From Halarcobacter anaerophilus (GTDB taxonomy: Bacteria; Campylobacterota; Campylobacteria; Campylobacterales; Arcobacteraceae), in the NCBI RefSeq assembly GCF_006459125.1, contig NZ_CP041070.1, positions 682,001-746,000 on the forward strand: a stretch of DNA of 64,000 nt, written 5' to 3'. The position numbers were made by a program, and so were the translations under genes. Under the pieces are notes generated by a model. That model ran no database searches, was not told where the DNA came from, and saw only the letters and a list, made by a program, of their open reading frames with translations. Shown here piece after piece: positions 1-64,000 of this stretch. The number at the start of each line of letters is the position of its first letter. The stretch's first letter is position 1.

Positions 1-1
1 T

Positions 2-2131
2 GAAACGAAACAAATTGTAGTTAATCCAGTTTTTAAATCTGATCATGGTGGAGCATTTTTTACTCCAAATTCTGAGCATATATTGGAATCTGCTCAATAT
101 GCTGCACCTTTTGACAATAATTATCACTCTATTGAAGATTATAAAGAAGAATATAGGGGCGGTGTTACTGTTTGGAAATTTGATCCTAAGATAGGAAGAG
201 TTATTCCTAATGATTCTTATACAATTGAAATGCCTCCATATATGCAAGATTTATCTGATTCAGGTAAAGGTATCAGCAATGGATGGGGTTTTACAAACTC
301 ATTTAATTCTGAAATGTATACGGGTGGAATTGAGGTTGGAATGCCCCCTAATGAGGCAGGAATGTCAAGAAATGATACTGACTTTTTACACGTTTATAAT
401 TGGGAAAAACTTTATAAATTATCAAAAAATCCTAAAAATGTAAAAATGATAAATAATCATAAAGTTATTCCCATGGATGTGGCAGTTAAAAATAATGCAT
501 TATTTTTAATTCCTGAACCAAAATCACCGCACGGTGTTGATGTTGATCCTACCGGTCAATATATAGTTGTATGTGGTAAATTAGATACTCACGCATCTGT
601 ATATGATTTCAAAAAAATCAAAGAACTTATTAATAATAAAGAATTTGTTGGAAAAGATCCTTATGGTATTCCTATTTTAGATATGAAAAAAACACTCCAT
701 GGACAAGTAGAATTAGGACTTGGACCTCTGCATAATCAATTTTCACCAGTGGACGGAGAAATTTACACTTCATTATATGTTGATTCTCAAGTTGTAAAAT
801 GGAATTTCAAAACTTTAAAAGTTCTTGACAAACAAAATGTTCATTATAATATTGGACACTTAGCTGGAATGGAAGGGAAATCTGCTGATCCTCAAGGTGA
901 ATATATTATTGCATTAAATAAATTATCAATTGATAGATTTCAGAATGTTGGTCCATTACATCCTCAAAATCATCAACTAATTGATATAAGTGGAAAGAAA
1001 ATGGACTTATTAGTTGATATGCCTTTACCTTTAGGTGAACCTCATCAGGCAGTTGCAATTAGAGCTAGTAAATTGCACCCTCATGTAAGATATGAAATGG
1101 GTACAAATACTAAAACAGGTAAACAACATATCGGTAAAACACTTGCTGGACAAGAAAGAATTGAAAGAGATGGTAAAAATGTAAAGGTTTATGCAACATT
1201 GGTTCGATCTCATATTAATCCAGAAAGAATAACTGTTAATAAAGGTGATAATGTAACTATATATATTACAAATTTGGAAAGAGCAGAAGATGAAACTCAC
1301 GGTTTTACTGTTGACAATTATGATCTTCACGGTTCTTTAGAACCTGGTGAAACAATAGAATTAAATTTTAATGCAGATATTGAAGGGGTTTTCCCTTACT
1401 ACTGTACAGAATTCTGTTCAGCGCTTCATTTAGAAATGATGGGATATCTAATGGTCAAAGATCCTAATAAAAAATATGTTAGTTCTCAAAAACTAAAAAT
1501 GAAAAAAATGAGTCCAGAAGAATTAAAAGCTGAATATGACAAAACAATTGCTGTTAATAATGCCACAGATTCTGTTATTCAATCTGTTGTCAAATTTTTA
1601 AAAGATAATAATTATCAAGAACATAAGGTTGTTGCAAATTTAGTAAAAGATGCCCTTGATCAATATAATAAAATCCCAGAACAAAAGAGAAAAGCGAATG
1701 AAGCATTGAAAAAAGGTGATGTTGAAAAAGCAATTTTATTTGAAAATATGATATGGCAATTGATGGTTAAAACGGCAGATGTTGGTATAAGAGCAAAAGA
1801 TTCATTAGTTAGACTTGTTGCCACAAAGCAAAGTACTGCAGCAGCAAGAGGTGAAACAGCATTTGCAGAAGGTGGTTGTAATGGATGTCATGTTATCGGT
1901 AAGGTATCATCTGGACCGGATTTAACAGGTGTATTACAAAGACATGAAAATGGTATTGATTGGGTTAGTAGATTTATTTTAGCTCCTGAAACTAAATATA
2001 ATGACCCTTATGTAAAAGCTATGATTGATTACTTTAATTTAAAAATGCCTAATCAACATATGAATAAAGAAGAAGTGAAAGATATTATTGAATATCTCAA
2101 ATGGGTTGATGAAAATGCTAATCTTTTCTAA
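2..2131 (+). CDS. nosZ: nitrous oxide reductase, C-terminal cytochrome c fusion (5' end outside window)
   Basis: This is the terminal reductase of denitrification, reducing N2O to N2 in the periplasm. The reading frame is open from base 2, so the signal peptide and the N-terminus lie outside the window. The CuA site is visible at 1403-1450 as CTEFC followed by H and M (C-x3-C-x3-H-x2-M). His-rich blade motifs of the propeller (HGVDVDP, HNQFSP, HLAGMEG) would supply the CuZ ligands. A haem-binding CNGCH (1877-1891) lies in an extra C-terminal domain of about 100 residues. That fusion is known from Wolinella-type (clade II, Sec-exported) NosZ and would let the enzyme accept electrons directly from the NosG/H/C1/C2 chain encoded downstream. 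It is the first visible gene of the nos operon. Confidence 0.97.
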   Translation, partial: ETKQIVVNPVFKSDHGGAFFTPNSEHILESAQYAAPFDNNYHSIEDYKEEYRGGVTVWKFDPKIGRVIPNDSYTIEMPPYMQDLSDSGKGISNGWGFTNSFNSEMYTGGIEVGMPPNEAGMSRNDTDFLHVYNWEKLYKLSKNPKNVKMINNHKVIPMDVAVKNNALFLIPEPKSPHGVDVDPTGQYIVVCGKLDTHASVYDFKKIKELINNKEFVGKDPYGIPILDMKKTLHGQVELGLGPLHNQFSPVDGEIYTSLYVDSQVVKWNFKTLKVLDKQNVHYNIGHLAGMEGKSADPQGEYIIALNKLSIDRFQNVGPLHPQNHQLIDISGKKMDLLVDMPLPLGEPHQAVAIRASKLHPHVRYEMGTNTKTGKQHIGKTLAGQERIERDGKNVKVYATLVRSHINPERITVNKGDNVTIYITNLERAEDETHGFTVDNYDLHGSLEPGETIELNFNADIEGVFPYYCTEFCSALHLEMMGYLMVKDPNKKYVSSQKLKMKKMSPEELKAEYDKTIAVNNATDSVIQSVVKFLKDNNYQEHKVVANLVKDALDQYNKIPEQKRKANEALKKGDVEKAILFENMIWQLMVKTADVGIRAKDSLVRLVATKQSTAAARGETAFAEGGCNGCHVIGKVSSGPDLTGVLQRHENGIDWVSRFILAPETKYNDPYVKAMIDYFNLKMPNQHMNKEEVKDIIEYLKWVDENANLF

Positions 2132-2140
2132 AGCTTAAAA

Positions 2141-2175
2141 AATAAAAAGAAAGAAATTTTTTCTTTCTTTTTATT
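2141..2175 (+). terminator. AT-only hairpin after nosZ
   Basis: A perfect 16-bp inverted repeat (2141-2156 and 2160-2175, loop TTT) follows the nosZ stop by 9 bases. It is almost all A/T and ends in a T-rich strand. Because nosB follows in the same direction with no obvious strong promoter, it may act as a partial terminator or as an mRNA stabiliser that keeps nosZ transcript above that of the assembly genes. The last part is inference. Confidence 0.6.
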
Positions 2176-2265
2176 ATTGATTTTTAGTTGATTATTTCAA
2201 ATATGAATAGGTTTTAAAATATTAATTAGCTTTAGTTTATAGTTTAAAACTTAATGGAGGAAAAT

Positions 2266-3063
2266 ATGCACAAAAGTTTTATTAAATCAAAAATTTATGC
2301 AATGATTGCATTATTTATTATGACAGTTGGATTTACTTTTCCAATGGTCTCTTTTCATGGTACTCTAAATAAAATCCATGATAATAAGGTTAAAGAAATA
2401 TCTCCTTTTACAAAGAAGATATGGAATTTTTATAATCAAGGAAGATATAAAAGTACTACTACTCCAGAAGAAGCTCATAATAATCTTGAAAAGATGATAG
2501 AGACTTCTTCTGAAATTGGTGTTGCGTCATTCCCTATATGGACATGTTCTTTAGAAGCTCCTAATTATCCTAAAAAAGCTTTTCCTGAAGGAATCCCTGT
2601 TTTTTTTCATTTTGATGGATTTTCTGGCGAAGTTCATGAAATGAATACAATTAATCATTATGTTGGAATGGACCCTATGTGGAGAGGAGGTAGATTTGAG
2701 AGAGAAATAGGTGCTTATGCCCTTTTAGGACTCTCATTATTTATGATATATTTTATTCTTTATCATAAAAAAATACTTAATTATGTAATGTGGATTTCAG
2801 CTTCTTTACCTCTTATCTTTTTGGGAGAGTATTCTTATTGGTTATATTGGTTTGGACACAATCTTCATGACTGGGGAGCTTTTAAGATTAAACCTTTTAT
2901 GCCAACAGTATTTGGAGATGGCAAAATTGCACAATTTACAACACACTCTTATCCTAATATAGGTTTTTATACTCTTCTTGCAATTGGAATTTTTAGTCTT
3001 TTAGCTGTTTTATCGAGAAATAAAGCTTTAAAAGAGACAAAAGAGTTAGTAAAGGATAAATGA
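2266..3063 (+). CDS. nosB: NosB, membrane protein of the clade II nos operon
   Basis: This polytopic membrane protein has an N-terminal hydrophobic segment (about residues 8-28), a periplasmic domain, and three more hydrophobic stretches in the second half. It occupies the nosB position between nosZ and nosD, as in Wolinella. NosB is needed for N2O respiration in that group, but its biochemical role is not established. I chose the ATG at 2266 because a GGAGG sits 5 bases upstream at 2256-2260; the in-frame ATG at 2254 overlaps that ribosome-binding site. The stop overlaps the nosD start (ATGA), which implies translational coupling. A conserved-looking His/Trp-rich loop (GHNLHDWG) lies between the last two membrane segments. 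Confidence 0.8.
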   Translation: MHKSFIKSKIYAMIALFIMTVGFTFPMVSFHGTLNKIHDNKVKEISPFTKKIWNFYNQGRYKSTTTPEEAHNNLEKMIETSSEIGVASFPIWTCSLEAPNYPKKAFPEGIPVFFHFDGFSGEVHEMNTINHYVGMDPMWRGGRFEREIGAYALLGLSLFMIYFILYHKKILNYVMWISASLPLIFLGEYSYWLYWFGHNLHDWGAFKIKPFMPTVFGDGKIAQFTTHSYPNIGFYTLLAIGIFSLLAVLSRNKALKETKELVKDK

Positions 3064-4274
3064 TGTTGCGTTTATTTGTTGTTTGTTGTTTTATTTTTAT
3101 TAATTCTTTATTTGCTAATTTATTACAAGAAACAATAGACAATGCACCTGAAGGTGCCATATTAAAGCTTCCTAAAGGTTTATATAAAGGGTCTATTGTA
3201 ATAAATAAACCTTTATCTATTATAGGTAAAGAGGAGGGAGTTATCATAGATGGTGAAGGAATTGGAACAGTTATTCAAGTTAATAGTCCTTATGTAACAA
3301 TAAAAAATTTAATTGTACAAGGAAGTGGAGACAGACATGAGAATCTTGATGCCGGGATAAAAATAACTAATTCAAAACAATCTGAAATATCAAATTGCAT
3401 AATTAGGGATTCTTTATTTGGTATTGATGTATCAATGACGAATAACTCTATTATTTCAAATAATTATATTACTTCAAAAAATCTTGCTTTAGGTTTAAGA
3501 GGTGATGGACTTAGACTTTGGTATTCAAATGATAATATTATTACAAAAAATAAATTAGTGAAATCAAGAGATATGGTAGTTTGGTATTCTCATGGAAATG
3601 AAATTTCTGAAAATTTTGGAGAATATAACAGATACTCTTTACATTTTATGTATGCAGGAAAAAATTACGTTAAAAATAACATATATCAATACAATTCTGT
3701 AGGAATATTTTTTATGTATAGCAAAGATACTATTGCTGTGGGAAATGTAATAAAAAGTTCATTAGGAGCAACAGGCATGGGAATAGGATTAAAAGATGTA
3801 TCTAACTTTACATTAAAAGATAATACTGTTATTTATTGTGCTCAGGGAGTTTATATTGATAGATCGCCTTTTGAACCAGATACAAAAAACTGGATAGAAA
3901 ATAATAAAATTCTATATAATTCAGAAGCTGTACATTTTCATTCAATTAGTGAAAATAATGTAATTAAAGGTAATACTATATTGGGTAACATTGAAGATAT
4001 AGTAAATGATAGTAGAGGTACTAAAACAGATAAAAATGAGATTGTGGGAAACTATTGGGATAATTATCAAGGATTTGATAAAAATCAAGATAATATAGGA
4101 GATACACCACATAGAGTTTATCAATATGCAGATCAGTTATGGGTATATAATCCAAGTGTAAAATTTTTTTATGGTTCTCCCGTAATATCATTATTGAGCT
4201 TTCTTGCAAAGCTGGCTCCATTTAGTGAACCTATATTTTTATTACAAGATGAAAAACCAAAATTAAAATTATAA
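3060..4274 (+). CDS. nosD: NosD, periplasmic copper-site maturation protein
   Basis: The protein is 404 residues with a Sec signal peptide (about 1-19, ending SLFA) followed by a right-handed beta-helix of the NosD/CASH type. The repeated Asn-rich turns of the form NxI/NxF (for example SNCIIRDS, SNNYITSKN, KNNIYQYN) show this. NosD works with the ABC transporter NosFY to mature the CuZ centre of NosZ. It is coupled to nosB by a 4-base overlap. A second ATG follows the first directly, so the start may be 3063. No signs of truncation. Confidence 0.93.
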   Translation: MMLRLFVVCCFIFINSLFANLLQETIDNAPEGAILKLPKGLYKGSIVINKPLSIIGKEEGVIIDGEGIGTVIQVNSPYVTIKNLIVQGSGDRHENLDAGIKITNSKQSEISNCIIRDSLFGIDVSMTNNSIISNNYITSKNLALGLRGDGLRLWYSNDNIITKNKLVKSRDMVVWYSHGNEISENFGEYNRYSLHFMYAGKNYVKNNIYQYNSVGIFFMYSKDTIAVGNVIKSSLGATGMGIGLKDVSNFTLKDNTVIYCAQGVYIDRSPFEPDTKNWIENNKILYNSEAVHFHSISENNVIKGNTILGNIEDIVNDSRGTKTDKNEIVGNYWDNYQGFDKNQDNIGDTPHRVYQYADQLWVYNPSVKFFYGSPVISLLSFLAKLAPFSEPIFLLQDEKPKLKL

Positions 4275-4283
4275 GGATTGATA

Positions 4284-5027
4284 ATGGATAATATAAAAGA
4301 GAATAGAAGAAATTTTATAAAGTTTTCAACTCTGGGGATTTTAGGATTAGCATTGGGAGGTGGAGTCGTTATTAGCCCTCATCTTTTACGTGCTGAAATG
4401 AGACTTAGACCTCCTGGAGCAGTTCCTGAGCAAGAATTCCTGGCTCTATGTATTAAATGTGGGCAGTGCTTACAAGTTTGTCCCTATCATTCAATAAAAC
4501 TTTCTGATATTATAATGGGACATGGGATAGGAACTCCTTATATTGATCCAAGAGAAAGAGGATGTTATGCTTGCAATGCAGTCCCTTGTGTTCTTGCCTG
4601 TCCCAGTGGGGCTTTAGATCATGCCTTAGAAAAATCTGAAGATGCACATATGGGTATTGCAGTTTTAGAATTTCCGAATAGATGTTTAGCTTTATCTAAT
4701 ACTCCTGTTCCTAAAGGACATAGTAAAAGGATTCATGATTTTATAAATGAACAAAACAATGTAACTCAATTAGAGAGGGATATGTTGAAGAAACTTGATG
4801 CTTTTGAAGGTAAACAGTGTACAATTTGTGCGGATATGTGTCCTTTACCTAATCCTTTAAGTGCCATTTCAATGGTTAAAAATGATGATGGGGAAAAACC
4901 TGAAATTTATGAGGGATGTATAGGATGTGGAGTTTGTGAAGAGCTTTGTCCTTCAAAAGAACCTGCGATAGTTATAAAGCCAAGATTATCTTATGAAGAT
5001 TATTATATTAAAGGAATTAAATCATGA
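4284..5027 (+). CDS. nosG: NosG, NapG-like periplasmic ferredoxin
   Basis: This NapG-family iron-sulfur protein passes electrons from the menaquinol side (NosH) toward NosZ. It begins with a twin-arginine-type signal (RRNFIKF plus a hydrophobic stretch). Four cysteine clusters follow: CIKCGQCLQVCP, CYACNAVPCVLACP, CTICADMCP and CIGCGVCEELCP, consistent with four [4Fe-4S] centres. I prefer the ATG at 4284, with AAGGA at 4273-4277, over the TTG two codons earlier. The 3' end overlaps nosC1 by 4 bases. Confidence 0.93.
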   Translation: MDNIKENRRNFIKFSTLGILGLALGGGVVISPHLLRAEMRLRPPGAVPEQEFLALCIKCGQCLQVCPYHSIKLSDIIMGHGIGTPYIDPRERGCYACNAVPCVLACPSGALDHALEKSEDAHMGIAVLEFPNRCLALSNTPVPKGHSKRIHDFINEQNNVTQLERDMLKKLDAFEGKQCTICADMCPLPNPLSAISMVKNDDGEKPEIYEGCIGCGVCEELCPSKEPAIVIKPRLSYEDYYIKGIKS

Positions 5028-5620
5028 TAAAAAAAATATTATTAAGTATTGCAATTACAATTTTTATTATAGGTTGTACGGAAAAAAAAGATAATAAAGA
5101 AACAAATATTTCAACAGATGGAGAAACTCCTTTGAAAATAGAAATAGAAGAAAATAAAAATGCAAAAGAGATAAAAGTAATAGAAAAAGAAAAAACTGGA
5201 ACGCAAAAAGAGGAGTCATATTATTTAAGTTACAATATAAAAAATGAATATGATCCAAATTCTCAACCAGCGAATAAAGATGCATCTGTCAGAGTAAAGC
5301 CAAGAACAAATATTGAAGCAAATATGAATGTACGAAGCCCTTATGAAAAAATAAAAATTTCATTGCTTGTAAAAAAACTTAGTAAAGATTTTATTGTTAA
5401 ATGTTCTGCTTGTCATAATGATTATGCAAATGGAATAATTGGTCCATCTTTATTGGATAAAGATTCTAAGTTTATATATGATGCTATTATGAATTTTAGA
5501 AATGAGAAAAATAAAAATATACTTATGTCAGACCTTGTAAAGCAAATGGATAAGAAGGAGATAAAAAAAATTGCCGATGAAATCTATGAGTTCAATAAAA
5601 ATATTAGGAATTTAAAATGA
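5024..5620 (+). CDS. nosC1: NosC1, monohaem cytochrome c lipoprotein
   Basis: A 198-residue protein with a lipoprotein-type signal (lipobox ending IIGC, residue 18), a long Lys/Glu-rich linker, and a single haem site CSACHN near residue 128. It occupies the nosC1 position of the Wolinella-type operon, where it is thought to relay electrons from NosGH to NosZ. The linker would let the haem domain reach out from the inner membrane. It is coupled on both sides by ATGA-type overlaps with nosG and nosC2. Confidence 0.87.
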   Translation: MIKKILLSIAITIFIIGCTEKKDNKETNISTDGETPLKIEIEENKNAKEIKVIEKEKTGTQKEESYYLSYNIKNEYDPNSQPANKDASVRVKPRTNIEANMNVRSPYEKIKISLLVKKLSKDFIVKCSACHNDYANGIIGPSLLDKDSKFIYDAIMNFRNEKNKNILMSDLVKQMDKKEIKKIADEIYEFNKNIRNLK

Positions 5621-6111
5621 AGAATATAATAGCAATAGTTTCAACTGTTATAGTTATGGGGTTAATATTATATGTTTACAGCAAAGGACCTGCTTATCAA
5701 GGAGGAGAAGCCGGACGTATAATTGAAGATTTGAAAGTTGTTCAACAAGAGATTAAGGTTGATTCAATAAAAGAGAAAAAAAATTTAGAACAAGAAAAAT
5801 TAAAAGCTTTAAGAGATAAAGTAGGTAATACTGCACAATTTGAAGTGAGTAATGCTTATAAGAGTAAATGCTCTTCTTGTCATGGAGTTGATGGTTCCGG
5901 AACACAAAATGGTAAGAAGCTTATGGGACCATCTTTAATTGGGCAAAGTGAAGAGATGATATATAAAAATTTAGTTGATTTTAAAGCAGGAAGAAAAGAA
6001 AATCTTATTATGAAAGGTTTATTGATAAATCTTTCAGATAATGAACTTAAAAACTTTGCTAAAGAAATTTCACAATTTAAAGTAAAAAGAGATGCTTTAA
6101 ATAAAAATTAA
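5617..6111 (+). CDS. nosC2: NosC2, membrane-anchored monohaem cytochrome c
   Basis: A 164-residue protein with one N-terminal membrane anchor (about residues 4-22), a charged coiled-coil-like stretch (about 35-72), and a haem motif CSSCHG near residue 85 followed by a GSGTQNGKKLMGPSL segment typical of class I cytochromes c. It is adjacent and related in layout to NosC1. Both proteins are presumed electron carriers between the NosG/NosH quinol dehydrogenase and NosZ. Here the anchor is an uncleaved helix, whereas NosC1 has a lipid anchor. Confidence 0.87.
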   Translation: MKNIIAIVSTVIVMGLILYVYSKGPAYQGGEAGRIIEDLKVVQQEIKVDSIKEKKNLEQEKLKALRDKVGNTAQFEVSNAYKSKCSSCHGVDGSGTQNGKKLMGPSLIGQSEEMIYKNLVDFKAGRKENLIMKGLLINLSDNELKNFAKEISQFKVKRDALNKN

Positions 6112-6123
6112 TAGGAAAAAATA

Positions 6124-7029
6124 ATGGATAAATGGAACAATAAAGAGACAATAAGTCATTCAACATTTTTTTCAACTTTCTTGGATAGGACAAAAGATGG
6201 AAAAACACGTTTATCATATAGAGCAAAAAGGTGGATAGTAATTATAACTATACATTTACTATTCTTTTTATCTTTCTCTATTGATATTCAAACGCTTGAA
6301 GGGACATTAAACGGTTCAAGATTTTTAGGGTTTCACTTAATTGATCCTTTTACTACAATTCAGATGTATCTTGCTGAACATCATATTCATACAAATATAA
6401 TAATTGGCACAACGACAATTGTAGCTTTTTATTTATTGTTCGGAGGTAGAACTTATTGTGCTTGGGTATGTCCTTATGGAATATTAAGTGAAATTGGAGA
6501 AAAAATTCATGATACTTTGGTTCATAAAAGAATAATCAAAAGTAGAAAGTTTGATCATAGAATAAGACATATATTTTGGTTAATATTTGGAATTTTAGCA
6601 TTTACAAGTGGATATTTAGTATTTGAAACATTTAATGTAGTAGGTATTATGAGTAGGTTCATAGCTTATGGATGGAGTCTTGCTCTTTCTTGGGTTTTTG
6701 TTATTTTTTTGATAGAAGTTTTCTTCTCAAGAAGAGCATGGTGTACATATATTTGTCCTATAGGAACTACTTATGGATATATAGGAAAAGTAAGTGCTCT
6801 TAGGATTCAATGGAGTGACTCATGTGATCATTGTATGGTTTGTCATGATGTATGTTTTGAAAATCAAGTATTAGAATTAACAAAAGCTAAGTATGATAAA
6901 GAAAGAAAAGAAAAAGGCATAAAAACTCAGTATGTGACGGGAGCAGATTGCACCTTGTGTGGCAGATGTATTGATGTATGTCATTCAGATGCATTGAAAT
7001 TTGATTTTAGATTGAAAGGATTAATGTAA
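6124..7029 (+). CDS. nosH: NosH, NapH-like membrane polyferredoxin
   Basis: This NapH-type quinol dehydrogenase subunit has four or more membrane helices. Two CxxxCP motifs (CAWVCPYG and CTYICPIG) follow helices, and a C-terminal cytoplasmic ferredoxin domain carries CDHCMVCHDVC and CTLCGRCIDVCH. NosH is expected to oxidise menaquinol and pass electrons to NosG. A clear GGAAAAA spacer precedes the ATG, and the gene ends one base before nosF. Confidence 0.93.
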   Translation: MDKWNNKETISHSTFFSTFLDRTKDGKTRLSYRAKRWIVIITIHLLFFLSFSIDIQTLEGTLNGSRFLGFHLIDPFTTIQMYLAEHHIHTNIIIGTTTIVAFYLLFGGRTYCAWVCPYGILSEIGEKIHDTLVHKRIIKSRKFDHRIRHIFWLIFGILAFTSGYLVFETFNVVGIMSRFIAYGWSLALSWVFVIFLIEVFFSRRAWCTYICPIGTTYGYIGKVSALRIQWSDSCDHCMVCHDVCFENQVLELTKAKYDKERKEKGIKTQYVTGADCTLCGRCIDVCHSDALKFDFRLKGLM

Positions 7030-7030
7030 A

Positions 7031-7681
7031 ATGATAAAAATTTCAAATTTAACAAAACAATTTAATTCTCATAAATCTTTAAATAATGTGAATATTGAAT
7101 TCCAAAAAAATGATCATATAGCTTTAATGGGACCTAACGGAGCGGGTAAAACTACTTTAATACGTTCCATTATGGGATATTATCATCCTACTTCAGGTGA
7201 AATTTTAATTAATGGGAAAGATCCAATTAAAAATAGAACAGAGGTTTTAAAGATTATTTCATTTGTTCCTCAACTACCGCCACCAATAAAGTTAAATCTT
7301 GATGAATTAATTAAATATATAGAAAGAAGTTCCAATGTTAATAAGGAGTTAATTTTGCATTATGCAAATGAGATGAAATTGGATATAAAAAGTAATTTAT
7401 ATAAATCTTTTTTTAAGTTAAGTGGAGGTATGAAACAAAAAATGTTAATAGCAATTAGCTTAGCAAGAAAAAGTGATATCATAATATATGATGAACCAAC
7501 TGCAAATCTTGATCCAAAAGCAAGAGATGATTTTTATAGATTATTGAAAGAGGATAAGAATGAAAAAATTTCTCTTTTTGTAACACATAGACTTGAAGAG
7601 GTTAAAAAAATTGTAAATAGACAGGTTTACATGGATTTAGGAGAAATTGTTATTAATAAAAAAATAAAGGAAATATTATGA
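7031..7681 (+). CDS. nosF: NosF, ABC transporter ATPase for CuZ maturation
   Basis: A 216-residue ATP-binding cassette with Walker A GPNGAGKTT (about residue 34), signature LSGGMKQK, Walker B IIYDEPT and a switch His in FVTHR. It pairs with the permease NosY and the periplasmic NosD to deliver a sulfur-containing substrate for the CuZ cluster (family knowledge). It is shorter than many NosF proteins, which run to about 300 residues, because it lacks a C-terminal extension. The stop overlaps the nosL start. Confidence 0.93.
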   Translation: MIKISNLTKQFNSHKSLNNVNIEFQKNDHIALMGPNGAGKTTLIRSIMGYYHPTSGEILINGKDPIKNRTEVLKIISFVPQLPPPIKLNLDELIKYIERSSNVNKELILHYANEMKLDIKSNLYKSFFKLSGGMKQKMLIAISLARKSDIIIYDEPTANLDPKARDDFYRLLKEDKNEKISLFVTHRLEEVKKIVNRQVYMDLGEIVINKKIKEIL

Positions 7682-8133
7682 AAAAGAACATTTTAAATAC
7701 AGGTATATTAGTTGTTCTAATTATGGTTTTTATGGCTTGTGAAAAAAAAGATTCTAATAATCCTCATGAAATGCATTGGGATAGGGATATGTGTGTTAGA
7801 TGTAAAATGGTTATAAGTAATAGAAAACATGCTGTACAAGTTATTAATCCAGAAAGTAACAAAGTTTATAAATTTGATGATTTAGGGTGTGCTATTAAAT
7901 GGTTTAGAGAAAATGATATTGGATGGGAAGATAATGCAAAAATTTGGATTACTGATGTAAAAAGTGGGAAATGGATTGATGCAAAAAAAGCATATTATGA
8001 TACTACTCATAATACACCAATGGCATATGGTTTTTCTGCAAATGAAAAAAAACAATCAATAACTGACAATACTTCTGAGGTACTTGATTTCAATGAGGTG
8101 AAAAAAAGAATTTTAGAAAGAAAAAAACAGTAA
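7678..8133 (+). CDS. nosL: NosL, copper chaperone lipoprotein
   Basis: A 151-residue NosL-family protein with a lipoprotein signal (MACEKK, Cys at residue 21). The expected Cu(I) ligand region MCVRCKM follows near residues 38-44. NosL delivers copper to apo-NosZ at the membrane surface. The gene sits between nosF and nosY, whereas the Wolinella order ends F-Y-L, so there has been a local swap or insertion. A Cys-less relative is encoded at the operon end. Confidence 0.92.
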   Translation: MKKNILNTGILVVLIMVFMACEKKDSNNPHEMHWDRDMCVRCKMVISNRKHAVQVINPESNKVYKFDDLGCAIKWFRENDIGWEDNAKIWITDVKSGKWIDAKKAYYDTTHNTPMAYGFSANEKKQSITDNTSEVLDFNEVKKRILERKKQ

Positions 8134-8159
8134 ATATTAAAAATTTTAATGGAGAAAAA

Positions 8160-8987
8160 ATGAAAAATCTTTTTTTAATAGCATATCTTGATTTAAAAGA
8201 ATCACTTAGAGCAAATTGGTTCATTATTTACTCTTTAGTTTTTGGAGGAATGATAGCTCTTTTTTTTATTGCAGGAGTGACTCAATCACAAGTTATGGGG
8301 TTTAGTGGTCTAAGTAGACTTCTTCTTATTTATATACAAGTAACAATTATAATTTTACCGATCTTTATTCTTATTTCAACAGTTAGATCAATCTCTGGGG
8401 ATAGAGACACTTATATTTTAGAATATATGCTTTCTTTTCCTATTTCTTTAAAACAATATTATTGGGGAAAAATTTTTGGAAGATTTATTACTGTATTCTC
8501 TCCTGTATTTTTTGCTATGATAATTGCCGTTATATATGGAAAAATTATTGGTGCTTTAATACCTTGGAATATTTTTTTCTTATATACAGGATTACTTTTT
8601 TCCCTTTCTTCCGCATTTTTAGGAATTGCTTTTTTTATTTCTTCTTTTGTTAAAACAAGTGAAGTTGCATTGGGACTTTCATTTTTTATTTGGATTTTTT
8701 TATTGGCTTTTATCGACATAGCACTTATATCATTAATGCTACAAAATAGGTTTGATGAGAGTCTTATAATTAGTATTGCATTGTTAAATCCTATGGAAAT
8801 CTTTAGAGTTGCAGCTATTTCTTTATTTGATCCATCATTAACTGTAATGGGACCGGTTGCTTTTTATATTTTAGACAATTTTGAACAAAAAGTGTTTATT
8901 TCTCTTTCTATTTTATACCCATTTGTCTTAGGTCTAATTTTTGCTTTTTGGGGATTTTTTATTTTTTCCAAAAAAGATTTAGTTTAA
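8160..8987 (+). CDS. nosY: NosY, ABC transporter permease
   Basis: A 275-residue ABC-2 type permease with six hydrophobic segments. It contains the conserved SGDRDTYILEYMLSFP region that contacts the ATPase, and ends in a final helix with a short Lys-rich tail. It is the membrane partner of NosF in CuZ maturation. A GGAG lies 7 bases before the ATG. Confidence 0.92.
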   Translation: MKNLFLIAYLDLKESLRANWFIIYSLVFGGMIALFFIAGVTQSQVMGFSGLSRLLLIYIQVTIIILPIFILISTVRSISGDRDTYILEYMLSFPISLKQYYWGKIFGRFITVFSPVFFAMIIAVIYGKIIGALIPWNIFFLYTGLLFSLSSAFLGIAFFISSFVKTSEVALGLSFFIWIFLLAFIDIALISLMLQNRFDESLIISIALLNPMEIFRVAAISLFDPSLTVMGPVAFYILDNFEQKVFISLSILYPFVLGLIFAFWGFFIFSKKDLV

Positions 8988-8997
8988 AGGAGTTTTT

Positions 8998-9489
8998 ATG
9001 TTAAAAAAATTGTTGTTTTTTAGTTCATTTTGTTGTTTCTTAATAACATCTGTAGCTAGCGCAAGTGATGTCTCTTTAAAATATGATAATGAGACAAAAG
9101 GTTTAGTGAGAAAAATGAAAGTTTATAAGGATCCTTCCTGGGTTAGTAAAGTGATAACAAGTGAGTCTAAAGAGTTTTATTTCTTAAGTCCTAAGTCAAT
9201 GTTTGAATTTTATTTTAATCCTAAAAAGTGGCCAATTACTAATGTTGAAAATAGAAATAATATAAAAGAAATTATAGTTACGGATTACTTTACTCTTAAA
9301 CCAATAAGAGCCAGAGAAGCATATTATGTATATGGTAGTAATAAAGTATCTTTAGCTGGAGATGACTTACCTGCTTTTAAATTATATTCACATGCCCAAG
9401 AATTTGCAGAAAAAAATAATGGAAAAAGAATTTTTAAATTTAATGAGGTAAAAAAGGCTTTAATAGACTTGCTTAATGGAAATATATAA
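8998..9489 (+). CDS. second NosL-like periplasmic protein without cysteine ligands
   Basis: A 163-residue secreted protein with a cleavable signal (about 1-22, ending VASA). Its C-terminal half resembles NosL: AYYVYGS, then a short DLPAFKLYSHAQEFAE segment and GKRIFKFNEV, as in NosL family members. It has no lipobox and no Cys in the mature protein, so the Cu(I) site of canonical NosL is absent. It is the last gene of the nos operon (AAAGGAG before the ATG). It may be a scaffold or delivery partner for NosL, but the function is unproven. Confidence 0.65.
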   Translation: MLKKLLFFSSFCCFLITSVASASDVSLKYDNETKGLVRKMKVYKDPSWVSKVITSESKEFYFLSPKSMFEFYFNPKKWPITNVENRNNIKEIIVTDYFTLKPIRAREAYYVYGSNKVSLAGDDLPAFKLYSHAQEFAEKNNGKRIFKFNEVKKALIDLLNGNI

Positions 9490-9500
9490 AATCAATAATT

Positions 9501-9540
9501 AAACATATCTCAAAATATTTATAAAGTTTGAGATATGTTT
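9501..9540 (+). terminator. terminator of the nos operon
   Basis: A perfect 14-bp inverted repeat (9501-9514 and 9527-9540) with a 12-base loop lies 11 bases after the last nos gene. It is followed by a T/C-rich stretch. It separates the nos operon from the independently controlled operon at 9706. Confidence 0.85.
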
Positions 9541-9633
9541 ATTCTCTCTTTCATAATTTTTTCTGCAAAATACATTTATTTTTTACCTTTTCTTTAAACT
9601 CATAATACAACTATATATTTCCAATAAATATTT

Positions 9634-9675
9634 TTGATTAGAATCAATGATTTTAAGTTTATAAGAAGATAAAAT
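9634..9675 (+). promoter_or_regulatory. perfect FNR/CRP-family box and -10 element
   Basis: TTGAT-TAGA-ATCAA (9634-9647) matches the FNR consensus TTGAT-N4-ATCAA in every fixed position. A TAAAAT -10-like hexamer lies at 9670-9675. With a start of transcription near 9682 the box is centred at -41.5, the classical class II activation position. This suggests activation by a CRP/FNR-family regulator under low oxygen or nitrosative conditions. The regulator gene is not in the window. Confidence 0.8.
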
Positions 9676-9705
9676 TTTTTGTATATAAACTAATAGGAGT
9701 AAGTA

Positions 9706-10026
9706 ATGGAAAAAATAGAAGTTTTAGGTTCAACAGTGGATTTTTATAAAGAAATTAAAAATGGTTTAAGTATTTATTCTTTTGATACAAGTATGTGTGT
9801 GCCACCTGATCCAATGGTAAATGCAATGGCTGGATTACAATTATTAGATGAAAATTCACAACTAATAATGATAAATCACAAATCTCCAGCGGGATTATTC
9901 CCAAAAATTGAACAAGATTTTAATTTTGTACAAGAATACACATCTGATGGAAAAGTAAAAGTTATATTTACAAAAAAATCTAATGTTAGTAATACAGACT
10001 TTTTACAAAATAGTTGTAATGGATAA
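9706..10026 (+). CDS. DUF2249-like small protein
   Basis: A 106-residue cytoplasmic protein. The central segment (FDTSMCVPPDPMVNAMAGLQ, then a basic MINHKSPAGLFPKIEQ stretch) resembles DUF2249, a TusA/SirA-like fold often found beside genes for nitrogen-oxide metabolism. The biochemical role is unknown. It is the first gene of a four-gene operon behind the FNR-type box, with an AGGAG 7 bases before the ATG and the next gene 12 bases downstream. Confidence 0.6.
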   Translation: MEKIEVLGSTVDFYKEIKNGLSIYSFDTSMCVPPDPMVNAMAGLQLLDENSQLIMINHKSPAGLFPKIEQDFNFVQEYTSDGKVKVIFTKKSNVSNTDFLQNSCNG

Positions 10027-10038
10027 AAAAGAGAAAAA

Positions 10039-11283
10039 ATGAATATTTCACAGCAGTTTGCTCCTCCATTTAAATTGATATCACCATATCTTTTGATAGG
10101 AATATTAATTTTAGTATGTAGTACTTTTTTACTGTTTACAATAGATATTGTAAATCTACATAACCTAAATAGTATCACTCTCTCATGGGTGCACTTATTT
10201 TTATTGGGATTTGTGATGATGGTTATTTTTGGTACCATGGCTCAATTAGTACCTGTAGTCCTTGAAGTTGGACATTTTGCAGTTGATTTATATTATATAA
10301 TCTATCCTTTACTTTTTATAGGAACTTTGTTGATGGTAATTGGATTTCATTATTATCCTAGTTTTTTACTTTTTGGCGGAGTTGTTTCATTTGTTGCATT
10401 TTCAATATTTTTGCTTGAAACATTTTTGACTATTTTAAAAGTCAAAAAGCTGAATTTTGTTATTTCAACAGTTTTAATAGCAAATATATTTTTACTTTTT
10501 GGTTTAATTATTGGGATACTATTAGCATTTGGATATAGTGGTGAAATTAATATTAATATATATCAGTTTTTAAAAGCTCATGTTTATTTAGTCCTCGTAG
10601 GTTATGTAGGAGTCACCATAATGGGAATGTCATTGATTTTATTACCTATGTTTTGGCTTAGTCATAGTTTTTCATGGATATATGTAAAAAATGCTTTAGT
10701 TATCTTATGTGTGGGAATATTACTTGTGGTTTTTTCAAGTTTTATTGATATACAGTTTTTTGAATATATAGGTTATTCCTTTACATTTTTGGCACTGCTT
10801 TTATATTTTTTTCAAATATTCATAATATATAGAACAAGAGTTAGATTAGAGATTGATATCTATTTCAAAAGTATGATGTTTTCATATATTTGTCTGCTTA
10901 CGTCAATAATAATGGGAATAATATATATGTTTTATCCTATTCAAACTTTACTATTATCTCTTTCATGGCTTGGTATTTTTGGTTTTATTACTTTTCTAAT
11001 TACAGGACATCTTTATAAAATAATTCCTTTTTTAGTTTGGTATGAGAGATTTTCACCATATGTTGGAAAAAGAAAAGTTCCCATGTTAGCTGATATGATT
11101 CCCGTTAAGAGTGCAAATATGCAATTTTTATTTTCTACTTTTGGAGTAGTTGTGATTTCAATAGGGCTTTTATTTATTAATGAAGTAGTTTATAAAAGTG
11201 GAGTCAGTTTATTAAGTGTAGGTGCAATTTTTTTGTTAAAAGATATTTTATATATGATAAGGTTTAAAGAAGATGTATTCTAA
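10039..11283 (+). CDS. polytopic membrane protein related to haem-copper oxidase subunit I / NnrS-type proteins
   Basis: A 414-residue protein made almost entirely of hydrophobic helices (about 12). Three helices carry a histidine in haem-protein-like context: WVHLFLLGFVMMVIFG (about residue 52), KAHVYLVLVGYVGVTIMG (about 180) and TGHLYKIIPFLVWYE (about 328). This resembles the single-subunit proteins annotated as cytochrome oxidase subunit I-like in other bacteria. The full set of CuB ligands of a true oxidase is not obvious. The 3' end overlaps the DUF59 gene by 11 bases. Function unknown; a role in NO handling or haem-linked electron transfer is inference. Confidence 0.6.
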   Translation: MNISQQFAPPFKLISPYLLIGILILVCSTFLLFTIDIVNLHNLNSITLSWVHLFLLGFVMMVIFGTMAQLVPVVLEVGHFAVDLYYIIYPLLFIGTLLMVIGFHYYPSFLLFGGVVSFVAFSIFLLETFLTILKVKKLNFVISTVLIANIFLLFGLIIGILLAFGYSGEININIYQFLKAHVYLVLVGYVGVTIMGMSLILLPMFWLSHSFSWIYVKNALVILCVGILLVVFSSFIDIQFFEYIGYSFTFLALLLYFFQIFIIYRTRVRLEIDIYFKSMMFSYICLLTSIIMGIIYMFYPIQTLLLSLSWLGIFGFITFLITGHLYKIIPFLVWYERFSPYVGKRKVPMLADMIPVKSANMQFLFSTFGVVVISIGLLFINEVVYKSGVSLLSVGAIFLLKDILYMIRFKEDVF

Positions 11284-11578
11284 AGAAGAAATTTTTAAAG
11301 CAGTCTCAACGGTAAATGACCCGGAAGTTGGTTTCAATCTTGTGGAAATGGGACTAATCTACGATGCTATTTGTAATGAGAATATGGAAGTAACGGTAAC
11401 AATGACACTAAGTACAAAAGCTTGCCCTCTACATCAAATGATTCTGCAATGGGTAGAAGAAGCTATCTTAAAAGAACTTCAAAAAACGAAAAAAGTAATT
11501 ATTAACTTAGTTTGGGAACCCACTTGGAATATTACAATGGCAACTGATAAAGTAAAGTCAAAACTTAGTACTTTTTAA
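11273..11578 (+). CDS. DUF59/MIP18-family protein (PaaD/SufT-like)
   Basis: A 101-residue protein with the family signature DPEVGFNLVEMGLIYD (about residues 17-32) and a conserved Cys in TKACPLHQM (about 57). DUF59 proteins assist iron-sulfur cluster assembly or insertion (SufT, PaaD, MIP18). Here it probably matures a target encoded in the same operon. It overlaps the membrane-protein gene by 11 bases and is followed by a GAGGA-led FmdE-like gene. Confidence 0.85.
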   Translation: MYSKEEIFKAVSTVNDPEVGFNLVEMGLIYDAICNENMEVTVTMTLSTKACPLHQMILQWVEEAILKELQKTKKVIINLVWEPTWNITMATDKVKSKLSTF

Positions 11579-11599
11579 TAAATATTAAAAAGAGGAAAA

Positions 11600-12193
11600 A
11601 TGAATTATCCAAATTTTTTTAATGACATAGAAACAATAAAATTAAAAGATGAGTTATCAGAATATTTGGGTGCTTTTGAAAAAGGCATTATTGAATTTAG
11701 TTATTTAGATATAGTTAAAAGTTCTGGTCACTCTTGTCCTACTATTGCAGGAGCTTATATTATGACACTTAAAGCTTTAAAAGAATTATATAAAGATGAA
11801 ATGCCCAAAAGAGGTGAAATTTTTGTAAGTTTTAGAGAAAATTCAAAAGAAGGTGTAACCGGGGTTATTGCAAATGTTGTTACTCAAATAACAGGAGCTA
11901 CAGAAAGTTTGGGATTTAAAGGATTAAATGGAAAATTTGAAAGATTTGGACTAATGAAATTTAATGAAGATATTACTTTGAGTATAAAATTTCAAAGACT
12001 CGACACAAAAAAATTTGTTGAAATAATATATAATCCTGATTTGATTCCTTTGAATCCTAAAATTAATCAATTACACCAAAAAATAAGGCAAAATAGAGCT
12101 CTTGAAGAGGAAAAAATTGAATTTGGAAAATTGTGGCAAGAAAGAGTTAATACAATTTTTAAAAATATAGATAAGGTTGTAACAATAATATGA
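11600..12193 (+). CDS. FmdE-like metal-binding protein
   Basis: A 197-residue protein with the FmdE family core motif GHSCPTIAGAY (about residues 42-52), a metal site with His and Cys ligands. It also has a REN..EGVTGVIANVVTQITGA segment typical of that domain. FmdE domains occur in formylmethanofuran dehydrogenase gene clusters and, far more widely, in bacteria with no methanofuran, where their role is unknown. It is the last full gene of the FNR-box operon. Its TGA overlaps the ATG of a 17-codon reading frame. Confidence 0.72.
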   Translation: MNYPNFFNDIETIKLKDELSEYLGAFEKGIIEFSYLDIVKSSGHSCPTIAGAYIMTLKALKELYKDEMPKRGEIFVSFRENSKEGVTGVIANVVTQITGATESLGFKGLNGKFERFGLMKFNEDITLSIKFQRLDTKKFVEIIYNPDLIPLNPKINQLHQKIRQNRALEEEKIEFGKLWQERVNTIFKNIDKVVTII

Positions 12194-12585
12194 CTGAAGA
12201 AAAATTTCAAATCGAAGTAGATATTTTAATATTGTGTAAATAAATATGAAAAACACAATGGAGAAGTTTAGTAAAACTTATGAAGTGGGATAAGATTTGA
12301 ATTAAACAAAATCAAAAATTAAATTTCAAGAGACTCAAAAGAGATAGCAATTATTATAAAATTATTTTAATATTAAATATTAATAGTTTAAATTAAGCTA
12401 TATTTGTGAATTATTTAATAATGAAGCCACTGAGAATAACAAAGTATTGTGTGAATAAAAGTTGAATAATAAATAAAAATTTAATTAAAAGAGTTAATCA
12501 GGAGAGTTTTTCTTGATCTAAGTCTATTTTTTTTATTCAATATTTATATATACTTGTTATATTATACTTTAATAAAGGAAAGAAA
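12190..12585 (+). other. gene-poor spacer with a 17-codon coupled frame
   Basis: The ATG at 12190 overlaps the stop of the FmdE-like gene (ATGA) and runs only 17 codons to a stop at 12243. Another short frame follows from 12245. These could be the remains of a fifth operon gene or a short regulatory frame. The rest is AT-rich DNA. The promoter of the next cytochrome gene probably lies at 12552-12575, where several TATA-like stretches occur. I see no stable RNA or repeat here. Confidence 0.35.
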
Positions 12586-12861
12586 ATGAGAAAAATATTA
12601 CTTTTAACTTCAATTCTAACATATGCTGCTTTTGCAAGTCCGTATGCTAGATGTGTTTCATGTCATGGTGCAAATGGAGAAAAAGTTGCATTAGGTAAAT
12701 CCAAAATTATAAAAGATATGACTAAAGCAGAAATTATTACTGCATTAAAAGGGTATAAAGATGGAAGTTACGGTGGTGCTATGAAAGGTCTTATGAAAGG
12801 ACAAGTTTCATCTTTATCTGATGTTGATATTGATACAATAGCAAATCAAATTAGCAAATAA
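12586..12861 (+). CDS. small periplasmic cytochrome c553-like protein
   Basis: A 91-residue secreted class I cytochrome c: signal peptide to about residue 17 (ending AAFA), haem motif CVSCHG (about 23-28), and a distal Met in a GGAMKGLMKGQ segment. It is a clear paralogue of the protein encoded at 58695-58976, sharing the GYKDGSYGGAMKG stretch. Such soluble cytochromes shuttle electrons from the bc1 complex to periplasmic reductases or to the cbb3 oxidase. AAAGGAAAG precedes the ATG. It stands alone between two gene-poor stretches. Confidence 0.9.
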   Translation: MRKILLLTSILTYAAFASPYARCVSCHGANGEKVALGKSKIIKDMTKAEIITALKGYKDGSYGGAMKGLMKGQVSSLSDVDIDTIANQISK

Positions 12862-13008
12862 GGAATAATCCTTTCAATTTTGTTTATAATGTCTGTATCA
12901 AAATTATTAAATTTTTATGTTTAGGTAGTGTAAAACTAACTGTGTAAATCCAAAAATAGAAATTTATTAGATAGAATAAAAAGAGCTATTTAGTAGATTT
13001 TATTTGAA

Positions 13009-13350
13009 GGAATTACAAATATTCTAGAAGCTGAACCGTTTGTTGCTATATCTCTTGCATCACTTCTTCTTTTATTGTTTTTTACAGGGTCTAAAACTAA
13101 TCCCATTCTATCTAGTTCTGCACAAACTATTTCTCTGATTAGCGAGGTATTTTCACCAATACCCCTGTAAAATATAAAGCATCGACTCTGTCAAATGCAG
13201 CAACATAAGAACTTACGGATTCTTTAATATTGTAAGCAACTATTTGAACCGCCAACCTACATCTGACATCACCTTCTTGCATACATATAAGCATAATCAG
13301 GCATTGTTTCAATAACTTTCGGAGTTACCATTACAGAAGTAGAAAACTCT
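13009..13350 (-). pseudogene. ackA: decayed acetate kinase copy (three fused fragments)
   Basis: On the minus strand this matches the functional ackA at 14835-16037 in three blocks: its 3' part (about 14899-15175), then 15553-15583, then 15706-15750. Two internal deletions (383 and 126 bases) join at short shared sequences (GCATAC and GTTT), and a one-base loss near 13168 breaks the frame. Scattered substitutions show that it has been decaying for some time. It resembles the 14835 copy more than the 17233 copy. No pta remnant is visible next to it. Confidence 0.93.
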
Positions 13351-13548
13351 CAAAAGTTCAAAAACCTGTTTGGAAAAAAGAGGGTAACTTTTAAAAAGTT
13401 GCCTCTTCTTTTATATATTATGATATACTTCGCAAAATTAATAGTAAATAATCTAAAGTTATCTTCGTTTTATCTAAATTATAAATAGTTTTTTAATTAA
13501 CCTAGCATATCCTCATTTTAAATTACTAAAATTATTCAAAGGTAATTA
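13351..13548. other. spacer with a hairpin and the rhlE promoter region
   Basis: A hairpin lies at 13378-13407 (arms GAGG..AACTTTT and AAAAGTT..CCTC with one bulge). It is T-rich on both outer sides, so it could terminate in either direction; it may be left over from the decayed ackA neighbourhood. The remaining DNA up to the helicase start is AT-rich. No further feature seen. Confidence 0.45.
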
Positions 13549-14811
13549 ATGTCATTTTCACATTTAGGATTAAATCCTAACATTTTAAAAGCAATAAAAG
13601 AGCAGGGGTATGTAAATCCTACTCCGATCCAAAAACAAGCTATTCCAATCGTTTTAGAAAAGAACGATATTTTAGCTGCTGCTCAAACAGGTACAGGGAA
13701 AACAGCTGCATTTACACTTCCCTTATTGGAAATAATGAGTACTCAACAAAATAAAGGAGAAAAGAAGCATCACATTAAAGCTTTGATTCTGACTCCAACA
13801 AGAGAATTAGCTTCACAAGTTAGTGAAAATATTCAATCGTATTGTAAATATCTTCCTTTTAAAACAGCCGTTATTTTTGGTGGAGTGGGGATAAATCCAC
13901 AAAAAGCAATTTTGAAAAGAGGTGTCGATATAGTTATCTCAACTCCTGGAAGATTGCTTGACCATATTTCTCAGAAAACAATAAATTTATCAAAGGTTGA
14001 TTTTTTAGTTCTTGATGAAGCAGATAGAATGCTTGACATGGGATTTATCAATGATATAAAAAAAGTTATAAACTGTCTTCCCAAAAAGAGACAAACACTT
14101 CTTTTTTCTGCGACTTTTTCAAATGAGATTAAGCTGTTATCTAAATCATTTCTAAGTAATCCGAAACTTGTAGAAGTTGCTAGAAATAATAGTTTGACAA
14201 AACAGGTTTCTCATGTTGTACATTATGTAAAAAAAGATATAAAAAGAGAACTTTTAGTCTCTTTGGTGCATAAAAAAAATTTAAATCAAGTTTTAGTTTT
14301 TACTAGAACAAAACACGGTGCAAACAGATTATGCGAATTTTTAAATAAAAACGGTATATCTTCACTTGCCATTCATGGAAATAAATCTCAAAATGCGAGA
14401 ACAAAAGCTTTAAAAGATTTTAAATCAAAAGAGATAAATATTCTAGTTGCAACTGATATTGCTGCCCGTGGACTTGATATTGAAGAACTTCCTTATGTTA
14501 TAAATTTTGAATTACCGAATGTTCCTCAGGATTATGTTCATAGAATAGGAAGAACAGGAAGAGCAGGAAATATCGGAGAAGCTATCTCTTTGGTTTGTGA
14601 TGAAGAGTCGAAATTTTTAAAAGATATAGAAAAACTTATAAAAGTTACGATACCTGTAAAAGCTATAGAAGGATTTACTCTTTCAAAATTAAGATATGTA
14701 GAGAATAAAACTACTCCTAAAAATTCAAGAAGAAAACGTAGTAGAAAAACTGAAGTAAGTAGTAATAATAAAACCACTTCTAGAAGACGAAATCAAAGTA
14801 TAAAAAGATAA
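13549..14811 (+). CDS. rhlE: DEAD-box RNA helicase, RhlE type
   Basis: A 420-residue ATP-dependent RNA helicase. Motifs in order: Q motif with TPIQKQAIP, motif [19 protein letters not shown] (about residue 156), SAT, and in the second RecA domain [12 protein letters not shown] and [10 protein letters not shown]. The tail of about 40 residues is Lys/Arg/Ser-rich (RRKRSRKTE) and probably binds RNA. The likely roles are ribosome assembly or RNA turnover at low temperature. It is convergent with the acetate kinase gene. Confidence 0.93.
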
Positions 14812-14835
14812 GAGAAAATTCCCTTATCCTTTTAT
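14802..14835. terminator. shared terminator of rhlE and ackA
   Basis: Arms AAAAGATAAG (end of the helicase gene) and CTTATCCTTTT pair with one mismatch around a 10-base loop. The T-rich right side suits the + strand, and the A-rich left side suits the minus strand, so it can serve both convergent genes. Confidence 0.65.
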
Positions 14836-16037
14836 TAGCATTTTGTACCTGATACTACTTTATAAGTATCATTTGCAATAACATACTCTTCATTTGTAGG
14901 AATTACAAATATTCTAGAAGCTGAACCGTTTGTTGCTATATCTCTTGCGTCACTTCTTCTTTTATTGTTTTTTACAGGGTCTAAAACTAATCCCATTCCA
15001 TCTAGTCCTGCACAAACTATTTCTCTGATTAGCGAGGCATTTTCACCTATACCTCCAGTAAAACATAAAGCATCGACTCCGTCAAGTGCAGCAACATAAG
15101 AACCTACATATTTTTTAATATTGTAAGCAACCATTTGAACTGCCAATCTACATCTGTCATCACCTTCTTGCATACCTTCTAAGATCTCTCTTAAATCAGA
15201 AGATTTACCTGAAATTCCCAAGATTCCCGATTTTTTATTCATAACATCTAAGGCTTCATCAATAGTCATACCCTCTTGACTCATCATAAATTGTAAGGCA
15301 CCGGCTCCAACATCACCGCTTCTTGTTCCCATCATAAGGCCTTGAATCGGAGTTAGTCCCATTGAGGTATCTATACATTTACCATTATATACAGCTGAAA
15401 CAGAAGAACCGTTTCCTAAGTGGCAAACAATAATTCTTGTATTTCTTTTTTTATCTAACATACCTCTTGCTTCGTTTGAAACATAATAGTGGCTTGTACC
15501 GTGAAAACCGTATTTCCTAATACCGTGTTTAGTATATTGGTCATAAGGCAGAGCATACATATAAGCATAATCAGGCATTGTTTGATGAAATGCAGTATCA
15601 AACACAGCTACGTTAGGTTTCCCCGGCATTAATTCTTGACAAATTTCCATACCTAAGATATTTGCGGGATTGTGTAACGGAGCAAGAGGAATTAATCTTT
15701 TCATAGTTTCAATAACTTTTGGAGTTACCATTACAGAACTAGAGAACTCTTCTCCTCCATGTACGGCTCTGTGTCCGATGGCATCAATATCGTTGATTGA
15801 ATCAATAACTTTTCCTTCACCTGCTGTTAAAGCTGATAATACAGATTCTATTGCCTCTTTATGAGTAGGCATATCAATCTCTTCTACTAGTTTTTTGCCC
15901 TCACCGTATTCATGTTTTAATACTCCATCGATACCTATTCTTTCACAAATTCCTGAAGCAAATACTTTTTTAATAATTGGATTCATTAATTGATATTTTA
16001 ATGATGAACTTCCTGCGTTTAAAATAAATACTAACAT
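14835..16037 (-). CDS. ackA: acetate kinase, copy 1
   Basis: A 400-residue acetate kinase interconverting acetate + ATP and acetyl phosphate + ADP. Family motifs are intact: NAGSSSLKYQL at the N-terminus, PLAPLHNPANI, GFHGTSHYYV, HLGNGSS, GTRSGDVGAG and FTGGIGEN. It follows pta copy 1 by 31 bases on the same strand, so the two form a pta-ackA operon. It is clearly homologous along its whole length to copy 2 (17233) but with many substitutions, unlike the nearly identical pta copies. GAGGGAAAA precedes the ATG. Confidence 0.97.
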   Translation of the reverse strand: MLVFILNAGSSSLKYQLMNPIIKKVFASGICERIGIDGVLKHEYGEGKKLVEEIDMPTHKEAIESVLSALTAGEGKVIDSINDIDAIGHRAVHGGEEFSSSVMVTPKVIETMKRLIPLAPLHNPANILGMEICQELMPGKPNVAVFDTAFHQTMPDYAYMYALPYDQYTKHGIRKYGFHGTSHYYVSNEARGMLDKKRNTRIIVCHLGNGSSVSAVYNGKCIDTSMGLTPIQGLMMGTRSGDVGAGALQFMMSQEGMTIDEALDVMNKKSGILGISGKSSDLREILEGMQEGDDRCRLAVQMVAYNIKKYVGSYVAALDGVDALCFTGGIGENASLIREIVCAGLDGMGLVLDPVKNNKRRSDARDIATNGSASRIFVIPTNEEYVIANDTYKVVSGTKC

Positions 16038-16068
16038 GTCTTTTCCCTCTTCTTTTAATATAATTTAA

Positions 16069-17061
16069 TTATTTTTGCGTTGCAGTAATAGCAACTAAAT
16101 TAGCGATGTCCTCAACAGAGCAACCACGAGATAAGTCGTTAACAGGTTTAGCTAAACCTTGAACAACAGGACCGTGGGCATGAGCACCTGCAAATCTTTG
16201 AACAAGTTTATATCCAATGTTTCCAGATTGTAAATCAGGGAAAACTAAAATATTAGCATGACCTGCAACCTTAGAATCAGGAGCTTTTTTAGCACCTATT
16301 GCTTCAACAATAGCAGCATCTGCTTGCATTTCACCGTCAAATGCGAAATCAACATTTCTCTCAGCTAAAATGTCAACGGCAAATTGAACTTTGTCAACAA
16401 GTGGATGCTTAGCACTGCCTTTTGTAGAGAAAGATAACATAGCAACTTTAGGGTCAATTCCAACAACACTTTTAGCAGTAGCAGCAGTAGCACAAGCAAT
16501 GTCGGCTAACTGTTCCGCATTAGGTTCAGGGATAACGGCACAGTCAGCAAAAAGAAGAAGACCGTTTTCTCCGAATTTTCCGTCAATAGTTTCCATGATA
16601 AACGCTGAAGATACAGTGTTTATACCAGGAGCAGTTTTAATAACCTGAATAGCAGCTCTTAAAACATCTGCAGTAGGAGAGTTAGAACCTGCGACAAGAC
16701 CGTCGGCATCAGCTAATCTAACCATCATACAACCAAAAAATCTAGGTTCGGTAGTCATAATTTTAGTAGCTTCTTCTCTTGATAGACCTTTGGCTTTTCT
16801 AAGCTCAACTAATTCATCAATATATTTTTCAATATCTTTAAATGATTTAGGGTTAATAATAGTAGCACCGTCAATATTTGCACCGCAAGATTTAGCATCG
16901 TTTTTAATAGTATCTTCGTCACCGATTAAAACGATGTTTGCAGTTTTTTCTTCAAGAACCATAGCAGCAGCTTTCAATACTCTTTCGTCTTCCGATTCCG
17001 GGAGAACTATAGTTTTTAATTCTTTTTTAGCATTCTCTTTAATATTCTCAATTAAACCCAT
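16069..17061 (-). CDS. pta: phosphate acetyltransferase, copy 1
   Basis: A 330-residue Pta of the short class, containing only the catalytic PTA/PTB domain and no N-terminal regulatory domain. It converts acetyl-CoA and phosphate to acetyl phosphate and back. Conserved stretches include VLPESEDERVLKAA, GLVAGSNSPTADVLRAA, SFSTKGSAKHP and NILVFPDLQSGNIGYKL. By my reading its DNA differs from copy 2 at only five positions over the whole gene, and the proteins differ only in the last residue (Lys here, Ala there). It is transcribed from the promoter at 17098-17130. Confidence 0.97.
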   Translation of the reverse strand: MGLIENIKENAKKELKTIVLPESEDERVLKAAAMVLEEKTANIVLIGDEDTIKNDAKSCGANIDGATIINPKSFKDIEKYIDELVELRKAKGLSREEATKIMTTEPRFFGCMMVRLADADGLVAGSNSPTADVLRAAIQVIKTAPGINTVSSAFIMETIDGKFGENGLLLFADCAVIPEPNAEQLADIACATAATAKSVVGIDPKVAMLSFSTKGSAKHPLVDKVQFAVDILAERNVDFAFDGEMQADAAIVEAIGAKKAPDSKVAGHANILVFPDLQSGNIGYKLVQRFAGAHAHGPVVQGLAKPVNDLSRGCSVEDIANLVAITATQK

Positions 17062-17097
17062 TCATGCTTCCTTTCTTTCTATGAAATATCACTTTTG

Positions 17098-17130
17098 ATT
17101 ATAATATGCTAGAATAGCAAAAAAATAGCA
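17098..17130 (-). promoter_or_regulatory. pta copy 1 promoter with tandem TAGCA boxes
   Basis: Read on the minus strand: TGCTA (17126-17130), six bases, TGCTA (17115-17119), eleven bases, then a perfect TATAAT (17098-17103). The half-sites are 11 bp apart and span the place of the -35 element, which itself is missing. This is the geometry of OmpR/PhoB-type activated promoters. The same motif recurs at 19528-19560, 27029-27044 and 31771-31803. Confidence 0.75.
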
Positions 17131-17203
17131 ATTGCAAAAAAGGGTAAAATTTTTTAGGATATAATTTTTTTTGTGTATTTTCGGAAGGAATTTTTATAAG
17201 TGT

Positions 17204-17231
17204 AATAAGAGTCTTAAAAAAGACTCTTATT
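17204..17231 (-). terminator. terminator after ackA copy 2
   Basis: A perfect 12-bp stem (17204-17215 with 17220-17231) and a four-base loop lie directly after the ackA copy 2 stop codon at 17233. The T-run is better on the + strand, but position makes it the 3' end of the pta2-ackA2 transcript. Confidence 0.75.
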
Positions 17232-17232
17232 T

Positions 17233-18432
17233 TTAATCGGCAAACTCTCTAACAACATCATATGTATCATGTGCGATTACATACTCTTCATTTGTAGGAA
17301 TTACGAATATTCGTGCAGCTGAACTGTTTGTTGCAATATCTCTTGCATTATGTTTTTTCTTATTATTCTTAATCGGGTCTAAAACAAGTCCCATTCCATC
17401 AAGTCCTGTACAAACTATTTCTCTAATAAGAGCGGAATTTTCACCGATACCTCCTGTAAAACATAAAGCATCGACTCCGTCAAGTGCAGCAACATAAGAA
17501 CCTACATATTTTTTAATATTGTAAGCAACCATATCAACTGCTAATCTGCATCTTTCATCTCCTTGCTGCATACCTTCTAATACTTCTCTCAAATCAGAAG
17601 ATTTACCTGAGATTCCCAAGATTCCGGATTTTTTATTCATGATGTTAGTAACTTGGTCTATATCAAGTCCTTCTTGTTTCATCATATATCTAATTGCTCC
17701 AACTCCTACGTCTCCTGCTCTTGTTCCCATCATAAGACCTTGAACGGGAGTTAATCCCATTGAAGTATCAATAGATTTTCCGTTTAATACAGCAGTAACA
17801 GAAGAACCGTTTCCTAAGTGACAAACAATAATTCTTGTATTTCTTTTTTTATCTAACATGCTTCTTGCTTCGTTTGAAACATAATAGTGGCTTGTACCGT
17901 GAAAACCGTATTTTCTAATTTTATATTTTTTATATTGGTCATAAGGCAGAGCATACATATAAGCATAATCAGGCATTGTTTGATGAAATACCGTATCAAA
18001 CACTGCAACATTTGGTTTATCAGGCATTAACTCCTGACAAATTTTTATTCCCATAATATTTGCCGGATTATGAAGAGGTGCCAACGGAATAAGCTCTTCT
18101 ATTTTCTCAATTACACTGTCATCGACTAATGTAGATTTTTTAAAAGCTTCTCCTCCGTGGGCAACTCTGTGTCCGATAGCTTGAATATCGTCAATAGAAT
18201 CAATAACTTTGCCTTCTCCACTTGTTAATGTTCTAAGAACTAATTCAATTGCTTCTTTATGTGTCGGTAAATTTGCATCAAGTTTAAGTTCCCTATCCTC
18301 AAACTCATGTCTTAAGATACCGTCTATTCCAATTCTCTCACAAATTCCACTAGCCAAAACCTCCTTTGTCACAGGATTCATCAACTGATATTTAAGCGAT
18401 GAGCTTCCTGCGTTTAAAATAAATACTAACAT
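17233..18432 (-). CDS. ackA: acetate kinase, copy 2
   Basis: A 399-residue acetate kinase with the full motif set (NAGSSSLKYQL, HNPANI, GFHGTSHYYV, HLGNGSS, GTRAGDVGVG, FTGGIGEN). It lies 70 bases downstream of pta copy 2 on the same strand. The first 20 residues and the segment around the active site are nearly the same as in copy 1, while residues 45-110 and 235-265 differ strongly. This points to an old duplication. Two intact kinases plus a third at 21081 suggest different affinities or different conditions of use (inference). Confidence 0.97.
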   Translation of the reverse strand: MLVFILNAGSSSLKYQLMNPVTKEVLASGICERIGIDGILRHEFEDRELKLDANLPTHKEAIELVLRTLTSGEGKVIDSIDDIQAIGHRVAHGGEAFKKSTLVDDSVIEKIEELIPLAPLHNPANIMGIKICQELMPDKPNVAVFDTVFHQTMPDYAYMYALPYDQYKKYKIRKYGFHGTSHYYVSNEARSMLDKKRNTRIIVCHLGNGSSVTAVLNGKSIDTSMGLTPVQGLMMGTRAGDVGVGAIRYMMKQEGLDIDQVTNIMNKKSGILGISGKSSDLREVLEGMQQGDERCRLAVDMVAYNIKKYVGSYVAALDGVDALCFTGGIGENSALIREIVCTGLDGMGLVLDPIKNNKKKHNARDIATNSSAARIFVIPTNEEYVIAHDTYDVVREFAD

Positions 18433-18502
18433 GTCTTTTCCCTCTTTTAGTCTATTTTATTCGTTTATATTTCGATTTATAGTATGAAATAATATATATT
18501 GT

Positions 18503-19495
18503 TTATGCTTGCGTTGCAGTAATAGCAACCAAATTAGCGATGTCCTCAACAGAGCAACCACGAGATAAGTCGTTAACAGGTTTAGCTAAACCTTGAACAA
18601 CAGGACCGTGGGCATGAGCACCTGCAAATCTTTGAACAAGTTTATATCCAATGTTTCCAGATTGTAAATCAGGGAAAACTAAAATATTAGCATGACCTGC
18701 AACCTTAGAATCAGGAGCTTTTTTAGCACCTATTGCTTCAACAATAGCAGCATCTGCTTGCATTTCACCGTCAAATGCGAAATCAACATTTCTCTCAGCT
18801 AAAATGTCAACGGCAAATTGAACTTTGTCAACAAGTGGATGCTTAGCACTGCCTTTTGTAGAGAAAGATAACATAGCAACTTTAGGGTCAATTCCAACAA
18901 CACTTTTGGCAGTAGCAGCAGTAGCACAAGCAATGTCGGCTAACTGTTCCGCATTAGGTTCAGGGATAACGGCACAGTCAGCAAAAAGAAGAAGACCGTT
19001 TTCTCCGAATTTTCCGTCAATAGTTTCCATGATAAACGCTGAAGATACAGTGTTTATACCAGGAGCAGTTTTAATAACCTGAATAGCAGCTCTTAAAACA
19101 TCTGCAGTAGGAGAGTTAGAACCTGCGACAAGACCGTCGGCATCAGCTAATCTAACCATCATACAACCAAAAAATCTAGGTTCGGTAGTCATAATTTTAG
19201 TAGCTTCTTCTCTTGATAGACCTTTGGCTTTTCTAAGCTCAACTAATTCATCAATATATTTTTCAATATCTTTAAATGATTTAGGGTTAATAATAGTAGC
19301 ACCGTCAATATTTGCACCGCAAGATTTAGCATCGTTTTTAATAGTATCTTCGTCACCGATTAAAACGATGTTTGCAGTTTTTTCTTCAAGAACCATAGCA
19401 GCAGCTTTCAATACTCTTTCGTCTTCCGATTCCGGTAGAACTATAGTTTTTAATTCTTTTTTAGCATTCTCTTTAATATTCTCAATTAAACCCAT
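18503..19495 (-). CDS. pta: phosphate acetyltransferase, copy 2
   Basis: A 330-residue short-class Pta, identical in protein sequence to copy 1 except for the last residue. The near identity of the DNA begins at the second-to-last codon and ends about 10 bases upstream of the start, just past the ribosome-binding site; DNA on both sides is unrelated or diverged. That pattern points to recent gene conversion rather than recent duplication of the whole pair. The gene is read from the promoter at 19528-19560. Confidence 0.97.
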   Translation of the reverse strand: MGLIENIKENAKKELKTIVLPESEDERVLKAAAMVLEEKTANIVLIGDEDTIKNDAKSCGANIDGATIINPKSFKDIEKYIDELVELRKAKGLSREEATKIMTTEPRFFGCMMVRLADADGLVAGSNSPTADVLRAAIQVIKTAPGINTVSSAFIMETIDGKFGENGLLLFADCAVIPEPNAEQLADIACATAATAKSVVGIDPKVAMLSFSTKGSAKHPLVDKVQFAVDILAERNVDFAFDGEMQADAAIVEAIGAKKAPDSKVAGHANILVFPDLQSGNIGYKLVQRFAGAHAHGPVVQGLAKPVNDLSRGCSVEDIANLVAITATQA

Positions 19496-19527
19496 TCATG
19501 CTTCCTTTCAATAAGTAAATTCAATAA

Positions 19528-19560
19528 ATTCAAACATTAAAGAATAGCATAAAAATAGCA
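19528..19560 (-). promoter_or_regulatory. pta copy 2 promoter region with tandem TAGCA boxes
   Basis: TAGCA on the + strand at 19545-19549 and 19556-19560 (11-bp period), so TGCTA twice on the minus strand toward pta copy 2. Eleven bases further, TTGAAT (19528-19533) takes the -10 place but matches TATAAT in only four of six positions. The boxes are conserved between the two pta promoters while the surrounding spacer is not. Confidence 0.65.
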
Positions 19561-19668
19561 TTTTAAATTAAAAATTGCTTACTATTAACATAAAAATTTC
19601 AAAAGTGTAGAAATTTAATACACTATTTTGACATAATTTTTTTAGTGTTACTTTCTCCTACATCAAAA

Positions 19669-19983
19669 TTAGCAGCATTCTTGCTCACATTTGTTTAATA
19701 CTTCAATTGCTTCCTCATCTTCTGCTTTCTCAAAAAGTTCATCTAAATAAAAAGCATTTGAGCAAACCAGATATAAAACTTCCTCTTTTGAATCGGCTTT
19801 AGAATCTCTTTCATAATATGCTTTTGGAATCATTGGTACTATCTTTTTCCAATAAATATTCATATTTTTAGGATTTTCCAATACTTTTAACATATGATCT
19901 ATTACAATGCAAGCATTTTCAAAACAATCTATATTTTTGAAGCTTTTATAGCTTTCATCTACATTAATCTCTATTTTTGACAT
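19669..19983 (-). CDS. cowN: CowN-like nitrogen-fixation sustaining protein
   Basis: A 104-residue protein that resembles the CowN family: SFKNIDCFENA near the N-terminus, a segment with NPKNMNIYWKKI, and a C-terminus ending ECC. CowN sustains N2 fixation when carbon monoxide is present by protecting nitrogenase. If correct, the organism should carry nif genes elsewhere, as Arcobacter nitrofigilis does. GAGGAGAAA precedes the start. No sigma-54 type promoter was seen; a TATAAT lies at 20006-20011 on the minus strand. It stands alone inside the acetate locus. Confidence 0.75.
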   Translation of the reverse strand: MSKIEINVDESYKSFKNIDCFENACIVIDHMLKVLENPKNMNIYWKKIVPMIPKAYYERDSKADSKEEVLYLVCSNAFYLDELFEKAEDEEAIEVLNKCEQECC

Positions 19984-20005
19984 AATTTCTCCTCATTTGC
20001 TAAAA

Positions 20006-20042
20006 ATTATACAAGAGCTAAGGTATATTTGTATGTTATAAT
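20006..20042. promoter_or_regulatory. divergent -10 elements for cowN and the AraC-type gene
   Basis: TATAAT occurs on the minus strand at 20006-20011 (toward cowN) and on the + strand at 20037-20042 (toward the regulator at 20077). No good -35 hexamers were found, which is common in Campylobacterota. Confidence 0.5.
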
Positions 20043-20076
20043 ATGAAGATAAACTGACATTTTACGAAAGGATTTT

Positions 20077-21084
20077 ATGGCAAAGGTTTCTTCTGTAACT
20101 TTTCATTATGTATTAAAAGCTTTACAAATGCATTGTGATATTACTATTGATGAAATGTTGCAAGAAGTGGATTTGAATAAAGAGAGTATTTTTAATACGG
20201 ATTCAAAAATAGATAGTTCTTATTTGTCTGCTATTTTTAAATATTGTATGAAAAAAAGCAACGATTACTCTTTGAGCCTTAAAATAGGAAGTTCAATAAC
20301 CTATCACTCTTTGGGTATTTTAGGATATTTGATGTTAAATACGAACTCTTTAAAAGAGATGATAGAAAAATTTAACCATTATCAAAAGTTAATAAGCGGA
20401 TTTATAAAGTTTCATTTGGATATTTATAAACAGCACTATAAATTAACGATTTATATTAACGAAAATCCGATGATTCCTGTTCCTAGTTTTCATGCTGAAG
20501 TGCATTTATGTGCTATATTATCCATTCTTTCACAGATTATCGATGAAAAAATAGTTCCTGATAAAACATATTTTTCCCAAAAAAAAATCTCAAATATAAA
20601 AGAATATGAAAAAATTTTCGGTTCAAATATTTTTTTTGAAAAAAGTGAAAATGCAATTTTCTTTAATGAACAAAATCTAAAAAAAGTTGTAAATAACTCA
20701 AATCCCGCAATGTTGGAATATTTTCAGATACAAGCAAATAAAATTTTAGAAGATTTAAAAGAGAGCTCATGTTATAGCAAAGTGAAAAAAGAGATATTAA
20801 AAAATATAGGAGAATGCGATATCACGATAGATTTTATTGCTAAAAAACTGAATATGAGTGTTAGAACACTACAATATAATTTAAAAGAAGAGAATAAAAA
20901 ATTTAGAGATGCTTTATTAGTCGTTAAAATGAATTTGGCAAATCATTATATTAAAAATTCTAATATGGATATTAGCAGTATTGCTTTATATTTAGGATAC
21001 AGCGAACCAAGCTCTTTTTTTAGAGCTTATAAAAAATATTTTAAAAAAACACCCAAAGAAAATTTAGGTAAAAAAGGGATTTAA
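20077..21084 (+). CDS. AraC-family transcriptional regulator
   Basis: A 335-residue regulator. The N-terminal 200 residues match the layout of the arabinose-binding-like AraC domain (the ITYHSLGILGYLMLNTNSLKEM region). The C-terminal 85 residues form a double helix-turn-helix: DITIDFIAKKLNMSVRTLQYNL, then DISSIALYLGYSEPSSFFRAYKKYF, the AraC signature. The target is not known. It is convergent with ackA copy 3 and divergent from cowN. The stop codon overlaps that of ackA copy 3. Confidence 0.88.
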   Translation: MAKVSSVTFHYVLKALQMHCDITIDEMLQEVDLNKESIFNTDSKIDSSYLSAIFKYCMKKSNDYSLSLKIGSSITYHSLGILGYLMLNTNSLKEMIEKFNHYQKLISGFIKFHLDIYKQHYKLTIYINENPMIPVPSFHAEVHLCAILSILSQIIDEKIVPDKTYFSQKKISNIKEYEKIFGSNIFFEKSENAIFFNEQNLKKVVNNSNPAMLEYFQIQANKILEDLKESSCYSKVKKEILKNIGECDITIDFIAKKLNMSVRTLQYNLKEENKKFRDALLVVKMNLANHYIKNSNMDISSIALYLGYSEPSSFFRAYKKYFKKTPKENLGKKGI

Positions 21085-21095
21085 TCCTTTTTTAC
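21068..21095. terminator. shared terminator overlapping two stop codons
   Basis: A perfect 10-bp stem (21068-21077 with 21086-21095) surrounds an 8-base loop. The loop and stem contain the stop codons of both the AraC-type gene and ackA copy 3, which overlap as TTAA. The stem carries an A-run on one arm and a T-run on the other, so it can work for either direction. Confidence 0.7.
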
Positions 21096-22274
21096 TAAAT
21101 TATATGTATCTCTTGCTATTACGTACTCTTCATTTGTAGGAATAACATAGATTTTAATTGGAGCATCATCTTTGTTTATTTCTCTGTTTCCGCTCTCTCT
21201 TTTTTTATTTTTTCTTTTATCTATTTCTATACCTAAAAATTCTAAACCTGCACAAGCTTTTTCTCTGATTACATCGGCATTTTCACCGATTCCGGCAGTA
21301 AAACAAATTGCATCTACTCCACCTAAAAGTCCTATATATGAGCATAAATATTTTTTGATTCTATTTGACATCATCTCTATACAAACTTTTGATCTGTGGT
21401 CTCCGTCTTCTGCTGCTTTAAGAACTTCTCTTAAATCCGATGAAATTCCCGAAACTCCTAAAATCCCTGATTTCTTATTTAGATAATCAATGATTTCATC
21501 CGGGCTCATACCTTTTCTATCCATTAAATAAGGAATAACTCCTGCATCAATATCTCCGCTTCTTGTTCCCATAACAAGACCTTCAAGAGGAGTTAATCCC
21601 ATAGTAGTATCTATTGATTTTCCATCTTTAACAGCACACATTGATGAACCGTTTCCTAAGTGACAAACAATAACTTTTGTATCTCTTTTATTTAACATTT
21701 TAATTGCTTCATTTGAAACATAATAGTGACTTGTCCCATGGAAACCGTACTTTCTTAAGTGGTGCTCTAAATAATCTTCATGAGGAACTGCATATAAATA
21801 ATTCTCTTCTGGCATTGTTTGATGAAAAGCCGTATCAAATACTGCAACATTGGGTTTATCAGGTAAAAGTTGTTTACAGATTCGTATTCCCAAAAGATGA
21901 GCAGGGTTGTGTAACGGAGCTAAAGGAATAAGCTCTTCGATTTTTCTAATTACATCAGGGGTTATTAAAACAGATTTTTTAAAATACTCTCCACCGTGAA
22001 CAATTCTGTGACCGATTGCTTTTATTTCATCAATTGTCTCAATTACTTTCGTATCGTCGTGTGTAAGTATATTTAAGACAAACTCGATTGCCTCTTTATG
22101 AGTAGGCATAGGTTGGTCGATTTCCAATTTTCTGTGTTCGGCGATTTCATGTTTCATTACTCCGTCAATACCGATTCTTTCACATAAACCGGAAGCTTTT
22201 ACCTCTGCTGTTTCTACATTTATAAGTTGGTATTTTAAAGATGAACTCCCTGCATTTAAAACAAGAATTAACAT
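21081..22274 (-). CDS. ackA: acetate kinase, copy 3
   Basis: A 397-residue acetate kinase, more distant from copies 1 and 2 than these are from each other (starts MLILVLNAGSSSLKYQL; has GLTPLEGLVMGTRSGDIDAG and FTAGIGEN). All usual motifs are intact. It has no pta partner. The exonuclease gene 22332-22952 lies 57 bases upstream on the same strand, so it may be read as the last gene of that module, though a TATACT at 22309-22314 could give it its own promoter. GGAGG lies 7 bases before the ATG. Confidence 0.95.
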   Translation of the reverse strand: MLILVLNAGSSSLKYQLINVETAEVKASGLCERIGIDGVMKHEIAEHRKLEIDQPMPTHKEAIEFVLNILTHDDTKVIETIDEIKAIGHRIVHGGEYFKKSVLITPDVIRKIEELIPLAPLHNPAHLLGIRICKQLLPDKPNVAVFDTAFHQTMPEENYLYAVPHEDYLEHHLRKYGFHGTSHYYVSNEAIKMLNKRDTKVIVCHLGNGSSMCAVKDGKSIDTTMGLTPLEGLVMGTRSGDIDAGVIPYLMDRKGMSPDEIIDYLNKKSGILGVSGISSDLREVLKAAEDGDHRSKVCIEMMSNRIKKYLCSYIGLLGGVDAICFTAGIGENADVIREKACAGLEFLGIEIDKRKNKKRESGNREINKDDAPIKIYVIPTNEEYVIARDTYNLVKKD

Positions 22275-22331
22275 ATATTTCCTCCATTTTCTTAAATTTT
22301 CTAAAATGAGTATAGAAGTAACAAATTTTCG

Positions 22332-22952
22332 CTATTTTATTTTAACTTTTGGCTGATTTTTAAGTTTTATAAACATCATAGCAGTCATGATTGCATCATT
22401 ATACGCATCATGTTTTCCCATGTTGGGAATTTCTAATTCACTTAATATTGTATCAAATCTTAAATCAATATTGCTTTGCGGAATTTTTTCAATTTTCCAA
22501 TCATGATAAATAGCTGAGACTTCATAGGCTCTATTAGGCAGTTTTATTCCAAGTTTCGGCTTTAAATATTTATTTATCATAGCAATATCAAACTCTAGAA
22601 AATACCCTACAAGCTTTCTGTTTCCGATAAATTTTAAAAACTCATCTATTACTTTTTCTATCTCTTCAGCCTCTTTTAAATCGCACTCTCTTATATGGTG
22701 GATTTTTATTGCCTCTTCTTGAAGTTTTGTTTTCGGTTTTATATATTTAACAAATCTTCTGCTTGAAATAATTCTATTATTTTTTATAATTACTGCGCCA
22801 ATTGAAATTATATCATCTTTTTGTACATTTAATCCAGTGGTCTCACAGTCAAAACATACATACTCATCTTTAATACAAGAGTCAAAAAGATAAAGGTATT
22901 TATTATCTTTTAGCTTCCTTTTATTAAAATAGTTTTTTATTTTGTTAAACAT
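22332..22952 (-). CDS. DEDDh 3'-5' exonuclease (DnaQ-like), module A
   Basis: A 206-residue DnaQ-fold exonuclease. The three motifs are intact: FDCETTGL (two acidic ligands, about residue 36), a middle EFDIAMINKY, and HDAYNDAIMT with the catalytic His. It overlaps the end of the cNMP-CBS-nucleotidyltransferase gene by 8 bases, so the two are translationally coupled. This pairing next to a sodium/solute symporter is repeated at 27068-27700. DNA repair is unlikely to be the job in this setting; degradation of a nucleotide product or tag made by the partner is inference. Confidence 0.88.
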   Translation of the reverse strand: MFNKIKNYFNKRKLKDNKYLYLFDSCIKDEYVCFDCETTGLNVQKDDIISIGAVIIKNNRIISSRRFVKYIKPKTKLQEEAIKIHHIRECDLKEAEEIEKVIDEFLKFIGNRKLVGYFLEFDIAMINKYLKPKLGIKLPNRAYEVSAIYHDWKIEKIPQSNIDLRFDTILSELEIPNMGKHDAYNDAIMTAMMFIKLKNQPKVKIK

Positions 22953-24786
22953 AATTCAACTTATAGTGATGTTCTAGTTTTTTCTTTAATTTGTTTACTA
23001 TTTTAAAACTCTCTTTTAAAAGATCTTTTTCCATGGTATTTAGTTTTTCAGGATCAATATAGTTATCCACTTTTTGAGCAGAATCCAGTTTTTGCAAATT
23101 TGATTTTAGTTTAAGGGTTAAAAGAAAGTTAAATGCCTCTTTTATCTCAGAAGCAAATTCTGCTTCAAGTTCTCCTTTGTTTTCTAACTCTTGGACTCTT
23201 TTTAAAGTGTTTACTCTCATAAGTTTATGCTCTAAAGACAAGGCTCTGATACTTTGTACTATTATGAAAATTCCGCCTCTTTTTATATCTATCTCATTTT
23301 TATGCTCTTTATCTTTTGAATCAAAAACAAAACCGTCAAAAAAGCCTAGTGGAACGTTAAAATCCATAATTGTTTTTGCAAAATACATATAAAAGGTTTT
23401 TGAGGTTGAACCTATTTTAAAAAGATACTCTTTTAACGCAATTAAAAGTTCTCTGTTCCCTGAAGCTGCCATTGCATCATAAAAAATTGCAAGATTCATA
23501 TAATCATCTTTGCTTGGATTTGTAATCCAGTTGTAAATCAGATCTTTAAACTCACTTTTTGTTCTACACCAATAGGGATTTGAAACCATAATATTCCCTT
23601 CACATCTTGGAAATCCGAAATCAACTAAAGTTTCCGTAAATTTTTGCGTAAAATCAAAAAGTTCTTTTTTTGAAATTTTACATTCGTCTGAGAGAATAAG
23701 TGCATTGTCTTGGTCTGTTTTTAATATCTGTTCTCCTCTTCCTTCACTTCCCATAACAATAAGACAAGAGTTGCCAAGCAGTGTTTTTGGTGCAAGCATA
23801 TTAAAGAGTTTATCCATTACTTTTCTGTTTAAACGATTGATTAATTTTGAAATGAAATCTACTTTTACCCCTTTTGCATGAAGGGATTTAATAATTTTAG
23901 TAAAAGAGAGACATACTTTTTTTAACTCTTCGAGATTTTGTGCATTGTCAATCTCATTTGAAACGGAAAAAGAGTGTGTAGCAAAAAAAGAGGAGAGTGA
24001 TATTTGGTCAATAATTCCTATTATTTCATTTTCATTGTTTTTTACGACCAATCTTTTTAATCCATATTTGGTCATAAGAAGCTGGGCATTAAATAAAAAT
24101 TCATTTTCATTTATATATTTAATACCTTTTGATGAAATTTTACCTACTATATCATCAAAATCCATTCTATTTAAAATAACTTTTTCTCTAAAATCAGAAT
24201 CTGTTACGATATAAATTTCATCATCTTTATTTTTTAAGAGTAAAGTCGGAATTTTCTCTTTTTTTATTGTTTTTACGGCTTCAAAAATTGTAGTTTCATA
24301 AGGAACGATAACTGCTTTATGAAGATTTACGTCTTTTACTTTTGCTACCATTAAATTAGCTAACTCTTTATTTTTTTGATCAACCATATTTGTGTTTAGT
24401 TTTTGAGATATTGATTGAAAGAAAAAACTCTCTAAAGAGGAGTTTTTATGCAAAGTTTTAATAAATATATCTTTGGGAAGAAGATAACATATGGTCTCTT
24501 GGGCAGTTATAAAAGAGTTTTTTGAACGGTTTTCAATTAAAGAAAAAGGATCGAAAATCTCTTTATTTGAATAAATAGAGATTACCTCTTCCTCTTTTTT
24601 TTCCTGAACAACGCCTTTTATTATAAAATAGAGATTTTCAGGCTCTTTATTTGCTTCTTGTATTATTATATTTTTTTTAAAATAGACTATATCCAGATTA
24701 TTAACAAAGTCATCTAACTGTGATTTCGTAAGATTCTCAAAAGGGTGTATCTCTTTTATAAATGCAAGCTGTTCATGTATACTCAT
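22945..24786 (-). CDS. cNMP-binding/CBS/DUF294 nucleotidyltransferase protein, module A
   Basis: A 613-residue multidomain cytoplasmic protein. Domains in order: cyclic-nucleotide-binding-like domain (about 10-135), CBS pair (about 150-270), a DUF294 GlnD-like nucleotidyltransferase domain with GSEGRGEQ and TDQDNAL (about 345-363), and a helical DUF294 C-terminal domain to the end. The acidic catalytic pair is present in TDQD. Such proteins sit next to acetate or other sodium symporters in many bacteria. They are presumed to sense nucleotides and modify a partner, but no substrate is known. A hairpin separates the gene from the symporter upstream. Confidence 0.9.
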   Translation of the reverse strand: MSIHEQLAFIKEIHPFENLTKSQLDDFVNNLDIVYFKKNIIIQEANKEPENLYFIIKGVVQEKKEEEVISIYSNKEIFDPFSLIENRSKNSFITAQETICYLLPKDIFIKTLHKNSSLESFFFQSISQKLNTNMVDQKNKELANLMVAKVKDVNLHKAVIVPYETTIFEAVKTIKKEKIPTLLLKNKDDEIYIVTDSDFREKVILNRMDFDDIVGKISSKGIKYINENEFLFNAQLLMTKYGLKRLVVKNNENEIIGIIDQISLSSFFATHSFSVSNEIDNAQNLEELKKVCLSFTKIIKSLHAKGVKVDFISKLINRLNRKVMDKLFNMLAPKTLLGNSCLIVMGSEGRGEQILKTDQDNALILSDECKISKKELFDFTQKFTETLVDFGFPRCEGNIMVSNPYWCRTKSEFKDLIYNWITNPSKDDYMNLAIFYDAMAASGNRELLIALKEYLFKIGSTSKTFYMYFAKTIMDFNVPLGFFDGFVFDSKDKEHKNEIDIKRGGIFIIVQSIRALSLEHKLMRVNTLKRVQELENKGELEAEFASEIKEAFNFLLTLKLKSNLQKLDSAQKVDNYIDPEKLNTMEKDLLKESFKIVNKLKKKLEHHYKLNYV

Positions 24787-24853
24787 ATTTTACTTCTTAT
24801 GATTTATTAAAAAATAGTTTATAAATTGTAGCTACTCTTTAATAAATCGTAAA

Positions 24854-24881
24854 TTATCAAAGGAGAAAACTCCTTTGATAA
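24854..24881 (-). terminator. intercistronic hairpin between actP and the nucleotidyltransferase gene
   Basis: A perfect 12-bp stem (24854-24865 with 24870-24881, loop AAAA) lies just after the actP stop. The tail on the minus strand has only a short T-run, so it probably lowers rather than stops transcription into the downstream pair. Module B has a hairpin at the same place. Confidence 0.65.
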
Positions 24882-24884
24882 GAA

Positions 24885-26534
24885 TTAGTGATCAACCGCT
24901 CCTGCTGCACCGAATCCTGTCTCTGCTCTGACTTTTTGAGCTTCAAAAGCTTTTGCTTCGTCTTTAGCTCTTTGTGATTTATCAGTAATACTAAAGAACC
25001 AAATACCCACAAAGGCAATTATTACAGAGAATAGGGCAGGGTGTTTATAAGGGAATAAAGGCTCTGCATTTCCTAAAATCTGTACCCAAACAATAGGTCC
25101 TACAATTACAAGAACAACGGCAGTTAATAATCCTAAAAGACCACCTAAAAATGCTCCTCTTGTAGTTAGTTTTGACCAATAAATCGATAAAAACAGAATA
25201 GGGAAGTTTGCACTTGCCGCAATAGCAAAAGCAAGACCAACCATAAATGCAATATTTTGTTGTTCAAAGGCAATACCCAAAATAACACCTACAATTCCAA
25301 TTATAATAACCGAAATTTTAGAAACTCTAATCTCTTGTTCCTCACTTGCATTCGGATTGATAACAGATGCGTAAAGGTCGTGAGAAATAGCACTTGCTCC
25401 TGCTAATGTAAGACCTGATACAACAGCTAAAATAGTAGCAAAAGCAACAGCTGAAATAAATCCTAAAAATACATTTCCACCTACCACATGAGATAAGTGA
25501 ATAGCAGCCATATTGTTTCCTCCGAAAAGTTTTCCGTCGACAAAATATTGTTGTCCTTCAGGTGAATTTAAAAATACGATTGCACCAAGTCCGATTACCG
25601 CAATTACAAGATAAAAGTAACCTATAAATCCTGTTGCATAAACAACAGATTTTCTAGCCTCTTTTGCGTTTCCTACGGTAAAAAATCTCATAAGAACGTG
25701 AGGAAGTCCCGCTGTTCCAAGCATTAATGCCATACCTAAAGATATTGCGGAAATAGGATCTGAAATAAATCCTCCCGGTTCCATAATTGCCTGACCTTTT
25801 GCATGAGAGTCAACAGCTTTTGTTGCAAGAGCTTCAAAACTGAATCCAAAGTGTTGAAGAACCATAAATCCCATAAAAGAAACACCTGATAAAAGAAGAA
25901 TAGCTTTTATAATTTGAACCCAGGTAGTTGCAAGCATACCGCCGAATGTTACATATATAATCATCATAACACCCACAAGTATTACGGCATATTCATACTC
26001 CAATCCAAACAATACTTGAATAAGTTTTCCCGAACCTACCATTTGGGCAATTAAGTATAAAGTTACAACTGCCAATGAACCGAATGCAGCCAAAGTTCTA
26101 ATCTCTTTTTGTCCAAGTCTATATGCGGCAATATCGGTAAAAGTAAATTTCCCTAGATTTCTTAATTTCTCAGCCATTAAAAATAGAATTACGGGCCAAC
26201 CAACTAAAAAACCGACAGCATAAATAAGACCGTCGTAACCGCTTAAATATACAAGTCCCGAAATACCTAAAAATGATGCTGCAGACATATAATCTCCGGC
26301 AATAGCCATTCCGTTTTGAAATCCTGAAATTCCTCCTCCTGCTGTATAAAAATCACTTGCAGATTTTGTTCTTTTTGCCGCCCAGTAAGTAATTACCAAA
26401 GTACCGCCTACAAAAATAAAGAACATTATAATTGCCGGGATATTAAGCTCTCTTTTTGTTGCTTCAAAGCTTGCATCCCCTGCTGCAAAAAGTGCTATTG
26501 AAAAAATTGAAATTAGTGCCAAAATTCTAAACAT
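24885..26534 (-). CDS. actP: cation/acetate symporter
   Basis: A 549-residue sodium/solute symporter of the ActP group with about 13 helices and a short N-terminal signal-like segment. ActP-like features include [33 protein letters not shown] and [17 protein letters not shown]. It takes up acetate and related short carboxylates. The start overlaps the stop of the DUF485 gene by one base, the usual yjcH-actP arrangement. Acetate taken up here can feed the AckA-Pta pathway encoded next door. Confidence 0.93.
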
Positions 26535-26848
26535 TATAATTCATCCTTTACATCTTTTCTTACTTTTTCTATCAAGTCTTCAAACTCGCCGTTTGCTCTT
26601 CTTACGTATATAAGTGTAGTAAAGAAACTTATAATAATAATAGCTGCTGCTATAGGGAATGCAATCGTCATTACTCCGTCTCCGGTTTTTGCACCTAAAA
26701 CTGTAGGATCAAATGCAATAGTTAAAATATATGCATAAAACATTACCAGTACAAAAATTCCCAATTTTATGGCAAAACCAGTTCTTTTCTTTATCAATGT
26801 TTGATAATTAGGATTAGCTTTGATTTTTTCTACTAATTCATCATTCAT
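26534..26848 (-). CDS. DUF485 small membrane protein (YjcH-like)
   Basis: A 104-residue protein with two hydrophobic helices (about 26-45 and 62-84). The conserved [11 protein letters not shown] segment before the first helix is typical of DUF485. YjcH-type proteins are encoded directly before actP in many bacteria and are probable accessory subunits. It is the first gene of module A; the upstream spacer carries the TAGCA direct repeat in reverse orientation. Confidence 0.9.
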
Positions 26849-26998
26849 AGATTTATCCTTTCACTCTTTATTTAAGTTTACTCCTTTGCTTTAAGCAAAT
26901 ATATCGGACTAAAACAGAAAAATTATACATTTATTTATAATTTTTCTCTATATCAGAAAAGAATATTAAGTAAGAATTAAGAGAGCAAAACAGAGTTA

Positions 26999-27044
26999 GT
27001 AACAATTGGTTACAATATGAAAAATAAATGCTATTTTAATGCTA
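26999..27044. promoter_or_regulatory. tandem TAGCA boxes (reverse orientation) and an inverted repeat before module A
   Basis: TGCTA on the + strand at 27029-27033 and 27040-27044 (11-bp period) equals TAGCA twice on the minus strand, opposite to the other three sites relative to the gene. Next to it lies an inverted repeat GTAAC-AATTG-GTTAC (26999-27013). A -10-like TATAAT on the minus strand is at 26922-26927. Control of module A by the same regulator is likely but may use another geometry. Confidence 0.5.
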
Positions 27045-27067
27045 CGAAAGCCTATTTCATGGACTTT

Positions 27068-27700
27068 CTAGCCAGTATAAAAAGTTGAATTTGCAGGAGC
27101 TTTATCTTTTAATTTTAAGAAAATCATTGAGGTCATAATAGCATCATTTAAGGCATCATGTTTTCCAAGTTCGGGAATCTCTAATTCTTTCATAATCGTG
27201 TCGAATTTAAGATCAACAAATTCATATTCACTGCTTCTTTTTTTTGTTTTAAAATATATAGATGAGACTTCGATTTGATGATTTGGAAGTGATACTCCAA
27301 TATACTCTTTTGTATATTTGGAAATAATAGCAATATCAAATTTTATATAATATCCTACTATTGGTCTGTTTCCTATAAACTTTAAAAGTTCAAAAATGGC
27401 ATCTTTGGGTTCCACAGCATTTTGCAAGTCAACGGGTCTTATTTGATGAATCTTTATTGATTCACTATTTATATTTCGTGAAGGTTTTACAAATATATTT
27501 AGTGTTTGTCTCATAAGTATTTTGTTTTTTTTAATAATTACTGCGCCTATAGAGAGTATTTCATCTTTTTTAGGGTTTAAACCTGTTGTCTCGCAATCTA
27601 AACAGACATATTCATCTTTTGCAGGTTCTTCAAAAAGATATTCAAAGTTATTGTCTTTTAGATTTCTTTTTTTTAGGTTATTTATTAATTTTTTAAACAT
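27068..27700 (-). CDS. DEDDh 3'-5' exonuclease (DnaQ-like), module B
   Basis: A 210-residue paralogue of the 22332-22952 protein with the same motif set: LDCETTGL, a middle KFDIAIISKY and HDALNDAIMT. It follows the module B nucleotidyltransferase gene and shares one base with it. A second retained copy of the pair argues that the exonuclease is a working part of the transporter module. The C-terminal tail beyond motif III differs from copy A. Confidence 0.88.
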   Translation of the reverse strand: MFKKLINNLKKRNLKDNNFEYLFEEPAKDEYVCLDCETTGLNPKKDEILSIGAVIIKKNKILMRQTLNIFVKPSRNINSESIKIHQIRPVDLQNAVEPKDAIFELLKFIGNRPIVGYYIKFDIAIISKYTKEYIGVSLPNHQIEVSSIYFKTKKRSSEYEFVDLKFDTIMKELEIPELGKHDALNDAIMTSMIFLKLKDKAPANSTFYTG

Positions 27701-29514
27701 TATAAAATCTTATCTATTCTAAAGGTATATATAATAAACTTTTTAAAATTGCTTACAATTTTAAAACTGTCTTTTAACAAATCTCTCTCTATTTTTCCCA
27801 AAGTATGAGTATCTATTTCATTATTTAGTTTTTTACCGTCTTGAAGTTTTTGTAAATGGGCTTTTAATCTTAGCGTATTTAAAACATCAAAAGCTTCTAA
27901 AAGTTCGTTTGCCATTTGAGGTTCTATTGCTTTTTTTTGTTCTAAGATTTTTATTCTTTTAACAGTTGTCGTTTCCCTTATTCTTTCTCTTAAAGCTAAA
28001 CTTCTGATTCCTTGTACAATAGGAAAAATTCCTCCTTTTTTAATATCCAAATAGTATGTTTTAGTCATAAAATTTGCAACAGTGCTTGGAGTATCGAAAG
28101 TTAAAGTTGCTTTTGCAAAATAAGCCATAAAAACATCTTTGTCATGAAGTTTGTTAAATAGATCTTCTTTTAAATTAATAAGCAGTTCTTTATCTCCAGC
28201 TACGGAAAAAGAGTCAAAGAAAATTGCCAGATCCATATAGTTTTGCATGGCAGGAGCTTCAATCCATTTTGCGGTTTCATTTTTATAATCTTGAACGGTT
28301 TTACACCAAAAAGGATTAGAAACCATAATATTTCCAGGACATGGAGGATATCCGAAATCAATCAAAGTTTCCGTTAGTTTTTCCATATAGGGTCTGTATT
28401 GTTCTACATCAATTCCGTCTTTTACCACCAATGCATTATCTTGGTCTGTTTTTATTATCTGTTCATTTCTTCCTTCGCTTCCCATTACTATAAAACAAGC
28501 ATCTTTTTGAAGCTCTTTTGGAAGAATCAATCTATAAACTTTTCTGTAAATTTTAATATTTAACTGTCCTATAAGACTTGAAATATGATTTACTTTTACC
28601 CCTTTTGCATTCAGTGTTTTAATAGTGCTTATTAATTCATTGCTGGCATCTTTTAAATCTTCTAAATTATTTGCATTTTTTATTTTTGTATCGACTACAT
28701 AAGTATGATTTGCAAAGTGAGACAAAATATCAATTTGTTCTAAAATTCCAAGAAGTTCACCTTTTGTATTAATTACTCCGATTCTTTTAATACTCTTTTT
28801 TATTAATAGAGTCAAAGCATCAAAAAGATAATCCTCTTTATTAATGGATAAAAGAGGAAAAATTGCAATGGATTCTACAGGAATAGATAAATCTCTACCT
28901 TCCAAAAGAACCTTAACTTTTAGTAAAGAGTCGGTTATAATTCCGTATTCATTATCCTTTTTTACTATTATTGTAGAGGTGCTGTATTTCATTGATTTGT
29001 CAATCGCATCAATCAGCTTGGTTCCCGTTTCAACAATACAGGGTTTACGAAGTATCGTATCACTTACTTTTGCAATCATAAAAGATGATAGATCAGATTT
29101 ATACTCTTTATCTTTTAATGTTTGTAATTTATTAACAAGATTATTTAAAAAGAAGTTTTTAAAACCTTCATTTTGCTCTATTAGTTCAAGGAAAATATCT
29201 TTTTCTATCTCATAACAGATTAAATCTTCATATACTTTAAAACTATTTTTTGATTTTCCATAAATAAGTGAGTTTGAATCAAAAGAGTCTTGCTGATGGT
29301 AATCCATCAAAATCTCTTCCTCTTTGTATTCATGTACAATACCTTTTATGATAACAAAAAAGTGATTTGGAATTTTTTCCGGAGTGATTAAAATCTCATT
29401 TTTAGGATAATAAGCTATATCCATATGTCTAATACATAAATCCATCTGCTCATTACTTAGCAGTTCAAAAGGATGGATTTTTGAAAGAAAAGATTTTTGA
29501 TCTCTTAGACTCAT
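27700..29514 (-). CDS. cNMP-binding/CBS/DUF294 nucleotidyltransferase protein, module B
   Basis: A paralogue of the 22945-24786 protein with the same order of domains: cNMP-binding-like domain, CBS pair, nucleotidyltransferase (GSEGRNEQ and TDQDNAL, about residues 345-361 from the chosen start) and DUF294 C-terminal domain. I chose the ATG at 29514 because it aligns with the start of the module A protein and is preceded by AGGGGAAAAG. The in-frame ATG at 29544 would lie inside the intercistronic hairpin. The protein is 604 residues from this start. Confidence 0.9.
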   Translation of the reverse strand: MSLRDQKSFLSKIHPFELLSNEQMDLCIRHMDIAYYPKNEILITPEKIPNHFFVIIKGIVHEYKEEEILMDYHQQDSFDSNSLIYGKSKNSFKVYEDLICYEIEKDIFLELIEQNEGFKNFFLNNLVNKLQTLKDKEYKSDLSSFMIAKVSDTILRKPCIVETGTKLIDAIDKSMKYSTSTIIVKKDNEYGIITDSLLKVKVLLEGRDLSIPVESIAIFPLLSINKEDYLFDALTLLIKKSIKRIGVINTKGELLGILEQIDILSHFANHTYVVDTKIKNANNLEDLKDASNELISTIKTLNAKGVKVNHISSLIGQLNIKIYRKVYRLILPKELQKDACFIVMGSEGRNEQIIKTDQDNALVVKDGIDVEQYRPYMEKLTETLIDFGYPPCPGNIMVSNPFWCKTVQDYKNETAKWIEAPAMQNYMDLAIFFDSFSVAGDKELLINLKEDLFNKLHDKDVFMAYFAKATLTFDTPSTVANFMTKTYYLDIKKGGIFPIVQGIRSLALRERIRETTTVKRIKILEQKKAIEPQMANELLEAFDVLNTLRLKAHLQKLQDGKKLNNEIDTHTLGKIERDLLKDSFKIVSNFKKFIIYTFRIDKIL

Positions 29515-29533
29515 CTCTTTTCCCCTTTCATTG

Positions 29534-29565
29534 ATAAAAGCCAACCAAAATCGGTTGACTTTTAT
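29534..29565 (-). terminator. intercistronic hairpin between symporter and nucleotidyltransferase gene, module B
   Basis: Arms ATAAAAGCCAACC (29534-29546) and GGTTGACTTTTAT (29553-29565) form a 13-bp stem with one G-U type pair and a 6-base loop. The place matches the hairpin in module A, although the sequences are unrelated, which suggests a conserved need to lower expression of the downstream pair. Confidence 0.6.
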
Positions 29566-29567
29566 TT

Positions 29568-31445
29568 TTAGTGAGCTGAAGCCGCTCCTGCATCATTTGG
29601 AAGTCTGATAGCTTCAACAAGTTCTTGCACATCGTGCGGTGGTTCCGGAGTCATTCTTGATACAACAAATGCCACAATCAAGTGTAATATTGTACCGATT
29701 GTTCCAATACCTGTAGGCGCAATTCCTAAGAAATAATCTTTTGGATCTCCTCCTAAGAATACAAAGTATACTATGTATCCGAATGTGAAGATAAGTCCAG
29801 TTAAGATACCTGCAATAGCACCTTCTTTATTCATTCTTTTGTCAAATACCCCAAGAATAATTGTCGGGAAGAATGCCGCAGCTGCCAAACCAAAGGCAAA
29901 AGCAACAACCTGCGCAACAAATCCCGGAGGATTAACACCCAAATATCCGGCAACACATATGGCAACAACAGCCGATATTCTTGCCCACATTAATTCTGTT
30001 TTCTCATTAAGAGAAGATTTCCCCGTCTCTTTGTCTTTAAAGATAACCTGCCCCATCAAATCGTGTGAAATGGCAGATGCAATTACAAGTAACAACCCAG
30101 CAGCAGTTGATAATGCAGCAGCAAGTCCTCCCGCAGCAATAAATGCAATTACCCAGTTAGGAAGATTTGCAATCTCCGGATTTGCTAAAACCATAATATC
30201 TCTATCAACATATAACTCATTTTCAATTTTACCTGAATTTTCAGGAGCTTTACCGTTTGTAGTAGCTCTTTCACCGCTTGGTCCGGTATTTGTACCGTCA
30301 AATACAGGTTTTCCTTTAGCTCCTTCAAATGCAGCTCCAGGTCCGTATTGGATTTTACCGTCTCCGTTTCTATCCGTCCACGCTAATAATCCACCTTCTT
30401 CCCACGTTTTAAACCATGCTCCGTTATTAGGAGTTCCGTCTGCATGTCTAGTTTCACCCGATACAAAAGCTTTGTACTCAACATCTTGTACGTTTTTAAT
30501 CAGGTTTAATCTACCGATTGCAGCAACAGATGATGCTGTTGTATACATAATCGCAATAAATACTAAAGCCCAACCTGCAGAAACTCTTGCATCTTTTACT
30601 GTAGGAACAGTAAAGAATCTAACGATTACGTGAGGTAATCCTGCAGTTCCCAGCATTAAAGCTGTTGTAAGCATAAACATATTCCATAAATTTCCAGGTT
30701 CTGTATAAGCTTTGAAACCTAAATCGGTTATGGCGCTATCCAGTGCATGTAATAAATAGGTACCTTCCGGAATTACTTTTATCCCATCGTTAAATTCAAA
30801 TGTTGTTTGTCCAAACAGTGCTAATTGCGGCAAGAATGTATCTGTTACTTGAAGCGATAAGAATATAGCAGGAATCAAATATGCCATAATCATTACGCAA
30901 TATTGTGCAACTTGAGTATATGTAATACCTTTCATTCCACCTAATACCGAGTAGAAGAAAACTATTGCCATACCGATAAGAACACCCGTATTTACATCAA
31001 CTTGCAAAAATCTTGAGAAAACAATTCCTACCCCTCTCATTTGACCTGCAACATATGTAAAAGATACAAATATTACGGCAATTACGGCAACTGTTCTTGC
31101 TGCATCTGAATAATATCTATCACCTACAAAATCAGGAACGGTAAATTTTCCGAATTTTCTTAAATAAGGTGCCAATAGCATTGCTAAAAGAACATATCCA
31201 CCTGTCCATCCCATTAAGTATGCACTTGCATCTGAACCTTTAAATGCAATAATACCTGCCATTGAGATGAAAGAGGCTGCCGACATCCAGTCTGCCGCTG
31301 TAGCCATACCGTTTGCAACCGGGTGAACTCCCCCTCCTGCAACATAAAAATCCTTAGTAGATCCAGCTTTTGCCCAAAGTGCAATACCAATATAAATGGC
31401 AAATGAAACACCTACAAATAGGTAAATTAAAGATTGTAATTCCAT
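29568..31445 (-). CDS. sodium/solute symporter, VC_2705 type, large subunit
   Basis: A 625-residue symporter of the SSS family, VC_2705 subgroup: longer than ActP because of an inserted hydrophilic loop of about 100 residues (about 320-430). That loop contains an EF-hand-like DRNGDGKIQYG, which may bind calcium on the periplasmic side. Transporter motifs include STKDFYVAGGGVHPVANGMATAADWMS and [17 protein letters not shown]. The substrate is probably a short carboxylate, but is not proven. It follows the DUF4212 gene by 9 bases, the usual pair for this subgroup. Confidence 0.9.
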   Translation of the reverse strand: MELQSLIYLFVGVSFAIYIGIALWAKAGSTKDFYVAGGGVHPVANGMATAADWMSAASFISMAGIIAFKGSDASAYLMGWTGGYVLLAMLLAPYLRKFGKFTVPDFVGDRYYSDAARTVAVIAVIFVSFTYVAGQMRGVGIVFSRFLQVDVNTGVLIGMAIVFFYSVLGGMKGITYTQVAQYCVMIMAYLIPAIFLSLQVTDTFLPQLALFGQTTFEFNDGIKVIPEGTYLLHALDSAITDLGFKAYTEPGNLWNMFMLTTALMLGTAGLPHVIVRFFTVPTVKDARVSAGWALVFIAIMYTTASSVAAIGRLNLIKNVQDVEYKAFVSGETRHADGTPNNGAWFKTWEEGGLLAWTDRNGDGKIQYGPGAAFEGAKGKPVFDGTNTGPSGERATTNGKAPENSGKIENELYVDRDIMVLANPEIANLPNWVIAFIAAGGLAAALSTAAGLLLVIASAISHDLMGQVIFKDKETGKSSLNEKTELMWARISAVVAICVAGYLGVNPPGFVAQVVAFAFGLAAAAFFPTIILGVFDKRMNKEGAIAGILTGLIFTFGYIVYFVFLGGDPKDYFLGIAPTGIGTIGTILHLIVAFVVSRMTPEPPHDVQELVEAIRLPNDAGAASAH

Positions 31446-31454
31446 ACTTATCTC

Positions 31455-31709
31455 CTACTCATGTACGCCATATTTTTCATCTATTGCAGTCATTTTTGCA
31501 ACATAAACGAAAATCAGTATAACGAATACGTAAATTGCACCTTGTTGTGCAAACCAAAATCCTAACTTAACACCTGAAATTTCTATAGTATTAAGTTCAT
31601 TGATGAATAAAATACCACAACCAAAAGAGACGATAAACCAAATAATTAATAATTTAATTATTGTTGAGATATTCTCTTTCCAATAAGCTTGTGCTTTCTC
31701 TGGACTCAT
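31455..31709 (-). CDS. DUF4212 small subunit of sodium/solute symporter
   Basis: An 84-residue protein with two helices (about 18-38 and 48-70). AQAYWKENISTIIKLLIIWFIVSFG and LGFWFAQQGAIYVFVILIFVYV are typical of DUF4212, which is encoded directly before VC_2705-type symporters. It is the first gene of module B and is read from the promoter at 31771-31803. Confidence 0.92.
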   Translation of the reverse strand: MSPEKAQAYWKENISTIIKLLIIWFIVSFGCGILFINELNTIEISGVKLGFWFAQQGAIYVFVILIFVYVAKMTAIDEKYGVHE

Positions 31710-31770
31710 GTTATACTCCTTTTTTAAGTTTACTAAAAATATAAATCTGTTTTAGTAATTCAACAATAAA

Positions 31771-31803
31771 AGTATAAAGGGTCAATATAGCAAAAAGGTA
31801 GCA
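31771..31803 (-). promoter_or_regulatory. module B promoter with tandem TAGCA boxes
   Basis: On the minus strand: TGCTA (31799-31803), six bases, TGCTA (31788-31792), eleven bases, TATACT (31771-31776). Spacing is identical to the pta copy 1 promoter. It lies between the response regulator gene and the symporter operon, so the likely regulator is encoded next to its own target. Confidence 0.75.
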
Positions 31804-31877
31804 ATGAAGAAATGTTTTTGCGTAACGTAGTATTAGTGTAGCAAACAGGCTCTCTATCAGCCTATTTACGGGCTAGA

Positions 31878-32540
31878 TTAAATTGAATAAAATCTATCGA
31901 TTTTATATCCCAAACCTCGAATATTTTTTATAAAATCCTCTTTTAGTGCTTTTTTTAGTCTTGAAATTTCTGCTCTTATGGTTGGATTGTCAATATCTTC
32001 TCCTCCCCAGATATCAATTCTAAAGCGTTCAAAATCAACAATCATATTTATATTAAGAGCTAAAATATGGATAATATCAAGCTGTTTTTTTGTTAAAGGC
32101 TGAGGTTCTCCGTTGAAGTATAAGGTTTTTTTTTCTTTTGAATATGAATAGTTTTCGGAAAATCTAACATGTGAAGTGCTTTTTTGATCTTTTTTAAGAA
32201 TTTGATTTATTTTTATTCCAAGCTCTTCTAAATGAAAAGGTTTTTTTAGATACTCTCTGCAACCCAAATCATACGCTTTTGTTATATCTTCTATATCATT
32301 TAAAGCGGTAATAAAAATAGTGGGTATATACAGTCTTCTTTCATTTAGTTCCTGTAATATTTCAAAGCCGTCTTTTTTAGGAACATTTATATCTAAAATC
32401 AATAAATCAAAACTGTTATCGACACTGTTTGTAACTTCTTCACCGTCAGTGAAACTTTCAACCATATGTCCAATACCTTTTAGATATTCACATATTGCAT
32501 TATTTAACATTAATTCATCTTCAAGAAGTAGTATTTTCAT
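31878..32540 (-). CDS. OmpR/PhoB-family response regulator
   Basis: A 220-residue response regulator. The receiver domain has the acidic pair ED (9-10), the phospho-acceptor Asp in LLILDINVPKKDG (about 52), a Thr/Ala in FITAL and Lys in KKPF. The C-terminal winged helix (about 130-218) ends RGLGYKIDRF as in OmpR/PhoB members, which bind direct repeats with an 11-bp period. The gene overlaps the end of the kinase gene by 20 bases. I infer that it binds the TAGCA repeats of this locus. Confidence 0.93.
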   Translation of the reverse strand: MKILLLEDELMLNNAICEYLKGIGHMVESFTDGEEVTNSVDNSFDLLILDINVPKKDGFEILQELNERRLYIPTIFITALNDIEDITKAYDLGCREYLKKPFHLEELGIKINQILKKDQKSTSHVRFSENYSYSKEKKTLYFNGEPQPLTKKQLDIIHILALNINMIVDFERFRIDIWGGEDIDNPTIRAEISRLKKALKEDFIKNIRGLGYKIDRFYSI

Positions 32541-34125
32541 TTATTTTAAACCTATATGTAAATTTTGTTTCATTATCAGTTGATTCGAGTTTGATTATAA
32601 CCAAATTCTTATCACATATCTCTTTTACTATTCTAAGTCCTAGTCCAAAGCCTCCTCTAGCGTTATTCTCTCTATAAAAATCATTGAAAATCTTATTTGT
32701 TTCTTCTATTTTTTCGGAGTTTGTTTTTACGCTAAACTCTACATAATCATCATTAAAATATGTAAGTCTTATATATATGGGTGATTTTGCATATGAATAT
32801 TTTATTGCATTGGAAATATTATTGTCTACGATTCTTTGAAGTTCCAATCTGTTGAATTTTATATAAATATCTTCATCGATATTTGTAATAAAGAAAAGAT
32901 CATTTGCATTTGCAACTCCGTCAAAAAACTCAAGTCTTTGTTTTAAAAACTCTGAAAAATCTATATACTCTTTTGGATAATCTACTCGGTCTTTTTTTAT
33001 CAAATAAGATAAATCATCATATATATATTGAATAATTTTTGCTCCGCTTTCAATATTCGATACATATTTATTATCTTTTTCATGCATCTTAAAAAGATCT
33101 ATATTTGTTCTAATAATAGATAAAGGAGTGTTTATTTCGTGAACGGAATTTTTTAAAAACTTTTTTTGTGAATCAACTAAATCTTTTAACTCTTTTGTTT
33201 GAAGATTTACAGTCTCTTCAAGGTGCTTGTTTAACTCTTGGAGCATATTATTTTTATCTTTTATATTGTGCATAGCATCATAAGCATAATTTGCAATAAC
33301 TTTAAACTCTCCGAATATAAGTCTGTCTTGTTTTATTCTGTTATCGTCTTGTTGTGTCTCTTTTAAAAACTTGCCGATCTCTTTTACATCGTTTACTATT
33401 AAAATAGTTGCATTTTTATAGATAAATATTGAGTAAAGAACAAGCATAATCGTTAAAGACATTATTTGAAGAATATAGTTTGATATTTTCTCATCATATT
33501 CATCTTTTTTCTCTTTTACTATTTTATCTATTTCATCAAGGTATATTCCGCTTCCTATAGTCCAGTCAAAAGGTTTGTATGCCAAAGCATAAGATATTTT
33601 TAAAGCATCTTTTCTAATCTCAGGCTTATACCAAATATATTGTACAAAACCTCCTTCTTTTGTTTTTGAAATATTGATTAACTCTTGAATTACTTTTTTA
33701 CCTGAAGGGTCTTTAAATTCATAAAGATTTTTCCCTATATCTTTTTTAAGAACAGGATAATATATTGAAGTACCGTCAAAGCCATAGATAAAAAGGTAGT
33801 GATTTAAATCTCCGTCTCTTCTCATAGTCTCAAAAGATTTTAAAATCTCTTCTTTGATCTGTTTTTCGCTCTTTGTATCTTTATACCTTTGATGATAATA
33901 TTTTATAAACTTTACGCTGTTTTTTATATCTGCTTGGATTAAATCTTTTCTTTTATCCGAATAGTTCTTTTTTATAATATCAATCTTTTCTTGGAATTCG
34001 TCAAAAGCATTTTCAATAATAATAAAAGTAAAAGAGGAGGTTAGTATAACAATAAAGAATATACTGTATAAAATAAGATGGTATAAAGATTTAGCTTTAA
34101 TCATATAATAAAATATCCTAAACAA
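32521..34125 (-). CDS. sensor histidine kinase with periplasmic Cache domain
   Basis: A 534-residue membrane kinase: helix 1 (about 14-36), a periplasmic single Cache domain (about 40-210, with the typical GGFVQYIWYKPE and FDWTIGSGIYLDEI stretches), helix 2 (about 215-235), then HisKA with SVHEINTPLSIIR (about 331) and an ATPase domain with NNISNAIKYS and GGFGLGLRIV. Cache domains often bind small carboxylates. Position beside the transporters and the pta-ackA genes suggests acetate or a similar acid as the signal; that is inference. Confidence 0.92.
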   Translation of the reverse strand: MFRIFYYMIKAKSLYHLILYSIFFIVILTSSFTFIIIENAFDEFQEKIDIIKKNYSDKRKDLIQADIKNSVKFIKYYHQRYKDTKSEKQIKEEILKSFETMRRDGDLNHYLFIYGFDGTSIYYPVLKKDIGKNLYEFKDPSGKKVIQELINISKTKEGGFVQYIWYKPEIRKDALKISYALAYKPFDWTIGSGIYLDEIDKIVKEKKDEYDEKISNYILQIMSLTIMLVLYSIFIYKNATILIVNDVKEIGKFLKETQQDDNRIKQDRLIFGEFKVIANYAYDAMHNIKDKNNMLQELNKHLEETVNLQTKELKDLVDSQKKFLKNSVHEINTPLSIIRTNIDLFKMHEKDNKYVSNIESGAKIIQYIYDDLSYLIKKDRVDYPKEYIDFSEFLKQRLEFFDGVANANDLFFITNIDEDIYIKFNRLELQRIVDNNISNAIKYSYAKSPIYIRLTYFNDDYVEFSVKTNSEKIEETNKIFNDFYRENNARGGFGLGLRIVKEICDKNLVIIKLESTDNETKFTYRFKINENTTS

Positions 34126-34195
34126 TAAAGTTTTAAAGAATAACTTAAAAATCTTGAAACATAGCTAAAAAATAATTGGGGACAATATAAAAGCG

Positions 34196-34272
34196 TGGCG
34201 CGGCTGACGAGACTCGAACTCGCGACCTCCTGCGTGACAGGCAGGCATTCTAACCAACTAAACTACAGCCGC
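34196..34272 (-). tRNA. tRNA-Asp (GTC), copy 1
   Basis: The minus-strand sequence folds as a standard tRNA: acceptor GCGGCTG with CAGCCGC, anticodon loop CTGTCAC with GTC, T-loop TTCGAGT, and an encoded CCA. It lies downstream of a hairpin with a T-run (34284-34305), apart from the other seven. Confidence 0.97.
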
Positions 34273-34283
34273 ACTACATAAGC

Positions 34284-34305
34284 AAAAAAAAAGCGCATTA
34301 TGCGC
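34284..34305 (-). terminator. terminator-like hairpin inside the tRNA cluster
   Basis: On the minus strand GCGCA, a three-base loop and TGCGC are followed by nine T. The stem is short (5 bp) but GC-rich against the AT-rich background. It separates seven tRNA genes from the last tRNA-Asp. A CATAAT -10-like element overlaps the hairpin and could start a separate transcript. Confidence 0.6.
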
Positions 34306-34328
34306 AATATAAAGTTCTGTTAAACTTA

Positions 34329-34404
34329 TGGTGGTCGATATAAGACTCGAACTTATGACATCTACCTTGTAAGGGTAGCGCTCTACCAACTGAGCTAATC
34401 GACC
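34329..34404 (-). tRNA. tRNA-Val (TAC), copy 1
   Basis: Acceptor GGTCGAT pairs with ATCGACC; the anticodon loop is CTTACAA, giving TAC. CCA is encoded. The sequence appears identical to that of copy 2 at 34808-34883. Confidence 0.97.
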
Positions 34405-34412
34405 TTTTATTT

Positions 34413-34487
34413 TGGTGACCCCTAGGAGACTTGAACTCCTGTGGCAAGGATGAAAACCTTGAATCCTAACCGCTAGATGAAGGGGCC
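34413..34487 (-). tRNA. tRNA-Glu (TTC), copy 1
   Basis: Acceptor GGCCCCT with AGGGGTC (one G-U type pair), anticodon TTC in the loop TTTTCAT, T-loop TTCAAGT, encoded CCA. The sequence appears identical to that of copy 2 at 34728-34802. Confidence 0.97.
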
Positions 34488-34541
34488 TTAAAATAAAATT
34501 TTAATTATTCTTAGATTAACAAAAGTTAAATCTAATTTTAA

Positions 34542-34617
34542 TGGTGACCCGTGAAGGATTCGAACCTTCGGCCACCTCCTTAAAAGGGAGATGCTCTACC
34601 GGCTGAGCTAACGGGTC
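34542..34617 (-). tRNA. tRNA-Lys (TTT), copy 1
   Basis: Acceptor GACCCGT with ACGGGTC, anticodon loop CTTTTAA with TTT, T-loop TTCGAAT, encoded CCA. The sequence appears identical to that of copy 2 at 34888-34963. Confidence 0.97.
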
Positions 34618-34636
34618 AATCTTAAAATAAAAAAAG

Positions 34637-34713
34637 TGGCGCGGCTGACGAGACTCGAACTCGCGACCTCCTGCGTGACAGGCAGGCATTCTAACCAACT
34701 AAACTACAGCCGC
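34637..34713 (-). tRNA. tRNA-Asp (GTC), copy 2
   Basis: Same sequence as the gene at 34196-34272 (anticodon GTC, encoded CCA). It is the fourth gene transcribed in the cluster. Confidence 0.97.
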
Positions 34714-34727
34714 ACCAATAAATAAAA

Positions 34728-34802
34728 TGGTGACCCCTAGGAGACTTGAACTCCTGTGGCAAGGATGAAAACCTTGAATCCTAACCGCTAGATGAAGGGG
34801 CC
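34728..34802 (-). tRNA. tRNA-Glu (TTC), copy 2
   Basis: Anticodon TTC, acceptor and T-arm as in copy 1, encoded CCA. In this quartet Glu lies between Asp and Val, the reverse of the order in the other quartet. Confidence 0.97.
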
Positions 34803-34807
34803 AAAAA

Positions 34808-34883
34808 TGGTGGTCGATATAAGACTCGAACTTATGACATCTACCTTGTAAGGGTAGCGCTCTACCAACTGAGCTAATCGACC
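34808..34883 (-). tRNA. tRNA-Val (TAC), copy 2
   Basis: Anticodon TAC, encoded CCA, same sequence as copy 1. Only 4 bases separate it from the upstream tRNA-Lys. Confidence 0.97.
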
Positions 34884-34887
34884 AAAA

Positions 34888-34963
34888 TGGTGACCCGTGA
34901 AGGATTCGAACCTTCGGCCACCTCCTTAAAAGGGAGATGCTCTACCGGCTGAGCTAACGGGTC
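34888..34963 (-). tRNA. tRNA-Lys (TTT), copy 2
   Basis: Anticodon TTT, encoded CCA. It is the first gene transcribed from the cluster promoter at 35005-35033. A small inverted repeat (34975-34980 with 34983-34988) lies in the precursor leader. Confidence 0.97.
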
Positions 34964-35004
34964 ATAAACTCTTTAAGAAGTGCTTCTTCTTAAAATGGAG
35001 TGGA

Positions 35005-35033
35005 ATTATACTTATTTTTTTTTTATTTGTCAA
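35005..35033 (-). promoter_or_regulatory. consensus sigma-70 promoter of the tRNA cluster
   Basis: On the minus strand TTGACA (35028-35033), a 17-base A-rich spacer and TATAAT (35005-35010) match the full consensus. The -35 element lies inside the last codons of the CinA/PncC-like gene. This is the only promoter in the window that I saw with perfect -35 and -10 hexamers. Confidence 0.9.
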
Positions 35034-35532
35034 GGGTTTTTTTTAAAAAATTGAAAAGTTTTTTCAAAGAGTATTTTGCACTTAAATTTTGTACTTCATT
35101 TCTTGTACCTTTAAAGTGACAAATCTCAATATTTTTCTCAATATTTTTACCCATTACGCCAATTACAACTGTACCTACAGGTTTATTTTTTGTTCCACCG
35201 TTGGGTCCTGCAACCCCACTTACTGCTATTGCAAAATCTGCATCAAACTTTTTTATAACGCCTTTTAGCATCTCATCTACGACTTGAATACTAACTGCGC
35301 CGTAATTATCTAAAGTATCTTTTTGTACACCTAGTTCTTGAGTTTTTATTTCATTGCAGTAAGTTACAACAGCACCTCTGAAAATGTCAGAAGAACCTGA
35401 TATTCTTGTAATCATTGAGGCTATTAAACCTCCGGTACAACTCTCTGCTGTTGTTATGGTTTTTTTATGTTCTCTTAATAGATTTTGGAAATCTATTAGT
35501 TCTTCTTCATTAATAAATAAAGACTTTTCCAT
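35023..35532 (-). CDS. pncC: nicotinamide-nucleotide amidase (CinA C-terminal domain)
   Basis: A 169-residue stand-alone CinA C-terminal domain. It shows TTAESCTGGLIASMITRISGSSDIFRGAVVTYCNEIK with the catalytic Ser, and AVSGVAGPNGGTKNKPVGTV. This domain deamidates NMN to NaMN in pyridine nucleotide recycling. The N-terminal domain of full CinA is absent, as in E. coli YgaD/PncC. The 3' end carries the promoter of the tRNA cluster. Confidence 0.9.
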   Translation of the reverse strand: MEKSLFINEEELIDFQNLLREHKKTITTAESCTGGLIASMITRISGSSDIFRGAVVTYCNEIKTQELGVQKDTLDNYGAVSIQVVDEMLKGVIKKFDADFAIAVSGVAGPNGGTKNKPVGTVVIGVMGKNIEKNIEICHFKGTRNEVQNLSAKYSLKKLFNFLKKTLDK

Positions 35533-35583
35533 TTTATACTCTTTTATATATTTAAGATAAAAAGAGAGTTAAAGTCTCTCTTT

Positions 35584-36936
35584 TTATTCTTGGTCTGTTA
35601 ACTCTTCTTTAAATTTAGCTTCGTCGAAAGTTAAATTCAAATACTCGCAAACAGTTCTTATATCTCTTTCTGCATTTCCAAGACATGATGTAGCACCTGG
35701 ACTTGGAGTCATATTAAAGATAATTCCGTCACCTGGATTAATTGAAGCTTCACCAAGCATTAATTTTTGTTGCTCTTTATTAAGAACTTGAGGTCTTACT
35801 CCTCCAAATCCTTTTGCATATTCAATATCATCTGTATCTAGTGAAGGAACAATTTTTCTTGCATCTTTTACAAAAAGACCTTTATTGATACCTGGAACCT
35901 CAAATAAGAAGTTTTTAAATACATAATTTCTAATATCTCTATCTTTTAATAGATCCCAGAAAATTTTTAGAATGTTTCCGTCAAAGTTCATTGTTTTTAA
36001 ACATTGGAAGAATGATTTACCGCCTTTATATCTCTCTAATACAAGTAAAGCAAGTGCAGTAGGTCCAAATCTTGTTTTCCCGTCACATAAAATATCAGGG
36101 TCTCCGTGTAGTGCAGCAAATGGAAGTTTTGGATTTTGTACCATATATACTTTACCGTTTAAGAAGTGATCGTTTGTAATATAAAAAGATCCCGCCATTG
36201 ATAAAGAACCCATATGTTTACCGTATCCCATTTTATGAGCCAAATATAAAGAGTGCGCACCTGCATTTACAACTACGAAGTTTGCAGTAAATACCGAACC
36301 GCTTGTAGTAGTAACTTTAAATTGTTCTCCTACTTTTTCCATCTCATCAACTTCTGCATTAAAAAATACATCAGTAACTTTATCTTCTTCTTGAGCTGCT
36401 TTTACAAGCTCTTTTGTCATAGCACCAAAATCAACTGTAGTATATTCGCTTTGAGTCCCCATTGCGACAATCGGTTCAGGTCTGTCTTTTGTTTGTTCTT
36501 TGTCTGCATAAACAAGTTTTGGTTCTACTTCTCTTAGTTTCTCTTTATCCCAAAGTTCTAAATAAGGGAAAAGTTGTTTAAACTCTTCATATCTGTTTGT
36601 AATGAATTCTACCTCTTTTTCTCCAACACCTAAAGCCATTTTTTGATGAGCAAACATAATCTTATCTTGTAATCCCCTCATAAGATTAAATTTAACAATC
36701 ATTCTTGCTGTTCTTTTTGTGATTTTTGCTTTGTCTAGAGTGTAGTTTGTTTCAATATCACCTACGTGGATTGTTTGAGAGTTACTTGTACCCTTTGAGT
36801 TCAGTGTTGCCAGATCTTCATATTTTTCCAACATACAGATACTTTTTGCATCTGAATATCTTGCCAACTCATAAAAAAGTGCAGCACCTGAAATACCTCC
36901 ACCCACAATTATTACATCATAATGTTTTGTATTCAT
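35584..36936 (-). CDS. mqo: malate:quinone oxidoreductase (FAD-dependent)
   Basis: A 450-residue FAD protein with an N-terminal dinucleotide motif VGGGISGAALFYEL and a glycine-rich C-terminal region ending in SPGATSCLGNAERD. The length and sequence style match the 450-residue Mqo of Helicobacter and other Campylobacterota, which oxidises malate and reduces menaquinone at the membrane. 2-Hydroxyglutarate oxidases are related, so the substrate is assigned by similarity only. It lies 51 bases upstream of the pncC-like gene on the same strand. Confidence 0.75.
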   Translation of the reverse strand: MNTKHYDVIIVGGGISGAALFYELARYSDAKSICMLEKYEDLATLNSKGTSNSQTIHVGDIETNYTLDKAKITKRTARMIVKFNLMRGLQDKIMFAHQKMALGVGEKEVEFITNRYEEFKQLFPYLELWDKEKLREVEPKLVYADKEQTKDRPEPIVAMGTQSEYTTVDFGAMTKELVKAAQEEDKVTDVFFNAEVDEMEKVGEQFKVTTTSGSVFTANFVVVNAGAHSLYLAHKMGYGKHMGSLSMAGSFYITNDHFLNGKVYMVQNPKLPFAALHGDPDILCDGKTRFGPTALALLVLERYKGGKSFFQCLKTMNFDGNILKIFWDLLKDRDIRNYVFKNFLFEVPGINKGLFVKDARKIVPSLDTDDIEYAKGFGGVRPQVLNKEQQKLMLGEASINPGDGIIFNMTPSPGATSCLGNAERDIRTVCEYLNLTFDEAKFKEELTDQE

Positions 36937-37316
36937 TTAATTTCGTCCTATTACTGTTCTTTTGATTTTAAAAGATTTTAGCATATAAATGAGCATTTTC
37001 TAGTTGAAAGTTTTGATGAAAATGGTAAGATTGCTAAAATTATGTTTTATAGTAACATTTTATTGATTTTTCCTCAATTAAAGAGATGCTCAATATGTGT
37101 ACATATGTAACCTTTTATCTCATTTTAGAGCATCGGGCTATATAAATGTATAGTTATTGTACATATAAAAAGATAATTGTACTAAATTTTTATAAGTTAT
37201 GTATATTTTCTACATTAATGTTTAAAATATGTGTTATAAAAGATTAACTTTCAATTAGATATAATCAGCGATTTATAGAAGAAATCATAAAGAATTGATA
37301 ATTTAAGGTATTTAAA
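36937..37316. other. AT-rich divergent spacer between mqo and ileS
   Basis: Contains the promoters of both genes. TGTACATAT occurs twice (37098-37106 and 37158-37166), with a shorter TTGTAC at 37177-37182; the first lies in a palindromic TACATATGTA context. These could be operator sites, but I do not recognise the regulator. A TATAAT-like element near 37258 precedes ileS. No coding frame was seen. Confidence 0.4.
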
Positions 37317-40049
37317 ATGGATTATAAAGAGAGTTTATTATTACCAAACACAAAATTTCCAATGAGAGGAAATCTTCCTCAAAACGAACCTAAAAGATAC
37401 AAACTTTGGGATGAGGAAAAAGTTTACGAGAGAATGAAAAAGAATAGAGAGGGAAAACCCTCTTTTACTCTTCATGATGGACCACCGTATGCAAACGGTC
37501 ACATCCATATCGGGCATGCGTTAAACAAAATACTAAAAGATATTATTGTTAAATACCACTATTTTGACGGGAAATCTGTTAGATATGTTCCGGGGTGGGA
37601 CTGTCATGGATTACCGATTGAACAAAAAGTTGAAGAAAAGATAGGAACAACTAAGAAAAAAGAGCTTCCTAAATCTAAAATCAGAGAGTTGTGCAGAGAG
37701 CATGCCGCAAGATTTGTTGATATCCAAAGAGAAGAGTTTAAACAACTAGGAGTTCTTGGAGATTGGGATGAGCCGTATTTAACTATGGATTTTAAATTTG
37801 AGGCAAATATATACAGAGAGTTGTGTGCAATTGCAAAACAAGGTTTGTTAACAAGAAGAAGCAAACCCGTATATTGGTCTTGGGCGGCACAAACTGCACT
37901 TGCCGAAGCAGAAGTTGAATATGAAGATAAAACTTCGCCTTCTATATTTGTGGCATTTAAACATGAAAAATTGGACGCAAGTATTATTATCTGGACTACA
38001 ACTCCTTGGACTTTACCCGCAAATACGGGAATTGCTTTAAATGCAGATGAAGAGTATATATTAACAAGCGATAAATTTATTGTTGCACGTAAGTTATATA
38101 ACTCTTTAATTGAACAAGAAGTTATAAAAGGAGAAATTGTTGAAACGATTGATCCTAAAACTTTGGAAAATACAAATGCGATAAATCCTTTAAACGGACG
38201 AAAATCTACAATTGTTTTGGCAGACCATGTAGAAATGGATGCAGGTACGGGTGCTGTTCACACTGCTCCTGGACACGGTGAAGATGACTATAAAGTAGGA
38301 CTAAAATACGGTCTTGATGTAATTATGCCTGTTGATGATGAAGGTAAATATGATGAAACAATCGTAAGAGAAAAACTTTTTAAAGATACAGACAAATATT
38401 TAGGAATGCACGTATTTAAAGCAAATGAACTTATTTTGGAAGAGTTGAGCTCTTGCGGGGCACTTTTAAAAAGAGTTGATATTGTTCACTCTTATCCTCA
38501 CTGTTGGAGAACTCATAAACCGATTATTTTCAGAGCTACAAAACAGTGGTTTATTTCAATTGACGATAAATACGGAAAAGAGAATAAAACCTTAAGAGAA
38601 AATGCTTTAAAAGTAGTAGAAGAGATTGATTTTTATCCTGAGTGGGGTAGAAACAGACTTAGATCTATGCTTGAAGGAAGACCTGATTGGTGTATTTCAA
38701 GACAAAGAGACTGGGGTGTTCCAATCGCATTTTTTAGAAATAAAAAAACAGATGAAATCATTTTTGACGAAAAAGTTTTAAATTACGTTGCAATGATTTT
38801 TGAGATGAGAGGTTGCGATGCTTGGTATGATTTAAGTATTGAAGAACTTCTTTATCCGGGAAGCGGTTATAATCCGGAAGATTTAGAAAAAACTATGGAT
38901 ATTTTAGATGTATGGTTTGATTCGGGTTCAACTCAAAATGCAGTATTAAGATCTAGAAATTATGATGCGGGAACATTCCCTGCTGATATGTATTTGGAAG
39001 GAAGCGACCAACACAGAGGTTGGTTCCAATCTTCACTTTTAACAACACTTGCTTCAAGCGAAGTTGCACCGTATAAAGCTTTAGTTACCCATGGATTTAC
39101 TATGGATGAAAAAGGCGAAAAAATGTCTAAATCAAAAGGAAACGTAATTGATCCTGCAAAAGTTATGAAACAATACGGTTCTGAAATACTTAGACTTTGG
39201 GTTGCAATGAGTGATTATCAAAATGATCAAAAAATTTCTGATAATATCTTAAAACAAAATGCAGAACTTTATAGAAAAATAAGAAATACTGCAAGATTTT
39301 TACTTGCAAACGTAAATGATTTGGAAAAAATAGTACCTGTTGAAAATATGGGAATTTTGGATAAATGGATTTTAAGTAGAGCTAAAAAAACTTTCGATGA
39401 AATTGAAGCTTCTTTCTCTATTTATGAATATTCTAAAGGTTTAAACAAATTAAATAACTTTTTGGTTGTTGATTTATCAGGTATATATTTAGATGTTTGT
39501 AAAGACAGATTATATTGTGATGATAAAAATGATATTCACAGAATTGCATCTCAAAGTGCAATGGCAATGATCTTGAAAAAACTAATCTCAACTTTAGCTT
39601 GTATTTTAACGTATACTATGGATGAATTATTAGAGTTCGCTCCTAAATTTTTAAAAGGCAATGCAAAAGATATTTTTGACTTTGAAAAAGTTATTTTACC
39701 TGAAGTTGAATCTAATCTTAATGATGAAATTTTATTATTAGCTAAAGATAAATTTAGTGAAGCTATTGATACACTTAAAAAAGATAAAGTTATTAAATCA
39801 ACTTTAGAGTTGGAAATTTCAACAAATTGTGAAACTATTTTAGCTTTAGAAAAAGTTGAAGCACAAGATTGGTTTTTAGTAAGTTCTGTTACAAATGAAA
39901 AACAAGATGAAGTTTTAACAAGTTTCAAAGTAGAAGATTTTGAATTTACTGTTGCAAAAGCAAAAGGTTCAAAATGTCCAAGATGCTGGAAATTTACATC
40001 TACAAGTGAGGAGACTCTTTGTAGTAGATGTGAGAGCGTAGTAGAGTAA
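37317..40049 (+). CDS. ileS: isoleucyl-tRNA synthetase
   Basis: A 910-residue class Ia synthetase charging tRNA-Ile. Signatures: HDGPPYANGHIHIGHALNK (HIGH motif, about residue 63), an editing domain with TTTPWTLPANTGIAL, KMSKSKGNV (about 600), and a C-terminal zinc site CPRCW..CSRC (about 888-906). The bacterial eubacterial-type length is normal. No T-box leader is expected in this phylum and none was seen. The following small gene starts one base after the stop. Confidence 0.98.
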   Translation: MDYKESLLLPNTKFPMRGNLPQNEPKRYKLWDEEKVYERMKKNREGKPSFTLHDGPPYANGHIHIGHALNKILKDIIVKYHYFDGKSVRYVPGWDCHGLPIEQKVEEKIGTTKKKELPKSKIRELCREHAARFVDIQREEFKQLGVLGDWDEPYLTMDFKFEANIYRELCAIAKQGLLTRRSKPVYWSWAAQTALAEAEVEYEDKTSPSIFVAFKHEKLDASIIIWTTTPWTLPANTGIALNADEEYILTSDKFIVARKLYNSLIEQEVIKGEIVETIDPKTLENTNAINPLNGRKSTIVLADHVEMDAGTGAVHTAPGHGEDDYKVGLKYGLDVIMPVDDEGKYDETIVREKLFKDTDKYLGMHVFKANELILEELSSCGALLKRVDIVHSYPHCWRTHKPIIFRATKQWFISIDDKYGKENKTLRENALKVVEEIDFYPEWGRNRLRSMLEGRPDWCISRQRDWGVPIAFFRNKKTDEIIFDEKVLNYVAMIFEMRGCDAWYDLSIEELLYPGSGYNPEDLEKTMDILDVWFDSGSTQNAVLRSRNYDAGTFPADMYLEGSDQHRGWFQSSLLTTLASSEVAPYKALVTHGFTMDEKGEKMSKSKGNVIDPAKVMKQYGSEILRLWVAMSDYQNDQKISDNILKQNAELYRKIRNTARFLLANVNDLEKIVPVENMGILDKWILSRAKKTFDEIEASFSIYEYSKGLNKLNNFLVVDLSGIYLDVCKDRLYCDDKNDIHRIASQSAMAMILKKLISTLACILTYTMDELLEFAPKFLKGNAKDIFDFEKVILPEVESNLNDEILLLAKDKFSEAIDTLKKDKVIKSTLELEISTNCETILALEKVEAQDWFLVSSVTNEKQDEVLTSFKVEDFEFTVAKAKGSKCPRCWKFTSTSEETLCSRCESVVE

Positions 40050-40050
40050 A

Positions 40051-40173
40051 ATGTTTGAAACAGAAGTTACATTAACGACTATATTTATTACAATAGGCGT
40101 AATTATTATTCTTACGGCTATTGGAATAGTTTATGTAAATAAAAAGAGTAAGAAAGTAGACAAAAAGAGATGA
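40051..40173 (+). CDS. 40-residue single-helix membrane protein
   Basis: A short frame fits exactly between ileS and the NifU-like gene: it starts one base after the ileS stop and its TGA overlaps the next ATG (ATGA). It encodes a short acidic N-terminus (MFETEVTL), one strong hydrophobic helix (about residues 9-28) and a Lys/Arg-rich tail (NKKSKKVDKKR), which gives a clear N-out, C-in topology. I do not recognise the family. The tight packing and the protein-like composition support it as a real gene. Confidence 0.72.
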   Translation: MFETEVTLTTIFITIGVIIILTAIGIVYVNKKSKKVDKKR

Positions 40174-40448
40174 TGCCCTTTACCGATGAAGATTTAATGC
40201 CGCCTGTTAGTTCTATAATTGAGAATAAAGTTGCTCCTATGTTGGCAAAAGACGGAGGAGCAATAAAGTTATTGGATATAAAAAACGGAAAAGTTTATGT
40301 GCAGCTTCAAGGTGCCTGTGTCGGGTGCAGCGCAAGCGGAAGCACTTTGAAGTTTATTGTTGAAAAAGAGCTAAAAGCTGCAATACATCCGGAACTTGAA
40401 ATAATAAATGTACCACAAGGTATGGAAAATAATTTACAGGAGCTTTAA
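40170..40448 (+). CDS. NifU C-terminal-domain protein (Nfu type)
   Basis: A 92-residue Nfu-type scaffold or carrier for iron-sulfur clusters. The family core is present: KVAPMLAKDGGAIKLLDIKNG and GACVGCSASGSTLK with the cluster-binding CxxC (about 52-55). It overlaps the preceding small gene by four bases and the next gene by one base, so it is part of an ileS-led operon. Confidence 0.92.
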   Translation: MMPFTDEDLMPPVSSIIENKVAPMLAKDGGAIKLLDIKNGKVYVQLQGACVGCSASGSTLKFIVEKELKAAIHPELEIINVPQGMENNLQEL

Positions 40449-41041
40449 TGATAAATGAGAATAGATTATTAAATGAAGCAAATAAATTTTTTATGGAAAA
40501 AAGTTTTGATAAAGCTTTATTTGTTTATTCACAACTATCATCAAACTTTCCAAAAAATAGGGAATATCCCATATACGCACTATTTTGCGATATAGCAAGT
40601 GAAGATGAAGAAAAAGCTCAATCTTTGTTTGATTATTTCGCAGTTACAAAAGATGAAAATCTTGATGAAGCCATTGCTTATGTTGAAAATGTGGTAAATG
40701 CTTATGATGGAGATGTTGATAAAATGATGGAGATTTTACAGGAGTTAACAACTTCAACGGTAGAATCTTTGGATGCTATTAAATATGAAGATTTTAAAAA
40801 ATTAATTGAATCAAGAGGTTCTTTTAGAATAGCTTTTGAAGATATAATGTTTTCAACAAAAGTTGCAATAGAGACAAAAGAGGATTTCTTTGATTTTGTA
40901 GATAAATTGATTGAAAATGATTTTAACAGTACGGCTTATTCTTATTTAGATGGATTTAACGAATATTTTTCTTATGATTCAAAAATAGAAGAACTATATA
41001 AAAAACTAGAAGAGAAGAAAATTGCAACTAATCACAAATGA
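40448..41041 (+). CDS. hypothetical acidic helical protein, TPR-like start
   Basis: A 197-residue soluble acidic protein. The first 50 residues (EANKFFMEKSFDKALFVYSQLSSNFPKNREYPIYALFCDIA) look like one or two tetratricopeptide-type repeats; the rest is helical with no motif I know. No signal or membrane segment. It overlaps the NifU-like gene by one base and murE by 20 bases, and is probably co-expressed with cell wall synthesis. Function not known. Confidence 0.75.
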   Translation: MINENRLLNEANKFFMEKSFDKALFVYSQLSSNFPKNREYPIYALFCDIASEDEEKAQSLFDYFAVTKDENLDEAIAYVENVVNAYDGDVDKMMEILQELTTSTVESLDAIKYEDFKKLIESRGSFRIAFEDIMFSTKVAIETKEDFFDFVDKLIENDFNSTAYSYLDGFNEYFSYDSKIEELYKKLEEKKIATNHK

Positions 41042-42305
41042 AAAAGTTTATACAGATAATTCAAGAGAGGTAGATAAAGATTCAATTTTTGTTATTTCAA
41101 AACAAAATGCGGAGTTTTTAGAGGATGCAAAAAGAAATGGATGCAAAAATTTTATTGAAGCAAAAAATTTAAAAAAAGAGTTAGATCTTTCATCAATTAA
41201 AATAATAGGTATAACAGGAACCAACGGAAAAACAACTACAGCTGCGGCTATTTATTCTATTCTTCTAGATTTGGGTTATAAAGTTGCACTTCAAGGTACT
41301 AGAGGTTTTTTTATAAATGATGAGAAAATAGAAGATTATACTCTTACTACTCCCGTTCAATTAAGAAACTTCGCTCATATTATAAAAGCTATAGAAAACG
41401 GCTGCCAATTTTTTGTTATGGAAGTTAGTTCTCATGCAATAGAGCAAAAAAGAATTGAAGGTTTGGATTTTGAACTTAAAGTTCTTACTAATATAACGAG
41501 AGATCATCTTGATTATCATAAAACTATTCAAGAGTATATAAATGTAAAAAACTCTTTTATTAGTGATGAGAGTAAAAAACTTATTAACAAAGATGATTTA
41601 AAAGCAAAATTCAATACTAAAAATGCATTAACTTACGGTTTGGAAAATCCTGCTACTTATAAAGTAAGTGCTTATTCTTTTACAAACGGTACAAACGTAA
41701 TGTTCTCCAAGATAGATAAAATGTACTCTTTTACATCAAATCTAATGGGTATTTTTAATATATATAATATTTTAGCGGCTGTTGCAAGTGTTGATATGGT
41801 AACAGATAATAGTTTAGATGAAATCTGCGAAGCCGTTGAAAATTTTGCCGGAGTTAGCGGAAGAATGGAAATAATCTGCAGTGATCCTCTTGTTATAGTT
41901 GATTTTGCCCATACACCCGACGGGATGAAAGAGGTTTTTGAAAGCTTTAATCATAAAGATATAATTACCGTTTTCGGAGCAGGTGGAGACAGGGATAAAA
42001 AGAAAAGACCACTTATGGGAAAAGTTGCTTCAAATTATGCAAAAAAAATTATAGTTACTTCGGATAATCCAAGGTTTGAAGATCCTGATTTAATTATAGA
42101 AGATATTTGCAAAGGGATAAAAGACAAAGATAAACTAACTGTGGAAGTAAATAGAAAAGAGGCAATTAAAAAAGCAATTGAATCTGGTAAAAAAAATCCG
42201 AATAACGTAGTTTTGATTTTAGGAAAAGGGGACGAACCTTATCAAATAATTTATGATAAAAAACTTCCTTTATCGGATAAAGAAGAGGTATTAAAGCATA
42301 TCTAA
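41022..42305 (+). CDS. murE: UDP-MurNAc-tripeptide synthetase
   Basis: A 427-residue Mur ligase adding meso-diaminopimelate to UDP-MurNAc-L-Ala-D-Glu. ATP-binding GITGTNGKTTTAA (about residue 63), the central EVSSHAIEQ, and DNPRFEDP (about 346), whose DNPR motif is diagnostic for diaminopimelate rather than lysine. It is short like the Campylobacter and Helicobacter enzymes, with a reduced N-terminal domain. The start is a TTG at 41022; the first in-frame ATG is far inside the conserved domain, so the 20-base overlap with the upstream gene is real. Confidence 0.93.
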   Translation: MQLITNEKVYTDNSREVDKDSIFVISKQNAEFLEDAKRNGCKNFIEAKNLKKELDLSSIKIIGITGTNGKTTTAAAIYSILLDLGYKVALQGTRGFFINDEKIEDYTLTTPVQLRNFAHIIKAIENGCQFFVMEVSSHAIEQKRIEGLDFELKVLTNITRDHLDYHKTIQEYINVKNSFISDESKKLINKDDLKAKFNTKNALTYGLENPATYKVSAYSFTNGTNVMFSKIDKMYSFTSNLMGIFNIYNILAAVASVDMVTDNSLDEICEAVENFAGVSGRMEIICSDPLVIVDFAHTPDGMKEVFESFNHKDIITVFGAGGDRDKKKRPLMGKVASNYAKKIIVTSDNPRFEDPDLIIEDICKGIKDKDKLTVEVNRKEAIKKAIESGKKNPNNVVLILGKGDEPYQIIYDKKLPLSDKEEVLKHI

Positions 42306-43015
42306 TGATATGCTCTAATTATAACTCCCTGCTCATTGTTTTTATCTGATTTTACATAATATTGAGAAGAGGTAACTATAGTATCTTCTCCTAAAACTTT
42401 TTTAATATACCAAACACTTTCAAGTATTCTTTCACTTGACAAACCTATATTTAAATACTCTTTTACTTTATCTTGAAACTCTTTAGGTTTCTCTTTTAAA
42501 TTCTCTTCTATCTGTTTATATATTACCGTATCGTTTTGAGATATAAGAGGTACGATTTCAAATCTGTTTGCATTTTTGTTTTTTTCCAAAAAGATATCCA
42601 AATTCTCTTTACACTCTTTTATAGGAAGGGCTATGTTCCCATATTTAAAAGAGTAACATTTATAAGTATCATAGTTTTTAGAGTTATAAAGTCTTTTGAA
42701 ATATGACTTTTCTTCTTTATTTGAATTTAATGAAACACTTTTTTTAACAGGTTTACTACTGTTAAACAGATAAATTGTTACAAAAATCAAAATCCCCATT
42801 ATTGCCAACAATATAAAAAGTAGCAAATTAAGATTCATTTTTTTGGTTATAAAATCTTTATTAGCCGGTTTGTTATGAGTTATTTTAGATTTTTTTTCAA
42901 ACATCTCTCTATCTTTAGAAGCTTTTTTTATCTTCTCTTTTAATTTTTTCTCAATATCATCTTGTGAAAAACTGTTTCCTAATACTTCTTTTAATTCATT
43001 TTCTTTTTTATCCAA
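42302..43015 (-). CDS. hypothetical protein with one membrane helix, Bat cluster
   Basis: A 237-residue protein: a charged cytoplasmic N-terminus (about 1-60, Lys/Glu-rich), one membrane helix (about 63-88) and an extracytoplasmic C-terminal domain of about 140 residues with two or three Cys. It is the last gene of a five-gene cluster with MoxR, DUF58 and VWA proteins, 11 bases after the VWA gene. I do not recognise the family. It overlaps the murE end by 4 bases on the opposite strand. Confidence 0.7.
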   Translation of the reverse strand: MDKKENELKEVLGNSFSQDDIEKKLKEKIKKASKDREMFEKKSKITHNKPANKDFITKKMNLNLLLFILLAIMGILIFVTIYLFNSSKPVKKSVSLNSNKEEKSYFKRLYNSKNYDTYKCYSFKYGNIALPIKECKENLDIFLEKNKNANRFEIVPLISQNDTVIYKQIEENLKEKPKEFQDKVKEYLNIGLSSERILESVWYIKKVLGEDTIVTSSQYYVKSDKNNEQGVIIRAYH

Positions 43016-43026
43016 AATAAGTTTTA

Positions 43027-43941
43027 TTACTCCCTGTTTTTTAAATATATATACAAAATCAGTGCTATGATAGCAAAAAAGAGTGGATAGAAAAATAAAT
43101 ACTCTTTAAAAGTAATTTTATTACTCTCGATTTTACTCTTTTCTAATTTGTCAATTTGATTATAAATATCGTTTAAATCCTCTTTTGAATATGCAATATA
43201 AGATTTTCCGTTTGTCTGTTTTGCTATTTCATTTAGTATTATTTTATTGGAGTTTCCTATTCCTATCGTATAAACTTTTACGGCATATTTTTTTAGAAGT
43301 TTTAGAACTACATCAAAAGGAATTTTACTGGCATTGTCTTCTCCGTCACTTAGAAGTATTACGATTTTAGATTTTGCTTTTGCGTTTTTTAAAATATTTA
43401 CAGAAGATGCAAGAGAATCGATCATTGCGGTTTTATCTCCTACTATTCCTACTTCTAAATAATCTACAATCTCATTTTGTGCTTGTTTGTCAAAACTAAG
43501 AGGAGTTGCCATCATAACAGAAGATCCGAATACTACGATTGCTATATTGTCATTTACTCTTTTGGGAATAAAATCTTTTACTATATCTTTTACTACTTTG
43601 AATCTGCTTTCGTTTCTGTTTTCTTGATTTAAGCCTTTCTCTTTCATTGAGCCGCTTGTATCCAAACTTAAAACTATGTCAATACCGTCATTTTTTACAA
43701 GCTGAGTATTTAACTGTTTATATGGAGAAGCTAAAGCTGTAATAGAACCTATAATGACTATATATTTTAAAATTGTAGTTATTATAAGAGATTTATGTCT
43801 GCTTTGTTCAAATATATTTAAATGAGGCATAAGATAAGTAGGAATTTTTACTTTACAAAAAAATGCGCAAAATATAAATACTAATATAATAAGAAAAAAG
43901 TAAGGGTGTTCAAATCTGATACTTAAAAAATAATCAAACAT
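43027..43941 (-). CDS. VWA-domain membrane protein (BatA/BatB-like)
   Basis: A 304-residue protein with two N-terminal helices, a von Willebrand factor A domain with the metal-ion site DTSGSM (about residue 94) and DGEDN (about 197), and one C-terminal helix. This is the BatA/BatB architecture, in which the domain faces the periplasm. It probably interacts with the MoxR ATPase of the same cluster. It overlaps the next upstream gene by 8 bases. Confidence 0.88.
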   Translation of the reverse strand: MFDYFLSIRFEHPYFFLIILVFIFCAFFCKVKIPTYLMPHLNIFEQSRHKSLIITTILKYIVIIGSITALASPYKQLNTQLVKNDGIDIVLSLDTSGSMKEKGLNQENRNESRFKVVKDIVKDFIPKRVNDNIAIVVFGSSVMMATPLSFDKQAQNEIVDYLEVGIVGDKTAMIDSLASSVNILKNAKAKSKIVILLSDGEDNASKIPFDVVLKLLKKYAVKVYTIGIGNSNKIILNEIAKQTNGKSYIAYSKEDLNDIYNQIDKLEKSKIESNKITFKEYLFFYPLFFAIIALILYIYLKNRE

Positions 43942-44320
43942 CTACGCTATCCATAAATCTTCCGAAAATAATTTTAAAATCACTGCTTAAAGCTTCAACC
44001 TCTTTTTTGTATTTGTAAGTTTCCAGCTCTTCAATCAATTCGTGGCAAAGTTTTTTCTCTCTGTCGCTTTGACTTAAAAGCCTTGCATATTTTGTAATCT
44101 TATAAGCTGCTTGTTTTGAATTATCCAAATCTACGCTTTTTAAGATTTTATAATACTCTTTTCTTTTATTCTTTTTTCTGTTTAAAAAAAGTTTGATTAT
44201 TATAAAAACTAAAATAAAAAAGACTAAACATCCAAGTATCCAAAGCAGCATATAAATATACAAAGAAAAATCAGGAATATCGACTAACTCTTTTATATCG
44301 TGAATTTTAAGTTCATTCAT
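43934..44320 (-). CDS. DUF4381-like small membrane protein of the Bat cluster
   Basis: A 128-residue protein with one membrane helix (about 22-45) after a short WLPDISL-like N-terminal segment (here VDIPDFSLYIYMLLW), and a basic helical cytoplasmic tail. The layout matches the small DUF4381 component of MoxR/VWA clusters. It shares one base with the DUF58 gene and 8 bases with the VWA gene. Confidence 0.65.
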   Translation of the reverse strand: MNELKIHDIKELVDIPDFSLYIYMLLWILGCLVFFILVFIIIKLFLNRKKNKRKEYYKILKSVDLDNSKQAAYKITKYARLLSQSDREKKLCHELIEELETYKYKKEVEALSSDFKIIFGRFMDSVDV

Positions 44321-45153
44321 TATTTCATCAACCTTAAAAGTTTGGGCAAGGGCTCTTCACTTGTATAAATCTTTGTAAATTTTATACCGCATTTTTGAAA
44401 ATGCTCATAAAGTTTATGATCGTTTTCTTTAACTCTTTTTTTATACTCTTTTATTATAGATTTGTTTATATTCCCGTCAAAAACTTTATTTGTAGAAGGA
44501 TCGATTAAATTTACGTTTCCAAGTTCAAAAGGATCTTCTTCAAATTTATCTCTTACTATTATCGTAACTATTTCATGTTTTTTGCCAAGAAGTTTGAAAT
44601 CAATATTTTTTGCATCAAAAAAATCTCCGATTAGAAAAATAATTGATTTTTTTCTAATTTTTTTAAAAAGTTCATCACTGAGTTTTTTGAAATCAACCTC
44701 TTTTCCTATAGCATTATAATCAAAAATTTTTTCACTCATTTTTGTAACTGCAAAATTTCTTTTTGATTTTTTTGTACATAATTCAAGGGTTTCATTTCCT
44801 ATAAAAGAGGAAAAAGGATCGCCTTGTTTTATACAAGAGTATCCCAAAATTGCACAAATTTCAGTTATTAACTCTTGTTTAAATCTTTTTGAGCCAAAAT
44901 AAACCGAACCGTTTAAAATAGGAACAATATTTATATTTAACTCTTTTTGTGCATGGAAAACTTTTACGAAAGGTTTTTTAAATTTTGCACTTATTAACCA
45001 ATCGATTTTTTTTACATCTTCTCCATATTCATACTCTTTTAATTCCAAAAAATCATACCCTTCACCTTTTAAAAGAGAAGAGTTGTTCCCTATTATTTCT
45101 GAAAAAATATTTCGTCTGGTTTTTATTATGATTTTTTTTAGATTTTGTTTCAT
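44320..45153 (-). CDS. DUF58 protein
   Basis: A 277-residue DUF58 protein; the diagnostic GEGYDFLELKEYEYGEDVKKIDWLISAKFKKPFVK stretch is near residues 26-60 (the family RxYxxGDDxRxIDW core). DUF58 proteins are nearly always encoded next to a MoxR ATPase and are thought to link it to VWA proteins. No membrane segments are seen. It lies three bases after the MoxR gene. Confidence 0.9.
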   Translation of the reverse strand: MKQNLKKIIIKTRRNIFSEIIGNNSSLLKGEGYDFLELKEYEYGEDVKKIDWLISAKFKKPFVKVFHAQKELNINIVPILNGSVYFGSKRFKQELITEICAILGYSCIKQGDPFSSFIGNETLELCTKKSKRNFAVTKMSEKIFDYNAIGKEVDFKKLSDELFKKIRKKSIIFLIGDFFDAKNIDFKLLGKKHEIVTIIVRDKFEEDPFELGNVNLIDPSTNKVFDGNINKSIIKEYKKRVKENDHKLYEHFQKCGIKFTKIYTSEEPLPKLLRLMK

Positions 45154-45156
45154 AAA

Positions 45157-46107
45157 CTAAGGTATATCAATCTTTTCTAATATTTTTTGGATTAAATCAT
45201 CGACTTTTATCTCCATTGCTTCAGCTTCATAAGTCAAGATTATTCTGTGTCTTAATACGCTTTTTGCAACTAACGCAATATCAATAGGTGATACAAAATT
45301 ATTTCCTCTAATAAAAGCCATAGCTTTTACAGCTTTAAACATATCTATTGTTGCCCTTGGACTTGCACCGAATTGAATATAATCTTTAATCTCTTCAATC
45401 CCGAAATTTTCAGGTTCTCTTGTTGCACAAATTATATCAACAATATACTCTTCTAACTCTTTATCTATATGTATATTTCTAACTTCTGTTTTTAGAGCAT
45501 CTAGCTCCTCTTTATTTATAATTTTATGAAGTTCGATATTTTCATTTGAAGTTACTTTTTTTGCTATTTCGTACTCTTGTTCTTTTGTATTGTAACCTAC
45601 TACGATTTTGAACATAAATCTGTCAAGCTGGGCTTCAGGCAGAGTGTATGCTCCTTCTTGTTCTATTGGATTTTGGGTTGCCAAAACTAAAAAAGGAGGC
45701 TCTATAATAAAAGTATCATCTGCAATAGTTACTTGTCTTTCTTGCATCACTTCTAAAAGTGCCGATTGAACTTTTGCCGGAGCTCTGTTAATCTCATCGG
45801 CTAATAAAAGATTTGTAAAAACGGGACCTTTTTTTATTCTAAAATCGCCGCTTTTCATATCATATATTTGGGCACCTATTATGTCGCTTGGAAGTAAATC
45901 CGGGGTAAACTGGACTCTTTTAAATTTTAAATCAACTACGTCTGCAATTGTTTTTACCGTTGTTGTTTTGGCAAGTCCGGGAACACCTTCTAAAAGTATA
46001 TGTCCATTGGTTAATAGTCCTATTAATATAGAATTTACCATATCTTCTTGACCAATAACGATTTTTGAAATCTCTTCTTTTATTTGTGTGATTTTATTAT
46101 TTGCCAT
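45157..46107 (-). CDS. MoxR-family AAA+ ATPase
   Basis: A 316-residue AAA+ protein: Walker A GVPGLAKTTT (about residue 39), Walker B LLADEINRAPAKVQSALLEVMQE (about 103), sensor 1 LATQNPIEQEG, arginine-rich LPEAQLDRF and a C-terminal lid domain. MoxR proteins act as chaperones for metal insertion or complex assembly together with VWA proteins. It is the first gene of the five-gene minus-strand cluster. Confidence 0.95.
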   Translation of the reverse strand: MANNKITQIKEEISKIVIGQEDMVNSILIGLLTNGHILLEGVPGLAKTTTVKTIADVVDLKFKRVQFTPDLLPSDIIGAQIYDMKSGDFRIKKGPVFTNLLLADEINRAPAKVQSALLEVMQERQVTIADDTFIIEPPFLVLATQNPIEQEGAYTLPEAQLDRFMFKIVVGYNTKEQEYEIAKKVTSNENIELHKIINKEELDALKTEVRNIHIDKELEEYIVDIICATREPENFGIEEIKDYIQFGASPRATIDMFKAVKAMAFIRGNNFVSPIDIALVAKSVLRHRIILTYEAEAMEIKVDDLIQKILEKIDIP

Positions 46108-46338
46108 TTAGCTCTTCTTCTGCAATTTATTTTAGCTGGATATTTTATCAAAATAAAGGTTTCAACAGCTTAAAAGAGCACACTTAAAAAATGCTTAAAA
46201 ATAATCTTATTTTATAGAGTTAAAAACAGTTTTATACTCAAAAAAATCTGCTTAAAATTTAAACAAAAAATCTTACATGAACTTATCTCAATAAGTATAA
46301 TTAAAATAGAAAGGAAAAATTTTATAAAGGAGATTGAT

Positions 46339-47316
46339 ATGAAAAGTGTTTATGATATAGCAATAATTGGTGCAGGTCCGGCTGGAATTGCAACGTCATG
46401 CGAAGCAGTCATCTTCGGAGTAAAAAATATCTTAATGTTTGAAAAAGGAGAGAATCATTCACAAACAATAAGAAAATATTTTAATGATAACAAACCTGTC
46501 GATAAAGACTGGAAAGGTATTGAAGTAGAGTTGAAAGGTCATATAGATTTCAAAGACGGCACAAAAGAGAGTACCCTTGATCTTTTTGAAGAATCTTTGG
46601 AAAAAAGAGTTATTGATGCAAAATTCAAAACTGAAATATCACAAATAAGCAGGCTTAAAAACAGGTTTAAAATTATAACTACAACAGGTGAGAGTTATTT
46701 CGCAAAAAGAGTTGTAATTGCAATAGGGAAAATGGGAAAACCCAATAAGCCTGATTATAAAATACCAGTAACATTAAAAAACAGAGCCAATCATACAATA
46801 AGTGATTGCAAAGGAAATGAAGATGTCTTAGTAGTAGGCGGAGGAGACAGTGCCTGTGAATATGCCTACTTTATTCATCAAGATAATAAGGTTACATTTA
46901 ATTATAGAAGGGAGAAGATAACAAAAGCAAACCCTAAAAATATAAAAAATCTTATGAATTGCGTGGAAGATAAAGAGATTGACCTGAAACTTGGAATTGA
47001 TATAAAAAAAGTTGAAGATGAAAAGGGAAAGTTTAAAGTCTTTTATACAAACGGTGAAATAGGTAGATATGACAGAATTATTTATGCTTTAGGCGGAGTA
47101 ACTCCAAAAGAGTTTCTAAAGAGTTGTTGTGTAGAATTTGATGAAAAAAGTAAACCTTATATAAATCATAAAAATTTAAATACCCAAGGAGTTTATCTAG
47201 CAGGAGATATTTGCGGTTCAATCGGAGGTTCTATTGCACTTGCTTTAAATCACGGTTACAATATTATTATGGATTGTATGTCGCAAGAGTTTGCTTTGGA
47301 AGCAAAAAGTGCATAA
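46339..47316 (+). CDS. NAD(P)/FAD-dependent oxidoreductase (FqrB-like)
   Basis: A 325-residue flavoprotein of the thioredoxin-reductase fold: FAD motif GAGPAGIATS (about residue 10), NAD(P) motif GGGDSACEYAY (about 170) and GVYLAGDICGS near the C-terminus. The redox CxxC of thioredoxin reductases is absent, so it more likely reduces flavodoxin, ferredoxin or quinone, as FqrB of Helicobacter and Campylobacter does. AAAGGAG precedes the ATG and a TATAAT lies at 46296-46301. Confidence 0.7.
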   Translation: MKSVYDIAIIGAGPAGIATSCEAVIFGVKNILMFEKGENHSQTIRKYFNDNKPVDKDWKGIEVELKGHIDFKDGTKESTLDLFEESLEKRVIDAKFKTEISQISRLKNRFKIITTTGESYFAKRVVIAIGKMGKPNKPDYKIPVTLKNRANHTISDCKGNEDVLVVGGGDSACEYAYFIHQDNKVTFNYRREKITKANPKNIKNLMNCVEDKEIDLKLGIDIKKVEDEKGKFKVFYTNGEIGRYDRIIYALGGVTPKEFLKSCCVEFDEKSKPYINHKNLNTQGVYLAGDICGSIGGSIALALNHGYNIIMDCMSQEFALEAKSA

Positions 47317-47325
47317 AACAATATT

Positions 47326-47348
47326 TTGAAGAGGATTTCCCTCTTCAA
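47326..47348 (+). terminator. hairpin after the oxidoreductase gene
   Basis: A perfect 9-bp stem TTGAAGAGG/CCTCTTCAA (47326-47334 with 47340-47348) with a five-base loop lies ten bases after the stop. No T-run follows on the + strand, so it may be a weak terminator or a 3' stabiliser. Confidence 0.5.
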
Positions 47349-47410
47349 TTAAAAAAACTTTCAGTAAAATCTATTTGAATAGACCACTTCAAGAAAAATT
47401 AAACTTAACT

Positions 47411-47594
47411 TAGATAAAATCACGACTCTATTTAAAAAATAGATACCTCTCATGTGTCAATCCTGGTATGGGTTGTGACAAGTTAATTGTACTTGCCATT
47501 AAGGGGCACAGAGGCTAAACCCAGATTTCTTTTTAGCAAAATTTATTTTTGCGTGAAAAAAGAAGACATAAATATTAAAAAACAAGGAAAAACT
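47411..47594 (+). promoter_or_regulatory. rpsB promoter and structured leader
   Basis: A GATAAAAT -10-like element at 47413-47420 would start a leader of about 165 bases before rpsB. The leader contains an imperfect stem around 47456-47482 (TGTCA..ATCC with GGGT..TGACA) and a second GC-richer segment (TTGCC..GGGGCA, about 47492-47508). Its length and higher GC content than the surroundings suggest a folded regulatory RNA. In gamma-proteobacteria S2 represses its own operon through the leader; the same role here is inference. Confidence 0.5.
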
Positions 47595-48398
47595 ATGGTT
47601 ACAATGAAAGACCTATTAGAGTGTGGTGTACACTTCGGACACCAAACAAGAAGATGGAATCCAAAAATGAAAAAATTCATTTTCGGTGTTAGAAAAAATA
47701 TCTATATTATCGATTTACAAAAAACGTTAAGATATTTCAGATATACATATAATGTAGTTAGAGATGCGGCAGCTGAAGGTCAAACAATGATTTTCGTCGG
47801 TACAAAAAAACAAGCTAGCCAAGCTGTAAAAGATGCAGCAATTAAATGTGGAATGCCTTATGTTAACCACAGATGGTTAGGTGGAATGTTAACTAACTAC
47901 GGAACAATCAAAAAATCAATTAGAAAATTAGAAGTAATTAAAAAAATGAGAGAAGAAGGTCAAATGGACCTTTTAACTAAAAAAGAAGCTTTAATGCTTA
48001 CAAGAAAAGAAGAAAAATTAGAACTTTATCTTGGTGGTATTAAAGAGATGAACAAACTTCCTGATATGATGTTTGTTTTAGATGCAGTAAAAGAAAAAAT
48101 TGCAATTGCAGAAGCTAGAAGATTAGGAATCAAAGTTGTAGCTCCATTAGATACAAACTGTGACCCTGATGTTGTAGATTTCCCGATTCCAGGAAATGAT
48201 GATGCAATCAGATCAATTCAACTATTTTGTAATGAAATGGCTGAAGCTATGAATGAAGGTAGAGCTGCATTAGCTGAAGAGAGCGGTGAAGAAATTCCTG
48301 TATCTGAAGAAGAAACAAAAGAAGTTGTTGCTGAAGCAGTAGCTGAGGGTGAAGCTGAAGCTGTAGTAGAGACTGAAGAAAAAACAGAGGAAGCATAA
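47595..48398 (+). CDS. rpsB: ribosomal protein S2
   Basis: A 267-residue S2 protein of the small ribosomal subunit. It starts [31 protein letters not shown] and contains [10 protein letters not shown] and [11 protein letters not shown] chose the ATG at 47595 because AAGGA lies 7 bases upstream and family members start there; the frame is open further upstream only by chance. The C-terminal 30 residues are a Glu/Ala-rich tail, common in this phylum. tsf follows one base later. Confidence 0.98.
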
Positions 48399-48399
48399 T

Positions 48400-49449
48400 A
48401 TGGCAGGAGCAACTCCAAAACTAATTAAAGAGTTAAGAGAAAAATCTGGTGCAGGAATGCTTGATTGTAAAAAAGCACTTAATGAGTGTGATGGAAACAT
48501 CGATGAAGCAATAAAATATTTAAGAGAAGCAGGACTTGCAAAAGCTGCTAAAAAATCTGGAAATGTTGCAGCTGAAGGTTTAATTACTATTTTAGTAAAT
48601 GACGAACATACAAAAGCAACTATGACAGAAGTTAACTCTCAAACAGACTTTGTTGCAAAAAATGATCAATTTATCAATTTAACAAAAGAGATTACTGCTC
48701 ATGTTCAAGCTGAAGGTTGTACTGAATCTTCTGAATTATTAAAAACAACTATTAACGGTACAAACTTTGAAGAGTATTTAAACGGAAAAATTGCAACAAT
48801 CGGCGAAAACATCGTTGCTAGAAAAATGGTAACTGTTTCAACTGACAACGGAGTTGTAAACGGTTATGTTCATATGGGTAAAGTAGGTGTTATTCTAGCA
48901 GCAACTTGTGCAGATTCTGCAAAAGAAAAAACTGTTGATTTATTGAAAAAAGTTGCGATGCATGCAGCTTCAATGAAACCAACTGTTATTTCATATAAAG
49001 ATTTAGATGCAGAGTTTATTAAATCAGAAAACAAAGCAATTATTGCAGATATTGAAAAAGAGAACGAAGAGTTAGTTAGACTTGGAAAACCTCTTAAACA
49101 TATTCCTCAATTTGTTTCTAAACAACAATTAACACAAGAAGCTATTGCAACTGCTGAAAAAGAGATGAAAGAAGAGTTAATTGCTCAAGGGAAACCTGAA
49201 AAAATTATCGACAATATTGTTAAAGGTAAAATTGGAAGATGGATTGAGGATAACACTCAATTAGATAAAGCAAATGCACTTTTATCTCAAACATACGTAA
49301 TGGATGATTCAATGACTGTTGAAGAAGCAATCAAAGCAGTTGATTCATCAATCGATATTATTGAGTATGTTAGATTCGAACTTGGTGAAGGAATCGAGAA
49401 AAAAGAAGAAGATTTCGCTGCTGAAGTTGCGGCTCAAATGGGTAAATAA
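48400..49449 (+). CDS. tsf: elongation factor Ts
   Basis: A 349-residue EF-Ts, the nucleotide exchange factor for EF-Tu. Family signatures: LIKELREKSGAGMLDCKKAL (about 7-26), TEVNSQTDFVAKN (about 75-87). The length is above the E. coli protein (283) because of an extra helical segment around residues 200-260, seen in Campylobacter relatives. The rpsB-tsf order is the universal one. Confidence 0.98.
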   Translation: MAGATPKLIKELREKSGAGMLDCKKALNECDGNIDEAIKYLREAGLAKAAKKSGNVAAEGLITILVNDEHTKATMTEVNSQTDFVAKNDQFINLTKEITAHVQAEGCTESSELLKTTINGTNFEEYLNGKIATIGENIVARKMVTVSTDNGVVNGYVHMGKVGVILAATCADSAKEKTVDLLKKVAMHAASMKPTVISYKDLDAEFIKSENKAIIADIEKENEELVRLGKPLKHIPQFVSKQQLTQEAIATAEKEMKEELIAQGKPEKIIDNIVKGKIGRWIEDNTQLDKANALLSQTYVMDDSMTVEEAIKAVDSSIDIIEYVRFELGEGIEKKEEDFAAEVAAQMGK

Positions 49450-49477
49450 AACTTAATAAATATATGAAGTCTGAGTA

Positions 49478-50167
49478 ATGGGTGAAACAGTTATAAATAA
49501 TGAACCCATTACTGCTGACGCAAAAATCTTGCTTGAAGCAAAAAATCTCACACATGAATTTGATTATAAACTTTTTGAAAATATAAATCTTGATTTAAAA
49601 CAGAAAGAATCAATTGCCATTATCGGTATAAGCGGTAGCGGTAAATCTACACTTTTAAATATTTTTTCTTCTTTATTAAAACCGAAATACGGTGAAATAT
49701 TTTATAACAACAAAGAAATTTATAAACTAAAAAAAAGAGAACTTTTAAATATTAGACGAAAAGATTTTGGTATAATATTTCAAGCACATTATCTCTTTAG
49801 AGGTTTTTCTGCAAATGATAATTTAGAAATTGCCACTTTATTAAGTGGAAATGAGATCGACAAAGATCTATTAAAAAGATTAAATATCGATTTCGTACTA
49901 AAACAAGGTGTAGGAGAATTAAGCGGTGGACAGCAGCAAAGATTGTCTATAGCAAGAGTTCTTACAAAAAAACCTAAAATTATATTTGCAGATGAACCTA
50001 CAGGTAATTTGGATAAACAGACCGCCCAAGTTGTGATGCAAACACTTCATAAATATGTAAAAGACAATGATGCAGGAATGATTCTTGTTACTCATGAAGA
50101 TGATTTGGCAATGCAGTGTGACAAAGTCTATAAACTAGAAAACTTACAGTTAGAAGAGTTGAAATAA
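49478..50167 (+). CDS. ABC transporter ATPase, LolD-like
   Basis: A 229-residue ATPase of the LolD/MacB/FtsE group: Walker A GISGSGKST (about residue 49), Q-loop FQAHYLFRGFSANDNL, signature LSGGQQQR (about 149), Walker B IIFADEPTGNLD. LolD drives release of lipoproteins from the inner membrane. No permease gene is adjacent, so the partner must be elsewhere. It lies 28 bases after tsf and overlaps the next gene by one base. Confidence 0.82.
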   Translation: MGETVINNEPITADAKILLEAKNLTHEFDYKLFENINLDLKQKESIAIIGISGSGKSTLLNIFSSLLKPKYGEIFYNNKEIYKLKKRELLNIRRKDFGIIFQAHYLFRGFSANDNLEIATLLSGNEIDKDLLKRLNIDFVLKQGVGELSGGQQQRLSIARVLTKKPKIIFADEPTGNLDKQTAQVVMQTLHKYVKDNDAGMILVTHEDDLAMQCDKVYKLENLQLEELK

Positions 50168-50946
50168 TGGATTTGATATTAGTAAGCAAAACAGCAATTA
50201 TAGAGAAAATATTTACTCTTGTATGTGCAAAAATGAATATAAATCTTACTGTACAAGATAGTTTAGATTTTGATAAAAATGTTGATATTATCGTTATTGA
50301 TGAAGAGTTTGTAAATGAAGAGTTTAATACTTTAAAAACTTACACAAAAAAATTGGCGGCAATAGTAAGTGAAGAACTTCCTTTTGACAAATCTAGGGAT
50401 TTTATAGTAAATAGACCCTTTCTTCCCAATGTATTAGAAAATCTTTTAAAAGAGCAAATAGAATTTATAAAAGATGATGAAAAAAGTCAAAAAAAAAGAG
50501 CAACAGAAGATTTTAATGAGGAGGAAATAATCTCAAACTATGTAGAGTCTTTGGCTGAAGATGTGGCAATGGATATAGAAGAAGATAATGATGAAAGTAT
50601 TGTTACGGTAGCTTCTTTAAATAAAGGCGGTGTATTAGATAATAACGAACTTACTAAAATAAGCGATATCTTGCATGATGATGAGATACATGATAAAGTT
50701 TCAACAGGCGTAGATGAAAATGATTGGAAAGATATAAATACAATTATTGATGACGCTTTAAACGAAGTAAAAGAGTATGAATTTGATTTAAAAGACAAAA
50801 AAGAGGGACCTTCAAAACTGATATTAAACAATTACAGTATAAATGAGTTAAAACCTTTTTTACAAAAATTCGATCAAAGTGTAATAGATAGACTTTCAAA
50901 CGGGGAAGATGTTGACGTTACTTTATCTTTAAGGGTTAATAAATAA
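50167..50946 (+). CDS. hypothetical acidic protein, receiver-like N-terminus
   Basis: A 259-residue very acidic soluble protein. Its first 110 residues have the alternation of a response-regulator-like fold (VDIIVIDEEF, then LAAIVSEELPFDKSRDFIVNRPFLPNVLENLL) but not the full catalytic set, so it would be a pseudo-receiver. A low-complexity acidic linker follows (about 120-215), and a short C-terminal domain. It sits between the LolD-like ATPase and gmk with one-base overlaps on both sides. Function not known. Confidence 0.7.
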   Translation: MDLILVSKTAIIEKIFTLVCAKMNINLTVQDSLDFDKNVDIIVIDEEFVNEEFNTLKTYTKKLAAIVSEELPFDKSRDFIVNRPFLPNVLENLLKEQIEFIKDDEKSQKKRATEDFNEEEIISNYVESLAEDVAMDIEEDNDESIVTVASLNKGGVLDNNELTKISDILHDDEIHDKVSTGVDENDWKDINTIIDDALNEVKEYEFDLKDKKEGPSKLILNNYSINELKPFLQKFDQSVIDRLSNGEDVDVTLSLRVNK

Positions 50947-51560
50947 TGGAAAAAAAAGGTGCTATTTTAATTCTTTCAGGACCTAGCGGTTGTGGAAAGT
51001 CTACACTTTTAAAAACTGTATATGATAAAATAGGTGATTATCATTTTTCTATTTCTACAACTACAAGAGAACCAAGAGTAGGGGAGAAAAACGGAGTTGA
51101 TTACTATTTTGCATCAAGAAAAGAGTTTGAAGAGGATATAGAAAACGGTGAGTTTCTTGAATGGGCAGAAGTTCACGGAAACTACTACGGAACTTCTTTA
51201 AAACCAATTAAAGCTGCCGTTTCACAAGGTAAATTAGTTATTTTTGATATTGATGTGCAAGGCCATAATATTGTTCGAAAAAAACTTGATGATATTGTAA
51301 CTTCCGTATTTATAACGACTCCTTCTCTAAAGGATTTGGAAAAGAGATTAAAAAATAGAGATACCGACTCAAAAGAGGTTATTGAAAAAAGATTAATAAA
51401 TGCAAAAACTGAGATAAAATCTTTTCGAAATTATGACTACTTTATAATAAACGATGATTTGAAAAAAGCTTCAAAAGAGTTAGTTTGTATAGCTAGAATC
51501 GCCAGAATAAAAGCAAAACTTTTTGACAAAGAGGAGAGTATTAAAAACTGGATAGAGTAA
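50946..51560 (+). CDS. gmk: guanylate kinase
   Basis: A 204-residue kinase phosphorylating GMP. P-loop LSGPSGCGKSTLLK (about 8-20), the GMP-binding STTTREPRVGEKNGVDYYF (about 37-55), and EWAEVHGNYYGTS. Length normal. It is the last gene of the tsf-led run, convergent with the HD-GYP gene four bases away. Confidence 0.97.
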   Translation: MEKKGAILILSGPSGCGKSTLLKTVYDKIGDYHFSISTTTREPRVGEKNGVDYYFASRKEFEEDIENGEFLEWAEVHGNYYGTSLKPIKAAVSQGKLVIFDIDVQGHNIVRKKLDDIVTSVFITTPSLKDLEKRLKNRDTDSKEVIEKRLINAKTEIKSFRNYDYFIINDDLKKASKELVCIARIARIKAKLFDKEESIKNWIE

Positions 51561-51563
51561 AAT

Positions 51564-54197
51564 CTAGTTTTTAATTTTTTCTTGATCCTTTTTTAACTTA
51601 TTAATATCCAGTATATTTAACTTAAATTCAATTCTTTCATAAGTAAGAGTTTTAATAAAATCTTTAAAAATAATCTCTTTATTATCTTTACAAAAGAGAT
51701 AAAAACTGTTTGGTTTTATAAAAAAGTTTACATCTGCTTTGTCTTTTATCTTAAGAGCCACATCTTTAAAAAGATTTTCAACAGTTTTGATACTGCTTTT
51801 AAGTTCTAGCTGTAAAGTGTTTATTAGCTGAATTTCATAGGCAAATTTAAACTCTTCAATAAACTCTTTTTGATTTAACATTAATTTTAAATAAGTCTCA
51901 TTATAAAAATCTGTTGTATAATCTTTATAAAAATATGCTAATCTCTCCCTCTCTATTTCATTTTTAGGGCTTTGATTTATTGTTGAGGGAACTTCTATAT
52001 CTTTTAAAACTTCGACTGCTATATCAACAATTTTGGGATTAAATTGGGTTCCTTTTAATTTTTTTAACTCTTCTAAAGCTTGAGAAACACTTTTACTCTT
52101 TTTATAAATTCTTGTGCTTGTCATTGCATCAAAAGCATCTGCTACGCTCATAATAGAACTTAAAAGCGGAATCTCTTCGCCTTTTAAACCTTTAGGATAT
52201 CCGCTTCCGTCATATCTTTCATGATGATATAACATAATTTGTGCCAAATCTTCATAGATTTTAATCTCTTTTAGCATCTCATAACCTACTGTTACATGCT
52301 CTTTTATCATCTTATACTCTAAATCATTAAGTGTTCCCGGTTTTAGAAGTACGGCATCAGGTGTTGATATTTTTCCTATATCATGGAGAATTGCGGCTTT
52401 TGTCAGTTTATGAATCTCTTCATTTTTTAAGTTCATTTTTTTTGCAATCAATTCTGAATATTTTGCAACTCTTGTTGTATGTCCTGCCGTATAAGTATCT
52501 CTTTGTTCTATCATTTTTACAAAAGAGATTATAGTCTCTTCATAGTTTTGAATTTGTTCGTTTTTAAGTCTTTCATGTTCTATAGAGTCAATATTTGCTT
52601 TAATTGCAAAACCCAAATCACCGCTTAACTCCTCTAACATTCTAATTTCTTCTAACTCAAAACCGTTTTTATTTTTGTTAAGAATTCCCAATATTCCATT
52701 ATAATAAGGCTTGTCTACATCAGGTTTTAATGCAAAAAAAGCGCAAGAGTATATATTTGAATCTAAGCAGAGTTTTCTAAACTTTTCATCTAAATCATAA
52801 GTTTGAATATCATTAATAATTTCATTATCTTTTTTTTCTTGAAAATTTGAAGCCAAACCTTGCTTTGAAATAAATTCATTTTTTATAAAATCTTCCAGCT
52901 TTGCATACTCTTTTTTTGATGAGCAAAACCATTTATCTTTATAAAAATCCTCTTCTAAAAGAATAAAACTCATAGAGTACTCTTCAATTTTTATCAATCG
53001 TTGGCAACTCTTTACTAAAAGTTCATTAAGTTTTTTATATGTAATTAAATATCTGTTTATATCCGATATCGTAGACATAATAACTCTAAGATATCTCTCT
53101 TTTTCAAGGAAATTTTCCATATTTGAGGTTCTTTCCTGCACTTTTTTTTCTAAATCCTCATTTATATTTGCCAGTTTTTCTTTTGAACTTTTTAAAGATA
53201 TATTTAGTTTTAATACATATATTATTAAAAAGATAACAAAAATAAATGTAATAACTATAAAACTGATAAAAAAGAGATACTCTTTAATAAATTCATATAT
53301 ATACTCTTTAAAGGTGTGTTTATAAGGCTCGATTTTTAAAGTTTGCAATGTTTTATTTACCAAAGAGTAATTTGCAGGAATAGTCCAGCCTCCTATACCT
53401 GCACTTATTGCCGCTTTTGAGGTTGAAGGCATATACATTAATTTCAAAGCAACCTCTTTTGCCAGTTTGTTTGAAGTTTGAGGTAGTTTTGAAATGGGCC
53501 ACTCGGGATATAAAGAGGTACTGATGGAAAAAGGAAAATTAGAACTTTCAATTTTATGAATAATAAAAAAATCATTTAGATTTATTTTTTTCTCTTTTGC
53601 CATTCTCTCTAAAGTATCGCTTCTAACCGTTCCTGCCGTTATTTCTCCGTTTAAAACGGCTTTAACTACTCTATCGTGAGTTCCTAAATATTCAATTTTG
53701 GAAAAAAACTTTAAAGGATTAATCCCCATATCATGAAGAAGTTTATTAGCCATAATCCATCCCCCGAAAGAGTTTGAATCAACAGCTGCAAAACTTCTAT
53801 TTTTTAAATCTTTGATTGTATTTATATTTGAACTGCTTTTGGTAAAAATAACTCCGCCGTAATATGAAACAAAATTTTTATCATCATATTTATTTAGCAA
53901 AGTCGCAATTCTGCTGATATTATATTTATGTTCAAGCTGTATGTAAAAAACGGGATTTGTTATTAGAAAATTTATCTCGTTTTTTCTAATTGCCAAATCG
54001 ATTTTTTCAAAACTTAGAGGAAGAATTTCAAAGTTATAATCTTTTATTTGAGATTCTAAATATTTTGCAGTCTCTTGCCATTTGTTTAAAGCTACTTCAT
54101 CTCCTCGTTTTGCTAAAACTCCGATTTTAACGGTTTGAGGAGTTTGGGCAAAAAGATAAAATTGAAATATTATCAGCAGTAAAAATTTAATATACAC
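51564..54197 (-). CDS. HD-GYP phosphodiesterase with periplasmic PhnD-type binding domain
   Basis: An 877-residue membrane signalling protein. In order: signal peptide (about 1-18), a PhnD/phosphonate-binding-like periplasmic domain (about 22-290), a membrane helix (about 308-330), a coiled coil (about 335-365), a GAF-like domain (about 370-545), and an HD-GYP domain with HTTRVAKYSEL, HDIGKIS and HHERYDGSGYP (about 570-730). About 130 residues follow after it. It should break down cyclic di-GMP in response to a periplasmic ligand. Confidence 0.9.
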   Translation of the reverse strand: MYIKFLLLIIFQFYLFAQTPQTVKIGVLAKRGDEVALNKWQETAKYLESQIKDYNFEILPLSFEKIDLAIRKNEINFLITNPVFYIQLEHKYNISRIATLLNKYDDKNFVSYYGGVIFTKSSSNINTIKDLKNRSFAAVDSNSFGGWIMANKLLHDMGINPLKFFSKIEYLGTHDRVVKAVLNGEITAGTVRSDTLERMAKEKKINLNDFFIIHKIESSNFPFSISTSLYPEWPISKLPQTSNKLAKEVALKLMYMPSTSKAAISAGIGGWTIPANYSLVNKTLQTLKIEPYKHTFKEYIYEFIKEYLFFISFIVITFIFVIFLIIYVLKLNISLKSSKEKLANINEDLEKKVQERTSNMENFLEKERYLRVIMSTISDINRYLITYKKLNELLVKSCQRLIKIEEYSMSFILLEEDFYKDKWFCSSKKEYAKLEDFIKNEFISKQGLASNFQEKKDNEIINDIQTYDLDEKFRKLCLDSNIYSCAFFALKPDVDKPYYNGILGILNKNKNGFELEEIRMLEELSGDLGFAIKANIDSIEHERLKNEQIQNYEETIISFVKMIEQRDTYTAGHTTRVAKYSELIAKKMNLKNEEIHKLTKAAILHDIGKISTPDAVLLKPGTLNDLEYKMIKEHVTVGYEMLKEIKIYEDLAQIMLYHHERYDGSGYPKGLKGEEIPLLSSIMSVADAFDAMTSTRIYKKSKSVSQALEELKKLKGTQFNPKIVDIAVEVLKDIEVPSTINQSPKNEIERERLAYFYKDYTTDFYNETYLKLMLNQKEFIEEFKFAYEIQLINTLQLELKSSIKTVENLFKDVALKIKDKADVNFFIKPNSFYLFCKDNKEIIFKDFIKTLTYERIEFKLNILDINKLKKDQEKIKN

Positions 54198-54248
54198 TTT
54201 GTACCTTTATAAAATATTATCAATTTTATTTTTATTATGCCTTTTTAA

Positions 54249-55868
54249 TTAAATTTCATCATAACTTAAAGGAGCATCAAAGTAGTAACCTTGGGAATAA
54301 TCTACTCCAATCTCTTTAACTTCATTATAAATCTCTTCTTCAGATACGAATTCGGCAACAGTTTTAAATCCGAATTTTTTGGCAAATTCATCAATAGTTT
54401 TTACGATAATTTGCTGATTTTTCGACTCATTTATTCCTCTTATCAAAGAACCGTCGATTTTTACATAGTTTATATCAAGATTTACAAGCATATTAAAGTT
54501 TGAATATCCTGCTCCAAAGTCGTCTACTCCAACATTACATCCGTATTTATTCATATTTTTGATAAATTTAAAAACTTCAGAGAAATCGGAAATCTCTTCT
54601 GATTCTAAAATCTCAAATTCAAGACTGCTTGCATACTCACTATTTTCTTCAATAACTTTATATACATATTCCATAGTAGTTGCACTTGCAATATCTTCAA
54701 ATGAAATATTTACGGCAACTCTTTTGTTTTTGGTTTTTATTAGATGAAAAGCTTCATTTATCATTATTTTTATGATATTCGGATAAAGCTTGGCTTTTTT
54801 TGCAATATCTAAAAAAGTAAAAGGAGAAACGACGGTTCCGTCTTCATCTATATATCTGACAAGGGCTTCGTATTTATAAATCTCTTTTGTTTTAGTATCG
54901 ACTATGGGTTGAAAATAGGCTTTAAAATTGTCGTTTTTAACACCGTTTTTAATCTTTTTAATCCACTTAATATTCTCTTCAAACGATTCTTGAATATTAA
55001 AAGAATCATTATAAATCAAAATAGGCTCAAATTTTTTTCTTGCATAAGAGATAACTCTTTGTGCATATTTATAAGCATTTCCGTCTTCACTTTTTGCAAT
55101 ACCTATAGTAATATTAAGGTCAATCTCATGTTCATCGATACAAACAGGATCCTCTTCTATAAAATCTTCAAATTTTTTACACAGGTCGTAAAATTCTTGA
55201 ATATCAAGTTCATACTCTTTTGATATTACCAAAAACTTATCTGCTTCTACTCTGTATATAGAAAATTTATCTTTGTTGAAATATTTTTGTAGAGTATCTG
55301 AAAACTTAAGTAAAACTCTATCTCCGTTATGCTCACCGAAAAGATCGTTAATAGTAGAAAATTTATCAATATTAATCATTGCCATAAGATCTTTATTTGA
55401 GTCTTCCAAATCTTTTTTCAATCTATTTCTATTTGGCAGATGGGTTAGATTATCAATATATAAATCTTTTAATTCATGGTATAAAAGAGATTGACTCATA
55501 AGCTGCAAAAGTTTTTTCATATCTATAGGTTTTAAAACATATTTATCGACACCTATATCTATTGCTTCAAGCAGATATTCGGTATTTGAAAAAGCGGTTG
55601 CAACAATAATAGGTATATTAGGGTTTATCTTTTTTATCTCTCTTATCATTTCAAGCCCGTTCATTACAGGCATATTTACATCTGTTATTATTAAATCAAT
55701 TTCTGATTCATTTTGTTTAAAAAGCTCTAAACCCTCGGCTCCGTTTTTAGCCACTAATTGCTTTTTTGTAAAGCCTTTTAAGATATTTAAGGTAATCTCT
55801 TTTAAAGCTTCTTCATCTTCTGCGTATAATATGGTTATATTTTTTAATATAGATACATTTGATATCAT
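54249..55868 (-). CDS. response regulator with degenerate GGDEF and EAL domains
   Basis: A 539-residue cytoplasmic protein: receiver domain (about 8-130; phospho-acceptor in IITDVNMPVMNG, about 60), GGDEF-like domain (about 135-270) whose signature is changed to EADKF, and an EAL domain (about 285-535) with EALVRYI, VAVNIS, VDDFGAGYSNF and YVKIDGSLI. The EAL residues look intact, so a phosphodiesterase with an inactive or GTP-sensing GGDEF is likely. It lies 51 bases upstream of the HD-GYP gene on the same strand, so a two-gene c-di-GMP operon is probable. Confidence 0.92.
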   Translation of the reverse strand: MISNVSILKNITILYAEDEEALKEITLNILKGFTKKQLVAKNGAEGLELFKQNESEIDLIITDVNMPVMNGLEMIREIKKINPNIPIIVATAFSNTEYLLEAIDIGVDKYVLKPIDMKKLLQLMSQSLLYHELKDLYIDNLTHLPNRNRLKKDLEDSNKDLMAMINIDKFSTINDLFGEHNGDRVLLKFSDTLQKYFNKDKFSIYRVEADKFLVISKEYELDIQEFYDLCKKFEDFIEEDPVCIDEHEIDLNITIGIAKSEDGNAYKYAQRVISYARKKFEPILIYNDSFNIQESFEENIKWIKKIKNGVKNDNFKAYFQPIVDTKTKEIYKYEALVRYIDEDGTVVSPFTFLDIAKKAKLYPNIIKIMINEAFHLIKTKNKRVAVNISFEDIASATTMEYVYKVIEENSEYASSLEFEILESEEISDFSEVFKFIKNMNKYGCNVGVDDFGAGYSNFNMLVNLDINYVKIDGSLIRGINESKNQQIIVKTIDEFAKKFGFKTVAEFVSEEEIYNEVKEIGVDYSQGYYFDAPLSYDEI

Positions 55869-55984
55869 TAAGACTTACTCCAAACTAATTAGGATATAAT
55901 ATTATAATATCTATTATATAAATGTTAACTATTTCAAGTTTCATTTAGTTTTTTATTATTAATTTATTATTTTAGGATTATTTA

Positions 55985-58426
55985 GTGGCTAAAGTTAAGT
56001 GTAACCACTGTCATTTAGAGTTTGATGAGAGTGTGATGATTAAAGAAGGAGATTTAAACTTCTGTTGCAAAGGCTGTCAGGGAGTTTATCATATACTAAA
56101 AGATGACGGATTAGACTCTTTTTATGAAAAACTGGGAAATAAAACAATAGCGCCTCCTATTGAAGTAGACGATGATATCCAAAGATTTGATACAAAAAGT
56201 TTTGAAGATACTTTTATAAAAACAACCCAAGACGGTTATAATCAAATTGATTTGATTATAGAAGGGATTCATTGTGCAGCTTGTGTTTGGTTAAATGAAA
56301 AAGTTCTTTTTGAAACAGAAGGAATTATTAGTGCAGATATTAATTTTACAAATAACAAGGCAAAAATAGTTTGGGATAATGATAAAATCAAACTATCTCA
56401 AATAATTCTCAAAATTAGAAGTATCGGTTACAATGCTTATGCTTATGATGCTTCTGTTGCCGATGAACAAGTTGTAAAAGCAAAAAGATCCTATTTTATA
56501 AGAATGATGGTTGCCGTTTTTGCCAGTGTTAATATTATGATGCTGGGTGTTGCAAAATATACGGGATTTTTTACGGGAATCGATGAACAAATAAGAGAAT
56601 ATATTCATATAGGAGAGTTTATTTTCTGTACTCCGGTACTTTTTTATTCGGGTTGGATATTCTTTAGAGGGGCTTTTTACGGTCTTAAAAATCGTATTTT
56701 AAATATGGATTTTCTGGTTAGCTCCGGAGCTACACTGATGTATATCTACTCCTTGTATATTCTTTTCGGTGGAAAAGGAGAGAGTTATTTTGATTCGGTT
56801 ACGATGATTATAACCTTTGTTTTAGTAGGAAAATATTTAGAAGTGATAGGTAAAAAAAGTGCCGTTGATACTTTAGATAAGATTAAAAGTTCTATTCCTT
56901 TGGAAGCTACTGTTGTAAAAGAGGGTGTTAAAAAAGCTATTGCTTTAAATAGTATAGAAGTAGGAGATATAGTAGAAATAAGAAGCGGTGAAAAAGTTTG
57001 TGTTGACGGAAAAATCATAAGCGGAGAGGGAACTTTTGATGAATCAAGTTTAACAGGAGAGTCTCTTCCTATATTTAAAAAAGTAGGAGACAAACTTTAC
57101 AGCGGAACTATAAATAACGATTCTCTTATTAGATATGAAGTTACGAAAACTTATAAAGAGTCTACTCTAAACTCAATTGTAACGCTACTTGAAGACTCTT
57201 TAAGCTCAAAACCTGAGATTGAGTATAAAGCAAATGAGATATCAAAAGGGTTTAGTTTAACTATTTTAACTCTCTCTTTTTTAACTTTTATCGTTTGGTA
57301 TTTCTTTGGAATTGATTTTGGCTTTGATTATGAAAATGTAAGTCATTTTGAAAAATCATTTATAGTAGCAATTTCGGTTATTGTTATTGCCTGCCCTTGT
57401 GCTTTGGCTCTTGCTACGCCTATTGCAAGTCTTATAGGAATTTCGGAGCTTGCAAAAAAAGGTTTGCTTTTTAAAGAAGCAAAATTTATAGAAACAATGG
57501 CAAAAGCAGACACTTTGGTTTTAGATAAAACAGGAACAATCACAAAAGGAGAGTTAAAAGTTAAAAAAGCAAGAATTTTAGATAAAAATATACATAAATT
57601 AAATCTAATGTACTCTTTACTTGACTCTTCAACACACCCCATTTCTAAATCGGTAAAAAAATATCTGCAAAAAAAATATGATAATTTAGAGCTAAAAGAT
57701 ATATTTGACGTAAAAACCGTTCAGGCAAAAGGAGTAGTGGCAAAATATAAAAATATAGAAGGAAAAACTTTTCATTTGTTAGGAGGAAATGTTGATTTGT
57801 TAAGAGAAAATCAAATCAATTATAATTTTGATAGTGGAAATTCGGTTTATATTTTTGCAATAAACAGAAGAGTAATAGCAACTTTCGAGCTTGCCGATGA
57901 GATTAGAGAAGAAGCAAAAGATTTAATCAATAGCGTGCAAAAAAACGGCTTAGAAGTTGTAATGCTAACAGGAGACAATGAGAGTATAGCTTCAAAAGTT
58001 GCTTCAAAAGTAGGAATAAAAAAAGTGGTTTCTCATATTGATCCTATAGGTAAAGCAGACTATATTAAAAAACTTAAAAAAGAGGGAAAAATCGTAGTAA
58101 TGGCAGGTGACGGAATAAATGATTCCGTTGCTTTGGCTAATTCTGATGTAGCTATTGCAATGGGAAATTCCGCCGATGTTACTATTTCCGTTTCCGATAT
58201 TGTTTTATTAAACAGCTCTTTAAGCAGTTTAAAATATGCTTTTGTTTTATCAAGAAGAACATATAAGTTTATAAAACAAAACCTGCTATTATCTTTGATT
58301 TACAATTCAATTACGATTCCTCTTGCAATGGCAGGACTTGTAATACCGTTAGTAGCGGCTCTATCGATGAGTTTAAGCTCTTTACTGGTTGTAGCAAACT
58401 CTATGAGAATTAAATTAAAAAGTTAG
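55985..58426 (+). CDS. ccoI: copper-transporting P-type ATPase for cbb3 oxidase assembly
   Basis: An 813-residue P1B-type ATPase. An N-terminal Cys-rich region (CNHCHLEF and CCKGCQGVY), a heavy-metal domain with GIHCAACVW (about residue 95), the membrane CPC motif IACPCALALATP (about 468), DKTGTIT phosphorylation site (about 515) and GDGINDSVALANSD. The N-terminal zinc-ribbon-like region is typical of CcoI/FixI, which supplies copper to the cbb3 oxidase. The start is GTG with AGGA upstream. ccoS follows 8 bases later. Confidence 0.93.
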   Translation: MAKVKCNHCHLEFDESVMIKEGDLNFCCKGCQGVYHILKDDGLDSFYEKLGNKTIAPPIEVDDDIQRFDTKSFEDTFIKTTQDGYNQIDLIIEGIHCAACVWLNEKVLFETEGIISADINFTNNKAKIVWDNDKIKLSQIILKIRSIGYNAYAYDASVADEQVVKAKRSYFIRMMVAVFASVNIMMLGVAKYTGFFTGIDEQIREYIHIGEFIFCTPVLFYSGWIFFRGAFYGLKNRILNMDFLVSSGATLMYIYSLYILFGGKGESYFDSVTMIITFVLVGKYLEVIGKKSAVDTLDKIKSSIPLEATVVKEGVKKAIALNSIEVGDIVEIRSGEKVCVDGKIISGEGTFDESSLTGESLPIFKKVGDKLYSGTINNDSLIRYEVTKTYKESTLNSIVTLLEDSLSSKPEIEYKANEISKGFSLTILTLSFLTFIVWYFFGIDFGFDYENVSHFEKSFIVAISVIVIACPCALALATPIASLIGISELAKKGLLFKEAKFIETMAKADTLVLDKTGTITKGELKVKKARILDKNIHKLNLMYSLLDSSTHPISKSVKKYLQKKYDNLELKDIFDVKTVQAKGVVAKYKNIEGKTFHLLGGNVDLLRENQINYNFDSGNSVYIFAINRRVIATFELADEIREEAKDLINSVQKNGLEVVMLTGDNESIASKVASKVGIKKVVSHIDPIGKADYIKKLKKEGKIVVMAGDGINDSVALANSDVAIAMGNSADVTISVSDIVLLNSSLSSLKYAFVLSRRTYKFIKQNLLLSLIYNSITIPLAMAGLVIPLVAALSMSLSSLLVVANSMRIKLKS

Positions 58427-58434
58427 GAAAAAAG

Positions 58435-58668
58435 ATGATAAACGATACGCTTTTTATGATGTTGGGTGTGGGAGTTATTCTCTCTTTTGCAGTTTTGGGT
58501 CTATTTATCTGGGGTGCAAAAAGCGGTCAATTCGATGATAGTGAAAAAATGATGGGCGGACTTCTTTTTGACAGTACGGAAGACTTAAATGATGCTGTTA
58601 AAAAAGAGGACAAGAAAAAAGAGGCAAGTAATAAAAAGAAAGAAAAAAAAAGTGAACCACAAGAGTAG
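58435..58668 (+). CDS. ccoS: cbb3 oxidase maturation protein CcoS
   Basis: A 77-residue protein with one N-terminal helix (about 6-28), then WGAKSGQFDD, the family motif, and a Lys/Glu-rich tail. CcoS is needed for cofactor insertion into the cbb3 oxidase and is normally encoded after ccoI. The 3' end contains the terminator of the opposite cytochrome gene. Confidence 0.93.
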   Translation: MINDTLFMMLGVGVILSFAVLGLFIWGAKSGQFDDSEKMMGGLLFDSTEDLNDAVKKEDKKKEASNKKKEKKSEPQE

Positions 58669-58676
58669 TTCACTTT
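58640..58676 (-). terminator. terminator of the cytochrome c553 gene
   Basis: Arms AAAGTGAAC (58649-58657) and GTTCACTTT (58668-58676) form a perfect 9-bp stem. On the minus strand it is followed by a run of T at 58640-58648, which is good for termination of the gene at 58695. The stem overlaps the last codons of ccoS. Confidence 0.8.
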
Positions 58677-58694
58677 AAAAAAAATTTATGCTAT

Positions 58695-58976
58695 TTATTT
58701 AAATGCAGCAATTTGTTTAGCTAAATCTTCGATATCTGCATCTGAAAGTCTTGCAACTTGACCTTTCATAACACCTTTCATAGCTCCACCGTAAGATCCG
58801 TCTTTATAACCTTTTAAAGCAGCAACAGTTTTTTCAACAGGCCAACCTTTGATTATTTGTGATTTCCCTAATGCAGCTTTTTCAGCTGTAGCTCCATGGC
58901 ATGTAGCACATGTTGCATAATTTGCAGCCATTAAAGATGCAGCAGCTAATAGTGTTCCTAAAACAACTTTTTTCAT
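58695..58976 (-). CDS. periplasmic cytochrome c553
   Basis: A 93-residue secreted class I cytochrome c with signal peptide to about residue 18 (ending LMAA), haem motif CATCHG and a GGAMKGVMKGQ segment with the Met ligand. I chose the ATG at 58976 because AAGGAG precedes it and the signal peptide then starts normally; the frame is open 13 codons further upstream. Paralogue of the 12586 gene. It is likely the electron donor to the cbb3 oxidase, whose assembly genes lie next to it. Confidence 0.93.
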   Translation of the reverse strand: MKKVVLGTLLAAASLMAANYATCATCHGATAEKAALGKSQIIKGWPVEKTVAALKGYKDGSYGGAMKGVMKGQVARLSDADIEDLAKQIAAFK

Positions 58977-59142
58977 TCTTTTTCTCCTTAAAATTATAAA
59001 GCTTAATTTTATCAATTTAATCTTTTATTAAGCTTATATAAAGAGTATTATATTGATAATTTTTAATTATAATTTTTGTCGGAAATTAGTTCTGTTTTAA
59101 TTAAAATTTTTATATAGTTATTAATGAAATCGAGGATATTTG

Positions 59143-59760
59143 ATGAACATAGAACAAACAGTCTTGAAAATTGATAATCTAAGTTTTGGTTATCATAATA
59201 AAAAGTTAATTTATAAAAATTTTAATTTAGAGTTAAAATGTGGAGAATTAGTCTCTATAGTGGGAAGCAGCGGAAGCGGAAAAAGTACGCTTTTTGAACT
59301 AATTAGCGGAAACTTAAAACCTCAAAACGGAGAGATTAAGAAAAAAAAGATAAGTTCGATTTATCAAGATCCTTACAGCTCTTTTCATCCATCTTTTAAA
59401 ATAATTGAACAGATAAAAGATGTTGTGGATATTGATTTAAAAAGTTTTGATAAAAATTTAGATGAAAAAATAAACTCTTTGAGTTTAAATAAAGAGCTTT
59501 TATATAAAAAAACCCATGAATTAAGTGGAGGGCAGTTACAAAGATGTTCTATTTTAAGAGCATTATTAATGCAGCCGGATTTGTTGCTTGTTGATGAAGC
59601 AACTTCTGCATTGGATAATATTGTTGCTTTAAATGTTATGAAACTTATAGTAAAACAGCTGGACAGATGCGGTATTTTACTTATTACTCATGATATGAAT
59701 TTGGCAAAATGGTGCAGTGATAATATTATTAATTTAAATGAAATTATAACGGAGAATTAA
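59143..59760 (+). CDS. ABC transporter ATPase, oligopeptide/nickel type, orphan
   Basis: A 205-residue ATPase with Walker A GSSGSGKST (about residue 40), Q-loop IYQDPYSSFHPSF typical of DppF/OppF/NikE, signature LSGGQLQR and Walker B LLLVDEATSALD. It is shorter than OppF-type proteins (about 320) because the C-terminal oligopeptide domain is missing. No permease or binding protein is adjacent. The ATG at 59143 (GAGGA at 59132-59136) is preferred to the TTG one codon earlier. hemH starts directly after its stop. Confidence 0.82.
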   Translation: MNIEQTVLKIDNLSFGYHNKKLIYKNFNLELKCGELVSIVGSSGSGKSTLFELISGNLKPQNGEIKKKKISSIYQDPYSSFHPSFKIIEQIKDVVDIDLKSFDKNLDEKINSLSLNKELLYKKTHELSGGQLQRCSILRALLMQPDLLLVDEATSALDNIVALNVMKLIVKQLDRCGILLITHDMNLAKWCSDNIINLNEIITEN

Positions 59761-60699
59761 ATGATAAAAGAGTGCAGTAAAGCTTTAGTGCTTCTAAATA
59801 TGGGTGGTGCTAGAAATAAAAACGAATTAGAGATGTTTTTGACGAATATGTTTAATGACAAAAATATTTTAACAATTAAAAGTGATTTTTTCAGATCTTT
59901 AATTGCAAAATTTATCGTAAAATCAAGAAAAGATTCTGCCTGGAAAAATTATGAGGCAATAGGGGGAAGATCTCCTATTAATCCTTTGACGGAAAAACTT
60001 TTATCCAAACTTAACGATGAGTTAACCGATACCTGTGTTGTTCAGGTAATGCGATATACTCCACCTTTTGCGCAAGAGGCTATAAAAGAGTTGGAGAAGA
60101 AAAAAGTAAAAGAGGTAATTTTATTTCCTATGTATCCTCAATATTCAACTACTACGACAAAATCTTCCGTTGAAGACTTTCTTTTTTTCGCAAAAAGAAA
60201 ATTTCATATAAAAGTTATTGAGCCTTTTTATAAAAATAGAGTTTTTAACGAAGCTATTATTGATACTATAAAAAACAGCGTGGAAAAACATGAAGAGTAT
60301 AATCTGATTTTTTCAGCCCACGGACTTCCTCAGAAAATAGTAGACAGCGGCGATCCTTATGAAAAACAGATAAATGAACATGTGGAAATCTTATCTGCTC
60401 TTTTAGAAGAAGAGAATATTCATTTTAAATCAATCTCTTTGGCATATCAATCAAAAGTAGGACCTTTAAAATGGCTGGAACCTGCTTTAGATGAAGAGCT
60501 TAAAAAGTTCAGAGATCAAAAAGTTTTAATTTACCCCATTGCTTTTTTAATAGATAATTCCGAAACGGATTTTGAGCTTAGTATTGAGTATAATGAAGAA
60601 GCAAAAAAGATAGGAATAGAAGAGTATAAAGTCTGCAAATGCCTAAACGACGGTGAAAATTTTATAAAGGCTATAAAAGATATTATAAATGTAGTATAA
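59761..60699 (+). CDS. hemH: ferrochelatase
   Basis: A 312-residue ferrochelatase inserting iron into protoporphyrin IX. Signatures: LLNMGGARNKNELEMFL at the N-terminus, FPMYPQYSTTT (about 122), and the catalytic His in FSAHGLPQKIV (about 184) with a Glu-containing YPIAFLIDNSETDFELSIEY (about 262). The role fits an organism with many c-type cytochromes. Confidence 0.95.
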   Translation: MIKECSKALVLLNMGGARNKNELEMFLTNMFNDKNILTIKSDFFRSLIAKFIVKSRKDSAWKNYEAIGGRSPINPLTEKLLSKLNDELTDTCVVQVMRYTPPFAQEAIKELEKKKVKEVILFPMYPQYSTTTTKSSVEDFLFFAKRKFHIKVIEPFYKNRVFNEAIIDTIKNSVEKHEEYNLIFSAHGLPQKIVDSGDPYEKQINEHVEILSALLEEENIHFKSISLAYQSKVGPLKWLEPALDEELKKFRDQKVLIYPIAFLIDNSETDFELSIEYNEEAKKIGIEEYKVCKCLNDGENFIKAIKDIINVV

Positions 60700-60719
60700 T
60701 AATAAAAAAGGAGAAAATA

Positions 60720-61274
60720 ATGGATAAAAATAGTTTATTGCTAAAAATAGCAAGAGATGCTATAGAGTCAAATTTTAATCCGGAAGTAAAAATAGACAAA
60801 GAGTTTTTACTCTCAAACTTCTCCTTTTTAAATGAAAAACAGGCAACTTTTGTAACTTTAACGATAAATGGAAAGTTAAGAGGTTGTATAGGTTCTTTAA
60901 TTGCCCATAGAATATTGCTTGATGATTTGATTTATAACGCAAAAGCCGCAGCTTTTGACGATCCTCGATTTAACTCTTTATCTTTTTCTGAGTTTAATGA
61001 AATAAAAATAGAGATCTCTTTATTAACTGCTCCTGAAATATTGGAGTATAAAGATTTCGAAGATTTAAAAAAGAAACTAATACCTAATAAACATGGAGTT
61101 ATTTTAGAACTTAACGGTAAAAGGGCAACTTTTCTTCCTCAAGTTTGGGAGCAACTTCCCGAATTTAATGCCTTTATGGTTCACCTTTGCCAAAAAGCGG
61201 GTCTTAATCCCTCTTCTTTGTCTGCTTTGCCCAAAATTCAGACTTATGAAGTAATTAAAATAGAAGAAGAATAA
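60720..61274 (+). CDS. amrA: AmmeMemoRadiSam system protein A (AMMECR1 domain)
   Basis: A 184-residue AMMECR1-domain protein with the family core ATFVTLTINGKLRGCIGSLIAHRILLDDL (about 40-68) and AAAFDDPRFNSL. It is the first of three genes always found together in bacteria and archaea (AMMECR1, radical SAM, MEMO). Catalytic role unknown. GGAG lies nine bases before the ATG and the radical SAM gene starts one base after the stop. Confidence 0.92.
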   Translation: MDKNSLLLKIARDAIESNFNPEVKIDKEFLLSNFSFLNEKQATFVTLTINGKLRGCIGSLIAHRILLDDLIYNAKAAAFDDPRFNSLSFSEFNEIKIEISLLTAPEILEYKDFEDLKKKLIPNKHGVILELNGKRATFLPQVWEQLPEFNAFMVHLCQKAGLNPSSLSALPKIQTYEVIKIEEE

Positions 61275-61275
61275 A

Positions 61276-62268
61276 ATGCAATACTTTAAAACTTCAATTA
61301 AAAATCCCGATAAAATCGTATGTATGCTTTGTTCATATTATTGCAATTTAAAAGCGGGACAAGTGGGAGTTTGCGGTGTAAATAAAAATACGGGTGATAA
61401 AATAGAGTGTCTTGTTTATGGATATATCAGCGCTTTAAACGTAGATCCCATTGAAAAAAAACCGCTTTTTCATTTTTTACCTAATTCCAAATCCCTCTCT
61501 CTTGGAACAGTAGGATGTAATTTTCACTGTAGTTTTTGTCAAAACTACGGAATCTCTCAAGAAAAAAATATTGACAGAACAAATTATATATCTCCTAAAC
61601 AGATTGTGGAACTTGCAAGAAGTAAAGGGTGTGAATCTATCTCTTATACTTATAATGAACCTACAATATTTTATCCTTATGCCAAAGATATTGCCCTTGA
61701 AGCAAAAAAATACGGTATAAAATCGGTTTTTGTAAGTAACGGTTTTGAGAGTAAAGAGATGATAGATGATATGAAAGGAGTAATTGACGCAATTAACGTT
61801 GACCTGAAATCTTTTAATAAAAAATATTATAAAAAAGAGTTAGGCGGTAATTTAGAACAAATTTTAAAAAATCTTATTCATTTTCAAAAAAACGGAATCT
61901 GGCTTGAAGTCACAACTTTGCTAGTTCCCACAAAAAATGATTCCAAAGAAGAGATAAGCCAAATCGTTAAATTTATTAAAGAGAATTTAGGCGTAAATGT
62001 TCCTTGGCATATTTCAGCATTTCATCCCGATTACAAAGAGTTAGATCTTCCTTCAACTTCTATTGATAAATTAAAAACGGCATATAATATTGCAAAAGAA
62101 GAGGGGCTAAATTATGTCTATATAGGTAATGTAGCCTTTGAAAACAGCACTGTTTGTCCAAACTGCAAAGAAGAACTTATTTCAAGAGAGTATTTTGGTG
62201 TAAGGGTTAATAAAATAAAAGAGGGACGCTGTCCTAATTGTAAGCAAAAAATAGACGGAGTTTTTTAA
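61276..62268 (+). CDS. amrS: AmmeMemoRadiSam system radical SAM enzyme
   Basis: A 330-residue radical SAM protein. An N-terminal Cys motif CMLCSYYCNLKAGQVGVCG (about 16-34) is followed by the SAM cluster motif CNFHCSFCQN (about 83-92), and a C-terminal CPNCKEELI..CPNCKQ zinc-ribbon-like pair. This AmrS subfamily is related to pyruvate formate-lyase-activating enzymes. Substrate not known. A GGAG precedes the MEMO gene 12 bases after its stop. Confidence 0.93.
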   Translation: MQYFKTSIKNPDKIVCMLCSYYCNLKAGQVGVCGVNKNTGDKIECLVYGYISALNVDPIEKKPLFHFLPNSKSLSLGTVGCNFHCSFCQNYGISQEKNIDRTNYISPKQIVELARSKGCESISYTYNEPTIFYPYAKDIALEAKKYGIKSVFVSNGFESKEMIDDMKGVIDAINVDLKSFNKKYYKKELGGNLEQILKNLIHFQKNGIWLEVTTLLVPTKNDSKEEISQIVKFIKENLGVNVPWHISAFHPDYKELDLPSTSIDKLKTAYNIAKEEGLNYVYIGNVAFENSTVCPNCKEELISREYFGVRVNKIKEGRCPNCKQKIDGVF

Positions 62269-62279
62269 AGGAGATAAAA

Positions 62280-63083
62280 ATGAGCCAAAGAGAGATGAGT
62301 GTTGCCGGAACTTTTTATCCGGATAGTAAAAGTGAAATAGAAAGATATATTACTCATTTTAATAAAAGTTTTTCTGTAAAAGATGAAAACAGAAATAAAA
62401 TCAAACCAAGAGCAATAATTTGTCCCCATGCAGGATATATTTACAGCGGGTTTACATCAAATTTAGCTTTTAATCTGTCTTCAAATAAAGATATAAAAAG
62501 AGTAATTGTTTTTGGACCCTCCCACAGGGTTTATATAAAAGGTGCTTCTATTGCTCTTTTTGATACATATAAAACTCCTTTGGGAGATTTAAAAATTGAT
62601 TTGGAATACTCAAAAAAATTAAAAGAGAAATACGGCTTTTTGGATTTTAATGAGAGTTTGCACAAAGAACATTCAACGGAGACGCAAGCTCCTTTTATAA
62701 AAAACTATTTTAAAGAAGCAAAAATAATAGAGATTGTTTACGGTGAACTTGATTTTAATGAATTATCCAAACTAACCGATGAACTTCTTCTTGATAAAGA
62801 AAATTTTATAGTAATAAGTACCGATTTAAGTCATTTTTACCCTTTAAACGAAGCAAAAAAGTTAGATAATATATGTTTAAATGCTATTGCTTCAAAAAAT
62901 TTGGAACTTTTTGACAAAGGGTGCGAAGCCTGCGGTAAAATAGGAGTTAAAGCCATAATAAAATCTGCAATAAAATATAATTTTGATACAGAACTTTTAT
63001 ATTATTGTACAAGTTACGATAAAACAAAAGATGACAGCAGTGTAGTAGGTTATGCCTCTGCTTTAATAGGAGAAAAAATTTAG
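62280..63083 (+). CDS. amrB: AmmeMemoRadiSam system protein B (MEMO family)
   Basis: A 267-residue MEMO-family protein, related in fold to extradiol dioxygenases. Metal-ligand candidates: CPHAGYIYSG (about 50), GPSHRVYIKGA (about 80), STDLSHFYP (about 181) and a terminal SSVVGYASALIG. It completes the AMMECR1/radical SAM/MEMO triad in a single operon behind hemH. Confidence 0.92.
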   Translation: MSQREMSVAGTFYPDSKSEIERYITHFNKSFSVKDENRNKIKPRAIICPHAGYIYSGFTSNLAFNLSSNKDIKRVIVFGPSHRVYIKGASIALFDTYKTPLGDLKIDLEYSKKLKEKYGFLDFNESLHKEHSTETQAPFIKNYFKEAKIIEIVYGELDFNELSKLTDELLLDKENFIVISTDLSHFYPLNEAKKLDNICLNAIASKNLELFDKGCEACGKIGVKAIIKSAIKYNFDTELLYYCTSYDKTKDDSSVVGYASALIGEKI

Positions 63084-63216
63084 ATTCTTCCAAAGTTTAA
63101 TTTTAAGTCGCTTCTTCTACTTTAGTTTTTCCGAAAATAAAAAGGTAAAAATAGAGTTTTATCTAAATTGATAATTGCATATTGTATAATTCACGCGAAA
63201 ATAAGGATAACATTTA

Positions 63217-63969
63217 ATGAAAAAATTAATAGAAGTTAAGAATATCTCTTATAGTTATGATAATACAAATGTTTTGGAAAATATAACTCTTGATATAATA
63301 GATAATGATTTTTTGGCAATAATAGGTCCAAACGGCGGAGGTAAATCTACTTTACTTAAAGTAATGCTAGGTCTTCTAAAAATAAAAAGCGGACAAATAA
63401 TAAAAAATCTGAAAAACGAGGATATAGGTTATGTTCCTCAAAATACCAATTTAAATACGGATTTTCCAATTACTGCTTTAGAAGTTGTTTTAATGGGACA
63501 TAAATCAAAAAAAAGAAAACTTTTCGGATTTAGTAAAGAGGATATTGATGCGGCAATGACCTCTTTAAAAGAAGTTGAGATGCAAGATTTTGCAAACAGT
63601 AAAATAGGTGATTTAAGCGGAGGACAAAGACAAAGAGTATTTATAGCAAGAGCTTTATGTACAAATCCTAAAATAATGCTTCTTGATGAACCTACAGCTA
63701 GTATCGACGTAAAAGGACAAAAAGAGATTTATGAACTTTTAAAAGAGCTTAATAAAACTATATCTATAGTTGTAGTAAGCCATGATATTTCAATTCTTTT
63801 GAATTATGCAAAAAATGTTGCTCATATAAATAAAAAACTTGTTTATCACCATTTAAAAAATACTAAAGAGAAAATAGATACGGAAAAAGAGCATTTATGT
63901 GAAGTTGAACTTCTCTCTGCTCTTGGAAAAACAGAAATTTGCTGCAATCAAACACATCAATTAGGTTAA
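63217..63969 (+). CDS. ABC transporter ATPase, zinc/manganese type
   Basis: A 250-residue ATPase of the ZnuC/MntB group: Walker A GPNGGGKST (about residue 37), Q-loop YVPQNTNLNTDFPITALEVVLMG typical of this group, signature LSGGQRQR, Walker B IMLLDEPT. Unusual is the C-terminal His/Cys content (VYHHLKN, EHLCEVE, EICCNQTHQ), which might bind the transported metal. A permease gene starts just after the stop. No clear Zur or Fur box was identified upstream. Confidence 0.85.
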   Translation: MKKLIEVKNISYSYDNTNVLENITLDIIDNDFLAIIGPNGGGKSTLLKVMLGLLKIKSGQIIKNLKNEDIGYVPQNTNLNTDFPITALEVVLMGHKSKKRKLFGFSKEDIDAAMTSLKEVEMQDFANSKIGDLSGGQRQRVFIARALCTNPKIMLLDEPTASIDVKGQKEIYELLKELNKTISIVVVSHDISILLNYAKNVAHINKKLVYHHLKNTKEKIDTEKEHLCEVELLSALGKTEICCNQTHQLG

Positions 63970-63972
63970 AAA

Positions 63973-64000
63973 ATGTTAGAAGCTTTACAATATGATTTTA
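63973..64000 (+). CDS. ABC transporter permease, zinc/manganese type (3' end outside window)
   Basis: Only nine codons are visible (MLEALQYDF). The start lies 3 bases after the ATPase stop, and a MLEALxYxF beginning is typical of ZnuB-type permeases. The assignment rests mainly on position. Confidence 0.6.

Follow-up and report, generated by a model that had tools for sequence, protein, structure and literature searches.

A predicted FNR-type operon around a haem-copper oxidase homologue in Halarcobacter anaerophilus, and its possible role in the upkeep of metallocofactors in nitrate respiration

The locus raises the question of what four genes next to the nos cluster of Halarcobacter anaerophilus do; a literature search found no assigned reaction for this gene set of nitrate respirers. 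The window is the whole stretch of 64,000 nucleotides that was analysed (contig NZ_CP041070.1, positions 682,001 to 746,000), and coordinates below are those of the window. A sequence-only reading had described the genes as one operon and suggested that it could be for a membrane redox enzyme or its assembly system.

Layout and promoter of the operon

The genes, all on the + strand, are a DUF2249-like gene (9706-10026, 106 aa), the gene of a 12-TM haem-copper-oxidase homologue, or HCOH (10039-11283, 414 aa), a DUF59 gene of the Fe-S assembly type (11273-11578, 101 aa) and an FmdE-like gene, the optional fourth member (11600-12193, 197 aa). From first to last they are spaced by a 12 bp gap, an 11 bp overlap and a 21 bp gap. 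The view that they form one operon is supported. Upstream, also on the + strand, is the nos cluster (83-9489), a neighbour outside the conserved unit, which runs from nosZ, cut at the window start, to a second NosL-domain gene; its gene names beyond NosZ, NosD and NosL are those that we take to apply.

The DUF59 and FmdE-like proteins score above the Pfam cut-offs of PF01883 (47.3 bits, cut-off 23.5) and PF02663 (28.2 bits, cut-off 22.9). The DUF59 protein scores under the cut-offs of the NCBIfam SufT, PaaD and SUF-associated equivalogs (score/cut-off 75.8/143.4, 71/180, 61.8/202.6 and 28.2/108.15). The GHSCPT motif of the FmdE-like protein is kept in 11/11, and a sequence search with this protein gave no useful relative of solved structure. 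By Pfam's criterion the DUF2249 label is a weak one, because the score against PF10006 is 20.3 bits (E 5e-4) with a cut-off of 29.5. This protein, which has a tail cysteine (C104), may have a TusA-like fold: the top structural matches of its model are 8k1r_B (Z 8.6, near noise level), 3hz7 (7.6) and TusA 3lvj_C (7.0), followed by Tdp2 (6.7), and Foldseek alone returned no match at E ≤0.001. DUF2249 relatives match TusA with E values from 4e-6 to 3e-4, in every case under Pfam's cut-off. The window protein is closer to the last domain of DrpB of Thermus than to DrpA.

A perfect FNR-type box, TTGATTAGAATCAA, is found at 9634-9647 (+ strand, centre 9640.5). The -10 hexamer TAAAAT at 9670-9675 (+ strand) implies a transcription start near 9682 and thus places the box at -41.5. 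Together the two motifs are arranged as in a class II FNR promoter, and regulation by FNR is predicted. It should be noted that a lone box proves little, because with one mismatch allowed the window holds 9 sites compared with 10.3 in shuffles, and 17 of the 20 perfect boxes that the genome holds (the reversed control gives 1) fall within ORFs. The single-genome count was thus rejected as proof of control and replaced by a comparison of upstream regions across relatives. The perfect box is present in 60/113 regions upstream of the homologous operon, and in 1.3% of random 200-mers drawn from the same loci, intergenic and other DNA alike. After removal of regions that are repeated or shorter than 200 bp, the box is perfect in 53 and matches at least 9 of 10 positions in 78 of 99 Campylobacterota upstream regions, which share descent. 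In those 78 a common -10 hexamer (T.94, A.95, x, A.86, A.81, T.96) lies between +29.5 and +34.5, counted from the centre of the box. The box at -41.5, proposed from the window, is therefore a layout that recurs upstream of homologous operons.

The haem-copper oxidase homologue

By its predicted structure (pLDDT 91.5), HCOH has the haem-copper oxidase fold with 12 TM. The model matches CcoN of a cbb3 oxidase (8smr_E; Z 35.1, rmsd 3.0, 386 aligned) and NorB of a cNOR (4xyd_A; Z 33.9), at only 11-13% identity, in agreement with the sequence-only description of the protein as haem-copper-oxidase-like. The sequence itself matches nothing in Pfam, PF00115 included, or in NCBIfam or PHROGs at E values up to 1; the Natrinema homologue scores 24.5 against PF00115, under the cut-off of 34.8. 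HCOH is composed of three four-helix units that match each other at E 7e-7, 2e-4 and 4e-6, and match TM9-12 of CcoN at E 9e-6, 0.017 and 3.5e-4, the middle unit weakly. Full-length hhalign comparisons with CcoN (E 0.0023, probability 12.6) and NorB (E 0.016, probability 2.8) aligned the first unit alone.

An HCOH family was reportedly described by Pei et al. (2014, Protein Sci) as three-unit proteins with 12 TM, the units most like oxidase TM9-12, with two conserved histidines and a genomic link to DUF2249 and denitrification. By this definition the window protein likewise has three units and two conserved histidines; the placement of the histidine pair in TM2 and TM6 was worked out here.

The catalytic subunits of oxidases and NO reductases have six histidines, in TM2, 6, 7 and 10, for two haems and a second metal, compared with two that are universally conserved in HCOH. 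These are H52 (TM2) and H181 (TM6, placed by a weak alignment, E 0.017), kept in 30/30 rows of an alignment that reaches beyond Campylobacterota, in which the S. meliloti row contains a frameshift and is noise over its last third. They are the sole histidines still conserved outside the phylum. H79, H209 and H324 are invariant across 51 closer relatives and variable outside them, and a cytoplasmic-side metal site formed by these residues was rejected as a universal feature for that reason. Loci L108, L148 and L156 are excluded from alignment A2. In the alignments, TM7 has no conserved histidine and the haem-ligand places of TM10 have none. Because only H52 and H181 stay conserved outside the phylum, HCOH would hold a single bis-His haem, without CuB. 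The histidines missing from TM7 and TM10 weaken the case for oxidase or NO reductase catalysis, and HCOH is thus probably not a classical enzyme of either kind. Of the two proposals made from the sequence, a redox enzyme of the oxidase/NOR type is therefore unlikely, and an assembly system remains plausible.

The conserved unit and its neighbours

Neighbourhoods were compared in 109 loci (120 collected, 111 without duplicates). The unit conserved across Campylobacterota is DUF2249-like, HCOH and DUF59. The proposed set of four thus holds phylum-wide as a core of three, and FmdE, within 6 genes of HCOH in 19/109 loci, is optional. In Campylobacterota the set is co-located with nap, sirohaem or NirDL-like genes; neighbouring clusters with proA, proC, rsmH, thrC or RND-transporter-like genes, recognised by eye, were put down to lineage background.

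The adjacency to nos is true here but local. Co-occurrence was counted for a strong-HCOH class (E 1.5e-28 or lower, a limit set after inspection of the list), which comprises 157 of 187 matched genomes and includes a few copies without DUF2249 or DUF59, e.g. in the genome of L082. Strong HCOH is present in 116 of 129 nosZ genomes and missing from 13, and 41 of the 157 strong-HCOH genomes have no nosZ. NosZ itself is found in 0/40 loci, where weak matches to nosF, nosL, nosG and nosH occur, some of which are nap genes. NOR was detected in 100/157 strong-HCOH genomes, a count that may be low because a group of long proteins with E values around 1e-21 straddles the 1e-20 threshold; where both genes lie on one contig, no more than 30 kb separates HCOH from a NOR gene in 24/38 genomes. 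These neighbours, and the co-occurrence with nosZ and NOR, support the suggested link to N-oxide respiration.

Similar sets are found outside the phylum, near ric in Natrinema, beside nor/nirK in Rhizobium and beside nar in Thermus. The rhizobial set (L174) has the order DUF2249-HCOH-DUF2249-DUF59 within the nor-nirK cluster, which is the window order but for the extra DUF2249 gene. Its HCOH, with 24-25% identity to that of the window, shares H52 and H181 but not H79, H209 or H324. In Thermus (L172) DUF2249, HCOH and DUF59 lie together beside the nitrate reductase operon, at the DrpA/DrpB locus, as in the window set; the window differs in having no DUF1858 protein and no protoglobin, and in its FNR-type box where Thermus uses DnrT. 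No nos gene is annotated across the 18.6 kb of Thermus DNA examined. The Thermus set is induced under anoxia with nitrate, and the available part of the DrpA/DrpB study makes no mention of HCOH or DUF59 (PMC6282519).

Parts of the set have already been linked with denitrification in print. The literature search, with most subscription papers outside its reach, found no description of the DUF2249-HCOH-DUF59 set, part of which Pei et al. may cover, nor of the phylum-wide promoter, the TM2/TM6 histidine pair or the join with DrpAB.

Possible roles of the gene set

The reading that we tentatively prefer, from the analysis as a whole, is that the operon encodes a membrane module serving to maintain or protect the metallocofactors on which nitrate and N-oxide respiration depend. 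In its favour is the Thermus strain that lacks both DUF2249 genes (drpAB), which still makes NarG but retains only a tenth of the activity (PMC6282519). The class II FNR-type promoter, conserved by comparison, would switch the operon on at low oxygen, and the module would see to the synthesis or repair of metallocofactors under low oxygen in the presence of nitrite or NO. From its one predicted bis-His haem without CuB, HCOH would carry electrons or bind NO, and would not act as a binuclear-centre reductase of O2 or NO. On the cytoplasmic side HCOH, the TusA-like DUF2249 protein with its cysteine tail, DUF59 and, here, FmdE may provide or repair Fe-S centres or metal-sulfur centres related to them. 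The clients would be enzymes or regulators of nitrate respiration generally, beyond NosZ alone.

Several observations run against this reading. DrpA is located in the periplasm in Thermus, a misfit with a cytoplasmic partner, and the drpAB double mutant is altered in transcription too (PMC6282519). In profile searches, in which PF02239 also captures NirS relatives, 28/157 strong-HCOH genomes have neither nosZ, NOR nor cytochrome d1, and the window's genome has no NOR and no cytochrome d1 match.

A sensing function should also be considered, if as an unlikely one: HCOH and the DUF2249 proteins would signal the presence of nitrate or NO, or the redox state, to transcription regulators, with DUF59 perhaps inserting the Fe-S cluster into a regulator of the FNR type. 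The authors of the Thermus work favour nitrate sensing by DrpA/DrpB, and nar transcription no longer depends on nitrate once drpAB is deleted (PMC6282519). Crp/Fnr-type genes lie within 6 genes of HCOH in 24/109 loci. However, a Pfam search of the operon proteins reveals neither a DNA-binding nor an output domain, and in the double deletion nitrate reductase activity falls tenfold (90 vs 900 U) with NarG present (PMC6282519), which needs more than transcription.

Doubtful to a similar degree is an NO sink or shield, whereby HCOH would bind NO at its haem and guard iron pools as NnrS might, and the small proteins would repair Fe-S centres. NnrS is a haem-copper membrane protein. Like HCOH it has 12 TM; it belongs to NO regulons, it adjoins the set in Rhizobium, and elsewhere in the window's genome there is a true NnrS gene with a perfect box 56.5 bp ahead of its start. 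COG4309 is predicted in NO regulons (PMC1274295). Against this, among the 23 rows listed from relatives only 1 has a perfect box before its gene, though at least 6 of the rows had picked a gene other than NnrS, a bis-His haem offers no free site unless one ligand leaves, and the genome has no NirS-type or NOR match. The comparison with NnrS suggested earlier was unfavourable: HCOH is unmatched by PF05940 up to E 1, a profile comparison (nine NnrS sequences, without the genome's own) gave E 0.1, and the conserved histidines lie elsewhere.

A system that assembles nitrous oxide reductase alone, e.g. with sulfur for CuZ, is suggested by the adjacency here, the TusA-like partner and the 116 nosZ genomes with strong HCOH, but is very improbable given the HCOH genomes without nosZ, the nosZ genomes without strong HCOH, the loci without NosZ beyond weak nos matches, and the Thermus set beside nar. 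Least likely is that HCOH is itself a genuine reductase of NO or O2, novel in type. The fold speaks for this, as does a genome whose single PF00115 protein is CcoN-like and which has no other NOR match, but such an enzyme would lack the TM7 and TM10 histidines and, in the conserved unit, any cytochrome c or cupredoxin partner.

The preferred reading, cofactor maintenance, has a more specific form, which is improbable as it stands. The oxidase fold would be recast as a membrane electron conduit of metal-sulfur assembly, with the bis-His haem between units 1 and 2, an empty place in oxidases, passing quinol-derived electrons to the TusA-like carrier and DUF59 as they build or repair nitrate-respiration cofactors. 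This would hold for Campylobacterota, Thermus and rhizobia, and perhaps for haloarchaea as well, and the supposed nitrate sensors of Thermus, DrpA and DrpB, would belong to the same machinery.

Nitrate respirers of several phyla retain the set, often near reductases. If the set maintains cofactors, this would account for a Thermus nitrate reductase that is made yet hardly active. In the membrane protein HCOH, H52 and H181 are defined residues open to testing and, if the reading is true, an oxidase fold can shed its catalytic centre and gain a new use.

The operon and its promoter

Four genes on the forward strand form an operon at 9706-12193, with a 12-bp gap, an 11-bp overlap and a 21-bp gap between successive genes. 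Their products are, in order, a DUF2249-like protein that scores under the Pfam cut-off, a membrane protein of 414 residues, and DUF59 and FmdE-like proteins. The membrane protein, a haem-copper-oxidase homologue (HCOH), is without a match in Pfam, NCBIfam and PHROGs up to E 1. The operon lies 216 bp downstream of the nos cluster, which has two NosL-domain proteins (7678-8133 and 8998-9489, forward strand) with a permease-like gene between them.

An FNR-type box, TTGATTAGAATCAA, is found at 9634-9647, and the hexamer TAAAAT at 9670-9675. One-mismatch boxes are not enriched in the window (9, versus 10.3 in shuffles). Genome-wide, the perfect TTGAT-N4-ATCAA pattern occurs 20 times, versus once for a reversed control; 17 of these are within open reading frames, and the other three are 65.5 bp (this operon), 56.5 bp (an NnrS gene) and 190.5 bp from a start codon. 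The second of the three is at 2525-2538 of L019, a locus of the same genome, 5′ of the NnrS gene at 2588-3751. In NnrS upstream regions of relatives a perfect box is present in one (locus L219) of 23 listed rows, at least six of which picked a non-NnrS gene.

In relatives, a perfect box lies 5′ of the DUF2249 gene in 60 of 113 regions, versus 1.3% of random 200-mers. With repeats removed, the box is perfect in 53/99 regions and keeps 9 or 10 of its 10 positions in 78/99. When these 78 regions are aligned on the box, a −10 hexamer stands at a constant distance from it. Thus the box is placed at −41.5, which bears out the position proposed in the sequence-only reading. By its layout the operon promoter is of the class II FNR type. 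In 24 of 109 loci a Crp/Fnr-type gene, an assignment verified with Pfam for one representative, is found no more than six genes away from HCOH.

The membrane protein and its small partners

The AlphaFold2 model of HCOH displays 12 long helices (pLDDT 91.5, pTM 0.91). Its top solved structural match is the cbb3 subunit CcoN (Z 35.1 over 386 aligned residues, rmsd 3.0); further matches are NO reductases (Z 33.9 and 31.8). The three four-helix units are mutually similar (E 7e-7, 2e-4 and 4e-6), and, of the thirds of CcoN, each aligns best with the last (E 9e-6, 0.017 for the middle unit, which is weak, and 3.5e-4). In the HVH motif of CcoN, the second His binds the low-spin haem and the first His the high-spin haem. 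In the unit alignments the second His corresponds to H52 in TM2, and the first to H181 in TM6, the latter in the weak middle-unit alignment. All 30 alignment rows, that of Thermus and three from rhizobia among them, keep H52 and H181. By contrast, H79, H209 and H324 are invariant among 51 closer relatives but not in this wider alignment. TM7 shows no conserved His in alignments of relatives. One bis-His haem is predicted between units one and two, without CuB. The conserved His of nine NnrS sequences are H65, H309 and H331 (rhizobial numbering), which by eye fall in TM2 and in the region of TM10, whereas those of HCOH are in TM2 and TM6.

In 40 sequences of the DUF2249-like protein, P33, P34, P36, M37, N57, H58 and K59 are invariant and C104, in the tail, almost so; a Cys-rich tail also forms the C-terminal end of two short rhizobial DUF2249 proteins. 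TusA-like domains are the first structural matches to the model of the DUF2249-like protein (pLDDT 91.4), close to noise level, and with Foldseek by itself nothing matched at E ≤ 0.001. Relatives with DUF2249 domains match TusA at E 4e-6 to 3e-4, under the Pfam cut-off. Judged by eye, the DUF2249-like protein appears nearer to the last DUF2249 domain found in Thermus DrpB and in the long rhizobial protein than to DrpA. The DUF59 protein retains DPE, and each position of CPLH is kept in at least 36 of 38 Campylobacterota sequences. Thermus DUF59 retains the motif likewise, and two rhizobial proteins retain CP alone. A solved relative is 2cu6, named TTHB138.

Genomic context

HCOH is matched in 187 of 397 Campylobacterota genomes. 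The four-gene order is conserved in part: DUF2249-HCOH-DUF59 is uninterrupted in 37 of 40 loci, hand-picked across the score range, but an FmdE gene is within six genes of HCOH in only 19 of 109 distinct loci, many of which end at contig edges. Of the 109, 94 have DUF2249 directly before HCOH (−1) and 89 have DUF59 directly after it (+1). One of the 37, L062, has an in-frame TAG that splits HCOH (6055-7287); the remaining three loci have a more distant HCOH without either partner. None of the 40 loci yielded a NosZ, so that adjacency to nos is not a general feature. Other neighbours are nap, sirohaem or NirDL-like genes, or apparently unrelated genes. In one surveyed genome HCOH, a NOR gene and nosZ are within ~15 kb on a single contig. 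An Aliarcobacter butzleri plasmid carries an HCOH (79% identical) with DUF59 adjoining and transposase genes near. Locus L054 has a second HCOH (6134-7408; 23% identity to that of the window) two genes past FmdE, which retains H52 and H181 and is without H79, H209 and H324. Locus L071 has an extra FmdE-HCOH-DUF2249 group in opposite orientation alongside the operon.

Among 157 genomes with a strong HCOH (E 1.5e-28 or lower, a class set after the list was seen), nosZ is present in 116, a NOR-like gene in 100 and a cytochrome d1-type gene in 71; 28 have none of these. The odds ratios are 49, 18 and 28, respectively, with related genomes counted and descent uncorrected. The listings show HCOH together with a NOR gene for 72 genomes; the two share a contig in 38 of these and are within 30 kb in 24 of the 38; on large contigs they are within 30 kb in 13/22, versus ~0.6 expected.

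In Thermus JL-18 the order is nitrate reductase genes, transporter, DrpA, DrpB (both DUF2249), a 144-residue protein, protoglobin, HCOH and DUF59. The 144-residue protein (10542-10976 of the Thermus locus L172) has a weak PF00115 match (E 4e-5) and is possibly a single-unit haem-copper-oxidase homologue. On Thermus thermophilus HB8 plasmid NC_006462.1 (123797-124189) the last third of HCOH is matched alone (query residues 253-383), with DUF59 adjoining. This pattern, seen on four plasmids, looks like a remnant. Rhizobium N1341 has a NOR-type cluster (a reading of the annotation), hemN, DUF2249, HCOH, DUF2249, DUF59, NnrS and nirK. In Haloferax larsenii a homologue adjoins a multicopper oxidase gene. 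An oxidase-type gene, halocyanin and DUF2249 are also near, and the two oxidase genes are read as nirK and nor. In Natrinema 2.5 kb separate the homologue from ric, and two DUF2249 genes accompany it. Haloarchaeal matches span 11-13% of the query, and the homology is therefore less sure.

Elsewhere in the window, genes named by eye include a row of three acetate kinase-like and two phosphotransacetylase-like genes (14835-22274, reverse strand). The latter two (16069-17061 and 18503-19495) are identical at 988/993 bases and represent a recent duplication. An exonuclease-like and CBS/nucleotidyltransferase-like gene pair is found in two copies at 22332-31445 (reverse strand), each adjoining a sodium:solute symporter-like gene. 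Three adjoining genes at 60720-63083 (forward strand) resemble AMMECR1, a radical SAM protein and MEMO, presumably the AmmeMemoRadiSam set, for which we know of no role.

Possible role of the operon

COG4309 is taken here to be the DUF2249 family. In the parts of the literature drawn on, it was predicted in 2005 to belong to NO regulons together with nor genes (PMC1274295); DUF2249 genes are up during denitrification in Haloferax mediterranei, with Pei et al. 2014 cited for a link between DUF2249 and the oxidase superfamily (PMC11218638); and a DUF1858 gene of B. diazoefficiens is NnrR-dependent (PMC6710368). As far as the literature searched shows, these points are new: conservation of the class II FNR layout, a phylum-wide three-gene core, the TM2/TM6 His pair, the distinction between HCOH and NnrS, and the linking of DrpAB to HCOH and DUF59.

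Passages of PMC6282519 report that Thermus without both DUF2249 proteins has NarG present and nitrate reductase activity at 90 versus 900 U, and that with drpAB lost nar transcription is no longer nitrate-dependent. Sensing is a main rival; nitrate sensing is preferred for DrpAB by those authors, who name enzyme maturation as a possible complication; a 2020 review also views drpAB as regulators, in the part cited here (PMC7694296). The other main rival is shielding from NO. The window's genome has nosZ and one PF00115 protein, with no NOR at E 1e-20 and no cytochrome d1 at E 1e-10; thus the operon there is not tied to canonical NO formation or reduction.

The DUF59 and HCOH genes near Thermus drpAB go unmentioned in the passages of PMC6282519 drawn on here. 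Because of their closeness to drpAB, upkeep of cofactors is the favoured role, although a periplasmic DrpA counts against a simple cytoplasmic scheme. In such upkeep HCOH, as a haem protein, would donate electrons or buffer NO. The haem itself, the route of the electrons, the clients and a part for FmdE are all inferred.
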